64,000 nt of DNA, taken from assembly GCA_036874045.1 (NCBI GenBank), contig JAZBRI010000008.1, positions 6,401,001 through 6,465,000 on the forward strand. Direction: 5' to 3'. Position numbers and translations under genes: made by a program. This DNA comes from Cymodocea nodosa. Taxonomy: Eukaryota > Streptophyta > Magnoliopsida > Alismatales > Cymodoceaceae. Below the pieces are notes generated by a model. It had not been told where the DNA came from and did not search any database. It saw only the letters and a program-made list of their open reading frames with translations. Below are positions 1-64,000 of the stretch, in pieces. The stretch's first letter is position 1; each line of letters opens with the position of its first letter.

Positions 1-1791
1 AGAAAACATTAGAATATTTTAGACTATCTACAGGTGTGCAAGGCATATTGCAGCAAAGAGAAGAATCATTGAAAAATGGAAAACTATGTTTCGTTGCACA
101 AGCTAGACAAGATTTTGTTTCAGGAATCTCAGCAGATGTGACAAATATCGGATTACAAGCATACACTCTAAGGTATTGTGTCACATTAGTGCATACTGTT
201 TCTTTTAATACAATGGACAATTTTTCACATCATGCTACAAGCCAACATTCTTTTCCTATGGAAAGAGAACATGTAGGAAATTTTGATGATACATATACAG
301 ATGATATCAATTTTGATGACAATTTTGATGACATAGACACTAAGTCTATGAATTTTGAAGATATTTCATCTAAAGAGGAATGTACAAATATTCTTCCTCT
401 TACTGTATCTTAGATAGAGACTTTTGATTTTTGGTATAGTTGCTTATACTACATTTTATTCAAGTGGTTATGTCTGTTACAATATCAAGTATATTTGTTG
501 ATAAATGTATATAATCAACAAACTACACAGTTACAAATAGAATATAACATTGCCAATGTCTCAATTATAGAAATTTCAGAAATACAGAGATAGAAATAAA
601 ATCTATTACACAGACATATGTAGAACATTCTTTTATACAGAGATAGTTGTTATATAGACCACTTATAGAAATAAATGTTGCTAATAGATAGAATAATACA
701 TAGACTATTGATACTGATATGTTTCAAGAAGAACAAATAGAGAAAGTTCAGCAAATTATTGATACGATAATAACAGATATTTCAGACATTTATACTAGCC
801 TTGATAGAAATTCCACCAATTCTGAAAGATCTAAAAATATAGATGCTACTGATGATATTGAAACAAGTGCTAGATCAGAACATCATGACAGGAAAATACC
901 TTATCCTAAACAGAATTTAGACAAAAATACATTGTTATGGTTAAAAAATAGTTCCTGTTATGAAAAATTTCAAACATATAAAACTTTTACAGATTTATAT
1001 TCAAGATCAGTTAAGTTTGAAGGGATGACACATATACGAGAAATGTTTGAATTTCATGGCTTGTGGACTCTACTTCCACAATAGCCAGGCCATCTTGTTA
1101 TACCAGAAATTATAAGTTGTTTTTACTCAAACTTAACAATGGAAGAAGGTATTCCTGTTTCCAATATACAAGACTACAATATATATTTAACTCCTGAATT
1201 ACTTTATCAAGTACTTGGTTTGAAAAATGGAGTTAAATTATCAAAAAGAAAACAAGTTTATCAGTTGGGATGAGACATTAAAAGTTTAGCCAAAGATCCA
1301 ACTACCAACAATCTGATGAGATTACTAAATGACTTAAATGGCTAAACACATTTTATTGCAAAAATACTACATGCTTCACTCTTTCAGAGGTTTGGTCATG
1401 GTGTAGAGGTTGGCAGATGCTGTCTTTATGCTACATACGCATTAATTAACCATATACAGGTGAACTTGTATGATATTTTTGTTTCTCATATCTTAAACTT
1501 GCAGTGTAAATTATTTTATGGTGACACACTTCTGAGAATTGTGGCAAGTCAAATAGATATTACACTTTGGCCATAGAAAAGATTAAAATCAAGATCTTTC
1601 TTTGCAAAGGAACTAGAAAAATACTAAGAAGTAGATACACCTATAATTCGACAGCAACAACAATAAGATTGGCAAAATCAGTTACAACATCAATAGCAAC
1701 AATCGACACAGTTTTCAGAACAATAGCAACATACAGATACAAATACAGTTATAAATATAAATACACATACAGATTTACATATAGACATAAA
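1..1791 (+). pseudogene. ORF3 remnant of Copia element A (putative plant transposon-protein domain)
   Basis: I read this as the third gene of a Sirevirus-like Copia element, cut at the left by the window edge and at the right by the LTR of element B. The first part (to about 413) encodes an acidic Asp-rich stretch. From about 1014 to 1560 it carries the domain shared by every ORF3 here: FEFHGL, FYSNL, LTPELL, VLGLKN, FGHGVEV, YATYALI, IQVN, KLFYGD. A Gln-rich tail follows. I recall this domain as the Pfam family of putative plant transposon proteins (Transposase_32); its biochemical role is unknown. Several stops interrupt it (after WTLLPQ, YQLG and NG). It closely matches ORF3 of element F on the other strand at 55153-56855, so A and F are one family. 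Bases 414-718 hold only a diverged linker of this gene. Confidence 0.7.
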
Positions 1792-3165
1792 TGTTAGTTC
1801 ATTTATTTATCAGTTAATTTTGATGATGAAAAACGTGTGGTTTAATTATTTTTGTCATATTTTAGATGTCTTTTTACTCAAATGAATTTTGGCTAACTAC
1901 TATGAACTTAAAATCTTTTAAATTAGATTTTGATAGGTTATTTTGTCTACAGTGTATTGATCGGAGAGTTATTTTATAAGTCACCGAACAAAACAGGACA
2001 AATCGGATGGTTATGTCTCTCTCTCCTGGCTTTTCAGATAGTTATATCAGTAACAATTTGAAAAGTATTTATCTTCGGTGAGTTAAGTCTTTTTATGTTT
2101 GGATATGATTTTTATGGTAAGTCTCCGAAATCCCTTTGTTTTTGGATAGTTAAGGTTTTTATTCCAGAGAGTTAGCTATTTCTCTGTTTTTAATATATTT
2201 TTGATTACTTTCTTCAGAAGGACACGTGTCAGTCTCTCATCACTTGACTTAAGTGAGTTTCGGAAGGTTACGATGTAACTATCCGAAAACTCTTAAGAAT
2301 CGGAGAGTTATCTTCAATAAGTATCCGAAAATAGTTTTAAGCTTTGGATGGTTGAGTTTTCTATTATTTTCTAACTTAAGTGACTTTTCGAAAGGTTACC
2401 TATGTAACTATCTGAAATGACTTAAGGATTGGAGAGTTATCTTTATAACTATCCGAAACATGTCCACTCTATCAGATAGTTTATTTTTAATATTTTATAA
2501 TGCTGTTTTAGAAGGACACGTGTTTCAATTTTAATACATGACTTAAGTGGTCTTCCGGAATGTTAGTTCTATCTATCCGAAATGTTTTTGAGTTTTGGTA
2601 GGTTATCTTTCTAAGTCTCCGATTTTCTGAAAGCCTCTGAATATTTTATTTTTATAGAAACTACAACTATTATTAATTGACTAATCTTTGTGGCAAGATA
2701 TCTTTTGATTGTAGATCTCAACTTTATTATAATTGAAGGTTGCCGGAAATGAATTCCTACATAAGGCATCTGACCATTTCAGAATTCTTTCCACTTATGC
2801 AAATCTCGAAGGAAAAATAAAAAGGATTTTGCAGAAAATTGAAAGAGATACACACAGAATTTTTTAACACTCGAAAGGAGAAATTGTCTGCTCAATAATT
2901 CTGCAAACACTTTGAAGATTCGTCTGCAACAAAGTCTAGAAGATCAACAGCTGCAAATCAATCAAGAATTCTCCTCAAAGCTTTTGTGTCAACTCTTCAT
3001 TGGAGTTGATCTAGTCTTGTGTGTCGTGTTCATTTTGAGTCTGTGACTCTTGGTTTTAAATTGTTGTCCTTTTTGTGTTAAAACCTTAACTCACAAGGGT
3101 GTTGTGAGTATACCTCCACAAGGTCAGGGCCTTGATGAAGAGAGTGAAGTGTGATACTTCACTTG
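1792..3165 (+). repeat. 5' LTR of element B, first part (split by element D)
   Basis: Begins TGTTAGTTCATTTATTTATC, the same start as the copy at 20139. It is collinear with that copy up to the word acttg at 3161-3165, where element D is inserted; the rest resumes at 11247. It contains degraded dyads of the type CGGATAGTTA...TAACTATCCG. Several intact in the sister LTR are broken here; for example the arm after 2040 reads aacaatttgaaaag where the sister has aactatccgaaaag. There is no polypurine tract just left of 1792, consistent with this being a 5' LTR inserted in element A. Confidence 0.85.
3161..3165. repeat. Target-site duplication of element D, left copy
   Basis: The five bases acttg precede the D LTR. 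The five bases after the right D LTR (11242-11246) are actta, one transition different. The uninterrupted sister LTR near 21508 reads cacttgctccag, which is the empty site and confirms a 5-bp duplication at insertion. Confidence 0.85.
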
Positions 3166-3633
3166 TGTTAGGACCTTAAGGCTTACTAGAAGGGGGATGA
3201 ATGGTAATAATTTGTTTCTTTAACCTTTAAGAAGTAGTTTAATGTAAAGAGATAGCAAGCACACAATAAAGAGTTCACATAGGGATTTTTAGGTGGTTCA
3301 CCACTAATGGCTAGTCCACCCCTAAGGGATACTTGGGCTTCACTAAACTCTTACAAACTTACAATCACTTGCTTTAAGGTTTAAGTAAGAACCAACCAAC
3401 CATTCACTTGACCTTCCTTGTCGAAGCTTCAATCAATCCTTTCTCTGAAGTTTTGATCCGTGTACTTCAGTAAACATTAGCTTGTGAACAACAGAGTTGA
3501 GTGCATGATGAGCTTCTGAACTTCAGTCTGTAAATGTTGAAGATGATTTGATCACTAAAGCTTTTCTTCTGTTGAGCTTGGTGTAAGTGTGTATATGAGC
3601 AAAAAGCTCTCTACATCCGTTGTCTGTATCTTG

Positions 3634-3641
3634 TATATATA
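3634..3641 (-). promoter_or_regulatory. TATA box of element D 3' LTR
   Basis: On the minus strand the context is GGTATATATACAAG. The same word is at 10177-10184 in the 5' LTR. Its place, downstream of the dyad-rich U3 and well before the LTR end, fits a core promoter. Confidence 0.6.
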
Positions 3642-3769
3642 CCAACCATGTGTAACGATCATATTTTCTTCCAACGGATGTATTCTACTATACTTGATTA
3701 GACTTCAGTCCCAAATACAGTAAGTTACCATTCAGAAAGTTATTTCAAGATGTCCTTCCGATTTTCTTA

Positions 3770-4510
3770 GCCTTTCAGATAGTTAGCTGTGTAACTCTCC
3801 GAAGAATATCTGTAACTCACCGAAAGATCACTTAAAACTTTCTGTCATGTAGGACTCCAAAATATATACTATGAGTTGTCATTCAATCGGATACTTATAG
3901 CTGTAACTTACCGAACAATTATTTAACTATCGGATAGTTGGCTACAGTAACCCTCCGTTAACTTTCCGATTACTTTAATTCAGTACGTGCATAAAAGACT
4001 GACTTAAGTTTCAGATGGTTATCCTTGTAACTCACTGAAACGCTTCAATATTTCAGATAGTTATCTTTCTAACTCTCCGAAAACTTATTTGAGCTTCTCT
4101 CTGGAATTCTGCACGTGGGAAATATAATGACTTAAGTTTTGGATAGTTAAATTATAACTCACCGAAACTCTCTTGAATGTTCGGGTAGTTATCTTTCTAA
4201 CTCTCCGAAAACTTATTTGAGCTTCTCTTTGGAATTCTACACGTGGGAAATACAATGACTTAAGTTTCAGATAGTTAAACTGTAACTCACCGAAACTCTC
4301 TTTGAGATTTCGGATAGTTATCTAATTCTCCGATAAGAAAACTCAGATAGTTATCTAACTCTCTTACAAGTTCTTTAAGCTTCCTTTCTGTATTTCTTCA
4401 CGTGATTAATTAAATGACTTAACTTTCGGATAGTTATACCTGTAACTCTCTGAAAAGTCCTTTAAGCTTCCAGATAGTTAACTCCTTAACTATCCGATCA
4501 TTCAATCCTT
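3770..4510. promoter_or_regulatory. Array of CGGATAGTTA / TAACT..CCG dyads in the U3 of D (3' LTR)
   Basis: About twelve inverted-repeat units, each with a left arm close to TTTCGGATAGTTA, a spacer of 3-8 bases and a right arm close to TAACTCNCCGAAA. Good examples begin near 4059 and 4183. CACGTG and ACTTAAGT words lie in the spacers between units. The array lies upstream of the TATA word on the element's strand, so it is placed like an enhancer. Confidence 0.75.
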
Positions 4511-4698
4511 CTTATCTTGAGAAATACAATTCTTAACTGTCCGATTTTCTGCAGCAGCACATTCTGAGATTTACTGCAATCTATTTGCTACTTAGGATTG
4601 TCTACCTTCTGATCTTTTACTGCACTGACTAAACCTGAGAAATACAAATCAAAACCTCACATTGATTTTTGCATTATCAAAATCAAGAGGTCCTTTGA

Positions 4699-4910
4699 AT
4701 CTCCCCCTTTTTGATAATGGCAAAAACCTTACAATGTATTACATGTATTTCTCTTCCTATATATCTATATAGAAAAGCACACGAGGAATATAGAATAATT
4801 TAAATTTAAAGACTCCCTCTGATTTTCTGAAATTACTCCCCCTGAATTTCTCCCCCTACTTTAATGCAGCTTTGCTTACCAAAATATGATATTTCTCCCC
4901 CTTTTTTGCC
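4699..4910 (-). promoter_or_regulatory. Cluster of polypurine tracts of element D
   Basis: On the minus strand, AAAAAGGGGGAGA abuts the LTR at about 4700-4714. Further tracts of GGGGGAG type lie at about 4826-4855 (two) and 4890-4905. The tract next to the LTR would prime plus-strand DNA synthesis. Multiple tracts are a known trait of the Sirevirus lineage. The rest of 4699-5077 is non-coding 3' region. Confidence 0.75.
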
Positions 4911-5077
4911 AATTGTCAAAAAGAAGTGAGAAGTCAGATACTAAGTTGGTGGAGCAATTATAGTTGAGTATCAAAAATGTCTAAGTTGCTGCAAAGCAGA
5001 GATGTTAGTAGAACAAGCTCCTAGTTGTGAGCTTGGATATGAAATTATAAATCACATAAAGAACAAATCCCTAAATT

Positions 5078-8000
5078 TCATCTAATATGATTAAATGCAA
5101 CTTCAGATAATGATTTGGTGAAGATATTTGCAAGTTGTTCTTTAGTAGAGACATATTCTAAGGAAATATGACCTTTTTCAACATAGTCTCTTAAAAAGTA
5201 GTGCCTAATCTCGATATGTTTTGCTCTAGAGTGTAGGACTATATTCTTTGAGAGATTGATGGCACTACTGCTATCATAGTAAATAATGGTATTCTGAAAA
5301 TTTAGCTTATAATCTGCTAGAGTTTGTTCCATCCATAAGATCTGTGCACAACATAGGCCTGCTACCATATATTCAGCTTCAGTAGTGGATAGAGCTATAG
5401 AGTTTTGTTTCCTGTTGAACCAAGAAACAAGTGAATGACCAAGCAACTAACATGTCCCACTGGTGCTTTTTCGATCTGATTTGCATCCTACATAATCTAC
5501 ATCATTGTATCCTGCTAAAGTCAATTGATTCTGTGAAGAATAAAATAAGCCAAACTCTTTGGTACCCTGTAGAGATTTAAATATACATTTAACTGATTTC
5601 AAGTGTGATGCTTTTTGAGAGGCTTGATATCTTGCACAAGTGCAAACACTAAACATTATATCTGGTCTACTAGCTGTTAGATACAGAAGTGATCGAATCA
5701 TACCTCTGTATTTCTTTTGATCTACTGGAATGCTAGAAATGTCTTTATCAAGTTTTTCATTTGAGTTCATAGGAGTACCTGTTGCTTTGGATTTATCCAT
5801 ACCAAATTTTAAGAGAATCTCTTTGCAAAATTTTTCTTGATTTAGGAAAATACCATGCTGAAGTTGATGAATTTGTAATCCTAGAAAGAATTTCAATTAT
5901 CCCATAAGACTCATCTCAAATTCATTCTTCATTAAGATTTGAAAATCATGACATAGTTTCTCATGTGTGGCACCAAAAATGATATCATCCACGTAGATTT
6001 GAATAATTAACATATGAGAACCTTCAGATTTGATGAATAAGGTGTTGTCTGCAGTTCCTATGTTAAACTGATTCTCAAGAAGGAAACTCTTCAGTTTATC
6101 ATACCATGCACGTGGTGCTTGCTTCAAACCATAGAGAGCTTTATTCAGTTTGTATACATAGTTTGGATTTTCTTCATCTTCAAAACCTGGTGGCTGTTCT
6201 ACATATACTTCTTTTTGCAGAATGCCATTAAGAAATGCACTTTTAACATCCATCTAATAAAGCTTGATTTTCATACTGCTTGCAAAGGCAAGTAACATTC
6301 TAATTGCTTCAAGTCTTGCAACAAGTGCAAAAGTTTCTTCATAGTCGATCCCTTCCTGTTGGTTGTATCCCTGAGTAACAAGTCTAGCTTTATTTCTAAT
6401 AATACTACCATTATTATCAAGTTTGTTCTTAAACACCCATTTAGTACCAATAATTGATTTTTCGATGGGTCTTTCAATCAAGTTCCATACTTCATTTTTC
6501 TTGAACTGATTTAGTTCCTCTTGCATGGTCATGATCTAGTATTCATCATTGCAGGCATCTTCAACTGTTAAAGGTTCAAGTTCAGACACAAAAGCACAAT
6601 AATTACAAATATTTTGAATTTTGCTTCTTGTTTGAACACCTTGATTTATATTCCCAATAATTTGTCCAATGGGATGTTCAAACTTTGTCTTCCATGCTTT
6701 TTCTGTCTCAGTAGGTGTAGGCAGTGTTGAACTATCCTTTTTCTGAGGAATTTTCTGATTTATTAATTCACTTTCACTTCCACTGTCTATTGTTAGCCTC
6801 TTCAATTTTCCTATTATGTCTTCATCAAAGAATATGCTTATTGACTCTTCTACTCTTCTTTCATGTTCAAAATAGACCCTGTAGGCCTTGCTTCTTGAAG
6901 AGTATCCAACAAGTAGAGCAGGATCAGATTTTGCATCAAATTTGTCCTTTTGATCCTTAGAGTTAAGCACAAAGCATCTTGATCCAAAGACCTTAAAATA
7001 TCCAACATTTGGTATTTTACCATACCATAGTTCAAAAGGTGTCTTATGTAGGATAGGTCTAAGGTGAGTTCTGTTTATAGAATAACATGCAGTATTTACA
7101 ACTTCAACCCATAGAGACTTTAGTAGATCAGATGCATTAAGAATTGTCCTTACCATTTCTTGTACTAATCTATTCTTCCTCTCTACAACTCCATTCTGAG
7201 CAAGAGTTCTTGGACATGAGAATTCATGCAGTATGCCAAAAGAATTGCATAATTCTTCAAATTCTAAATTTTCAAATTCACCTCCATGATCAGTTCTAAT
7301 CTTCTTCACGATTGATTCTTTTTCATTTTGAATTCTAATACAGAGATGTTTGAATTCATAACAGGCTTCATTCTTGTGCGTTAAGAAAATAACCCAAGTG
7401 AATCTTGTATAATCATCAACTACCACTAAGGTATATTTTCTTCCTCCTAAACTAGCTATCTGTGTAGGACCAAACAGGTCCATATGCAATAGATCCAATG
7501 GTTGACGTGTGGCAATGTCTTCAATACTCTTGTGTGCTGATTTCTTTTGTTTCCCAATTGTACAGTCACTACACAATTTATCTCTTTTGAACTTGAGCTT
7601 AGGCACACCTCTAACAATATCATGTTTGGTCAATTTTCTTATAAGTCTCATGTTTGCATGATTTAATCTTTTATGCCATAACCATTTATCTTCATTAGAA
7701 GCAACTAAACATGCATCACTAGATATAATATCACATGGAAATTCCAAAGTATAAATTGAATTATTTCTATATCCCGTAAATTTGATTTCATGTGTATGCT
7801 GTTGTAATATAAAATAGTTTTTTACAGTAAAAAGTATATTGTAACCTTTGTCACATAATTGACCTACACTTAGTAGATTATGTTTTAAACCATTTACATG
7901 TAAGAAATTTTCTATTTTTCCATTTTCAGATGCAACATTTCCTATGACAGTAATTCTACATTTTTCATTGTTACCAAACTTAACAATTCCTGAATTTATT

Positions 8001-8095
8001 GATTTAACAGATTCCAGAAGTCTTTTCTTACCTGTTATATGCTTTGAGCAACCACTATCAATAATCCACTTGGACGTTTGAGCTTTCTTGTCCAT
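5078..8095 (-). pseudogene. pol: pol of element D (protease, integrase, reverse transcriptase, RNase H)
   Basis: A Copia polyprotein in one reading frame over about 1000 codons, broken by only four stops (6536-6538, 6254-6256, 5897-5899, 5447-5449). In order: protease motif IIDSGCSKH; the gag-pre-integrase zinc region (WLWHKRLNH, then CSDCTIGK); integrase core with MDLFGP, RTDHGGEFEN and GVVERKNR supplying D, D and E; reverse transcriptase with [10 protein letters not shown] and [10 protein letters not shown]; RNase H with DVDYVGCKSDRKSTSGTC, STTEAEY, DSSSAI and SRAKHIEIRHYFLRD. All catalytic motifs are visible. Compared with relatives, the stops replace Trp, Gln, Glu and Gln, so decay is by point mutation only. 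The upstream gag frame is offset by a frameshift between 8095 and 8169. Confidence 0.9.
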
Positions 8096-9656
8096 GTAGT
8101 CTTGTAAGTCATGTTGAAATTAAGACTTTTGGTACCTATATCTTCTTGGGTCCATCACTGTTAGTCCTCTATATACTAAACCTGTTGCCTTTTGGTAGCC
8201 ATATAGACGTAGATCTCTTCTTAATGACAAACACAGTTGTGCCATCTTTATAAGATCTAATTTTTCCACCACAGTAAGGGGTTTCCTGTGGTACAACATA
8301 CCCTAGGCCAAATTTGCTTCTTCCTATTCTTTGAGATCCTATGATTTTGTTTAAGCTATTTTCACCCTTAGTAAATTTACATACAGTTTTCTTTAAATCA
8401 GTAACTTTAGATAACAGATTTTTATTTTCTTCTTTCAGATCAAAATTTTTACAACTATAGCTATCCATTTTAGTTTTTAATTCCCTATTATCAACTAAGA
8501 CTTTTTCTAGTTCAGCAAAAACATCTTCTAGATAGGAATTTAAATTCTTTAATTCTTTCTTGTACTTCTTACATTTTATATATAAGTTATCTACTGTATA
8601 GAGAAGACTATTTATATCTACATCATCATTTTCTTTTTCTGAGCAATAGGGAGATGTAGAACATACCTCTTGTGCAGCAAAGCACACGTTTGCAGATGCC
8701 TCCTCATCTGAGCCTGATGAGCTGCTAGATGAACTGCTATCATCCCAAGTGGCTTTCAAGGCCATCTTCTTCTTATTCTTCCTTTTCCATTTCTGTTTGT
8801 CCTCCTATTGAAAAGGACAATAAAGTTGAATGTGTCCCAGTTTCTTGCACTTGTAGCATGTAGGGACTTTTGGTTTTGAGGAGCTGGCTTTGCCTCCTTG
8901 TCTTATCATCCTTCTGAAGTTTCTGGCCAGCAGTAACACTTCATCCTCATCCAAGCTTAGTTGATCTTCTATTGAGGGAAAAGCTAGTTTTTTCTTTTTC
9001 TCTGCTTTTCTTTCAGTGACTCCTTCTTCTTCTTTTCATTTCTTTATTTGGACTTCATGGGCTAGAAGGTTTCCTTATAAATCTTCAACTGAATAGTTAT
9101 TCAGATCCTTTGAATCCTGTATGGAAGTAGACTTCTGCTTCCATTCGATTGTTAGGCTCCTTAGGATCTTTTGTACCTTTTCACGATTAGAAAAACTCCT
9201 TCCAAGGCCTCTTAGTTCATTCACAATTTCTGTGAATCTAGAAAACATTTCAGTGATACTTTCTTTTTCAAGCATTTTGAATAATTCATATTTTCTTAAC
9301 AAAATGCTAATTTTAGTATCTTTAACTTGGCTGGTTCCTTTATATGTAATTTGAAGGATCTTCCAAGCTTCATGGGAGAATTTACAAGCAGATATTTTAT
9401 TATACTGTTCAACAGTTAGTGTAGAGTAAATGGAATTAAGCCCACGAGCATCCATTTGGATGATTTTTTCATCCTCCTTAGTCTAGTCACTTTCGTGACA
9501 AATTGGAGTTGGTGTACCATGTACAACCATTCTCTAAAGTTTCACATCTGTACTCTTGAGAAAGCACTCCATCCTATTTTTCCAGTAGCTATAATTGCTA
9601 CCATCAAAGAGGGGAGGTCGATGGATATTTTGACCCTCTACAGTGTGGAAAGTCAT
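8096..9656 (-). pseudogene. gag: gag of element D
   Basis: The likely start is the ATG at 9656, 39 bases from the primer site. The protein begins MTFHTVEGQNIHRPPLFDG, the usual opening of this gag family. It continues through the UBN2-type capsid region (DARGLNSIYSTL, EAWKILQITYKGTSQVKDTKI) to a CCHC zinc knuckle (CYKCKKLGHIQLYC, about 8824-8865). A Ser/Asp-rich segment and a long coiled coil (about 8360-8640) follow, an extension typical of Sirevirus gag. The frame holds from 9656 to 8169 with stops near 9530, 9490, 9075-9077 and about 8816. A frameshift then separates it from pol. Confidence 0.85.
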
Positions 9657-9694
9657 GATCTCAGATGGTTAAATTTATTTACGAGATCAACATT

Positions 9695-9706
9695 GCTCTA
9701 ATACCA
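9695..9706 (-). other. Primer-binding site of element D (initiator-Met tRNA type)
   Basis: On the minus strand this reads TGGTATTAGAGC, one transition from the plant Copia primer site TGGTATCAGAGC, two bases inside the LTR boundary at 9709. It fixes the 5' end of the element. Confidence 0.85.
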
Positions 9707-9708
9707 AT

Positions 9709-11241
9709 TGTTAGGACCTTAAGGCTTACCAAAGGGGGGGTGAATGGTAATAATTCATTTCTTTAACCTTTTAGAAGTAGTTTAATGTAAAGAGATAGCA
9801 AGCACACAATAAAGAGTTCACACAGGGATTTTTAGGTAGTTCACTACTAACGGCTAGTCCACCCCCAAGGGATACTTGGGCTTCACTAAACTCTTGCAAA
9901 CTTACAATCACTTGCTTTAAGGTTTAAGCAAGAACCAACCAACCATTCACTTGACCTTCCTTGTCAAAGCTTCAATCAATCCTTTCTCTGAAGTTTTGAT
10001 TCGTGTACTTCAGTAAACACTAGCTTGTGAACAACAGAGTTGAATGCGTGATGAGCTTCTAAACTTCAGTCTGTAAATGTTGAAGATGATTTGATCTCTA
10101 AAGCTTTTCTTCTGTTGAGCTTGGTGTAAGTGTGTATATGAGCAAAAAGCTATCTACATCCGTTGTCTGTATCTTGTATATATACCAACCATGTGTGACG
10201 ATCATATTTTCTTCCAACAGATGTATTCTACTATACTGGATTAGACTTCAGTCCCAAATACAGTAAGTTACTGTTCAAGAAGTTATTTCAAGATGTCCTT
10301 CCGATTTTCTTAACCTTTCAGATAGTTAGCTGTGTAACTCTCCGAAGAATATTTGTAACTCATCGAAAGATCACTTAAAACTTTTTGTCATGTAGGATTC
10401 CAGAATATATACTGCGAGCTGTCATTCAATCGGATACTTATAACTGTAACTTACCAAACAGTTATTTAACTATTGGATAGTTTGCTATAGTAACCCTCCG
10501 TTAACTTTCCGATTACTTTAATTCAGCACGTGCATAAAAGACTGACTTAAGTTTCGGATGGTTATCCCTGTAACTCATCGAAATGCTTCAAGATTTCGGA
10601 TAGTTATTTTTCTAACTCTTCGAAAACTTATTTGAGCTTCTCTCTGGAATTCTACACGTGGGAAATACAATGACTTAAGTTTCGAATAGTTAAATTGTAA
10701 CTCACCGAAACTCTCTTGAATGTTCGGATAGTTATCTTTCTAACTCTCCGAAAACTTATTTGAGCTTCTCTTTGGAATTCTGCACGTGGGAAATACAATG
10801 ACTTATGTTTCGGATAGTTAAATTGTAACTCACCGAAACTCTCTTTGAGATTTCGGATAGTTATCTAATTCTTCGATAAGAAAACTCGGATAGTTATCTA
10901 ACTCTCCGACAAGTCCTTTAAGCTTCCTATCTGTATTTCTTCACGTGATTAATTGAATGACTTAACTTTCGGATAGTTATACCTATAACTCTTCGAAAAG
11001 TCCTTTAAGCTTCTGGATAGTTAACTCCTTAACTATCCGATCATTTAATCCTTCTTATCTTGAGAAATACAATTCTTAACTGTCTGATTTTCTACAGCAG
11101 CACATTTTGAGATTTACTGCAATCTGTTTGCTGCTTAGGATTGTTTGCCTTTTGATCTTTTACTGCATTGACTAAACCTGAGAAATACAAATCAAAACCT
11201 GACATTGATTTTTGCATTATCAAAATCTAGAGGTCCTTTCA
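9709..11241 (-). repeat. 5' LTR of element D
   Basis: Exactly the same length (1533 bp) as the copy at 3166-4698. It has the same TATA word (10177-10184) and a better-preserved dyad array at about 10315-11045. One clear dyad at 10722-10754 has arms GTTCGGATAGTTATC and TAACTCTCCGAAAAC with a 4-base spacer. Confidence 0.92.
10315..11045. promoter_or_regulatory. Array of CGGATAGTTA / TAACT..CCG dyads in the U3 of D (5' LTR)
   Basis: I count about twelve dyads in 730 bp, roughly one every 60 bp. The units vary in spacer length but keep CGGATAGTTA on one arm and TAACTCNCCGAAA on the other. The words GACTTAAGTTTCGG and CACGTGGGAAA recur between them. Positions match the sister array in the 3' LTR. 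Confidence 0.78.
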
Positions 11242-11246
11242 ACTTA

Positions 11247-11604
11247 CTCAAGATTGGGGTCTTGAGTACACAAAGTTGGTGCTTTGTGTGAGGTTTTTGT
11301 TTAGCCTTTAAAAACATCTGTAAGGTTGTTGCTTAGCTTACAAAAGTAACTTGTTTAAGGTTTGTGCTTAGCCTTAAAAGTATTTAGTGAAATTCTCGAG
11401 GTTGTGGCCTTAAGGAGTGGACTACCTAGTTTGGGGAACCACTATAAATCTCTGTGTTCCTTACTTTTTGCATTACTAGTTTTAATTCTAAAATCAATTA
11501 ATCAGGATTCATTAATGTCAATAGCTTTCGAATTTTTTAAAAGCAAAATAAACTTTATTAGGACACTATTCACCCCCCGTTTAATGTGCCATTCGATCCT
11601 TTCA
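11247..11604 (+). repeat. 5' LTR of element B, second part
   Basis: Resumes after the D target duplication and matches 21513-21871 of the 3' LTR (gggtcttgagtacacaaag and onward). It ends in ttca two bases before the primer site. The end motif, a pyrimidine-rich run then attcgatcctttca, is typical of plant Copia LTR ends. Confidence 0.88.
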
Positions 11605-11606
11605 AG

Positions 11607-11618
11607 TGGTATCAGAGC
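11607..11618 (+). other. Primer-binding site of element B
   Basis: TGGTATCAGAGC, the canonical initiator-Met site of plant Copia elements, two bases after the LTR end. Confidence 0.92.
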
Positions 11619-11657
11619 CTGATTATCTCTGTAATAGATTTAATCAATCTGATATCA

Positions 11658-13200
11658 ATGGCAGAGGGTCAGCATGTACATCGACCTCCACTCTTTGATG
11701 GAAATAATTATGGCTTTTGGACAAATAAAATGACTAATTTTTTAAAATCTATGGATGTGAAGGTATGGAGAGTAGTGGTTCGTGGTATACAACTTCTAGA
11801 TGTTCCTGAAGACATGTGGAATGATGAAGATGAGAAGAAAATACAAATGGATGCAAGAGGAATGAATGCACTAACTTGTGCAATTACAGCTAATATATAC
11901 AACAAGATCTCTACTTGTTCTACTACACATGAAGCTTGGCGTGCATTAGAAATTAAATATGAAAGAACAAATGAGGTGAAGGATACAAAAATAAGTATCC
12001 TACTGAGGAAATATGAAATGTTTAAAATAAAAGAGAATGAGAGTATCACTGATCTCATTTCTCATTTCATTGAGATTATAAATGGTCTGAAAAATATCGG
12101 AAAAGAATTTCCCATGAAAGAACAAGTTATCAAAGACTTGAGAAGCCTGAACAAAGATTGGAAAATTAAGGCTACCTCCCAGCAAGATTTAAAGGATATG
12201 AGTACTTGCACTTTGGAAGATCTCACTAGCAATCTATTAGCCTATGAGACTCAACTGAAAGATTGGAAAGAAGAGGAAGGAGAAACCTCTAGGAAGGTTG
12301 AAAAGAAAAAGGAGCTTGCACTGAAGGCTCAACAACCATCTGAGGAGTCTATTAATGAATTTCCAGAAGAATTGGCTTGTATTATCAGAAAGTATAGAAA
12401 ATTCTGGAAGAAAGGAAAAAGTCATGATAAAGGGAAGCAATCTGCTACAAAATGTTTCAACTGCAACAGATATGGGCATTTTCAGAGTCAATGCACATAT
12501 CAAAAGAAGGATGAAAGAAAGAATTTTGACAAGAATAAATCTCATGGAAAAAAGAAGTTTCATTAGAAAAGATTTAATCAAGGAAAGAAGAAAGCATACC
12601 AAGTTACGTGGGATGACTCTACAGATTCTGAAGTATCTGAAGGTACCAGTACTAATGGTACACAGACTGAGTCTGAGTCTGAAGAGCTAGCCAATGTCTG
12701 TTTTATGGCTAACACCAATGAGGTACATTCTGATTCAAATATAGCTGATGAAATGATTTCTGATAATGATTCTGATGTATTAGATATAAATCAAGATGAT
12801 TATAATGAATTATTGGAAGAACTAAAAAATGTTAGTTTGGAAAATTCTATGTTAAAAAGGAAATTATCGAATAGTAATAAAACTGCTGCTAAGTTAGAAA
12901 AAGAAATTACTGCTTTAAAAACTGAAAATTCTACATTAAAGAAAAATAAATATGTTGCTGATAGTTCTGATATGCATGATAAAATTTTTGAACTTGAAAA
13001 ATATAATTCAGAACTTATTAAGGAACTAAAGGATAAATTTCTAGAAAACAAAAGGCTACAAGATGAAACTGAAAAATTGAATGAAAAACTTAAAAATCAG
13101 TGTGTAGAAAATTCTAGCTCTAATAATGATATAAAAAAAATTAGAACAAGAAATTGGTAGACTTAAATTTAAACTAGGAGCATTTACTAAAGGAGATAAG
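11658..13200 (+). pseudogene. gag: gag of element B
   Basis: The ATG at 11658 opens MAEGQHVHRPPLFDGNNYGF. The capsid (UBN2-type) region runs to about residue 220. A Lys/Glu-rich linker and a CCHC knuckle (CFNCNRYGHFQSQC, about 12454-12495) follow. A single TAG at 12564-12566 interrupts the frame; the same frame then continues with VTWDDS, an acidic Ser/Glu segment containing a TQT motif (12660-12668), and a long coiled coil (about 12800-13110). A shift at an A-run near 13130-13140 ends the clean frame. The CCHC plus coiled-coil layout matches Sirevirus gag proteins, where a TQT-type site can bind the host light chain LC8. Confidence 0.85.
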
Positions 13201-16200
13201 AAATTGACAAATATTATTAATAGTTATAAAGTCTTTGGTGATAGAATTGGTATAGTTTTAACTATGAACCACCTTAAACATATGTTTCTGTTAACTTTTC
13301 AAACAGCTATAAAATGGATTATGAAAATGGCTATTTGAAAATAATTAATAAAGAAAAAGTTATCTATGTATTAAAAAGAAATTCTATTAATCAAAATAAT
13401 ACATGGATATCAAAAAAGAATAGATTTCAAATATTCTCCACTGACGAAAATGGACCCAAGAAAATATGAGTACCAAAGGATGTGATTATGACTGTCCTTG
13501 TAGGTCAAAACTAAAAGATCTTGATGGATGATGGACAGTGGTGCTTCAAAGCATATGATTGGAGATAAATCTGTCCTAAAAGACCTAAAGAAGATCGATG
13601 GAGGAAATGTCAGATTTGGCAATGATAAAAAAGGTAAGATTATTGGTATTAGATATGTCTATGTAAATGATAAAATGGTTATAGATAATGTCTTACTAGT
13701 TGAAAATTTAGAGCATAATTTAATTAGTATTACTCAGTTAGAAGATAAAGGTTATATGGTTTTGTTTAAATCTAAGAAGTGCCTTGTTATTGATGAGAAC
13801 TCTAATGAAGTTAAATTTACTACTCATAGAAGAAATGATGTATGTTTTCTAAATTTACCTGATGATGTTTCTTCAATTGATTCCTATTTGATTGCTAATA
13901 ATTTAGACAATGCATGGTTATGGCATCGTAGACTAGGTCATATTCATATGAAGTAGTTAGATAAGTTAGTTAAGAAGAACCTAGTAGATAGTTTACCCAA
14001 TTTGAAATTTAAAAAGGATAAAATTTGTGATGCATGTGAATTGGGAAAATAGAAGAAGAGTTCTTTTAAATCAGGAAAGCAAATTATATCAAGAAGAATT
14101 TTGGAATTAATTCACATGGATTTATTTGGCCCTACTAGAATAGAAAGTTTAGGTGAAAAGAAATATGTATTTGTTCTAGTTGATGATTTTTCAAGATATA
14201 CTTGGGTAATATTTCTTAGACATAAGTGTGAAGTATTTGAGGAGTTTAAAATTTTTCTGAATATGGTTCAAAATGAAAATCAATTGAAAGTTCAAAAAAT
14301 TAAGAGTGATCATGGAAGAGAATTTGAAAATGAAAATATGGAAAAACTTTGCCAAGATCTAGGAATAGAACATAGATTTGCCTTTCCTAGAGCCCCTTCT
14401 CAGAATGGAGTTGTAGAGAGAAAGAATAGATCTTTTCAAGAAATGGCTAGGACTATGCTTAATGACAATAAGGTTGCTTACTATTGAAGAATCTATGTAT
14501 GTAAATTTTGATGAAGAGCCATGTAATGCTTCAAAAGAAATTATTGATACTTCTAATTATGAATGTGATGAACTAAATATTGGAGAATCTAGTACCATGG
14601 GTCAAGAAAGAAATGATAACCCTTTGACTCATAAATTTTTTCCTCAACATCCTAAGGAGTTTATTATTGGTGATATTTCTAAAGGTGTGCAAACAAGATT
14701 TAGGATTAATGTTTTTGGGTGTTATGCATTTCTATCTGAAATTGAACCTAAAAAAATTGATGAGGCATTGAATGATGAATTTTGGATTAGTGCCATGAAG
14801 GAAGAATTCAATCAGTTTAGAAGAAATGAAGTATGGGACTTAGTTCCTAAACCTCTAGATCATTCAATTATAGGCACTAAATGGATATTTAAGAATAAAT
14901 TTGATGAATTAGGGCATGTAATTAGAAATAAGGCTAAACTAGTAGCCTAAGGGAATAACTAGTAGGAGAGAATAGATTTTGAAGAAACCTTTGCTCTTGT
15001 AGCTAGATTAGAATCAATTAGAATTTTTCTAGCTTTTGCTGCTCATATGAATTTTAAACTTTATCAAATGGATGCTAAAAGTGCATTTTTAAATGGTTTT
15101 ATTAAAGAAGTATTTGTTAGACAATCACTTGGTTTTGCTGATGCTGATTTTCCTGAGCATGCTTACAAATTGAAGAAGGCCTTGTATGGGTTGAAACAAG
15201 CTCTGAGAGCTTGGTATGATAGGCTGAAATCCTTTCTGTTAGATAATGGTTTTTCTATTGGTAAGGTTGACAATACCTTATTTTTTAAGAAAAATCATCT
15301 AGGTTTGTTAGTTGTTCAGATTTATGTTGATGATATCATTTTTGGAGCAACTAATGAGGATTTAAGCAAAAAAATTTGCAGATCAAATGAAAAATTAGTT
15401 TGAGATGAGTTTAATGGGTGAGTTGACATTCTTTTTGGGATTGCAGATTAAACAAGTTGAAAAAGGAATTTTTGTATATCAAGAAAAATATACAAAGCAA
15501 CTTTTAGAAAAATTTGGAATGAGTAATTGCAAGTCCTTAGGCACTCCTATGAGTTCATCAATTAAATTGGATAAAGATGATTCTAGATCAGCTGTTGATA
15601 TTACTAAATATAGAGGAATGATAGGTTCTCTTCTTTATTGAACTGCTTCTAGACCTGATATCATGTTCAGTGTTTGTGCCTGTGCTCATTTTCAAGCTCA
15701 ACCAAAAGAATCTCACCTATCTGTAGTTAAAAGGATAATGAAATACTTGCAAGGAACTTCAAATTTTGGTTTAATGTATTTCAAGGATAGCAGTTTGAAT
15801 CTAATTGGATACAGTGATGTTGATTATGTTGGATGCAAATCTGATAGAAAGAGTACTAGTGGAACTTGCCAACTATTTGGTAGTTCATTAATTTCATGGT
15901 TCAGTAAGAAGTAGAATTGTATTGCCTTATCAACTACTGAAGTTGAATATGTTGCTGCTGCCCTATGTTGTGCACAAATTCTTTAGATGAAACAAACTAT
16001 GAAAGATTATGGAATTATTTATGGAAAAACTCCTATTAATTGTGAAAGTAATAGTGCAATAAGTTTGTCAAAGAACCCTGTGTTGCACTCTCGTGTAAAA
16101 CATATTGAGATAAGACACTATTTTTTAAGAGATAATGTTATGAAAGATAATATTGAGCTGAATTTTGTTTCTACTCATGAGTAGTTGGCAGATATTTTCA

Positions 16201-16274
16201 ATAAGCCTCTTGAAGAAAAACAGTTTATCAAATTGAGAAGAGATTTAGGAATATGCTGCCTAAATGATTTTTAA
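13201..16274 (+). pseudogene. pol: pol of element B (internally deleted)
   Basis: Protease motif MDSGASKHM (about 13531), gag-pre-integrase region WLWHRRLGH and CDACELGK, integrase core with MDLFGP, KSDHGREFEN and GVVERKNR. At about 14460-14480 the frame jumps to sequence that normally lies over 100 residues further on, so the integrase C-terminal region is deleted. Reverse transcriptase keeps [10 protein letters not shown] and [10 protein letters not shown] (about 15330), with a frameshift at 15400. RNase H keeps DVDYVGCKSDRKSTSGTC and SRVKHIEIRHYFLRD. Stops near 13956, 14050, 14950, 15641, 15914, 15986 and 16184 break it; several replace Gln or Trp. It ends at the TAA at 16272-16274. Confidence 0.87.
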
Positions 16275-17240
16275 CCTTACGTACTATCTTTTATCTTTTA
16301 CTTTTTCAATATTTACTTCACCATCTCTTTTTCTATTATTTGTTTATACTGCATTATTTTGATGATCTACTTCAGTGTAATTCTACTATTGAGTTATTTC
16401 TTGAGAATATTTACAAATTTTTTTTCAAACCTTAAAACAACAACAAAACAGACAACTATCTTCATGGGATTTTCTACTAAGTTTATAAGTTACAATGATT
16501 TCTTACATCTATATTAAAATCAACTCAAATTAATTCATCAAAATTACTGAAGGATTTTGCTCCACAAAGAGAATAATGCCCACATGACACTTAGAATGGA
16601 GATTTAAATCTGAAAAATAGCCAAGTTGCCTTATTATTTTAGTAATTGTATTCCTCTTTGCTAGAGTGAATGTTACATGATTAGATAATTTAGATGTATT
16701 TAATATGTGAGGGTGAAAAACAAGGAAAAGTGGCTGGAAGCAATAAGACTCAAGATATTTAACCTAACCTTGTCTAAATGTTTTTAACTTTCTACACTTT
16801 CCCATTTTCAGTATTGTCAAAGTGATTGCCATTAAAAAAAAAAAAAATTGGAATGTTTGTTGCAAAGAGCAACCAACACCAATATTGTCAAAAAAAAAAG
16901 AAAACCTCTAATTATGGCTATGCGGTACTGATAGTTTCATAATTCTCAAAGATCTTCTTTTCCTCTTAGTTAATTACATAAAAGACATGGTTAAGGGAAA
17001 ATATACATTGGGGTTGCTTCATGGAAATTTCAAACTGGCCGGAGAGAACATATTAAATGTGTCTGAATTTTTCTATTCTAAAAACATTAAGTTCTAGCAC
17101 TGAAGTTTATAAAAATTGATTTCTTTAAGGTTAATAAGGTGAACCATAGGATCAAGTCTTTATGCTAAGTGAAATGTGTTATTTATCTTAATGTGGAGCC
17201 TTGAATTTTTCATTAATCCTCACCCAAACAATAATTCCAA

Positions 17241-17271
<31 letters not shown>

Positions 17272-17437
17272 ATCATAAATACAAAAATACCAATAACAAT
17301 AATATATATATATATACAAATACCACAACAAAACCTTTTCTTATTTATTTATTTTATTCAAAATTCAGGGATAGTTTATTTTTTTGATATGTCTGATTTT
17401 CTCAATTTTAAGCTCTTTTCCTTTCTTAGTCAGCATA
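16275..17437 (+). other. Non-coding spacer between pol and ORF3 of element B
   Basis: No gene is visible. It holds homopolymer A runs (16833-16847, 16893-16901) and two (TA)n tracts (about 17247-17271 and 17302-17316). It sits where E and E2 carry a spacer between pol and the internal purine tract. Confidence 0.6.
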
Positions 17438-17787
17438 TTTTTAGGGGGAGTTATTTTTTCTTTACCTAGATAGGTGCTAGAAGTTTTCGGAGAGTTAGCA
17501 TATTGTTTTTGTAGGTTTTCGGACAGTTCAGTCAGTAACTATCCAAAAATTCCTGTGTTTCGGCAATTTACTGTCTTTTGGCCTTTGTACCTCTTTTTTG
17601 GATAGTTATCCTGTAACTATCCGAAAATTCTTTTCTTTCGGTAAGTTAGGCCTCTAACTCACTGATTTCTGGAACTTTCCGATATTTATGTGCTTTCAGA
17701 GGGTTATCTTCTCTATCTGTCTCGACCTTCTGATTTTCAAACCCTTCGTTTGCTCCATTTTTTTGGCACCCTCTCCAATCTTCCTAA
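17438..17787 (+). promoter_or_regulatory. Internal purine tract and dyad block in front of ORF3 (element B)
   Basis: Starts with a polypurine-like AGGGGGAG (about 17441-17448) well inside the element. Dyads of B's own LTR type follow: TTTCGGAGAGTTA, TCGGACAGTT...TAACTATCC, and a clean one near 17599-17630 with arms TTGGATAGTTA and TAACTATCCGAAAA. ORF3 starts about 150 bases later. The layout copies a 3'-end/U3 arrangement, so I read it as an internal promoter. No clear TATA word stands out. Confidence 0.6.
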
Positions 17788-19940
17788 ATGCCTAAGTCTA
17801 GACGTTTTTCTGGCCTTTCTCTACAAGAGCAAGAACAGAGGATTCTTGTATTGGAACAAGAACTCTAATTAGGTATGGCAAACCTATCTCCTAGCAAAAT
17901 TCAACAAATTGTTTTTGTCGAAGAAGAAGTTGTCGATATTGAGTTAGTTTATGGAACTTTAGAAATAGTTACACGTTTCCTATGTTTGGAAAAACAACTT
18001 TCTCTTTTTCAAAAATTTTGTCCCATCAATACTCCTTTTGAACATCAAATGCGTTTGAAATCCAAACAGAGAACTTTCAAGAGAAAATCCACCAAAACCT
18101 CTACTGGACATAAGAAATAGAAGACTAGTCAGTCATCTTCTGCTCCTTCCAAGGGTTCTAAGAAATCTTCCTCTGATGATGAGGATATTTTTACTGCTAA
18201 AGTTAACTCCTTAGAACCTCAATTTATGAGGCTTATGTCAGCCAATTTTTGAGTTCTTCTAAGGATACTAGGGCTTTTAAGAAATGTGCATTGCATATGG
18301 CCCTACAGTTACAAACTACCTTACTCAAGAGAAGAAATCAAGTGTTACTCAATCGACTCTATAATCAACCAGGAATAAAAATTCAAGAGCCTTCTGAACC
18401 TGGTTGTTATCATGCTGCTTCTGATATGGTCGATAAGTAGAAATTTATTGCTGAACTAGAATTCTGTTTGCCTAAGAAAGGAATTGATTTCAGGCATGTT
18501 GTTGGGAAAACTCATTTTAAATCTCCTGAGCTAACTATTGGCTCTTTATATCAAACTGCTCCTGGTTCTCCGAAATTGATTTCTCCATCTCCACAGGATT
18601 TACTACTTGCTTCTTCTATTCCTTCCTTTGAGGCTGCCAAAACTCAATTCACATACTCTAGGAGAAGAAAGAAAACTCTCTCCTCTCATCCAAGTTTTGC
18701 CAAACCTCCTTCTATAAATAAAGAAGACTCCACACCTCCTCCACCTTCTTCTGATGTAGAATCTCATCCAATTCCTTCTCCCCATACTCATATTTTGATA
18801 CAAGGATTGTATGTAGATTCAGACTCTGCTCCTGTTCCTCCATCTTCTCCACCTACTAAAACCCCTTTAGCCAATGAAACTCTAGAGGCTCCACTCAATT
18901 ATTCTTCAGATATCCCTGCAGATGTATATTATTTTAGATCTTCTACAGCTAGGGATCTCTTTTTCAATAAATATCAAGGAATGAAGATCATCTACAGTAG
19001 ACCTGTAAATTTTCAAGGAATGGATACAATTCACAGTTTGCTCTATCATCAAGGGCTTTTCAGTTTTATTTCTCCTTCATCTAGGTTATCCATTTTTTGA
19101 AGACCTTATTCCCCTTTTCTACTCAAATCTTGAAATTTTTTCACATTTTTGTCTCCTGCACCTACAAAATCAAACAATAAGGATTGATGGAGAATTTTTG
19201 GAGACCCTTTTTGGAATACCATCTACTGGTATCAATATTGCTCTTTCTCCATCAGAGCTGGGGTGGTAGGAATCTGAAATGAATAAATTGATTGGAAAAA
19301 CTCTTGATAAACACTTTAAGTTGTTAAGACTACAGATCTTAATGGTTTGGTCCAGATGATTGCCACCATCCTATCTTCCTTTGTATTTCAGAAAATAGGT
19401 CATGTAGATGAATTGGAGAGGAAAGTTTACCAAGCCACTTATGTTGTGATGGTTGGTATCAAGGTTAACTGGGCAAAAGTAATTATTGCTCAGATTACTC
19501 ATCTGCAAAGTTTTCTATTTTATGGAGATTTCATTTATCATCTGATGACCAGATATATTGATTTATCGGGCAAACCTCTGAAATCCATTAAAAGAAGAGT
19601 ACTACAGTTTAAGGATCTTCAGAGAATGTCTTCCTCTGATCCGGTTGAGTTGCCCCCTCCTTTTCAACCATCTGCAACTTAAAATTCAACACCTTAGTCT
19701 GTAGCAGCTTCACCTCCTATCGCACCTCTTTTTGCAGAAACTTCACCTCCTGTAGCACCTACTCCAACTCCAACAGCTCCATCTACAGTAGTTGACAGTT
19801 CTGTTACCCTCTTAAAACAAAATGAGCTTCTACTTCAACATAATCGGATGCTTTTGGATCAAGTAGCTCATTTAGAACAACTTCTAAGGGAGAGGGATAT
19901 TTGAATTCAAGCTTTGTTACAGAAAAAGTCAACTGAATCT
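17788..19940 (+). pseudogene. ORF3 of element B (putative plant transposon-protein domain, coiled-coil tail)
   Basis: I choose the ATG at 17788: it opens the basic segment MPKSRRFSG and is in frame with the longer stretch from 17875, past a TAA near 17866. The first half is low-complexity, basic then Ser/Pro-rich. The shared domain runs from about 18975 to 19590: VNFQGMDTI, LFYSNL, GEFLETLFGIPS, GHVDELE, YQATYVV, VNWAKV, SFLFYGDF. The C-terminus (about 19798-19900) is a leucine-rich coiled coil. Stops near 18118 and 18438 and shifts near 18250, 19090 and 19345 break it. The function is unknown; its place after pol is where env-like genes sit in Sirevirus and Athila elements. Confidence 0.68.
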
Positions 19941-20124
19941 TAGACTTTTTGTTTTCCTTTGATGTAATTTTCTTTGTTTGTCTTACTCTGTATCCATATT
20001 GGTTATTACTCTTCATCAATGAATTTACATTTCCTTTATCTTCAAGTATTCTTCAATAAATTGTCTCCACTTTTTAATTCTGACAAAGGGAGAGAATATA
20101 TCTGTTTACAGTTTTGTCATCATC

Positions 20125-20138
20125 AAAAAGGGGGAGAT
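20125..20138 (+). promoter_or_regulatory. Polypurine tract of element B
   Basis: AAAAAGGGGGAGAT directly before the 3' LTR start TGTTAG at 20139. A weaker purine tract (aaagggagaga, about 20088) lies 40 bases upstream. Confidence 0.88.
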
Positions 20139-21871
20139 TGTTAGTTCATTTATTTATCAGTTAATTTTGATGATGAAAAACGTGTGGTTTAATTATTTCT
20201 ACCATATTTTAGATGTCTTTTTACTTAAATGAATTTTGGTTAACTGCTATGTACTTAAAATCTTTTAAATTAGATTTTGGCAGGTTATTTTGTCTACAAT
20301 GTATTGATCGAAGAGTTATTTTATAAGTCATCGAATAAAACAGGACAAATCGGATGGTTATGTCTCTCTCTCTTGGCTTTTCGGATGGTTATATTAGTAA
20401 CTATCCGAAAAGTATTTATCTTTGGTGAGTTAAGTCTTTTTATGTCTAGATATGATTTTTATGGTAAGTTTCCGAAATCTCTTTGGTTTCGGATAGTTAA
20501 GGTTTTTATTCCAGAGAGTTAGCTGTTTCTCTATTTTTAATATATTTTCGGTTACTTTCTTCTGAAAGACATGTGTCAGTCTCTCATCACTTGACTTAAG
20601 TGACTTTTCGGAAGGTTACGATGTAACTATCTGAAAACTCTTAAGAATTGGAGAGTTATCTTCAGTAAGTATCTGAAAATAGCTTTAAGCTTTGGATGGT
20701 TGAGTTTTCTATTATTTTCTGACTTAAGTGACTTTTTGGAAGGTTACCTGTGTAACTATCCGAAATGACTTAAGGATCGGAGAGTTATCTTTATAAGTAT
20801 CCGAAACATGTCCACTCTATCGGATAATTTATTTTTAATATTTTATAACGCTGTTTTAGAAGGACACATGTTTCAATTTTAATACATGACTTAAGTGGTC
20901 TTTCAGAATGTTAGTTCTATCTATCCAAAATGTTTTTGAGTTTCGGCAGGTTATCTTTCTACGTCTCCGATTTTCTGTAAGCCTCTGTAGATTTTATTTT
21001 TACAAAAACTACAACTATTATTAATTGACTAATCTTTGTGGCAAGATATCTTTTGATTGCAGATTTCAACTTTATTATGATTGAAGGTTGTTGGAAATGA
21101 ATTCCTGCAGAAGGCATCTGACCATTTCAGAATTCTTTCCACTTATGCAAATCTCAAAGGAAAAATAAAAAGGATTTTGTAGAAAATTGAAAGAGATACA
21201 CACAGAATTTTCAATACTCGAAAGGAGAAATTGTTTGCTTAGTAATTTTGTAAACACTTTGAAGATTCGTTTGCAACAAAGTCCAGAAGATCAACAGCTA
21301 TAGATCAATCAAGAATTCTCCTCAGAGCTTCTATGTCAACTCTTCATTGGAGTTGATCTAGTCTTGTGTGTCGTGTTCATTTTGAGTCTGTGACTCCTGA
21401 TTTTAAACTATTGTCCTTTTTGTGTTAAAACCTTAACTCACAAGGGTGTTGTGAGTATACCTCCACAAGGTCGGGGCCTTGGTGAAGAGAGTGAAGTGTG
21501 ATACTTCACTTGCTCCAGATTAGGGTCTTGAGTACACAAAGTTGGTGCTTTGTGTGAGGTTTTTGTTCAGCCTTTAAAAACATCTATAAGGTCGTTGCTT
21601 AGCCTACAAAAGCAACTTGTTTAAGGTTTGTGCTTAGCCTTAAAAGCACTTAGTGGAATTCTTGAGGTTGTGGCCTTGAGGAGTGGACTACCTAGTTTGG
21701 GGAACTACTATAAATCTCTTTGTGTTCCTTATTTTTGCATTACTAGTTTTAATTCTAAAATCAATTAATCAGGGTTCATTAGTGTCAACAACTTCTGAAT
21801 TTTTTAAAAGTAAAATAAACTTTATTAGGATACTATTTACCCCCCCTCTAGTGTGCCATTCGATCTTTTCG
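20139..21871 (+). repeat. 3' LTR of element B, also 5' LTR of element C
   Basis: 1733 bp from TGTTAGTTCA to TTTTCG (CA end mutated to CG). It follows a polypurine tract and is itself followed two bases later by a primer site and a gag gene. One LTR therefore serves as the end of B and the start of C. Its dyads (about 20300-20960) are better kept than in the 5' LTR. Confidence 0.87.
20300..20960. promoter_or_regulatory. Dyad array in the B/C LTR
   Basis: Clear units: 20378-20411, with arms TTTTCGGATGGTTA and TAACTATCCGAAAA and a 6-base spacer; about 20596-20630, with arms TTTTCGGAAGGTTA and TAACTATCTGAAAA; and 20729-20764, with arms TGGAAGGTTACC and TAACTATCCGAAA. GACTTAAGTGACTT and ACATGTGTCAG words lie between them. 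Confidence 0.75.
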
Positions 21872-21873
21872 AG

Positions 21874-21885
21874 TGGTATCAGAGC
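21874..21885 (+). other. Primer-binding site of element C
   Basis: TGGTATCAGAGC, two bases after the shared LTR. Together with the gag start it shows that a second element begins here. Confidence 0.9.
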
Positions 21886-21924
21886 CTGGTTATCTCTATA
21901 ATAGATTTAATCAATCTGAGATCA

Positions 21925-22796
21925 ATGGTAGAGGGTCAGCATGTACACCGACCTCCACTCTTTGATGGAAATAATTATGGCTTTTGGAAAAATAAAATGA
22001 CTAATTTTTTAAAATCTATGGATGTGAAGGTATGGAGAGTAGTGGTTTGTGGTATACAACTTCAAGATGTTCTTGAAGACATGTGGAATGATGAAGATGA
22101 GAAGAAAATACAAATGGATGCAAGAGGAATGAATGCACTAACTTGTGCAATCACAGCTGATATATACAACAAGATCTCTACTTGTTCTAATGCACAAGAA
22201 GCTTGGCGTGCATTAGAAATTACATATGAAGGAACAAATGAGGTGAAGGATACAAAAATAAGTATCCTACTGAGGAAATATGAAATGTTTAAAATGAAAG
22301 AGAATGAGAGTATCATTGATCTCAATTCTCGTTTCATTGAGATTATAAATGGTTTGAAAAATCTCAGAAAAGAATTTCCCATGAAAGAACAGGTTATCAA
22401 AGTCTTGAGAAGCCTGAACAAAGATTGGAAAGCTAAGGCTACCTCCCTGCAAGATTCAAAGGATATGAGGACTTTCACTCTAGAAGATCTCACTTGTAAT
22501 CTGTTAGCCTATGAGACTCAACTGAAAGATTGGAAAGAAGAGGAAGGAGAAACCTCTAGGAAGGTTGAAAAGAAAAAGGAGCTTGCATTGAAGGCTCAAC
22601 AACCATCTAAGGAGTCTGTTAATGAGTTTCCAGAAGAATTGGCCTATATTATTAGAAAGTACAGAAAATTCTGGAAGAAAGGAAAAAGTCATGATAAAGG
22701 GAAGCAATCTGCTACAAAATGCTTCAACTGCAACAGATATGGGCATTTTCAAAGTCAATGCACATATCAAAAGAAGGATGAAAGAAAGAATTTTGA
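21925..22796 (+). CDS. gag: gag of element C, uninterrupted but truncated
   Basis: The ATG at 21925 opens MVEGQHVHRPPLFDG and about 290 codons follow without a stop, through the UBN2-type capsid region and the CCHC knuckle CFNCNRYGHFQSQC to ERKNFD. It is very close to gag of B, but where B has a TAG after the knuckle, C is cut at 22796 by an LTR-end remnant. The open frame runs on to 22896 only by chance. This is the best-kept gag in the window. The element's pol is missing. Confidence 0.8.
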
Positions 22797-22844
22797 TATA
22801 GATCTCCATTCACCCCCTTCTCTAGTGATCCATTCGGTCCTAAC
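22797..22844 (+). repeat. Terminal remnant of another Copia LTR
   Basis: A short stretch with CATTCACCCCCTTCTCTAG and then ccattcggtcctaaca has the form of a plant Copia LTR 3' end (pyrimidine run, cattcg, ...aaca) but matches no other LTR here. It joins the gag of C to pol of K, so it marks a rearranged junction. Confidence 0.5.
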
Positions 22845-24600
22845 ACAAGGCACATTTCCAAAACTAAAAAAGGATTTGACTCTTTTAAAGAGTTGAGTCC
22901 TAGGGAATAATACATCTATATGGTTAACAATACTTATTTAGATGTGAAAAGTATTAACACCTATCGTTTAAACTTGGAAGACAACATTTTGATTCTAAAA
23001 GACGTCCTCTATGTACCTGATATGAGGCAAAATTTGATATCTATCAACACTCTCTTTAAAAATGGTTTGGAAATTTGGTTTTATAATAAACATGTATCCA
23101 TAGGAAAAAACAAAAATATCTTTGCTCTGGGAATTTTTGTACTAGAACATGATTTGTTTAAGATTTTTATTGTTGATATTGAAATAAATGAAGTGGTTTT
23201 TGATTATATTGTCTGTTATTTATCTAAGATTGATTTGTGGCATTTAAGATTAGTGCATATTAATAAATCTAGAATACAACAATTGATAAAGTTGAACATG
23301 TTGCTTGAAATTAAAGACATGGAATTAAATAAATGTCAACATTGCTTAGCTAAAAAAATGACTAAGAAACCCCTTTGATAAGGGACAAAGATCAAATGAA
23401 TTATTGGGCTTAATTCATTATGATGTGTGCAGTTCACAAAGTATTAAAACATATAAAAATAAGGAATATTTTGTGACTTTTATAGATGACTTTTCTAGAT
23501 ATACTTATGTTTATCTATTAAGTCACAAAAGTGAAGTATTGACTTATTTTAAGAAATACAAGTCAGAAGTAGAAAAACAACTTGGAAGAAGTATTAAGGC
23601 ATTAAGGTCAAATAGGGGAGGAGAATATAATTCTAAGGAATTTGATCTATTTTGTGAATTGCAAGGAATTAAAAGGAAAACTATAGTGCCTTATACACTA
23701 CAACAAAATTGTGTAGCAAAAAGAAAGAACAAAACTCTTATAAATTCTGTTAGATACATGCTTTCATACTTAGGTCTCTTCAAAGGTTTTTAGGGAGAAA
23801 CCTTAACTACAGTGAATTATATATTGAATAGAATACCCTTCAAGTCTATGTCTAGCACACCTTATGAATTATGGACTGGAACTAAGCCCAACTTATATCA
23901 TTTAAGGAAATGGGGATCTATAGCTCATGTACTTATTTGTAGATAGTTAAGGGATAAGTTAGATTCAAGGACACTAAAGTGCAAGTTTATAGGCTATTGT
24001 GAAAATTCTTTCGATTATAAGTTCTATATTAAAGAAAAGGGAATCATTGAATATAGGGATACCACTTTTCTAGAAAATCTAAATAAAAAGGAAGAAATAG
24101 GAAAGGAAAAGGAACATGAACCATTATTTGTAGTGAATGATTATTTCAATAATGTCATAGAAAATGACCTTAGAGTTGAAGGGGAACAAAACATTGAAAA
24201 TATGGATAAATCTATGAAAATTGCTGATGGAAACTACTATGAACCCATGGAAATCATAGGAGGAATCCAAAATGAGCCTATAAATGGAATTGATGAAATT
24301 AATAAGAATGGAGAAGATAGAGAACCAGATGTACTTGTTAGCAACAAGAATATGAAACATCAACCAGTATAGATGGATGACTACCATTTGTATTCTTGTG
24401 AGCTTTCTTGTTTGTTGATAGATATGGAGGAAAATCACGTGGAACACATGACATATAAGGAAGTCATTGAATCTCATAAAAAAGATTTATGGGAATTGTG
24501 TGTTGGATGCCAAGAATAATGAGAGTGATTCCATGAAAAGGAATCAAATATGGGAATTGTGTGATTTACCTAAAGGAAGGAAAGCTATAGGGTGCAAATG
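22845..24600 (+). pseudogene. pol: pol fragment K of a different Ty1/copia lineage
   Basis: Starts just after the protease site (HISKTKKGF) and runs through the gag-pre-integrase region (VLYVPDMRQNLISI, DLWHLRLVHINKSRI, CQHCLAKKMTK). The integrase core follows (LIHYDVCSSQSI, FIDDFSRYTYVYLL, ALRSNRGGEYNSKEF), then the start of reverse transcriptase (KGRKAIGCK). The second catalytic Asp has become Asn (RSNRGGEY) and the GVSER-type Glu region reads CVAKRKN, so the integrase is dead. The sequence style (KSIKALRS, GLIHYDV) differs from the Sirevirus elements around it. Element E is inserted at its right end, right after IGCK. Confidence 0.8.
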
Positions 24601-25160
24601 TGTAGGATCGTATGGCTACACAAGAGGGGGGTGAATTGTGTATTTTTAATATTTTCTAAAATATAATTGAAACTTTAAAACTCAAAAACAAGTCGAGACA
24701 TTGTTTTCATAAAATCATTTTTATTCAAGGTTTCAATTTACAATATACAATTCAATTCTCCTTAGGAATTGTAGATGCAATTATATTTCGATACCATGTA
24801 TCATCTAAACAATTTCATAACTACAAACAGAGAAAACTAATTTGCGGAATTTAAAACTTTTCTCCCTGTTTGAGATCTTTCTTCTTCTTCTTTTTCTTCT
24901 TCAGCAATTCTTCAGTGACGAATATCTTGTCTTTTCATGCTTCACCAAATTTGCTTTCTTCAAATACTTCAAATCTTCAGTGACGAAAATCTTACCTTTT
25001 TATGCTTCACTGAACTTTCTTTCACTTGAGAGATTTTCCCCGAGAAGGTGTTTTTCATCCCTGAAAAAGATTTTTCTTTTGGTGTGCAGGGATGGTTTGA
25101 TCCTCGAAAAGATTTTTCTTTTTGTGTGCAAGGATAAATTGATCAATGAGAATTCTATGC

Positions 25161-25168
25161 CTTTTATA
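25161..25168 (-). promoter_or_regulatory. TATA box of the E LTR
   Basis: Reads CAGTATAAAAGGC on the minus strand. The identical word is at 58986-58993 in the solo LTR. It lies between the dyad array and the LTR end. Confidence 0.75.
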
Positions 25169-25379
25169 CTGTATCTTCATTTCATGCATATCCTTCACAT
25201 TTAACCACCACCAGTTTTCCACTTCTCCACGTCTTTTCTTTTTCCTTCATCGAAACACACACGTTCTAGCCCTCGTTTATATTTCAAATTTTCTTTAATC
25301 ATCAGTCCTGGATCTCTGAAAAATTTCCTGCAAAATAAAATTTCTCGTCCAAAAGTTTTTCATCAGTGTAATAAGAAGT

Positions 25380-25960
25380 CGTTACTTTAATGTTAACTAA
25401 ACGAGTAACACAAGTATATATATAACTTAACGTTTCTAACTTAACGAGTTCCTCATGTGCCATTCCACGTGACAAGTACTGTAGCTAACTCAACGAACTA
25501 AGTCCGTGGTGTTATGCTAATTCAACGAACCATCTCCGTTGTGTTATGATAACTCAACGAACCATCTCCGTTGTTTTATGATAACTCAACGAACCAGTAA
25601 TAAACAAATGTTTTTATAATAATAATTTTACCACGTGCAAAAATAACAACTTAAGTTTATAACGCTAACCTAATGCGTTGCCTTAGTATTCAATATAGCA
25701 ACTCAACGCGTTTAGTTATGTTAACTTAACGAGTTAAACATGTGCACCTCACGTGATACAATAGAACATTCGTAACTTATAATTTCACCACGTGTATAAC
25801 ACTAACTTAACGAGTTCGTCTCTTCTTTTACTCACTAACTTAACGAGTTATCACGTGACCTATTTTGACCTTTAAGCCTCTAACTTAACGAGTTCTCACG
25901 TGACCTCTATACAAACAAAACTCTAACTTAACGAGTTGTCTAAACATGCACTATTCATGA
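25380..25960. promoter_or_regulatory. Array of CGTTG-type and CTCGTT-type dyads in the E LTR
   Basis: Repeated half-sites TAACTTAACGAG and TAACTCAACGAAC with inverted partners. The clearest dyad is 25537-25559, arms CGTTGTGTTAT and ATAACTCAACG. CACGTG words (for example in ttccacgtgacaag and tcacgtgacct) alternate with them. The outer word differs from that of B and D, but the GTTA...TAAC core is the same. Confidence 0.72.
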
Positions 25961-26214
25961 TACAGAAGATATAACATTAAAACATATCATGCTTTTCAAT
26001 AAAAACACACGTTAACTTAACGTTTTGCTAAATGAGAAATTAATGCAATGAAACGACTAGTTATTAACTTCAGATCCAATACAGACAAGTATTTATATCA
26101 GTAAGCTTTTTCTGTATTAATTGATGATTTTAATTTCTTTTCACAAGCAATAGTAATTGAGCAAATATGATTATTTTCATTCAGCACACATCATCAAAAC
26201 AAAAATACTCAACA

Positions 26215-26600
26215 ATCTCCTCCTTTTTGATGATGACAAAACCATATTAAATCAATTATGAAATATGTATAACTCAACAAAGCACCTTCGTTAGGTTAAC
26301 TTTTAATTCAACAAACTTGTTTGTTGACTTAAGTTCACTTAAGCTTATTTCTATTGTTTGTGTAAATTTTACCTCTCAGAACTAAAAACTATCAAAAGTC
26401 AATAATTATATAAGTATCAGTTTCCTAATTATCATCTGTCAGATTACAATAACCATTCAAAATAGCATCTCCTTTTAATAATATATATATGCAATTAAGA
26501 TCATAATCATCTTTTTATAATATTTCTCCCCCTTTTTGTCATTAATCAAAAAGATAAGTAAGAATTGTAAAAGATAATTAACATTTCTCCCCCTTTTGAA
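26215..26600 (-). promoter_or_regulatory. Cluster of polypurine tracts of element E
   Basis: On the minus strand AAAAAGGAGGAGAT abuts the LTR at 26215-26232. Further tracts lie near 26524-26541 (AAAAAGGGGGAGAAA) and 26583-26598 (AAAAGGGGGAGAAA). Bases 26601-26739 are AT-rich 3' region with no gene. Confidence 0.75.
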
Positions 26601-26739
26601 TTAAGAGATATATTTACAACAACTCTTTCTGTAAACAATAATAAGAATTGTAAACATTTACAGAAACCAATGCATTGTTCAAAGAATCAAACAAGTAATA
26701 CAAACATTACATTTTGTATTCAGAAACAAACAAAAACAG

Positions 26740-29010
26740 TTAGCGACCCCTCCTAAGTATATCACTTATAGCATTACATATTTTATCTCCTAGATGCCTA
26801 ATATCATTTCTGATGTCGTTAAGCACTACATCTAAGTCAGGAGGTAGCTGGGTTTGCTGTTCTGCTTGAACTAAATAACTTTGTTGTTGTTGTTGTTGTA
26901 TATGGTCTGTATCAGGTTGTTGTTGTTGTTGTCGTTGAGGTTTATGTATGGCCTTGAATTTTTGCAAATCTTTGACACTAAATGCTCTCATGCCTTTAGT
27001 TTCAGAGGGCCAGTTGGATAAATTCAATTGGCTTGCAATGAGTCTACATACAACATCACCATAAAATAACTTTGAACTCATATGCTGTAGTTGAGAAGTG
27101 AAAACATCAAACCAATTGATTTGAATTCTATTCAGCAAGCTATAAGTTGCATATAAACAACTTCTGCTGACTTCCATATTGTGTCCAACTCTCTGAAATA
27201 AATTTGCATGCAATATATTTAAAATAAACCTTGCCTCTGCATTTAGATTTTCCATTAATCTCATTTTAGAATATACATCTGGAATTTTTGATAAAGACTG
27301 AATGTTCCATTCCAATTGTCTTATCATGTCAAATCTGTTTGTAACAACAACACATTCATTCTTTAATCCTAAAACTTCAAAAATTAACTCAGGAGACAAT
27401 ATAAACTCCTGTTCATTTATTTGAGTTTTCAGAAAATTTCCATTCTTGTCCAGATTGCTATAAAAAGCTACAATAAGCTCTGTGTATTGCTTCCATTTCG
27501 TTCCTACTGGCAAGAATTTAATGAGGCATTGAAACTCAAACAGATCTCTTATTTCCATCAAATTTCTGAATTTTATTGGACGAGCATGCAGAATCTAACA
27601 TGTAATCAGATTATTGTATTTCTGCAATGCTTCTTCAGATCTAAAATGAATTGCATTACCTTGAATTTTTAATATTGTACACAAAGAAGGTGATACTTGA
27701 AGCCATGATTTAGAGTTTAATTCATCTTCAGGAACCTCTTCTTCAAAATGAATGTCATGTTGTTCCTCTTCCAAAATATTATCTTGAAGCTGCTAAGGTA
27801 AGCTTGATTCTTCAGCTTCAACAGTGTTAGGAACATTGTCAATATGCTCAACATTCATCTGTTCAGTCTCTATAGAATGTTTAGAGTACAATTTTTCTAC
27901 AAATTCTATAGCCGGTGTATCTGTTTGTAATTGTTCATTTTGTTCAATAGATATTTCCATTGATTCATGCTGTGAATTCTCAGACTCTACTTCTATAGAT
28001 TCAGTAGAAGGCTGGTTAACTTTTAGCTCTTCTGGAGTCTTAACAATTTCAATATCTGCTACTCCAGACAATTCAGCCTTTGAACTAGTAACTACCTCAA
28101 CATTGTCAATTATATCTGCAATAACTTGTTCAATGTCAGGTGTCTGATGCTCTGATTTGTCAATTTCTGCATCATCGGGACTTGTACTAATAGAAAAACT
28201 TGAGCTCATATTTGACTTGTATTTCTTCTCAAGCTTTCTAGCAAGGGAAAATAAAGTCTCATTATCTTCATTAGTTTCAGTGTGTTCGGAACTGATGAGT
28301 TTATCAGATGCACAATAAGGTACAATGTCTAGACATACATTGTCCTTTGAAAATAAATTTTCATCTGATTTTCCTTTTTTAATAGACTTTGTTTCCTTAG
28401 ACATAATTTTTCTGATTTTCCTTCTACTATAACATTTCTGTTTCTCCTCTTCAAGTATTGCTGTTTTCTTTTCAAATTGCTCCATAAAAGTTTTCTGCTT
28501 TAATTCTTCTAAGGCACTTTCTATTGCAACGGCCTTTCGAAGACTATCAACTTTTGTTTTGTCTACAGCAATATCTGATTCTACTTGTTTTGAATATAAA
28601 GGAGTAGGGATAGTTGATTCATGCTCTTCCTCAAATGCATGTAGTCTTGTACCGTTTATAGGAGTTTGAGGAGTTCTATTTGATGAACCTACACCTTTTT
28701 CCAAATATTTTGCATATTGTTCCAAAAATGCAATCTCAGCACATTTCATTCTGTATTCTCTATCATATTTACTTCGAATACCCATGTTTGTAATACTTGC
28801 ATCAGTATGTTGAAGTTCTTGGCTAACTTCATCTAATATATCCTGAGAAAAGAAGTAATCTCTATAAAGTTCTTCTAACCTTTTGTCCACTCGAAATATT
28901 TTCTTGAACCAAGTACGTGGAACTTCATCATTCTGTATTTCTTTTCCTTTTGCATCTCTTTTGCTTTTGTCTTTTCCTCTGCCATGACCTTTGTAGAACT
29001 TGGCGACCAT
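26740..29010 (-). pseudogene. ORF3 of element E, about 756 codons with two stops
   Basis: The best-kept full ORF3 here. I choose the ATG at 29010, because E2 has the matching ATG and the same opening, MV(A/S)KFYKG. One frame runs to 26740 and is broken only by TAGs at 27793-27795 and 27595-27597. Parts: a basic Gly/Lys-rich start; a conserved segment with TWFKKIFRVDKR and GIRSKYDREYRMKC; a long acidic low-complexity middle; the shared domain (about 27560-26990) with LFEFQCLIKFLP, FYSNL, LSPELIFEVLGLKN, RVGHNMEV, YATYSLL, IQINWFDV, KLFYGDV; then a poly-Gln run and an amphipathic tail. I see no transmembrane segment or signal peptide, so an envelope role is not supported by sequence. The function is unknown. 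Confidence 0.75.
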
Positions 29011-29560
29011 CGTCGCAGGTTGTAACAGCAACAAGTGGGAAAGATTTTCTTGACAAAGTTTACAAATAACCTAAGTCCCCGTGTTATAAGTGTTTAAATA
29101 GGGTTTTTAGGAGTATAACTCAACGTGAAGATAAGTCAGGTTTAGAAATTAAATAAATATTGAATAAAGCTTATTCAATCAAGGTACCCGAAATATTCAA
29201 GTATAACTCATTGAGTTAACTAACCTAACAAGTAAAACGCTGTCTAGAGGCAGTTTTACACGTTACCTTATCTAATATAACGTCTAGTTAGTACACTTAA
29301 ACAAGTTTTGGATGCTTCCAACTAAAACCTTCTGAAAACAACACACATGCTAAACTTAACATTATCTTGAGAACATTGTAAACTATTTGAACATTTTGTC
29401 TTTTGAATCTAGAATAGTTTATTTGTCTTTTTAAATTATTTCATCAAGATTTTAAGAGAACATTAATTCAGATTAACTAAGATTTGTATTTTAAATTATA
29501 TTAATCTATTTTTTTTTTTTTGACATTGTTAATGCTCCCCCTACAAATATACTTCAAATA
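29011..29560 (-). promoter_or_regulatory. Internal promoter block of ORF3 (element E)
   Basis: TATTTAAA at 29093-29100 on the minus strand (context CCCTATTTAAACAC) lies about 85 bp before the ATG. Upstream are half-sites of the E type: TAACTCAACGTG (about 29115) and TAACTCATTGAGTTA (about 29205-29220). The block begins with an internal purine tract, TTTGTAGGGGGAGC (about 29537-29550). E2 has the same layout with the same TATA word. Confidence 0.65.
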
Positions 29561-30607
29561 TATTCAATCAAAATACAAAATATACTTGTAGTGACAATAG
29601 ATGTTAAGTATAACTATACTTTTACGTTTTCTTTTTAGAGACTTCCGTTATCCTGACATCATCAAAAATGATTTCCAGAATCAATTCCTACTGTATATGA
29701 ATCAAAACACAACTTTGAACTCAATTCGATTAATTCAAGGAGAATAAAAGAATGTATCTCAAATAAACGTTTTCAAAAGTACTAATGTTGATTCAATAAA
29801 TCAGTAGTCATATTGGTATAAACTATATGCGATTCAAAGATATCTGTAATTAATGAAACAACTTTTTCTTTTCAAAATAGTAAATATTGATAATTTTCTT
29901 TAAAAGTTAGTTTGAAAAGCTTGAATCATAGAAGAGCTTTCTAATGTACCCATGTAATGAGCTTTCAGTCAACAATCCCAGATCTGATTAGGACCTTAGG
30001 TTGCCAGATTTAAAGAATCCTTTTTCAGGACAACAATCCTTACATACCTATCTGCTCAAGTTCAAAAGGCTCATGATCAAACTGATCAATAAACTCTCAA
30101 AGATTTTCACTTTGTAAGCACTTTTCATTTTAAGCACAGTATATATGTATTCCATTAATACAGATGCAATAAAACACAAATCTCATACAATTTTTACTTC
30201 TATGATTGTACTGAGAATATGAATCAGTTTCAATAAGCTTATACTTTTGATTAATAGTTTAAGATGAGTTACATATAACTTATTCTACAAGTTTAATCAA
30301 TTAAGTCAAATTTTTTGCATGATCATATGCATTTTCCTTGATTCAAAGAAAACATTTAATCAAAATTTAAGAATGTCAGAAGTATTTAATGTTTTTCATT
30401 TACACTTCCACTTACAAATTGTAAAAACCATTAAAATTGATAAACTACTTAAAATCAATAAGATACTACTATGATTTTACAATAAATACATAGTATCTTA
30501 AGCAGCAGTTTAGATATTACTTTAGATATTTATAATAAGTATATAATATCTATGAGGTGAACAACATCATCAATAGTATTTATCTTTTTATGTGGAGTTT
30601 AAGCATT
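29561..30607 (-). other. Spacer between pol and ORF3 of E, shared with E2 and with Athila G
   Basis: There is no open frame of note. A well-kept block at about 29903-30112 includes TACCCATGTAATGAGC and CTTACATACCTATCTGCTC. It recurs at 37282-37485 in Athila element G and at 62311-62510 in E2. Weaker collinear similarity to G extends over most of this spacer. It is non-coding and its role is unknown. Confidence 0.65.
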
Positions 30608-33600
30608 TCACATATCACATAGCCTACAAATACCTAAATTTAATCTAATGTTGCAAAATGTATTTTCGTCTAGAGGTTTTGTAAATATATCAGCTAATTG
30701 ATTTTTACTAGACACAAATTCTAATTTATTTTTCCTTTAATTACGTTATCTCTTAGAAAATGATGTCTAACCTCTATATGCTTTGCTCTTGAATGTAATA
30801 CAGGATTTTTCGAAAGATTTATTGCAGAACTACTATCACAATAAATCTTAGTTGTATCATAAGATAATCCAAAATCTTCTAAAGTTTGCCTTATCCACAG
30901 AATCTGAGTGCAAAACAGTGCAGCACCAACATATTCAGCTTCTATAGTAGAAAGTGCTACACAGTTTTGCTTTTTACTAAACCATGACACCAAATTATTT
31001 CCCAATAATTGACATGTGCCACTGGTACTCTTTCTATCAGATTTAGATCCTGCATAATCAGCATCAGTATATCCTATAAGATCTATTGAACTATCCTTAG
31101 AATAATACAGTCCGAAATTTTTAGTTCCTTGTATATATCTAAATATTCTTTTAACTACAATTAAGTGTGATTCTTTAGGATTAGATTGAAATCTAGCACA
31201 AACACACACAGCAAACATAATATCAAGTCTACTAGCAGTCAAATAAAGTAAAGAACCAATCATACTTTTGTATTTTCTTCGATCTATAGATTTTCCTATG
31301 TCATCAATATCTAACTTTAAAGTAGTACTCATAGGAGTTCCTCAAATCCTTGTATCATTAAAATTAAATTTCTTAAGCATTTCAACTGCATATTTTTCCT
31401 GATTTAAAAATATACCTTTAACCATTTGCTTAATTTGAAGTCCTAGAAAATATGAAAGTTCTCCTATCATACTCATTTCAAACTGATTAGTCATCTCTTC
31501 AGAGAATATTTCTATCAACTTATCAGAGGTTGCTTCAAAGATTATATTATCCACGTATATTTGAACAACAATCTGATCTTTACCATCTCTCTTAATAAAT
31601 AGAGTATGATCCACTTTTCCCATGATATAGCCTTTTTCTATTAAAAAAGTAGACAATCTTTCATACCATGATCTAGGTGCTTGCTTCAAACCATATAAGG
31701 CTTTTTTCAATTTATACACAAAGTCAGAATTTTTAATATCTTCAAATCTAGGTGGTTGTTTTACATAGACTTCTTCATTAATTAAACCATTTAGAAATGC
31801 ACTCTTTACATCCATTTGATATAATTTAAAATCCATATAACAAGCATAGGCCAATAATATTCTAATACTTTCTAACCTAGCCACAGGAGCAAATGTTTCA
31901 TCATAATCTAATCCTTCTTCCTGTGTATACCCTTGTGCAACTAATCTAGCTTTATTCCTTATAATTTAACTAGTTTCGTTAGTTTTGTTTCTAAAGATCC
32001 ACTTTGTACCTATTATGGACTGATTTTCTGGTGGAGAGACTAATTCCCATACATCATTTCTGATGAATTGCTTTAGTTCTTCTTGCATTGCCACTATCCA
32101 ATTTTCATCAAATAATGCTTCTTGTATATTCCTTGGTTCCACCATAGAAACAAACATACACATACTATTTAAATTTACTAAAGCTCTAGTTTTAACTCCC
32201 TCATTAATATTACCAATGACTTGAGTAATGGGATGTGATGAAGAATAACGCCAATTTCTCTGATTTTCCTCAATATTCTCATCAACATCTGAAAGTCCAT
32301 CACTTTCATCATTAGTTTGATCATTTAAGTTCATATTTTTGATTTTCTCAGATAAATCATCAATCTCTCTATTGATCTCTAACTCATTTGGAAAATTGAT
32401 CAAGTCATCATTATCAGCTTTAGATTGAGATTCTCTAAGAGAATTTTCATTGAAGCTTACATGGAGGGTTTCTTCAATAGTCCTAGAAGTCTTGTTATAT
32501 ACTCTATAGGCTTTACTTCTAGTAGAGTAACCTACAAAAATTCCTTCATCCGATTTGGCTTGAAATTTATCCCTTTTATCCTTAGAATTAAGAATAAAAC
32601 ACTTGCAGCCAAATGGTTTCATATAGGAAATTTTTGGAACCCTATTAAACATAATTTCAAAAGGAGTTTTATTAACATGAGGTCTTAAATGACTTCTGTT
32701 AATAACATAACAAGCTGTATTTACTGCTTCAGCCCAAAGATTTTGAGGTAACTTATGTTCATTCAACATAGTTCTGGCCATTTCTTGAAGCGATCTATTA
32801 TTTCTCTCAACAACACCATTTTGACACGGTGCTCTTGGAAAAGAAAATTTGTGATCAATGCCATGCTCATTACAATAGTTATCCATTTGATCATTATCAA
32901 ATTCAGTTCCATGATCACTCCTAAGTTTTTGAATAGAGACACTTTGCTCATTTTGAACAAAATTGCTAAACATTTTAAATTTTTCAAAAACTTCTATCTT
33001 AGATGCTAGAAAATATACCCAAGTGTATCTAGAGAAGTCATCTACTAAAACAAATACATACCGTTTACCACCAAGACTCATGATTCTTGTTGGTCCAAAT
33101 AGATCCATATGTATAAGTTCTAAGACTCTCTTGCTTGAAATATCAGTTTTGGATTTAAAAGAGTTTTTGTGAAGTTTACCTAACTCACATGCATCACACA
33201 TAAAGTTCTTTGAGTATTTAATCTTTGGTAAACCTCTCACTAAATGTTTTCTAGATAGTTTATGTAACAGTCTCATATTTATATGCCCAATCCTTCTATG
33301 CCATAAATATGCATCACTAGTTTCAACTAGCAAACATGAATTTAAATCAACTGCACTAGAAGGTAAAGATAAAATACATACAAAACCTTTTCTTTTAGCA
33401 ATAAACTTAATTTCATCTATATTTTTATCAATTATTTTGCATACATTATCTTCAAATACTACATAATATCCATTTTTAGTTAGTTTTATGACACTCAGCC
33501 AATTAAATCCTAGGTTTTCTACATATAGTACATTCGAAATAACACAAGTAGGAGTTATTTGAACATTGCCCATACCTATGATTTTATCTTTGCTTTTGTT

Positions 33601-33723
33601 TCCAAATGTTACACTTCGTTTCATGGTATTTGTAAAATTTTGTAATAGACCTTTTTGTCCGGTCATGTGACTTGACGCTCCATTGTCCAAGATCCATTTT
33701 GATGTTGTTTCCTCCTGCAACAC
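30608..33723 (-). pseudogene. pol: pol of element E, nearly intact frame but mutated active sites
   Basis: A Copia polyprotein in one frame from 33723 to about 30730 with stops only at 31966-31968 and 31342-31344. A one-base loss near 30725 shifts the last 35 codons. Protease reads ILDNGASSHM where the family has DSG or DTG. Integrase keeps WLWHRR-type and CDACELGK motifs, MDLFGP, RSDHGTEFDN and GVVERNNR. Reverse transcriptase keeps [10 protein letters not shown], but the catalytic box is YVDNIIF, with the second Asp changed to Asn. RNase H has DADYAGSKSDRKSTSGTC, STIEAEY, DSSSAI and SRAKHIEVRHHFLRD. Protease and reverse transcriptase should both be inactive. Confidence 0.9.
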
Positions 33724-35801
33724 AAATTAAGAAAAACTTTTTCTTGGTACCCAATTTTGTTCAGGACCAAGTTCATTAAACGCATATTTCTTCTTTTTTT
33801 TAAAAATAGTTTAACATTATCATTTATATTCTTATTAGTTGTAAGTACTATTGATTTATCATTAGCTTCATACTCACATATAGCATTATTGCTTTTGCAA
33901 TCATTCTTTTTGTTTTCAGATGTAGTATAATCAAGACCAAACATATTTTTGTCAGATGTTAATTTATTTTGCTCATGCTTATACATTTCTGTAAGTTCAT
34001 ACCAAGATTTTGTACTTGTATTAACACTTTCCGTACATACAAAATCTTTTTCTGCACAAGAATTTTTTGTTTTATCACATGCAGAATGAGTAATTGGTCT
34101 AATACTAGTGTATTGAATTACATGCTCAGGTTTCTGAATTTTCAGTTTACTACAATTGTCTGAAATTTTAGAAACATTAGAAACTTAATTTCCCGAACAA
34201 GAAATAAGATTTTTAAAAACATTTATAGTCATGCTAGAAATACAATTTGACAAATCATATTGATTTATATTATTACTGCATGATTCATCCCTTGAAGTAT
34301 CTACTTCTACATATTTATTACCTTGTTTCATAATAAAAGGAATTTTAGTCTTAGATTTACTTGCACTGCAACTAATAAATCCTTTATTGGCTTGAGATTC
34401 AAGATAACCAAATCCTAAGCCAAATTTATAAGACACCGCAGGGGCACTAGTTAGTTTGTCTAACTTAGTTTGACTTAAATTCCATTTCTCAAAGGTAGAA
34501 TTTAAATCTTGCTCTCTCAGTTTTAATTTATCTATCTCTAATTCAAGTTCATTTATATTGTTTCTCAACATTTCATTTTCAGATTCTATCTTTAATTTTT
34601 CAGCATTTATATTCTGTATTTGTTCATGTAAGATACATTCATTAAATCTAAATTTTTGCAAATCTCTAGCATGATTTTCATTATCACATTTAAACTTTTC
34701 TAAAGTAGTCGATAGGAAACAATTTTCTTCTTCCATAATGGATGAAGATTTTCTAATATTCTTATTTTCCAGTTTACAAACTTTAAGTTTTTGTAATAAT
34801 GCATGATAAGCACATAATAATTCATCAAAGTTGAAATCTGAATGACTTTCAGGATTAGATATTACCTCAGACTCTTCTGCCATGAAGCACACATGAGCAA
34901 CGTCTTCTAACTCTTGTTCTCCTTCTGAATGTGAAGATTTTGATGTTGATTCCTCATATTCAGACTCTTTAGACGTGTCATCCCAAGTGACCTTCAAAGC
35001 CTTTTTCTTGTAAAACTTTTTCTGAGTTTTCTGAGCCGTCTTCTTCTAATTTGTCCTACTTTGCTTTTCATTTTTCCTCATAGGACAATCTGGAGAAAGA
35101 TGTCCAGGTTTCTTACAGTTGTAGCATACATACTTTCTGGATGAAGAATTCTTGTCATTCAATGATTTTGACGTTGAGGGTTTATCATTTTTGTTCCTTT
35201 GCTGTTTCTTAACTTTCCATGCTTTCTTGAATTTCCTAGTCAGCAAAATCAAATCCTCGTCAGAATCAGTAGATATATCAGAATCTGAATTAATTTTGAA
35301 GGCTATTTCTTTCTTCATTTTAAGTTTGTTGTGACTCAGTGATTCATTTAATTGAACTTCATAAGCTATTAAATTTCCTATAAGTTCATTCACAGAATAA
35401 ACATTTAAATCTCGTGATTCCTCAATTGATGTTACTTTCTAAGACCATTTAGAACTTAGGGATCTGAGAATTTTCCTCACCAAATCCTTCTGTTCAAAAT
35501 TCTTTCCTAAACATTTTAATGAGTTTATGATATCAAGAAATCTAGAAAACATGTCAAAAATATTTTCGTCTTCATGCATCTTAAAGAGTTCATATTTATG
35601 AGTCAATATGTTTATTTTTGTCTCTTTAACTTGAGAAGTACCTTCATGTGAAACTTCTAATGCATGCCACACCTCATAAGCAGATTTATATGCCGACACT
35701 TTACTGAACTGTTCATAACTCAATGCACAAAATAAAATATTTAAGCCCTTAGCATTTAGAGTTTCATTTTCTTTTTCAGTAATTGTCCAAGTATCACTTT
35801 G
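33724..35801 (-). pseudogene. gag: gag of element E, N-terminus missing
   Basis: Begins inside the capsid region (TWTITEKENETLNAKG) at the truncation point 35801. It continues with EVWHALEVSHEGTSQVKETK, a CCHC knuckle (CYNCKKPGHLSPDC, about 35095-35135), KVTWDD, an acidic Ser/Glu segment and a long coiled coil (about 34480-34800). One frame is kept with stops at 35439, 35046 and 34185. A frameshift in an A-rich run near 33780-33800 precedes pol. The knuckle-plus-coiled-coil layout is the same as in B and D. Confidence 0.85.
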
Positions 35802-36766
35802 GAGAATTGTCGATATTGTCTATAGAAAGCTCGATACTCCTCCTCTATACACACTAGCCGTCCATCGATCACACCCTTTTCTTCTTTTTCTTCTTTTCTT
35901 TTATATTTCTTCAGTAGTAACTGCTTTTGCTTGAATGGTCGGTTGGATTTCCTTCATTCATATCAACGGTGATGATTTCTTCTCCCTACGCAATACATGC
36001 AATCGTGGTTTTTCTTCCAATTGTCTTGTTTCTGCAACCGCTACAGTGGCATATTAGAAAATAAATAGTCCGTGGAGTTACAGATAACTCAATAGACTTA
36101 CTTCGTTGATTTAACTATAAAACACATGCATAAATTTAACTATCCGATGCTCAGGTGCATTTCGGATACTTACAAAACTTAACTATCCGATGCCCAGATG
36201 CATTTCGAATACTTACAGATAACTCACCGAAAATCCACTTAAGTCACTTTACCAGAACATAACACATGTCAGCAGCAGTTTAATAATAAAATACACATTT
36301 CAGAGAGTTACAGGTTTAACTATCCGATGCCCAGCTGCAATTTCGGATAGTTATAGATAACTCACCGAAAGTTCACTTAAGTCAAGCATTATGGTTTCGA
36401 CACGTGTACTTCAGGAAATAATAAAATATTCTTTTAAAATATAACTGTTCGGCAATTTAAACATAACTCTCTGATACATTTTCGGTCTGTTAAACATAAC
36501 TGTCCAAAATATGTTCGATATGTTAAACATAACTATCCGAAATATCAAAAAATTCGGAAACTTAAGAATTTCACAACCTGCAACTTACCGACAGTTCAGA
36601 AATGTACTAAATTGACATTAATTCCCCCAATTTAAGCAGATTCTTTAATTAAAGCATATAACAGTGCAATTATAACATAATGTCTTAATTCTCATATGAT
36701 AAGCTAAATATTATGCAATTAACCATCATTTAACCATTAATAATATGCACTTTTTCATTCTAAACA
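35802..36766 (-). repeat. 3' LTR of Athila element G, truncated
   Basis: Matches about 50805-51771 of the other LTR, ending in TTCTAAACA before the polypurine tract. The missing part is the minus-strand end of the LTR; the sequence passes directly into gag of E at 35801. It carries dyads such as 36314-36351 (arms TAACTATCCGA and TCGGATAGTTA) and CGTTG-type half-sites near 36070-36115. Confidence 0.82.
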
Positions 36767-36800
36767 CTTCCCCCATACCTAAATTTTGCTAGTCCCTTAG
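36767..36800 (-). promoter_or_regulatory. Polypurine tract of Athila element G
   Basis: On the minus strand, GGGACTAGCAAAATTTAGG followed by TATGGGGGAAG. The wording (aagggactagcaaa, then a G run) is characteristic of the 3' end of plant Gypsy elements. The LTR starts immediately after it. Confidence 0.82.
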
Positions 36801-38482
36801 CAAACTAAGATCTAATTAATTGGTCTTTCTAAAAGTGCTAGAATTAATTCCTTTTCTTCTTTTTTTTCTTCTGTTCAACATAAGAATATATATTTTGTAT
36901 GTTTCAGTAATCAACTTGCAAATATACTTAGAATATATGTAAATTACATACAAAGTATATCATCATCACATAAGCGTTAATTATATTATTGTTTGTTCTT
37001 CTTTTCATCATTTGTCATCCTGAATTTTTCAATAAGATTTCTAGAAGAAATTTCAACAACATACGAATCAAAGTACAATCCAATTCAATATGATTAAGAC
37101 AAGTAGAATAAAGAATTGTATCTCTATTAAAACAACTTCAAAAGTTAATTCCAAATTCATATTTCAGCAATTCTAGATAATAGAAAATATACTCGATTCA
37201 TAAGATATCTCTATTTCACAAAACACTTGTATCTTTTCAGAACAGTATATGTTTTTTTTTTTCTTTTCTTTTTTTATACTTTAAAAGTTAATTTGACAAG
37301 CTTGAATCATACAAGAGCTTTCTAATGTACCCATGTAATGAGCTTTCAGTCAGCAATCCTAGATCTGATCAGGATCTTAGGTTGCCAAATTACAAGAGTC
37401 CTTTTTTTCAGGGCAACAATCCTTACATACCTATCTGCTCAAGTACAAAAGGCTCGTGATCAAACAAGTCAATAAACTCTCAAATTTTCCTTTTTTTTCT
37501 TTTTTTTTTTCAATCAAAATACACACAAACAAAGCATTAATCACATACTGTATATGTACATATTTCATTAATATAGATGTAGTAAAACACCAATCTCATA
37601 TAGTCCTGCTTCTATTATTTACTGAAAATAATAATGAGCTCATACTTTTTATGTAGTTTAATAAGATCTACACATAAATCATTCTACAAGTTCAATCAGT
37701 AAAATTAAATGTATCTTTAATCATATGTGTTTCATTTAATCTAGAATTCACATCTCAGCTCCTTCAGGACTTCAGATAATTTACTGATTTTTCATTAAGC
37801 ATTCTGATTTCATTTTAAAATTGTGAAACTGTTAAACTCATGAAATTCAGAAAAAACATAAGATACTATATCTAGATTTGCATAAATAGTAAATTCTATA
37901 GCATCATATATAGCCTTCTAAATATAACATTCAAGTAGTTACAATTTATAAATTTTACATTCTCAATTATCGGATAATTACAGCAAGTTCATAAAAATTT
38001 TCAATTTCCACAAAACGTTACAATACCATTTTAATTCCTTTAATTAACAAACTTACATGGCTGTTACTTTAATTACCTCCCCCCATACCTACATTTTGCA
38101 TTGTCCTCAATGTAAAAGATTTGACAATAAATACAGTTTTGTTGATTTAAAATTCAGGATAAGTAATCAGTTACATACCTTGTTTCGTTTGTATCTCCTT
38201 CTGCATATTCTGATTTTTTGATTCTGAAAAACTTTTCATTCACAGATAAAAGCAAAACAAAATAACATTTAACAGATATTTATAAATCATTGTCTTGTGT
38301 GGAACCCAAGCTTCTATACCTTTGGTGGCTCACAAGCAAGCTAGTTGGTTTCCCAGAAGAGATACCAATAAACTGGATTGATATATATATATTTTTTTCT
38401 TTTATAAAATAAAATGAAAACTATAATTTTTTCTAAAAATAAATGTAGAATACACACAACATTAAACACACAAAATCACAGC
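36801..38482 (-). other. 3' non-coding region of Athila G with conserved block and second purine signature
   Basis: No gene seen. The stretch 37282-37485 matches the pol-ORF3 spacer of Copia E (29903-30112) and E2, and weaker similarity continues to about 37960. At 38085-38130 the minus strand has an Athila-type purine signature (ATTGAGGACAATGCAAAATG, then GTATGGGGGGAGG), which looks like an older or second polypurine tract. (TA)-rich runs lie near 38381-38395. Confidence 0.62.
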
Positions 38483-39619
38483 TTAAGAACATGATTGAAA
38501 AGTAGGAACAAATGGAATAAATGTATCAGTCCAAGCAAACTTTTTAGGCATAGTTCTTCTTGCTATTAATTCTATTTTAATGTAGTTCTTGTTCATTCTT
38601 AATTTGTAAACGTGTAATATATTATAAATTCCAAATACTAGTGTATTACCATTAATGATATGAAATGTAGAAAGGGATCCTTTTTGGTTCCAAGGTAATG
38701 TAGCAGTTTCTATTTCTACATCTATTTTAATATACTTCTCTTCCCACTTCCATTCATTAATGTCTTCCATAATACATATTTGAAATTTCATCAATTCATC
38801 CCACCATCTTATCAAACATAAAGTAGGATCATCTTCTTCATTATACCACATTCCTATTTGAATTTTATTAAATTCTGCAGATGGTGGTTTAGCTATATCA
38901 CTCAGTGTAGGTAAAATTTCTAGAAATTCATCATAACTGTCTATGCTCACTATGTATAAATCAGATCCAAATGCTATTGATATATCTGTGACAAGATATA
39001 CATATCCATCAAGTATGACATGTGTTTGGTTAATTAATGATTTCTGTCCTAGATATATCATAACATCTTCATTCCAATATCTATTCAAAAAATTATACAC
39101 ACTTAAGCGTAAATCTTCACCCCAATTTCCTATAGGTCTCTAATAATATAATTTTTCAGGAATTGTAGAATTTTTATCAGAAAATATTAAAGCCAATCCA
39201 CAATTTATAGTTGGTACTTCATATCTATTAGGTCTTCCTATATACCATTCTTCTCTTGTTATAGGATTTCTTATCAAAATATCAGGTAATAAACTTGCAT
39301 ACCTTGGTCTCATCTTGTATATGATTAATCCTTCATCTATCCCCATAATATGATCTATTCCTTCTAATGTATTGGGTGGAATTCTAGTAGTTTCTTCCAT
39401 AGGCAGATATTCATGGTTAATTGAACTACGATTAAATAACCTCCATTTGAATCTATCTCTAATCTTAGTCATTTTTGCAGCTTGTAGTCCGTGAAAATAT
39501 TTTTCTTCAATACAGTCTTTAATTTCCTTTGATACACAGCACAGCTTGCACAAATCTTTAGCTGACAAATTACTCAGTACTTCCCTTAGTGCATCCAATG
39601 GTAATTGCATCAATTCCAT
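38483..39619 (-). pseudogene. F-box gene carried inside the Athila element, one premature stop
   Basis: A 379-codon frame without introns, interrupted only by a TAG at 39140-39142 (codon 160). The N-terminal F-box (LPLDALREVLSNLSAKDLCK, then LCCVSKEIKDCIE) would bind SKP1 in an SCF ubiquitin ligase. The rest resembles plant F-box-associated or kelch-type regions: IDEGLIIY, IRNPITREEW, GYVYLVTD, then a repeat-like C-terminal half that would bind a substrate. It lies between gag and the 3' end of the element on the same strand. A dyad cluster is 70-125 bases upstream, and a T-rich stretch ending TTATACAG lies just before the start. I infer capture of a host gene or transcript. A normal host locus invaded from both sides is the alternative. 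Confidence 0.75.
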
Positions 39620-39659
39620 TTGTCAATTCTGTATAACACAAACAAAAATATAGTAGAGA

Positions 39660-39765
39660 CAAAAATTAACATAACTACTACACACCCTCGTGGAGTTAAG
39701 GCATAACTCAACGGACTAAGTTCGTTGAGTTAAAGACTAACTCTACAATACTATTAACTATAAAT
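39660..39765 (-). promoter_or_regulatory. CGTTG-type dyads before the F-box gene
   Basis: Two adjoining units at about 39687-39750: arms CTCGTGGAGTTA and ATAACTCAACGGA, then TTCGTTGAGTTA and CTAACTCTAC. The same cluster is present in Athila copy G2 at about 52405-52480. Confidence 0.65.
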
Positions 39766-39806
39766 AAAAACATATATATACAGATAGTTTCTTTAGATAT
39801 GCTGCT

Positions 39807-41150
39807 TCATTCAGCTACCCTCCCAGAAGAGGTATCAATTTCATTAACCATTCTATTGACAGGATTAGGTATTGCTTGTATTGGCAATCCTCCAGTAGGT
39901 CTAACTTCCATTAGTTCCTTCTGTCTAAGTGGTATATTTCTATTCTCATTTTGAATTGCAGCATTTCCAAATACAAAATCTAGACAATTATTTAATTGTT
40001 GGATTATATTTTCTAATTTCTCTATTCTAGATCCTTGTTCTAGTAATGCTTCATAACTTATATTCTTCTCATTTACATTTTCTCCTCCCTGGAAATTGTT
40101 GTTTCTCCAAGATAAATTTGGGTGATTTCTCCAATTAGGATTATAAGAATTTCCCAAGTTATCTCTCTAGTTTCTAGCATAAATAATATCTAAATCATTT
40201 ATGTTTGCATTCTTTTCTGCTAGCTTTTGATTTAATGATAACTCTTCTATTTTCTTTGTTCATTCAGTTAATTTCACCTCAAGCATAGTACTTGAATCTA
40301 TTTCATGCATTCCCCTTGGCAATATTTTTTTATCTGTAATAGCTTCAACCAAGTTTTCCCACTGTGTAGTTCTTTTTGCAAAGTTTTCTAAATATGCCCA
40401 TGCTTCTTCACTACAAAGTTTTAGAAATCCATTTTGACAAGTAGATTCTAATAAAGATTTTGTTGAAACATCTATGACTTCATAAATTATACCTATTAAT
40501 TGTACCTTACTCATTGCATGATGTGGACATTGAGTCAGTAAATCTTTAAATCTTTCAAAATATTTCCAGAATGATTCACCCTGTTTTTGGCTACACATTA
40601 ATATTTCTTTTTTCTTTTTAATTGTTTGATGTGTTGGATAATATTTTTCCAAAAAAACAGAGAAAAATTCAGTTCATGCAGAAATTGAATCAGGCGACAA
40701 AGTATATAACCATCTCTTAGCTGTGTCTTTTAAAGCAAAAGGGATTTATCTAAGTTTAATAGCATCTATACTCATGTTCGGCATTTTCATCATTTGACAA
40801 ACTTCATTAAATTCTCTAAGGAAATAATAGGCATCCTCTCTTTCTAATCCATGAAAATGTAGCAATTGACTAATATAATTAGATTTCAGTTCAAACCTAT
40901 CTCCCTCAAAGTTTGGCAATCGAATACATGAAGGTTCATCAACTAATTCCGGATACAGAATTTCTCCTAATGGTTTTTCTACTGGAATAGCCATCTCTAC
41001 GCTCTCTTTTAAAGAAAGGTTAGCTACACCCCAAAGAATTTCGTTAAAGTTCAGCTCAGAAAATTTTTCAGTACTCCTTTGCGATGAAAATTCCTAGGTA
41101 GGTGTTCTTACTAATCGTTTAGTGCTTAGAGAACGAGTCCATGTGCTCAT
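39807..41150 (-). pseudogene. gag: gag of Athila element G, located downstream of pol and ORF3
   Basis: The ATG at 41150 opens MSTWTRSLSTKRLVRTP. It continues with the Athila-type capsid region (IRLPNFEGDRFELKSNYISQ, YYPTHQTIKKKKE, FWKYFERFKDLLTQCPHH) and the Pro/Asn-rich tail (NPNWRNHPNLSWRNN), ending ...SGRVAE at the TGA 39807-39809. Stops near 41097, 40749 and 40257-40262 and one near 40168 interrupt it. Normally gag precedes protease in Athila; here it is the fourth module, after ORF3. It has its own dyads and TATA word upstream. The zinc knuckle belonging to gag is instead found at 49014-49574 next to the primer site. Confidence 0.8.
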
Positions 41151-41308
41151 AAATAAATAACAAATGATTAATTACATACCAGTCTAAAGCTTTCTATTCA
41201 ATAAACATTTGTTGTCAGATGAATTTGAATCAACTGCTTCTCCATCTAGTTCCTTCAACGCATTCTCCTTTCTTTTAAAAGTGCTAGTAACTCGTAAATA
41301 ACATTCTG

Positions 41309-41320
41309 TTTTATATATAT
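41309..41320 (-). promoter_or_regulatory. TATA box before the displaced gag of G
   Basis: TATATATATAAAA on the minus strand, about 160 bases before the gag ATG at 41150 and 150 bases after the dyad array at 41460-41690. Confidence 0.55.
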
Positions 41321-41459
41321 AATGCACATCCATAAAGTGAATAAATCTTGTTGCAAGAATGTGTCTTGCAACGTGCATCGTGGTTCCTATTTTTTTGGGT
41401 ACGTGTACCACTATTAATTTCAAATTTTGGTAACCGCTAAGCTGACGAAGTTTCGTTCG

Positions 41460-41690
41460 TAGTTAAAAGAATAATTGTTCTGCTTAATCCACGAACTAAC
41501 CTCGTTGAGATACAGATAACTCAACGAAACAATGTTGGTTACTGTTGCTAACTCCACGGACTAACTTCGTTGAGTTACAGATAACTCAACGGAGTGACCT
41601 TATATTATATTATTGACCTCGTGGAGTTAAGTTTAACTCAATGAACTTACTTCGTTGAGTTAACACTTAGCAACTTCTAAGTTTTACTCC
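41460..41690 (-). promoter_or_regulatory. CGTTG-type dyad array before the displaced gag of G
   Basis: At least three units: about 41501-41529 (CTCGTTGAGATA, ATAACTCAACGAA), 41567-41594 (TTCGTTGAGTTA, ATAACTCAACGGA) and 41625-41680 (CTCGTGGAGTTA, TTAACTCAATGAA, TTCGTTGAGTTAA). These match the words used in the LTR of G. Confidence 0.7.
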
Positions 41691-42091
41691 TCGCAAGTAC
41701 CTCTCTGTTTTTTTTCTTTTTCATTCTGCTAACTAAAATAAAGTTAAATCTATGTCATTAATGCATCATTCTATTCAAAATTCATTTAAATCTGAACATT
41801 ATATAAAGATTTAACTTGCAGGTCATTTTATGTTATGCATAATTTACATTTTACCTTGCAACATGCAAAAATTTTTAAGCATTTATCCTGTCATTCAGCA
41901 AATTGTAAATCTGTTAAACATTCATTCATAAAGTTTCATAAATTATATAATATTCACTAAATTCCATTCATTTCACATTCAAAACAAGTACGAAAAGTAC
42001 ATTTGAAAATTTATATTCATTAATATGAATCAATTTACAGTACAATCAAACATTTTCATACAATTTTATACAAGTAGACGAACAACACAAT
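41691..42091 (-). other. Intergenic region between ORF3 and gag of G
   Basis: AT-rich, no gene, no clear purine tract and no LTR-like ends. Because there is no LTR boundary here, gag and ORF3 appear to belong to the same element. Confidence 0.55.
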
Positions 42092-44333
42092 TTAATCTCT
42101 ATTCCTAAGTTCATCTACTTCCTTCTGGAGTTTTTCTAATTGAAGTTCTAATTGATTAATTTTTTCTACTACTCCTATTATTCCTCTAGAAGGTACAGCT
42201 ATCTCTACAGCTACAAAATTTCTATACTCTTTCACTGAAATGGTTCTTGATCTGATCCTTTTTGATGTCTATTTCGTGAAATCAATACAATCCACCATCA
42301 GCAATGGAATCAAATCTCCATAAAACAATTTCTTCTTTACAATTTTCAGCTTGGAGATAAAAACTGCAGTCCAATTTATTTGAATTCTATTTACAACTAC
42401 AAATATGGCCCATTTGACAAATTGACTTAATTCTATGTCATGGCCTTGTCGTTGATAGACATTCTTAATTAAAATGTTGGCTACCATGTGTGCTTTACCA
42501 TTTAAATGCTTCAATCTGTTTAATAAAGGCACACCAGGATTGATAGCCAAACTATCCTTGATTTCCTGTTCAGTCCATTCAACTGCAGTTGTACTTTCTA
42601 ATATTTCTTGTCCTTCATTCTTTAATCCAAAAATGTTGTGGAGAAGCTCTAGTGTTATCTGTACATCAGCTTCCTCCACGTTGGAAATTAATCCTCCTTC
42701 TCCTTCTCTTAAATTTGCATAGAAACAGGGCACTAAATTCTCATATACTGCATGCCCTCTTTCTTGAGAAATAAACTTCAGTAGACCTTGGAATTCAAAT
42801 AAATCTTTGATTTCTTGCATTCCATCCTAATTTACTGGTCTACTATAAATAATATCACAACCACTAATTTCTTGATATTTGATATAAGCTTCTTGACTCA
42901 AAAAATGTACTTCATTCAAAACTGTTGTTTCAGTCGGGTCAGTAATGTACTTTGTTGTTCTAGAGGGGTTTGTTCTTGATTTTCCTCTACCATAGGCTGC
43001 ATCTGAATGTTCTCTACAGATTCCTGAATTTCTATTTCTGTTTCTTTTATCTGTGGTGGTGAGTCGGCAGAACTCTCCACTCTGTCTTGAATTCTTTCCA
43101 TAAATTGCTGAAGAGTTTCTTGATCTTTAGTGGAATCTGTAAAGTTATTTTTGTCCAAATGGCTTCTTTCAGCCTCTTCATTTTCTGCTCTTTCTTCTTC
43201 CTCCTAACAACCAATCTGCTCTGTCACTGTTCTTTCTGATTCTGTAACAGATTGGGATGGAGTCACGGGCAATTCAGTTTCTGCCCTAATTTCTGTTCTT
43301 TCTTCTTGTACAAGCTGTAGATTAATTTCAGCCTAATTTTCTTCTTGTCTTTGCTCCTGCTGCTGCAACTCCTGCTCCTCCTCAGAATCAAATAGTAGGT
43401 TTATAAAAATTTGCTCCACAGGCCCTATTGACATTGGTATCTCAGATTTAATCTCTTTTTGATAGTCAGACACTATCTCTTTTCCTTTCCTTTTTCTGAT
43501 TAATTGTGTTTGTTCTTCCTCTTCTTCTTCTGAGATTAAATCTACAAAAGTAGGCTCTGCAGGCCTTCGAGCCACAAGTACTGGCTCTTCCTATTTAACT
43601 TTCTCTATAATTACTAGTCTCGAAGGACCAGCCTCAGCTTCTCTTGCAGCACTTGATTTAGTTGCTGCCTGATGCTGTTCAACCTTTATTCTGTACTAGG
43701 CCCTCAACTTTTCTTCGACCCTTTTTTTCTTAATGGCATCATATAAAATATGTGCCTTAGCTGTAGCTATTTCTTGAGTATCACCTTAGTCTCTTGCTGT
43801 TTTGACCAAGCTAGTAAATTCTTTCTCTTCTTCATCAGTTCTCGGCCAAGCAAATGCAACTTGTGGCAATGGCTTTGTTGATTGAACTAGAGGTCCTAAC
43901 TGTTGTTCCTCAGGAATAGGTCTTTCAGTAGTCGGTTCCTCCCGTTCTTTAGTTGCCTCTTCTTCATTTTCTTTCCTTTCTTGCTCCCAGATCGCCCATT
44001 TTTAGCTCGTCTACAGATTTGCCTTTTGAACCAGAGCCAGGACTTACGTTGGATTAATTCTAGGGCAACTTCGTTGTTTGGCCTTATTTTTCTTTCCTTG
44101 CTTACAACAATTTCCGTAACAACCTTTATTCTTGTTTCCATTATATGAGGTATTTGTATACCCAAATCTACTAGATCTCTTCTGAAGTTGAAAAGTTTAG
44201 ATTCTACCTTCTGTAACTCTTTTTCTCTTATCGTATTTTTGATCTTTTGCCGCATGTGCCATTCTTCTAATTCCTTTAGAAATTCTGATGTGTCAACAAC
44301 ATCTTTCCAGAACTCAGGTGTCATCTTTCTCAT
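42092..44333 (-). pseudogene. ORF3 of Athila element G
   Basis: I choose the ATG at 44333, opening MRKMTPEFWKDV. The N-terminal part is basic and helical (to about 43900). The middle is acidic and Gln/Glu-rich (43575-42916). The shared domain is at 42820-42280: LFEFQGLLKF, CFYANL, ITLELLHNIFGLKNEG, LNGKAHMVANIL, RQGHDIEL, RIQINWTAVF, KKLFYGDL. After a stop at 42269-42271 the same frame continues into a leucine-rich coiled coil ending at 42092. Frameshifts and stops break the middle. The domain is clearly the same as in ORF3 of Copia elements B, E and F, although Athila belongs to another superfamily. Confidence 0.72.
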
Positions 44334-44399
44334 CGTGGACTTACAGAACAGCACAGAATTGCTCTGATTTCTACTGTTCTAGATTCTAAATGATTTGCA

Positions 44400-44640
44400 G
44401 GATAATGCCCCCAAAACCCTAGGTTTTAGTTTAAATAAGCCCTAAGTTTAGGCGGGTAATTGGGTCATTTCCCGAACCAACTATTACTCTCTCATCCGTG
44501 GTCTTAGCTACAGTACTCTGTTGAGTTACAGTTAACTCAACGGAATAAGCTCGTTGACTAACTCAAGACTCAATGGAGAAAGCTTGTTGAGTTAAGTGTA
44601 ACTCAACGGACTTACCGCATAAACAGATATAAAAATAAAA
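44400..44640 (-). promoter_or_regulatory. Internal promoter of ORF3 in G: TATA word and CGTTG-type dyads
   Basis: TATTTAAA at 44430-44437 (minus) lies about 95 bases before the ATG, the same word as in Copia E and E2. Two dyads lie upstream: 44518-44543 (CTGTTGAGTTA, TTAACTCAACGG) and about 44584-44611 (TTGTTGAGTTA, GTAACTCAACGGA). Confidence 0.7.
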
Positions 44641-44847
44641 ATACTACAGAATAATTTTTATGTTAACTTTTTTTTTACCAGTTTAACCGATACTATATTT
44701 CGATCAGACCTAATTTTTTTCCGGTTGAACCGATACGATGTTTTGGTAAAACTAACATTTTTTCTGAAAATTAATATACATATTTTTTTTATGTTCCGGT
44801 CATACTGATGGATCCGGTCGGTTGAATCGTAACGATTTTTATATTTT

Positions 44848-44884
<37 letters not shown>

Positions 44885-44907
44885 CAACATAAAAAATTGA
44901 TTTCTTA
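44641..44907 (-). repeat. CGGTTNAACCG-type repeats and a (TA)n tract
   Basis: Between integrase and the ORF3 promoter there are about four related words around CGGTTGAACCGATAC (44684-44840), often self-complementary, then alternating TA at about 44857-44881. I see no gene. This is a second dyad vocabulary distinct from the CGTTG type. Confidence 0.5.
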
Positions 44908-46236
44908 CTAAGTAAAGCTCGAGTAGTCCTCTACTCTGACTTCTTCTATAATTCCAAAGGAGCTTTTTGGTATTTTCAGAATAGGTCTAAGTCTTTGTCC
45001 ATTTACTTTAAATATATTGTGATTTTTAGGATTTTCAAATTCAATAGCTCCATAAGGATAAATGTTTCGAACTATGTAAGGTCCTGTCCATCTAGATCTT
45101 AATTTTCCTAGATGGTTATGGAGTCTAGCCATCTAAAGATATACTTCTTGTCCTATTTCAAAACTTTTTGGAATAATTTTCCTATCATGCTAGAATTTCA
45201 TTTTCTCTTTTTCTCTTATAGTCTTCGAATAAGCTTCATTTCTAAATTCTTCTAATTCAATTAATTACATTTTTCTACTTTCAACAGCTTGATTTAAATT
45301 AGTGTTTAGAGTTTTTAATGCCCAATAAGCTTTATGTTCTATTTCAGCTGGTAAATGACAACTTTCTCCATATACTAGCCTAAAAGGTGACATACCTAAG
45401 CTCGTTTTATAAGCAGTTCTATAAGCCCAAAGTGTATCTATCAATCTATTAGCCCAATCTATTCTAGTAGGATTTACTACTTTTTCTAAGATTAACTTAA
45501 TTTGTTTGTTAGCACTTTCTACTTGTCCACTTGTTTGCGGATGATATGATGTTGTAATTTTGTGGTTTACTCCATATTTCTTCTTTAAGGCTTCAAAACT
45601 TCTATTACAGAAATGAGTTCCTCTATCACTGATAATAGCTTTAGGTATTCCAAATTAGGCAAATATATTGTTTCTTATAAATTGTATTACCACTTTATTG
45701 TCATTAGTTTTTGTAGGAATAGCTTCTATCCATTTAGATACATAATCCACCCCCAACAATATGTAATTAAATTGATTAGACATAAGAATTGGACCCATAA
45801 AATCTATTCCCCACACATCAAAGATTTCAACCTCAACAATAGGATTAAGAGGCATCATATTCCTCTTTGATATTCTTCCTATTTGTTGACATATTAAACA
45901 GCTTTAGCAATATTTATGAGCATCTTTGAATAGTGTTGGCCAATAAAATCCACATTGCAGAATTTTTGCAGCAATTTTCCCTAAGCCAAAATGCCCTCCA
46001 CAAGCTTGATCATGACAGAAAGACAATATGCTCGGATATTTAGTTTCTAGAACACACCTCCTTAAAACCAGATCAGGACACTTCTTAAATAAGTATGGGT
46101 CTTCCCAATAGTAATATTTTACTCTCGAGAAAAACAATTTCTTATCCTGTCTATTCCAATCCTTAGGTGTTAAACCAGTTACTAAATAATTAACTATGTC
46201 TACATACCAAGGCATTGTGTTGATGGTCATTAATTG
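44908..46236 (-). pseudogene. pol: integrase of Athila element G
   Basis: The zinc-binding region (HDQACGGHFGLGKIAAKILQ, then CLICQQIGRIS) is followed by the core with WGIDFMGP (first Asp), [10 protein letters not shown] (second Asp) and [16 protein letters not shown] (Glu), then [10 protein letters not shown]. The C-terminal part carries LRSRWTGPYIV and ends at 44908. One frame is held from about 46230 to 44908, with stops near 45904, 45655, 45268, 45193 and 45133. All three catalytic residues can be read. Confidence 0.87.
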
Positions 46237-47832
46237 TTCATCAGGAAAATTATCCTTAATTTCAATATTTGATTTTTCTATTTGTAATCTTGATAAATAA
46301 TCTGCTACTACATTCTCACAAACTTTTTTATCTTTAATTTTTAGATCAAATTCTTGTAATAATAATATCCATCAGATCAATCTAAGCTTAGTTTCTTTTT
46401 TTTTATTAGATGTTTTAGAGCTAAATGATCCATGTATACTATTACTTTAACTCCAATCAGATATGATCTAAACTTTTCTAAAGCAAACACAACAGCTAAT
46501 AATTCTTTTTCTGTAGTTGTGTAATTAACTTGAGCATCATTTAAGGTTTTGCTTGCATAATGAATCACTCTAGGAGATTTTTCTATCTTCTGTCCTAACA
46601 TTGCTCCTACAGCAAAATCAGAAGCATCGCACATTAATTAAAATGGATGGCTCCAATCAGGTGCTTGAATTATAGGAGTTGAAATTAAGCTAGTCTTAAG
46701 TTTGAAAAATGCTTCCTTGCAATTTTTATAAAAGTTAAATGGGACATCTTTTAATAGATTAGTTAAAGGTCTAGCTATTTTGCTAAAGTCTTTAATAAAT
46801 CTTCTATAAAAACCAACATGTCCTAGAAACGATTTAATATCTTTTACTGATTTAGGTTCTAGTAGATTAGAAATTACTTCTATTTTAGCTTTATCTACTT
46901 CCAACCCTTTCTTAGAAACAACATGTCCTAAGACTATTCGTTGTTTAACCATGAAGTGACATTTTTCCCAATTTAAAACCAGATTTTTTTCCACACAGCG
47001 TTTTAATATTTAGTCTAAATTACTTAAACAAACTTCATATGAGTTTCCATATACAGAAAATCATCCATAAATATTTCTAAAAAATCTTCAGTCATTCCAG
47101 TAAATATGCCTTGCATACACCTTTGAAAGGTAGTTGGTGCATTGCATAATCCGAATGTCATTCTCTTAAAAGCATAAGTTCCATTAGGATAGGTGAAAGT
47201 TGTTTTCTCTTGATCCTCTAATGCTATTGGAATTTGATTATAACCTGAATACCCGTCTAAGAAACAAAAATATTCTTGCCCTGCTAATCTTCCAACGTTT
47301 TATCTATAAAAGGTAAGGAAAAATGATCTTTCCTAGTCACACCATTCGGCTTTCTATAGTCTATACATACTCTCCAGCCTGATTGAATTCTAGTAGGTAT
47401 CAAGTCTTGACTTTCATTCCTAATAACTGTTAATCCTGATTTCTTGGGAACTACATGGATTGGACTAACCCACGAGCTATGAGAAATCGGCTAAATTATG
47501 TCATTATCTAACCATTTCACTATTTTTTTCCTGACTACTTCTTTAAGGTTTGGATTTAATCTCCTCTTAGGAATTCTAACAGGTTTAGCATTTTCTTCTA
47601 AATATATGTGGTGACAACATAAAGTTGAACTTAATCCTTTTATATCAGTCATAGTCCATCCTATTGCTTCTTTATAACTTTTTACTACATCTTTTAATTT
47701 AGCTATTTGATCCTCTTTTAAATCTGAAGCAATAATGATTGGATAGGTTTGTTTCTCTTCCAGAAATATATAAGTTAATTCAGGAGGTAAAGGTTTTAAT
47801 TCTAAATGTTGCCCATTAGAAGTAAGAGCTCC
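46237..47832 (-). pseudogene. pol: reverse transcriptase and RNase H of Athila element G
   Basis: Reverse transcriptase has WRVCIDYRK, RKDHFSLPFID and an FMDD-type region that is frame-shifted (about 47280-47000). It continues with NLVLNWEKCHFMV, GHVVSKKGLEVD and FLGHVGFYRRFIKDFSKI (46994-46638). RNase H has LMCDASDFAVGAMLGQ, HYASKTLNDAQVNYTTTEKE and VIVYMDHLALKHL (46634-46377). These phrases are diagnostic of the Athila clade. Several frameshifts lie between 47280 and 47000, so the protein is dead. Confidence 0.85.
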
Positions 47833-49013
47833 TCATTGAACATCATCATTTTCTAAATTAATTTCTTCCTGATCTCTTTCTATGTTTATGCTTTCACTTT
47901 CCTCTAAAGCTTCAGAATTGATTTGCCTATTTAATTCTTCTTGAATCACATCATCTAACATATCTCCTTCATCCTCTAAAAAGTCTATGGTATGTAAGGA
48001 CATTTCTAATTTCTCAAACCTTTTTGGTTTGAAAATATTTAATTGAGTATCCTCATTACCATATGCTAACTTCATTTCTCCAGTTTTACAATTTATAACA
48101 GCCCCTGATGTTGCTAAAAATGGCCTTCCCAAAATTAAAGATGTATCACTATTTTTATGCTTAATTTGTTGGGAATCCAAAATTACAATATCAATAGGAT
48201 ATATAAAATTTTTGATTTTAATTAAAACATCCTCTATTTTTCCTCTAGGGTATCTTATACTTCTATCAGCTAATTGAATAACCGTACTAGTAGGAATTAA
48301 GCCTTCTAATCCTAAGGAAGCAAATATATCACTTGGCATAACATTTATACCTACACCTAAGTCTATTAAGGTTTTTCTAGAATGGTATTTCCTATGGTGC
48401 ATGATATAACAGGGATTCCAGGATCAGATAACTTTTTAGGAATTTGTGGTAGAAATAGGGAACTACTTTGCTCAGCTAAAAAGACCTTTCTAAGAACTTT
48501 TCGCTCTCTTTTCTTAGTACACCAATCCTTCAGAAATTTTGCACAAGGTGGCATTTTCTACAATAGATCTAACAAAGGAATGTTAACTTGTACTTTTTCA
48601 AAAATTTCTCTGATTTTTTCTTGTTTTTCAGGTATTGTTTGTTGTAATCTTTCAGGATAGGGTGCTAAGGATTGTGATTTAAAAGATTCTTGTTCTTTTA
48701 GTTGATTTGTTTGATCATTTTTAGCTTCATTAGCAGATTCAGATTGTTCTTCAGTGATTTCTAGATTTTAAGCTATTACATTTTCATTATCATTTTGATT
48801 TTTACTCTTATCCACCTTCATATCATTTTCATTTTGAGTTCTTGGTGGTATATCAGTTCTAGATCTTAATGTTACACAAACATCTTCCAGATTTTCGTTA
48901 CTCTCATGATGTTTTTGTATATCATTTTCATGATTATAATCTTCAATTGTTTTTAGTTTTAAAGTGCATTCTTTAAATTCTCTTGCATTAACATTTTCTA
49001 TTTACTGTATATT
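47833..49013 (-). pseudogene. pol: protease region of Athila element G
   Basis: The N-terminal linker (TLRSRTDIPPRTQ, SLAPYPERLQ, VNIPLLDLL, AKFLKDW) is followed by the aspartic protease with LIDLGVGINVMP (family form DLGA), IQLADRSIRYPRG and LILGRPFLATSGAVI. The first and second parts are offset by a frameshift at about 48380-48400. Residues downstream are acidic. Confidence 0.83.
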
Positions 49014-49574
49014 TTACAAATTATGCAGGTTTATAATATTATAATTTTCATTGTCTTGTTGCATAACTTGTATTTTCATTGTATATTCGTCCAATGCTTT
49101 TAGTTTTCTTTCCAGATCATCTAATCTCATTGCATTCAATTTTTGATCAATTTTCATTATGGTTTTTTCAGTTTCGTAAATTAAATCTTTTTTAGGTTCT
49201 GAATATGCTTCCTTATAGTTTAATTGGTTGACTTCTTGTTGCTGACACATAAAGTATTCTAGTTTGTCCATGTTTTGCTCTATACTATGCTCTAGTCTGT
49301 CATACTTATCCCAAACTTCAGTGTCTCTCAACATATTACACATTCTATACTGACCATCAGTTGGGTAAACTATAAGATTCTCATACTCGGCTCTATTATA
49401 TTGAGGATAATTCATTTGTTGTTCATGGGATCTAACCATCTGCAAACGTCTCAGTTTCAAACAATCAGACATGTCGTGTCCTTTAAAATTGTAGAATTCA
49501 CATATGCTAATTACAGGTTTCAGAAATCTTTGAGCATAAGCATATGCCATATTCTCAATCACAGAAGAAAACAC
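49014..49574 (-). pseudogene. gag: gag zinc-knuckle end of Athila element G, N-terminal gag missing
   Basis: A 186-codon frame that starts about 100 bases after the primer site. It carries CEFYNFKGHDMSDC, a CCHC knuckle in which the second Cys is Tyr, then a coiled-coil-like stretch (DKYDRLEHSIEQNMDKLEYF). The capsid part normally found ahead of it is absent here and present instead at 39807-41150. Confidence 0.72.
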
Positions 49575-49670
49575 ACAACACTCTAGCTTTTAAAACGAAA
49601 CAACTCTAACAGTTGCTTATATTAATTCAATTCAATTCTAATCAATTCAATTTAATTTAATTCAATTCAA

Positions 49671-49689
49671 TTCCTCAGCAGCGGTGCCA
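49671..49689 (-). other. Primer-binding site of Athila element G (tRNA-Asp type)
   Basis: On the minus strand TGGCACCGCTGCTGAGGAA, close to the Athila primer site TGGCGCCGTTGCCGGGGA. Upstream wording (GTGCGTTGCTGGAGATCC) is also typical of this clade. The leader next to it (49622-49670) is an AATTC-rich pentamer run. Confidence 0.85.
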
Positions 49690-49696
49690 TAAAACT

Positions 49697-51771
49697 TGTT
49701 TGGATCTCCAGCAACGCACCAGAAAAACTATGATTTGTTAACTTTTATTTTTACTTAGTTAATTTATCTTTATGCCTATTCTTTTTCTTTTAGAAGTAAA
49801 CAAACAACCTTTAATACAATTTAGATATTAATTCGAATTTGTACTTTAACTGCAAGTGCACAATGTCTATTGTATCAGTGTGCAAGTACAGGTCGATTTC
49901 ATAGGGAATTGCTTAAGAGTTTAGAACTGTCCATTTGTTAACAATCAAATTTATATATTCAATAAGTTCTCCGTTGAATTACAGTTAACTCAACGGATAA
50001 AGTTCGTTGAGTTATAGCTAACTCAACGGACTAACCTCATGGACTTAAGTTAACTCCACGAGCTTGTCTTTTCCTTTTAATACTGCTATTTATAGAGGAA
50101 TTCGGCCAACCATTGGGCAGTTCCACAGATTGTAAATAACATCAATTAAGCTCTTTAATGTTAGTAAACACTGGATTTATCATTAAGCAATACTATCATT
50201 CAGATAATTCAAACAGTAACCATTAAAATCTTTAAGTCTTTTGATCGAACCAATTTCAGTAAATTCTAAAACTAAAACAAACATAAATCAATCACAACAC
50301 TAACAAAGATAACATTAATCATGATACAACACAAACAATACAACACCCAAATACAAAATACAAACACAGATAAATTATTTTTGGTATTTTTGTTTTAATA
50401 TGAATATGGAAATGGGCGAAAGGTAAAATGTAAAGTAATCTCAATCGACAGTAAATACTTCCATCACTACATACGACGTGATTACACCACTAAAAATTAA
50501 ACCACTTACAATTCTGTCTCCTCTCCCTAAAGAATCGCGAGTCTAGAATTGCAAGATGATCTCCTCTTCAACATATAGGCATCAACCTGAAGTCAAGGCT
50601 AGAAGCTTTACGATCTCCTGAAATATGAGTCGGCACTTGGTGAAAATGGCTTCCCTTCCCGCGACGCGATCACTCCTCACAGTGGTTGTCAGGCACTGTG
50701 TTTGGCTCGGAATCGACCCGACATCAAGAAAGTATTCTCACAGACCTCTGATGGTTGGTGATTGTGGTGTTGATGGTGGTGGTAACGATGGTTGGTATGG
50801 TACTTTAGAGAATTGTCGATACTGTCTACAGAAAGCTCGGTGCTCCTCCTTTGTACACACTAGTCGTCCATCGATCACACCCTTTTCTTCTTTTTCTTCT
50901 TTTCTTTTATATTTCTTCAGTAGTAACTGCTTCTGCTTGAATGGTTAGTTGGATTTCCTTCATTCATATCAATGACGATGATTTCTTCTCCCTGCGCAAT
51001 ACATGCAATCGTGGTTTTTCTTCCAACTATCCTGTTTCTACAACCGCTACAGTGGCATATTAGAAAATAAATAATCTGTGGAGTTATAGATAACTCAATG
51101 AACTTACTTCGTTGATTTAACTATAAAACACATGCATAAATTTAACTATCTAATGCTTAGGTGCATTTTGGATACTTACAAACTTAACTATCCGATGCCT
51201 AGATGCATTTCGGATACTTACAGATAACTCACCGAAAATCCACTTAAGTCACTTTACTAGAACATAACACATGTCAACAGTAGTTTAATAATAAAATACA
51301 CATTTCAGAGAGTTACAGGTCTAACTATCCGATGCCCAGCTGCAATTTCGGATAGTTATAGATAACTCATCGAAAGTTCACTTAAGTCAAGCATTATAGT
51401 TTCAACACGTGTACTTCAGGAAATAATAAAATATTCTTTTAAAACATAACTGTTCGGCAATTTAAACATAACTCTCTTATACATGTTCGGTCTGTTAAAC
51501 ATAACTGTCCGAAATATGTTCGATATGTTAAACATAACTGTCCGAAATATTAGAAAATTCGGATACTTAAGAATTTCACAACCTGCAACTTACCAATAGT
51601 TCAGAAATGTACTAAATTGACATTAATTCCCCCAATTTAAGTAGATTCTTTAATTAAAGCATATAACAGTGCAATTATAACATAATGGCTTAATTCTCAT
51701 ATGATAAGCTAAATATTATGCAATTAACCATCATTTAACCGTTAATAATATGCACTTTTTCATTCTAAACA
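49697..51771 (-). repeat. 5' LTR of Athila G, also 3' LTR of Athila copy G2
   Basis: In plus orientation TGTTTGGATC...TTCTAAACA, about 2075 bp with short inverted ends TGTTT/AAACA. On the left is the primer site of G. On the right (51772-51800) is a polypurine tract of a second Athila copy. A TATA word CTATAAATAG is at 50087-50096 and a second, TATAAAAG, near 50905 (both minus). Dyads of CGTTG type lie at 49970-50050 and about 51070-51116, and of CGGATAG type at 51180-51560. Bases 50560-50805 are noticeably richer in GC. Confidence 0.8.
49970..50050. promoter_or_regulatory. CGTTG-type dyads in the G LTR
   Basis: 49970-49997: arms TCCGTTGAATTA and TAACTCAACGGA, 4-base spacer. 50003-50030: arms TTCGTTGAGTTA and TAACTCAACGGA, 4-base spacer. 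A third, degraded unit follows. They lie just downstream of the TATA word at 50087-50096 on the element's strand. Confidence 0.75.
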
Positions 51772-52013
51772 CTTCCCCCATACCTAAATTTTGCTAGTCC
51801 CTTAGCAAACTAAGATCTAATTAATTGGTCTTTCTAAAAGTGCTAGGATTAATTCCTTTTCTTTTTTTTTTCTTCTATTCAGCATAAGAATATATATTCT
51901 GTATGTTTCAGTAATCAACCTGCAAATATACTTAAAATATATGTAAATTACATACAAAGTATATCATCATCACATAAGTGTTAATTATATTATTGTTTGT
52001 TCTTCTTTTCACG
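51772..52013 (-). promoter_or_regulatory. Polypurine tract and 3' region of Athila copy G2
   Basis: 51772-51800 repeats the tract of G (GGGACTAGCAAAATTTAGG, TATGGGGGAAG on the minus strand). Similarity to 36801-37010 of G continues to 52013, where an E-type LTR piece begins. Confidence 0.75.
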
Positions 52014-52381
52014 TGACCTATTTTAACCCTTAAGCCTCTAACTTAATGAGTTCTCACGTGACCTCTATACGAACAAAACTCTAACTTAACGAGTTGTCTA
52101 AACGTGCATTGTTCATGATACAGAAAATATAACTTTAAAACATATCATGCTTTTCAATAAAAATACACGTTAACTTAATGTTTAGTTAAATGAGAAATTA
52201 ATGCAACGAAACAACTAGTTATTAACTTAGTATAATTTCAGATCCAATATAGACAAGCATTTATATCAATAAGCCTTTTCTATATTAATTGATGATTTTA
52301 ATTTCTTTTTACAAGCAATAGTAATTGAGCAAATATGATTATTTTCATTCAGCACACATCATCAAAACAAAATACTCAACA
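52014..52381 (-). repeat. Fragment of an E-type LTR inside Athila copy G2
   Basis: Matches 25848-26214 of the E LTR, including the end ATACTCAACA at 52381. Only the U3 start of the LTR is present; the other end is lost at 52013/52014. Confidence 0.82.
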
Positions 52382-52556
52382 AAATTAAAATAGCTACTTA
52401 CTTACCCTTGTAGAGTAAGGTCATAACTCAACAGACTAAGTTCGTTAAGTTAAGTAATAACTCTACGATACTACTAATTATAATTAAACTTACATTTTTT
52501 TCTTTTTATATTTTTCTACTTACTATATTATACATAGTTACTTTTGTCATATTGCT
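52382..52556 (-). promoter_or_regulatory. CGTTG-type dyads downstream of gag in copy G2
   Basis: Matches the region in front of the F-box gene in G (39640-39800), with arms CTTGTAGAG, ATAACTCAACAGA, TTCGTTAAGTTA and ATAACTCTACG. The F-box gene itself is not present here because the E-type LTR piece follows. Confidence 0.65.
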
Positions 52557-53526
52557 TCATTCAGTTTCCCTCCCAAAGGAGTTATCAATTTCATTAACAG
52601 TTCTATTGATAGGGTTAGGTACTGCTTGCATTGGCAATCCTCCAGTAGGTCTAACTTCTATTGATTCCTTTTGTCTAGGGGGTATATTTCTATTCATATT
52701 TTGATTTTGAATGGTAATATTTCCAAATACATGATCTAGACAATTATTTAATTATTGAATTATCTTTTCTAACGTCTCTATTCTAGATCCTTGTTCAATT
52801 AATACTTCATAACTTATATTTTTTTCATTTATATTTTCTCCTCCTTGGAAATTGTTATTTCTCCAAGATAAGTTTGGGTGATTTCTCCAATTAGGGTTAT
52901 AAGAATTTCTAAAGTTATCTTTCTATTTTCTAGCATAAATAATATTTAAGTCATTAATGTTTGCATTCTTTTCTGCTAGCTTTTGATTTAATGATAACTC
53001 TTCTATTTTCTTTGTTAATTCAGTTAATTTAACTTCAAGCATAGTGCTTGAATCTATTTCGTGCATCCCCCTTGGTAATATTCTTTTATTTGTAATAGCT
53101 TTAGTTGAGTTTTCCCATTGTATAGTTCTTTTTGCAAAGTTTTTTAAGTATGCCTAAGCTTCTTCACTACATAGTTTTAAAAATCGATTCTGACAAGTAG
53201 ATTCTAATAAAGATTTAGTTGAAACATCTATACCATTATAAATTATACCTATTAATTATGCTTTACTCATTGCATGATGTGGACATTGAGTTAGTAAACC
53301 TTTAAATCTTTCAAAATATTTCCTAAATGATTCTTCCTGTTTTTGGCTACACATTAATATTTCCTTTTTATTTTTAATCGTTTGGTGAGTTGGATAATAT
53401 TTTTTTAGAAAAACAAAGCAAAATTCAGTCCATGCAGAAATTGAATCAGGCGATAGAGTATATAACCATCTCTTAGCTGTCTTTTAAAGCAAAAGGGATA
53501 TATCTAAGTTTAATAGCATCAATATT
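52557..53526 (-). pseudogene. gag: gag of Athila copy G2, partial
   Basis: A degraded copy of 39807-40790: the RNHPNLSWRNNNF region, the SKALL-type coil and the capsid helix region are recognisable, with more stops than in G. It ends at the same TGA position (52557-52559). Element F's LTR interrupts it at 53526/53527, so upstream gag is missing. This second copy also has gag next to the 3' end of the element. Confidence 0.75.
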
Positions 53527-54778
53527 TGTAGGATCGTCTATATCACAAGAGGGGGGGTGAATTGTGTCTTTAGTAATTAAATACTAGCAGATAAAACAAG
53601 AGCACAAAACACTCATAAATGAAATTCTATTCTTTTATTTCAAGATAGAATTTACAATATCTTTTCAACTCAATTCCCTTCTTGACGGTTTTGATACAGT
53701 AATGTTCGATAAACAATTCAAATAGGAAAACAAAGCTCTTATTCAAAACTAATTTTGAATTGTATAAAACCTGATCTTTATGCACACAGCTTCTTCCTTT
53801 CTCTTTGCTCAGCTTTTGTATTTCTTCTTCTCTAGTTGTCGAATTTCTAGACTTCTTGCGTTTGCAGCTCCTTTTCTAAAATTGCTTAGAATTTTGAACT
53901 TCTTCTGATGTTGGAGAATTTTTCAGAATATGAATATTCAAACTTAACTTTTCAGTTAGGGATCCAGATTGAATATTCAGACTTGGTTTTTGAGATTGGG
54001 ATACTCTACTGTAATGTAGCTCGTACTCTCTATTTGTAGTCGAACTCTGTTGTCTTTCATGTTCAGCATGTTCATCCACTTAATCCACAATCCTTAATCC
54101 ATAATCCACGTACTAATTTTCTCTTTAATCCAAATTACTTTCTTTTTGAGTTTCCACTTTCTCCACAATCATTTTGAATTTCCACGATCTCCACTCATAG
54201 ATATATCGAGACTTTTATCTTCCTGGAGTCTTGTAGAATATCTTCTAAGTTTTCGATTTAGTCGAACACTTATCCTTTAAGTCCTGTAAAAACTCGAACA
54301 CTTATCGGTAACTCTTCGAGTTTTTGCACCTGCAAAACATATGACTAAACAAGAAAACTTATCTGTTCATTAGTCCTTTTATAAAACTCGAACAGTTATC
54401 TATCCATGCGTATAAAAACTCAAACAGTTATCTAACTATTCGATTTTTCATTACCAAACACACATGGAAAACACGTGACAACTTAAAACATTAAAAACAC
54501 ATGTAGATAACTTAACTATATGAGTTTTTAACATAAAGTATTCAACAAAAATGAGACGTTAACTATCTAAAAGTTTATCTATCCAAAATGTTAACTATCC
54601 AAAAGTTTAACTATTGCAAATCTAACTCTTCGGAAATCTTTAATTTATCCAACATAAAAATGAAACTTTCCGATAATCTATTAACTGTTATACTTAGAGA
54701 AATATACTTAGAGAATATTATGTAGACTTATTTAAAAATGTTAATAAAGCATATATCATCAAAATTAAATTCCTAACA
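53527..54778 (-). repeat. 3' LTR of element F
   Basis: In plus orientation TGTAGGATCGTC...TTCCTAACA, 1252 bp. The outer ends resemble those of E, but the inside differs. The U3 (about 54250-54680) has dyads built on CTCGAA: 54289-54325 (AACTCGAACACTTA, TAACTCTTCGAGTT) and about 54376-54455 (AACTCGAACAGTTATC, AACTATTCGATTTT). Confidence 0.85.
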
Positions 54779-54890
54779 GTCTCCCCCTTTTTGATGATGT
54801 CAAAACCTAATAAGTCACATAATTTATATCTCCCCCTTTTTGGCATTATAAAAAAGTAAACAAACTATTTTCTCCTCCTTTAGGAAGTTA
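54779..54890 (-). promoter_or_regulatory. Polypurine tracts of element F
   Basis: Minus strand: AAAAAGGGGGAGAC abuts the LTR (54779-54794), with further tracts near 54826-54842 (AAAAAGGGGGAGA) and about 54872-54884. Bases 54891-55152 are AT-rich 3' region without a gene. Confidence 0.78.
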
Positions 54891-55152
54891 AGCAAGTTAA
54901 ATGTAAGGAAGGAAATCTTACTAACTATATATTAATCAAAACGATAGTTTCAAACATACATAAAATTTATGGATTAAGCATAAACTATTTAAACATAAAC
55001 TGTGAAAAATAATCACATAACATTAAATTCAGTAAACAATTGACATAATATTTTTGGTTACAAATTACAAGAAATAAATCATGTAATACATAATTTGTAT
55101 TATCACAAGCCTTTGTGTCTTCGAAAAATATGTTTGTACTAACTCTATTTAT

Positions 55153-56855
55153 CTAATCAAGTAATGCTTGATCTAAATCATTTTGAGAAACTTGTGATGG
55201 TTGCTGTAAAAATTCAGTATGAATGTCAGTATCTATACCTGTATGTGTATCTGTATGTATATCTTGTTGTATATCTGTATGTTGCTGTTGTTCTGTAAAT
55301 TGTGTTGATTGGTGCTGTTACTGTTGGGACTGAGTTTGCCGATCCTGTTGTTGTTGTTGTCTGAAGATAGGTGTATCTGCTTCCTGGTATTTTTGAAGTT
55401 CCTTTGCAGAGAAAGATCTTGATTTTAATCTTTTCTATGGCCAAGGTGTAATATCTGTTTGACTTGCCACAATTCTCAAAATCATATCACCATAAAAAAA
55501 TTTACTCTGCAAATGTAAGATACAAGAAACAAAAATATCATACCAGTTCACCTGTATATGGTTAATTAATGCATATGTAGCATAAAGACAACATCTGCCA
55601 ACTTCTACACTATGACCAAACCACTGAAACAATAAAGCATGCAGTATTTTTGTAATAAAACGTGTTTGGCCATTTAAGTCATTTAGTAACCTCAATGGTT
55701 TCTTGGCAATTGGATCTTTGGATAAACTTGTAATATCTCATTCCATTCGATAAACCTATTTTCTTTCTGATAATTTAACTCCTCCATTTTTCAGACCAAG
55801 TACCTGATGAAGTAAATCTGGAGTTAAATATATGTCATTGTCTTGTATATTAGAAACAAGAATACCTTCTTCCACTGTTAAGTTTGAGTAAAAACAACTA
55901 ATAAGTTCAGGTATAGCAAGATGACCTAGCTGTTATGGAAGTAGAGTCAACAAGCCTTGAAATTCAAACAGTTCTCATATGTGTGCCATCCCTTCAAACT
56001 TAACTGGTCTTGAATATAAAACTGTAAAAGTTTTATATGTCTGAAATTTGTCATAACAGGAATTATTTCTGAACCATAATAGTGTATTTTCATCTAAACT
56101 CTATTCAGGATTAGGTATTTTTCTATCATAATGTTTTGATATGGGACTTGTTTCAATATTATCAGCAACATCTATATTTTCAAATCTTTCAGAACTGGTG
56201 GAATTGCCATTAAAACTAGTATAAATGTCTGAAATATCTGTTATTATCGTATCAATAATCTACTGAATTTCTTCTGTTTGTTCTTTTGAAAATATTTCAG
56301 TAACAACAATCTTTGTAGCAATCTATATATCAGCAACATGTATATCTATATTTGATCTATTTAGTTGTCTCTATTCAAGATACAGTAAGAGGAAGAATAT
56401 CTGTACATTCCTCTTTAAATGAAATATCTTCAAAATTCATAGACTTAGTGTCTATGTCATCAAAAATATCATCAAAATTGATATCATCTGTATATGTATC
56501 ATCAAAATTGCCTACATGCTCTCTTTCTGTAGGAAAAGAATGTGTGCTTGCAGTATTGTGTAAAAAACTGTCCATTATATGAAAAGATACATTATGCACT
56601 AATGTGACACAATACTTTAGAGTATATGCTTGTAAGCCAATATTTGTCACATCTGCTGGTATTCCTAACAAAAATGTCTGTCTAGCTTCTGCAATGGAGC
56701 ATAGTTTTCCATTTTTCACTGATTCTTCTTTTTGCTGCAATATTCCTTGTACACCTTGAATAGATGTCGTTTATTTCATTCTGCATTTTCTAAAGTTCCA
56801 GCTCTCTTTTCTACACTTTTGTCATTCTACCACATCCTCTTCTACGTCCTGACAT
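55153..56855 (-). pseudogene. ORF3 of element F
   Basis: The ATG at 56855 opens MSGRRRGCGRMTKV, a basic start. An acidic Asp-rich stretch (FDDTYTDDINFDDIFDDID, about 56480) and a diverged middle follow. The shared domain is at 55990-55440 (FYSNL, LTPDLLHQVLGLKN, LLNDLNGQTRFI, FGHSVEV, YATYALI, IQVNWYDIF, KFFYGDM). A poly-Gln run with alternating His/Thr/Asp comes next, and a stop at 55153-55155. Many stops and shifts break it. It mirrors element A at the left edge of the window nearly line by line. Confidence 0.7.
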
Positions 56856-57340
56856 TGTCGATTAAGCTTCGTTGTGCACTGTAGAACTTAGTGGAAGTGA
56901 AGATTACAAAACTAGGGTTTTACCAAGGTAGAAACACGAAAGGTTGTTAGTAAAACATTTATAACTCTTCGAGTTTATAAACAGATTCAATCATTGAAAT
57001 CATAAATATAAGATCCGTTATTGATAAATAACTCGAGTGCTTACAATAACTATACGAGTTTTACAACCGACAAAAGCAGAATGCTTAGCGTAACTGTTCG
57101 TGCAAAGAAAATAACTTCTAGCTAAGTGAAAAGTGAGAAAACTCGAAAACTTATGATAACTATTCGAGTTTTGTGAGCAGTAAAGCACATAAATATACGA
57201 CAAACATGAATAGTTATTGTTAGAGATTAAGTCTTTTAAAAAATATAATAATATTAAGTTAACTGTTTTAGTTTCTCGAATGGATAGGTGTGAAAGTCGA
57301 AGAGTTAAACATAACTGTTCGAGTTTCAACTAAGACATTA
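56856..57340 (-). promoter_or_regulatory. Internal promoter of ORF3 in F: CTCGAA-type dyads
   Basis: TATAAATG at 56956-56963 (minus), about 100 bases before the ATG. Upstream dyads carry F's own LTR word: about 57032-57060 (AACTCGAGTGCTTA, AACTATACGAGTT) and about 57138-57172 (AACTCGAAAACTTA, AACTATTCGAGTT). The word matches the LTR of F and not those of E or B. Confidence 0.68.
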
Positions 57341-57880
57341 TAAAGTAATGAAATTCAACACGTGCACAATTTGAACTTAACGTGTTCAGATAGTTTTGGA
57401 GACTTATAAACCTAACTATCTGATGCGTAGGTGCAATTCAGAGAGTTACAAATAACCTTTCAAAAGATAACTTAAGTCAATCTTCCAGATCACAACACGT
57501 GGGCTTAAATAGTTTTATAATAAAGAGAAGTTTTGGATAGTTACAAATCTAACTTTCTAATGCCCAGACACATTTCGAAGAGTTACAAATAACTTACCGA
57601 AAATCCACTAAAGTCATGCATTATGGTTTCAACACGTGTACTTCAGGAAATAATAAAATATTCTACTGAACGTTTTAAAACATAACTGTCTGATACTTAC
57701 AATATAACTTGCTGAAACAATAGAAAATTTGGATACTTAAGAATTAAAAAGCCTGCAAGTCACCGATAGTTCAGAAATTTACTTAATTAAAGTGTATTTC
57801 CTGAAATTATGAAGATTCTTTTATGAAAACATATAATAGTTCATAAGAGATGAATTATTATACGAGAAATTGCTCCCCCT
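57341..57880 (-). other. Athila-U3-like segment and internal purine tract in Copia element F
   Basis: 57590-57790 matches the LTR of Athila G (36380-36620 and 51375-51610), including a stretch of over 40 nearly identical bases around TTTCAACACGTGTACTTC. At the outer edge is TATGTAGGGGGAGCAA (about 57867-57882, minus), placed like the polypurine tract that adjoins the LTR of G. A Copia element thus carries an Athila-like 3' end in front of ORF3. Confidence 0.7.
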
Positions 57881-57979
57881 ACATAAATGTAGTGTAAAGA
57901 ATCTATGGCGTACTTAAACTAGGTTGCCAAGCCCTTTAATAGATTTGGCTTTAAAATGTCAAATGGCTTACTTAAAAAG

Positions 57980-59552
57980 TGTTGAGTATTTTTGTTTTGA
58001 TGATGTATGCTGAATGAAAATAATCATATTTGCTCAATTACTATTGCTTGTGAAAAGAAATTAAAATCATCAATTAATACAAAAAAAGCTTACTGATATA
58101 AATACTTGTCTGTATTGGATCTGAAGTTAATAACTAGTCGTTTCATTGCATTAATTTCTCATTTAGCTAAACGTTAAGTTAACGTGTGTTTTTAATGAAA
58201 AGCATGATATGTTTTAATGTTATATCTTCTATATCATGAACAGCGCACGTTTAGACAACTCGTTAAGTTAGAGTTTTGTTTGTATAGAGGTCACGTGAGA
58301 ACTCGTTAAGTTAGAGGCTTAAAGGTTAAAATAAGTCACGTGATAACTTGTTAAGTTAGTGAGTAAAAGAAGAGACGAACTCGTTAAGTTAGTGTTATAC
58401 ACGTGGTGAAATTATAAGTTACGAATGTTGTATTGTATCACGTGAGGTGCACATGTTCAACTCATTAAGTTAACATAACTAAACGCGTTGAGTTGCTATA
58501 TTGAACACTAAGGCAACGCGTTAGGTTAGCGTTATAAACTTAAGTTGTTATTTTTGCACGTGGTAAAATTCTTATTATAAAAACATTTGTTTATTATTGG
58601 TTCATTGAGTTATCATAACACAACGGAGATGAGATAGCATAACACCACGAACATAGTTCGTTGAGTTAGCTACAGTGCTTGTCACGTGAAATGGCACATG
58701 AAGAACTCGTTAAGTTAGAAACGTTAAGTTATATATATACTTGTGTTACTCGTTTAGTTAACATTAAAGTAACGACTTCTTATTACACTGATGAAAAACT
58801 TTTGAACGAGAAAGTTTATTTTGCAGGAAATTTTTCAGAGATCCAAGACTAATGATTAAAGAAAATTCGAAATATAAACGTGGGTTAGAACGTATGTGTT
58901 TCGATGAAGGAAAAAGAAAAGACGTGGAGAAGTGGAAAACTGGTAGTGGTTAAACGTGAAGGATATGCATGAAATGAAGATACAGTATAAAAGGCATAGA
59001 ATTCTCGTTGATCAATTTATCCTTGCACACAAAACGAAAAATCTTTTCAAGGATCAAACCATCCCTGCACACCAAAAGAAAAATCTTTTTTAGGGATCAA
59101 AAACACCTCTTCGGGAAAAATCTCTCAAGTGGAAGAAAATTCAGTGAAGCAAAAAAGGTAAGATTTTCGTCACTGAAGATTTGAAGTATCAGAAGAAAGC
59201 AAATTCGGTGAAGCATGAAAAGACAAGATATTCGTCATTGAAGAATTGCTGAAGAAGAAAAAGAAGAAGAAGAAAGATCTCAAACAGGGAGAAAAGTTTT
59301 AAATTCCGCAAATTAGTTTTCTCTATTTGTCGTTATGAAATTGTTTAGTTGAAACATGGTATCGAAATATAATTGCATCTACAATTTCTGAGGAGAATTG
59401 AATTGTATATTGTAATTGAAACCTTGAATAAAAATGATTTTATGAAAACAATGTTTCGACTTGTTTATGAGTTTTAAAGTTTCAATTATATCTTAGAAAA
59501 TATTAAAAATACACAATTCACCCCCCCTCTTGTGTAGCCATACGATCCTACA
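57980..59552 (+). repeat. Solo LTR of the E family inserted in element F
   Basis: 1573 bp, TGTTGAGTATT...GATCCTACA, the reverse of the E LTR. There is no primer site after it and no polypurine tract before it. Five bases aaaag before and aaaat after form an imperfect target duplication. TATAAAAG is at 58986-58993. It arose by LTR-LTR recombination. The ends and the E-type dyads (about 58255-58680) are well kept. Confidence 0.85.
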
Positions 59553-60405
59553 AAAATGTTGTTAAGCCTTAAATAGATTTGAGTCTCTCTAAAAATTTTT
59601 TTTTTTTTAAAATATGAATTAAATACAGAAAGAAATAGTAGATTTAACAATTTAGACTTTCTATCTTTTATCTTATTCAGTTTACAAAAGATAATTCATA
59701 AAGATATACCTTCAGGAACTTAAAAGAATTCAATAATGAGTACACAAACTTAAGACAATAAATATCATACATTATGTGTAAAGAGTAGATAATAACAAGA
59801 AAAAAAATAAAGATTATATGCACAGATTATGGCAGGATTGTTATAACACCTTGAAAGATAAATTAAGCTTGAGTACATTGCCCCTTTTTCCTTCTTCTTT
59901 TCTTTATATTCATATATATATATTATGTATTACCTCCCACAATATCATCTTTTTACGTGATCACAATCCCTTACTTAGGGGAAAGATAACCAGTTACTTA
60001 ATGACAAGTGAGAACAAGTTTTTTTTTTTTTTTTTTTAATTGTAATTGTAATCTGAATTACTTGCAAAATGAGTTTTCAATCAGCACATCCCAAACCAGT
60101 TGGTTTAAGTGACTAGGGTTTAAGATCCCCCAACGGACTTAATTACTCAAGTAATTGCAAAAAAAAACAAACAAAAAATAAAACAAGACAGTAAATTAAA
60201 ATAGAGGCAACCGTAAGACTTAATTTTTCTAACAGAATGTTAATAACTTTCCTTTAATAAAAAGTACATACTTTCTATGTATTTTCTTGTTAAAATCTCT
60301 ATAATAGCATATACATAAGTAACAAAAATATAGTTGGCACTCACATTGAATCAATTTAACTTTCCTTAAGTAATCTTTTCTGAATTTTTCTTAAATATAT
60401 TCATA
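59553..60405 (-). other. Non-coding spacer of element F
   Basis: No gene. It has T-rich and A-rich runs (59587-59610, 60016-60040, 60158-60185). A stretch near 60070-60090 (GAGTTTTCAATCAGCACATC) looks like a diverged copy of the conserved block of E and G. Confidence 0.5.
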
Positions 60406-61807
60406 TACAAAGTGGATCTTTAGAAACAAAACTAACAACACTGGTCAAGTTATAAGGAATAAAGCTAGATTAGTTGCACAAGGGTATACACAGGAAGAAG
60501 GATTAGATGATGATGAAACATTTGCTCCTATGGCTAGGTTAGAAAGTATTAGAATATTATTGGCCTATGCTTGTTATATGAATTTTAAATTATATCAAAT
60601 GGATGTAAAGAGTGCATTTCTAAATGGTTTAATTAATGAAGAAGTCTATGTAAAACAACCACCTGAATTTGAAGATATTAAAAATCCTGACTTTGTGTAT
60701 AAATTGAAGAAAGCCTTATATGGTTTGAAGCAAGCACCTAGATCATGGTATGAAAGATTGTCTACTTTTTTAATAGAAAAAGGCTATATCATGGGAAAAG
60801 TGGATCATACTCTATTTATCAAGAGAGATGCTAAAGATCAGATTGTTGTTCAAATATACGTGGATGATATAATCTTTGGAGCAACCTCTGATAAGTTGAT
60901 AGAAATATTCTCTGAAGAGATGACTAATCAGTTTCAAATGAGTATGATAGGAGAACTTTCATATTTTTTAGGACTTCAAATTAAGCAAATGGATAAAGGT
61001 ATATTTTTAAATCAGGAAAAATATGCAGATGAAATGCTTAAGAAATTTAATTTTAATGATACAAGGATTCGAGGAACTCCAATGAGTACTACTTTAAAGT
61101 TAGATATTGATGACATAGGAAAATTTATAGATCAATGAAATTACAGAAGTATGATTGGTTCTTTACTTTATTTGACTGCTAGTAGACCTGATATTATGTT
61201 TGCTATGTGTATTTGTGGTAGATTTCAATCTAATCCTAAAGAATCACACTTAATTACAGTTAAAAGAATATTTATATATATACAAGGAACTAAAAATTTC
61301 GAACTATATTACTCTAAGGATAGTTCAACAGATCTTATAGGATATACTGATGCTCATTATGTAGGATCTAAATCTGATAGAAAGAGTACCAGTGGCACAT
61401 GTCAATTATTGGAAAATAATTTGGTGTCATAGTTTAGTAAAAAGCAAAACTATGTAGCACTTTCTACTACAGAAGCTGAATATGTTGTTGTTGCACTGTG
61501 TTGCACTCAGATTCTATGGATAAGGCAAACTTTAGAAGATTTTGGATTATCTTATGATACAACTGAGATTTATTGTGACAGTAGTTCTATAATAAATCTT
61601 TCCAAAAATCTTGTATTACATTCAAGAGCAAAGCATATAGAGGTTAGACATCATTTTCTAAGAGATAACATAATTAAAGGAAAAATTAAATTAGAATTTG
61701 TGTCTAGTAAAAATCAATTAGCTGATATATTTACAAAACCTCTAGATGAAAATACATTCTGCAACATTAGATTAAATTTAGGTATTTGTAGGCTATGTGA
61801 TGTGTAA
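60406..61807 (+). pseudogene. pol: pol of element E2 (reverse transcriptase and RNase H)
   Basis: Starts abruptly at KWIFRNKTN and runs in one frame to the TAA at 61805-61807, with only two stops (61136-61138 and 61430-61432). Reverse transcriptase is intact at the catalytic box, [10 protein letters not shown], unlike E. RNase H has DAHYVGSKSDRKSTSGTC (second Asp changed to His), STTEAEY, DSSSII and SRAKHIEVRHHFLRD, then ADIFTKPL. It is nearly identical to E but on the opposite strand. Confidence 0.9.
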
Positions 61808-62867
61808 AATGCTTAAACTCCACATAAAAAGATAAATATTATTGATGATGTTGTTCACCTCATAGATATTATATACTTATTATAAATATCTAAAGTAATA
61901 TCTAAACTACTGCTTAAGATACTATGTATTTATTGTAAAATCATAGTAGTATCTTATTGATTTTATGTAGTTTATCAATTTTAATGGTTTTTACAATTTT
62001 AAGTAGAAATGTAAAAGAAAAATATTAAATACTTCTGACATTCTGAAACTTTGATTAAATGTTTTCTTTGAATCAAGGAAAATGCATATCATCATGCATA
62101 AATTTGACTGAATTGATTAAACTTGTAGAATAAGTTATATGTAACTCATCTTAAACTATTAATCAAAAGTATAAGCTTATTGAAACTGATTCATATTCTC
62201 AATACAATCATAGAAGTAAAAATTGTATGAGATTTGTGTTTTATTGCATCTGTATTAATGGAATACATATATACTGTGCTTAAAATGAAAAGTGCTTACA
62301 AAGTGAAAATCTTTGAGAGTTTATTGATCAGTTTGATCACGAGCCTTTTGTACTTGAGCAGATAGGTATGTAAGGATTGTTGTCCTAAAAAAGGATTCTT
62401 TAAATCTGGCAACCTAAGGTCCTGATCAGATCTGGGATTGTTGACTGAAAGCTCATTACACGGGTACATTAGAAAGCTCTTGTATGATTCAAGCTTTTCA
62501 AACTAACTTTTAAAGAAAATTATCAATATTTACTGTTTTGAAAAGAAAAAGTTGTTTCATTAATTACAGATATCTTTGAATCTCATATAGTTTCTACCAA
62601 TATGACTACTGATTTATTGAATCAACATTAGTACTTTTGAAAATGTTTATTTGAGATATATTCTTTTATTCTCCTTGAATTAATCACATTGAGTTCAAAG
62701 TTGTGTTTTGATTCATATACAATAAGAATTGATTCTGGAAATCATTTTTGATGATGTCAGGATAATGGAAGTCTCTGAAAAGAAAATTTAAAAGTATAGT
62801 TATACTTAACATCTATTGTCACTACAAGTATATTTTGCATTTTGATTGAATATATTTGAAGTATATT
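61808..62867 (+). other. pol-ORF3 spacer of E2 with conserved block
   Basis: No gene. 62311-62510 matches the conserved block of E and Athila G; it contains GAAAGCTC twice around a short inverted stretch (TTACACGGGTACATTA). Its strand relative to the element is the same in E, E2 and G. Confidence 0.65.
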
Positions 62868-63393
62868 TGTAGGGGGAGGATCAACAATGTCGAAAACAAA
62901 TTAATATAATTTAGAATACAAATCTTAATTAATCTGAATTAATGTCCTCTTAAAATCTTGATGAAATAATTTAAAAAGACAAATAAACTATTTTAGATTC
63001 AAAAGACAAAATGTTCAAATAGTTTACAATGTTCTCAAGATAATGTTAAGTTTAGCATGTGTGTTGTTTTCGGAACGTTTCAATTGGAAGCATCCGAAAA
63101 TTGTTTCGTGTACTAACTAGACATTATGTTAGATAAGGTAACGTGTAAAACTGCCTCTAAACAACGTTTTACTCGTTAGGTTAGTTAACTCAACGAGTTA
63201 TACTTGAATATTTCGGGTACCTTGATTGAATAAACTTTATTCAATATTTATTTTATTTCTAAACCCAACTTCTCTTCACGTTGAGTTATACGCCTAAAAA
63301 CCCTATTTAAACACTTATTACATAGGCACTTAGGTTACTTGTAAACTTTGTCAAGAAAATCTTTCCCGCTTATTATTGTTACAACCTGCGACG
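62868..63393 (+). promoter_or_regulatory. Internal purine tract and ORF3 promoter of E2
   Basis: TTTGTAGGGGGAGG at about 62866-62879. A dyad at about 63170-63200 has arms ACTCGTTAGGTTA and TTAACTCAACGAGT, the E-type word. TATTTAAA is at 63304-63311, 83 bases before the ATG. The layout is identical to E. Confidence 0.68.
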
Positions 63394-64000
63394 ATGGTCT
63401 CCAAGTTCTACAAAGGTCGTGGCAGAGGAAAAGGCAAAAGTGGAAGAGATGCAAAAGGAAAAGAAATAGAGAATGATGAAGTTCCACGTACTTGGTTCAA
63501 GAAAATATTTCGAGTGGACAAAAGGTCAGAAGAACTTTATAGAGATTACTTCTTTTCTCAGGATATATTAGATGAAGTTAGACAAGAACTTCAACATACT
63601 GATGCAAATATTACATACATGGGTATTCGTAGTAAATTTGATAGAGAATACAGAATGAAATGTGTTGAGATTGCATTTTTGGAATAGTATGCAAAATATT
63701 TGGAAAAAGGTGTAGGATCATCAAATAGAACTCCTCAAACTCCTATAAACGGTACAAGACTACATGCATTTGAAGAAGAGCATGAATCAGCTATCCCTAC
63801 TCCTTTATATTCAAAACAAGTAGAATCAGATATTGTTGTAGACAAAACAAAAGTTGATAGTCTTCGAAAGGCCGTTGCAATAGAAAGTGCCTTAGAAGAA
63901 TTAAAGCAGAAAACTTTTATGGAGCAATTTGAAAAGAAAATAGCAATACTTGAAAAAGAGAAACAGAAATGTTATAGAAGAAGGAAAGTCAGAAAAATTA
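63394..64000 (+). pseudogene. ORF3 of element E2, partial at window edge
   Basis: The ATG at 63394 opens MVSKFYKGRGRGKGK and continues through TWFKKIFRVDKR and GIRSKFDREYRMKC. A TAG at 63685-63687 replaces the Gln found in E, and the same frame then continues to the end of the window (YAKYLEKGVGSS, SALEELKQKTFMEQF). The shared domain lies beyond the window. Confidence 0.78.

Follow-up and report, generated by a model that had tools for sequence, protein, structure and literature searches.

Arrays of a TCG-N3-AGTTA half-site with a class base in Copia and Gypsy-type retrotransposons of Cymodocea nodosa

Introduction

The closest described arrays are those of Sireviruses, which carry palindromic repeated motifs in high copy number, both within the LTR and ahead of env (Bousios et al. 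2010, PMC2829016; this and the other papers are cited from their accessible sections). According to these sections, the consensus of the motifs differs from element to element, most share a CGG-CCG signature, and a repeated-motif box is recognised by palindromic copies, at least eight to an element, that lie in the LTR's upper half. The motifs were offered as support for an internal env promoter, the promoter itself not being identified there, and the function of plant env-like genes was called unproven. The Sirevirus signature is a polypurine tract (PPT), AGGGGGAG, followed by an AT/TG attachment site.

A second comparison is the VANC protein of VANDAL elements (PMC5735166, accessible sections). 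As in the DNA described here, VANDAL elements have family-specific short motifs in non-coding DNA that are partly amplified in tandem; the motifs vary among related elements, and the element-encoded protein is common to the families. VANDAL elements are DNA transposons with motifs in one orientation, whereas here retrotransposons have close pairs in inverted order. VANC has DUF1985 and DUF287, and its binding is documented by ChIP-seq and EMSA; in the present system binding is a prediction from sequence. A third relative is Retand (PMC11963269, accessible sections), a group of Gypsy elements with extra ORFs between pol and the 3′ LTR, likewise found here. The accessory ORFs of Retand are mostly antisense with Transposase_28, in contrast to the sense, Transposase_32-like ORF3 of this study.

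Since the arrays resemble the published Sirevirus repeated motifs, this kind of array is already known. An earlier note on this DNA had regarded a shared core with a family-specific extension as new; this novelty is smaller than was claimed, as Sireviruses were described in 2010 with palindromic motifs that are specific to each element and have a signature in common (PMC2829016, in the sections accessible). What appears to be new is a bipartite half-site, a class base locked between the arms of a pair, and the presence of both in a Gypsy-type element with a Sirevirus-homologous ORF3. The accessible sections of PMC2829016, PMC5735166, PMC3599292 and PMC11963269 contain no report of a TCG-N3-AGTTA motif or of an ORF3 shared by Sireviruses and Gypsy elements, within a literature that included few subscription journals.

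Results and Discussion

Nested elements of the window

The window, the whole 64-kb stretch that was analysed, has 69% A+T and contains LTR elements nested in one another. Element borders were drawn from self-BLAST and from reading of the sequence. Element D (LTR pair 3166-4699 and 9709-11242, 94% identity) is inserted within the 5′ LTR of element B, whose LTRs start at 1792 and 20139. Element E is present in two copies, E1 (LTR 24601-26214) and E2 (LTR about 57980-59553), and the F LTR spans approximately 53527-54778. A repeated stretch X (35796-37007 and 50802-52011) was considered as an LTR and rejected; it continues into a stretch homologous to the E linker and is for this reason named X linker. 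The window also contains a Gypsy-type element G, which is partly rearranged and has LTR ends that are not firm.

The Sirevirus PPT or close variants are present in B, D, E and F. D has AGGGGGAGAT followed by TC in one LTR copy and by TG in the other; the variants are AGGGGGAG-AC/TG in F and AGGAGGAG-AT/TG in E. The primer-binding site (PBS) TATCAGAGC occurs exactly at 11610 and 21877, both in B, and with one mismatch beside the D LTR at 9709. No exact copy in the window belongs to E or F, and the start of the 5′ internal region was not located in either element. Copia-type domains are gag in B, integrase in D and E, and reverse transcriptase (RT) in E2. F has no pol in the window; at locus L151 of a grid of 14 stretches (140 kb), copia integrase and RT adjoin an ORF3 that is 82% like that of F. 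By its domains G is Gypsy-type, and it may be called Athila-like by a degenerate PBS near 49690, in which 14 of 18 letters were matched by eye to the tRNA-Asp PBS.

20129..20140, plus strand: B PPT and attachment site AGGGGGAGAT/TG, exact Sirevirus signature
45268..47296, minus strand: G Gypsy-type pol with matches to RVT_1, RT_RNaseH, Integrase_H2C2 and rve, the last below its cut-off

A bipartite half-site, often in inverted pairs

The earlier note had described arrays of inverted units in the LTRs of five families, with a constant AGTTA/TAACT core. The arrays are real, and several of them occupy linkers that precede ORF3 or an F-box ORF. The pattern AGTTA-N2-8-TAACT occurs 44 times in the window (mean 1.64, maximum 6 in 300 block shuffles), and of the 1,024 possible five-letter words AGTTA is the top one in this inverted arrangement. 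Everted AGTTA pairs number 12 (1.56 expected) and direct pairs 8 (3.41 expected). The constant part is larger than the core: TCG stands three bases ahead of AGTTA in 96 of 372 occurrences, with 1.5 expected. Because TCG is so far above expectation at this place, the unit is a half-site TCG-N3-AGTTA, often arranged as an inverted pair across a gap of 2-7 bp. The outer words CGGAT, CGTTG and CTCGAA, which had been read as family-specific, are one half-site with a varying triplet, and the five families fall into three classes. Other triplets ahead of AGTTA are also in excess, namely TCA (33, 8.1 expected), TTG (17, 8.6 expected), CCG (11, 0.6 expected) and ACG (10, 1.2 expected). The excess of TCA and TTG matches what decay of methylated CpG would give, but CCG and ACG are in excess as well.

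The window holds 96 strict half-sites (shuffle mean 0.98, maximum 4) and 57 relaxed dyads (mean 0.06, maximum 1; 200 shuffles each). None of the 96 strict half-sites lies in the 23 long ORFs of the window, where 26.4 were expected. Relaxed half-sites are concentrated in 20 non-coding stretches (198 of 206 in 22.6 kb, against 8 in the other 41.4 kb), which were delimited with the sites already in view. All 12 close half-site pairs of the window, and 19 of the 21 in the grid, have the inverted order (+-).

The claimed tens of units hold for all families together and not for each: core dyads with at most one mismatch number 13 in D, 6 in B, 4 in E, 3 in G and 3 in F within the spans that had been quoted. 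None of the 57 relaxed dyads lies inside the E LTRs, whose sites are mostly single half-sites.

The sites are not confined to the window. In the grid, where sites were counted with a backwards-pattern control, 143 half-sites occur in 9 of the 14 stretches and the control gave 0. The genome (374.6 Mb, 28 contigs) has 24,724 copies of the exact dyad TCGNNNAGTTA-N2-7-TAACTNNNCGA and no copy of its backwards reading. Generic inverted repeats were less telling (200 merged dyads in the window, 132-156 in five shuffles); motif-specific tests were chosen because this density tests weakly. A scan of IMG/VR gave matches in at least 120 stretches, one match each among the 80 listed, and these were taken as chance; 57 half-sites were counted there in 1.07 Mb. 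Array units multiply by local duplication, so the counts are not independent events.

The class base of the triplet

The first base of the N3 triplet sorts the arrays into a G class (B, D), a T class (E, G) and an A class (F). The arrays are listed with the class bases of their relaxed half-sites; they have no strand.

1961..2620: B 5′ LTR array, G class, LTR interrupted by D; 16 G and 1 A of 17 in 1792-3165
3775..4497: D 3′ LTR array, G class; 23 G and 3 A of 26
10316..11040: D 5′ LTR array, G class, span of the original finding; 18 G and 9 A of 27
17487..17665: B linker array, G class, ahead of the accessory ORF pieces of this element; 6 G of 6
20308..20970: B 3′ LTR array, G class; 13 G and 2 A of 15
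25380..25960: E1 LTR array, T class, with half-sites mostly single; 13 T of 13 in 24601-26214
29204..29231: E1 linker dyad; 1 T and 1 A of 2, about 150 bp upstream of ORF 27796..29067
36070..36564: X linker array, mostly G class with one T; 13 G, 3 A and 1 T of 17
39688..39748: T-class dyads before the F-box ORF, 79-129 bp upstream; same layout at grid locus L137
41508..41675: G 3′ LTR-like array, T class, with uncertain LTR borders; 7 T of 7
44524..44609: G linker dyads, T class; 3 T of 3, 211-277 bp ahead of the ORF3 region's first ATG
49971..50061: G 5′ LTR array, T class; 5 T of 5, upstream of the Athila-like PBS near 49690
51082..51545: X linker array, second copy; 10 G, 3 A and 1 T of 14 in 50802-52010
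54246..54633: F LTR array, A class; 8 A, 1 T and 1 G of 10
56962..57322: F proximal linker array, A class, preceding the ORF3 of F; 5 A and 1 T of 6
57396..57715: F distal linker array, G class; 6 G and 1 A of 7
58400..58780: E2 LTR array, T class, with half-sites mostly single; 11 T of 11 in LTR about 57980-59553
63173..63200: E2 linker dyad, T class; 2 T and 1 A of 3

By element, the relaxed half-sites are 29 G and 3 A in the B LTRs with 6/6 G in the B linker, 41 G and 12 A in the D LTRs, and 24/24 T in the E LTRs with 3 T and 2 A in the E linkers. G has 15/15 T in its LTR-like and linker stretches, and 22/22 T when two gag pieces, less surely assigned to G, are added. The F LTR has 8 A, 1 T and 1 G, its proximal linker 5 A and 1 T and its distal linker 6 G and 1 A; both X copies together have 23 G, 6 A and 2 T. 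The majority class is therefore the same in LTR and linker for B, E and G, and for the proximal linker of F. The F and X counts mean that one linker can hold two classes. Strict sorting with one class per element was consequently rejected. Family specificity is also limited, since classes are common to B and D and to E and G. Two grid loci repeat the sharing of class between LTR and linker: L149 is of the T class on either side of its ORF3, and at L151 the array from RT to ORF3 reads GAAAAA and the one past ORF3 reads GAAA.

The class base also agrees between neighbours. Of 62 pairs of strict half-sites 20-150 bp apart in the window, 53 have the same class, as do 64 of 83 such pairs of the grid (label-shuffle means 24.9 and 30.6). 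For the two arms of a dyad the numbers are 7 of 12 and 16 of 21 (shuffled 4.8 and 7.7), and the unlike inverted pairs of window and grid are A with G in all 8 cases. At 151-3000 bp, the class is the same for 9 of 14 in the window (shuffled 5.7) and for 10 of 25 in the grid, the latter near chance (shuffled mean 9.1). C never occurs at triplet position 1 or 2 in the 239 strict half-sites of window and grid.

The whole genome has 12,762 G/G dyads and 151 (68 + 83) G/T dyads, where our own arithmetic from a non-random contig 1 sample gives approximately 7,900 G/T dyads if the arms were independent. This sample, the 90 first-listed dyad places, lies entirely on contig 1 and comprises 35 GG, 29 TT, 18 AG, 7 AA, 1 AT and 0 GT; with independent arms, 28.8 GT pairs would be expected. 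As a separate observation by eye, many of 100 listed G/T dyads are one base away from a G/G unit.

Constant parts that frame a class letter, which is rarely unlike between the arms, look like a tuned protein-docking code. The recognition code of the earlier note is retained in this form, with the first base matching between arms and neighbours, and without one word strictly per family.

Descent and composition of the arrays

Thirteen G-class modules of B, D, X and F align and have spacer words and spacing partly in common, and the G-class arrays of these elements are therefore probably of shared descent. Self-BLAST found no match of at least 120 bp between the E or G arrays and the G-class arrays. 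The D array contains a duplicated unit of 123 nt at 128-bp spacing. Of the 17 relaxed dyads of D, drawn from both LTRs of this single element, 15 have GAT as left triplet and 12 have GAG or GTG as right triplet. Neighbour distances below 70 bp (n=25) include 7 at 32-34 bp and 16 at 40-42 bp. A helical phasing was considered and dropped, because the resultant length is high at every period from 8 to 11.

It is very improbable that the arrays merely spread by replication slippage and hitch-hiked on active elements. The duplicated unit of D and the shared spacer words of the G-class modules would suit such passive tandem duplication. It does not account for E and G arrays that have an identical half-site without a long match to the G-class arrays, for arms that hold the same class base, for the absence of C from triplet positions 1 and 2 (0/239), or for the absence of sites from long ORFs (0/96).

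The arrays are rich in CpG. The observed/expected ratio is 0.94-1.72 in six arrays, in comparison to 0.15-0.32 in three pol regions, with an array GC of only 0.29-0.35; Sirevirus repeated-motif clusters form CpG islands (PMC2829016, accessible sections). The G-box CACGTG occurs 31 times in the window (1.96 expected), 29 of them within array-bearing LTR or linker stretches, and ACTTAAGT occurs 20 times (2.5 expected). The distance from CACGTG to the nearest dyad centre is approximately 38 bp in D (7/7) and 48 bp in X (2/2) and in the F linker (3/3). It is not fixed in E, fits in one of two cases in B, and CACGTG was not found among the G arrays.

As G-boxes are interleaved with the dyads, the arrays may be composite host enhancers. 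Host factors would then bind the sites, and the elements would be tuned to different paralogues or conditions; we put this prediction at somewhat less than an even chance. The readers would presumably be MYB-like or GARP-like proteins for AGTTA and bZIP or bHLH proteins for CACGTG; MYB had been named in the earlier note and is a possible, putative core-binding factor. The enrichment of CACGTG in array-bearing stretches and its near-constant offset in D, X and the F linker speak for host factors. Sirevirus motifs compared with PLACE gave mainly sites of stress-related factors (PMC2829016, accessible sections). The variable offset in E and B and the lack of CACGTG among the G arrays speak against them, and host enhancers alone leave the sharing of class between LTR and linker within one element unexplained.

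Placement relative to LTRs and genes

Six LTR copies together have 55 strict half-sites, of which 49 fall within the LTR's first half; all are 155-897 bp past the LTR start. First-half counts are 5/5 in B, 16/18 and 10/13 in D, 9/10 and 6/6 in E and 3/3 in F; the 18 strict half-sites of the D 5′ LTR are at LTR positions 202-897 in sense orientation. TATA-like words have no consistent position relative to the arrays. The best TATA candidates of B and E are downstream of their arrays, one TATA-like word is inside the F LTR array and several are inside the E array, and the dyads of the G 5′ LTR come just downstream of a TATA-like word, judged by eye.

Linker sites are found ahead of genes, at distances whose start points were partly picked by eye: about 150 bp upstream of ORF3 in E1 and in the grid copy L149, 130-325 bp upstream of ORF3 in F, and 214-382 bp ahead of an early accessory ORF piece in B. 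At L151, the 400 bp that precede the ORF3 N-terminal match are free of half-sites. The D copy, which is without ORF3, is also without a linker array; approximately 345 bp separate its LTR from RT, with no long ORF there. Sites also precede an F-box ORF.

38486..39619, minus strand: F-box ORF with one in-frame stop; PF00646 with 41.8 bits on 39143-39619

The F-box locus L137 (83% identity) has sites at the same four upstream positions, and L122 has half-sites 342-389 bp upstream of its F-box match. At L143 there is no half-site within 400 bp upstream of the F-box match.

This layout is largely that of the Sirevirus repeated-motif boxes (PMC2829016, accessible sections), which likewise have high-copy dyads in the LTR's first half and ahead of an env-like ORF, are CpG-rich with an element-specific consensus, and, going by PPT and PBS, belong to what is probably the same genus. 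Their copy number is found in D (13 core dyads in one LTR) and in B (6 plus the linker). E and F agree in position, the F LTR having about 3 core dyads and E mostly single half-sites. Sirevirus elements have no linker copies without env; here, the linkers of B, E and F have sites, and the D copy has neither ORF3 nor linker sites. The CGG-CCG signature is present in the G class (B, D, X) and not in the T (E, G) or A (F) class. The Sirevirus boxes are called Sirevirus-specific and absent from classic Ty1/copia, whereas the present sites also occur in the Gypsy-type G. Sites before an F-box ORF are a further feature of the present arrays, unlike those boxes.

Dyads could also act as stems in RNA or single-stranded DNA, as a source of small RNAs, in packaging or in processing. 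Palindromes of maize Sireviruses have been linked to small RNAs. In favour, the arms of many units are complementary beyond the core, and the dyads of the G 5′ LTR follow a TATA-like word. We nevertheless consider hairpins improbable: mid-stem mismatches are kept in D, E has single half-sites, and the B and E arrays may fall outside the main transcript, as the best TATA candidate is downstream of them.

ORF3 proteins

B, E, F and G carry related ORF3 proteins or pieces of them.

18441..19682, plus strand: B ORF3 pieces, Transposase_32-like domain at 19320-19679 by similarity to E and G
26743..27591, minus strand: E1 ORF3 C-terminal ORF, Transposase_32-like (24.1 bits, curated cut-off 45)
27796..29067, minus strand: E1 ORF upstream of the ORF3 C-terminal ORF, no Pfam family
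42272..42823, minus strand: G ORF3, Transposase_32-like (22.7 bits, curated cut-off 45)

The E1 ORF at 27796..29067 is probably the N-terminal part of ORF3. E1 ORF3 and G ORF3 share 36% identity over 184 aa (E 1e-34, a single comparison). B ORF3 is similar to G ORF3 (42% over 77 aa) and to E ORF3 (35% over 100 aa), and the F piece to G ORF3 (33% over 95 residues). Copia B, E and F and Gypsy-type G thus have both the sites and a homologous ORF3 in common. For Copia elements and a Gypsy-type element, the earlier claim of sites common to Copia and Athila is supported by domain matches and class counts. The N-terminal ORFs gave no significant match between E and G or between G and F. Pfam had no match for the B and F pieces and, up to an E value of 10, no DNA-binding family, DUF1985 or DUF287 in ORF3. 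An ORF3 alignment had no match among PDB sequences up to E 1, and an AlphaFold2 model of the domain has a pLDDT of 43.5.

These proteins could serve a VANC-like recognition. Each ORF3 would bind the site class of its own element and activate or un-silence its kin, and copies without ORF3, such as D, would borrow that of an element of the same class. VANC is itself TE-encoded and binds short arrayed non-coding motifs, with targets that differ among related TEs (PMC5735166, accessible sections). In agreement, B, E, F and G each combine their arrays with an ORF3 that has the homologous domain, the D copy without ORF3 carries G-class arrays like B, and the class base is common to LTR and linker. 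We regard this prediction as possible and rather unlikely. ORF3 has a weak Transposase_32 match in place of a DNA-binding family or the two VANC domains, its model is of low confidence, F and X hold two classes, and the F-box ORF likewise has sites upstream. The targets of VANC21 are in one orientation (PMC5735166, accessible sections), those here mostly inverted pairs.

In its widest form, Copia Sireviruses and a Gypsy element would share a two-part self-recognition module of a homologous ORF3 and TCG-N3-AGTTA arrays, in which the first triplet base serves as an exchangeable letter of specificity and co-evolves, lineage by lineage, with ORF3. Retrotransposons would then have their own counterpart of VANC, passed from one superfamily to another and wired to the LTR and to the internal promoters of ORF3 and the F-box gene. 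As a whole we hold this for doubtful.

Proposed mechanism and meaning

The starting points are the observed motif and its statistics, its placement, the arm-locked class base and its occurrence in Copia and Gypsy-type elements. Protein binding, a dimer and promoter function are predicted from them. The arrays are likely cis-regulatory DNA of the Sirevirus repeated-motif kind, with predicted dimer-binding promoter sites. A dimeric DNA-binding protein, or two cooperating molecules, would read the inverted half-site pair as double-stranded DNA, and some elements (E) would rely mostly on single half-sites. A protein on double-stranded DNA fits better than an RNA stem because of the arm lock, the mismatches in D, the single sites in E and the exclusion from ORFs. 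The gap between half-sites varies from 2 to 7 bp, which a rigid dimer would not favour. Within the site, the triplet and chiefly its first base would be the specificity position. One form of the reader may accept G and tolerate its transition product A, another T and another A; the readers may be paralogous host factors or ORF3 itself.

The location in LTRs and before ORFs fits a role in controlling both the LTR promoter and internal promoters. Upstream LTR clusters would regulate the genomic promoter, and those ahead of ORF3 and the F-box ORF the internal promoters of these genes.

A defined half-site, a discrete specificity position and more than 24,000 genomic dyads provide ready probes. 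If the reader protein is found, it would show how many retrotransposons of this genome are switched on, and whether the elements carry their own tuned activators.

G-boxes and apparently rearranged elements

The G-box CACGTG occurs 31 times in the window, against 2 expected (10527, 10655, 10783, 10942 and 27 other positions). LTR or linker stretches that bear arrays contain 29 of the 31 copies. The offset from CACGTG to the dyad, a pair of inverted TCG-N3-AGTTA half-sites, is constant in the Copia-type element D, in the repeated linker stretch X and in the F linker, but not in element E. In the linker of the Gypsy-type element G (44670-44860), a near-palindrome of a second type, CGGTTMAACYGG-like, was seen by eye directly upstream of the T-class dyads (triplet starting with T).

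An E-type LTR is represented at 52006-52381 by its first ~376 bp, which are joined to X. The junction lies at a short TTTTCA common to both, and the fusion looks like a template switch or recombination. At 20139-24600, a second PBS and gag come after element B; this LTR-internal-LTR-gag order is a tandem or recombined arrangement.

Open reading frames

27796-29067, minus strand: E1 ORF, taken as the N-terminal part of ORF3; one relative reported
38486-39619, minus strand: F-box ORF; counterparts in L122, L137 and L143

The sole reported relative of the E1 ORF is a 289-residue protein from a 1,493-bp ENA contig (91% identity, 68% of the query covered). The F-box ORF shares 74-85% identity with its counterparts in the three further fetched loci. 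T-class sites are located shortly upstream of it in the window and in L137. The F-box ORF may be an accessory gene of some retroelement.
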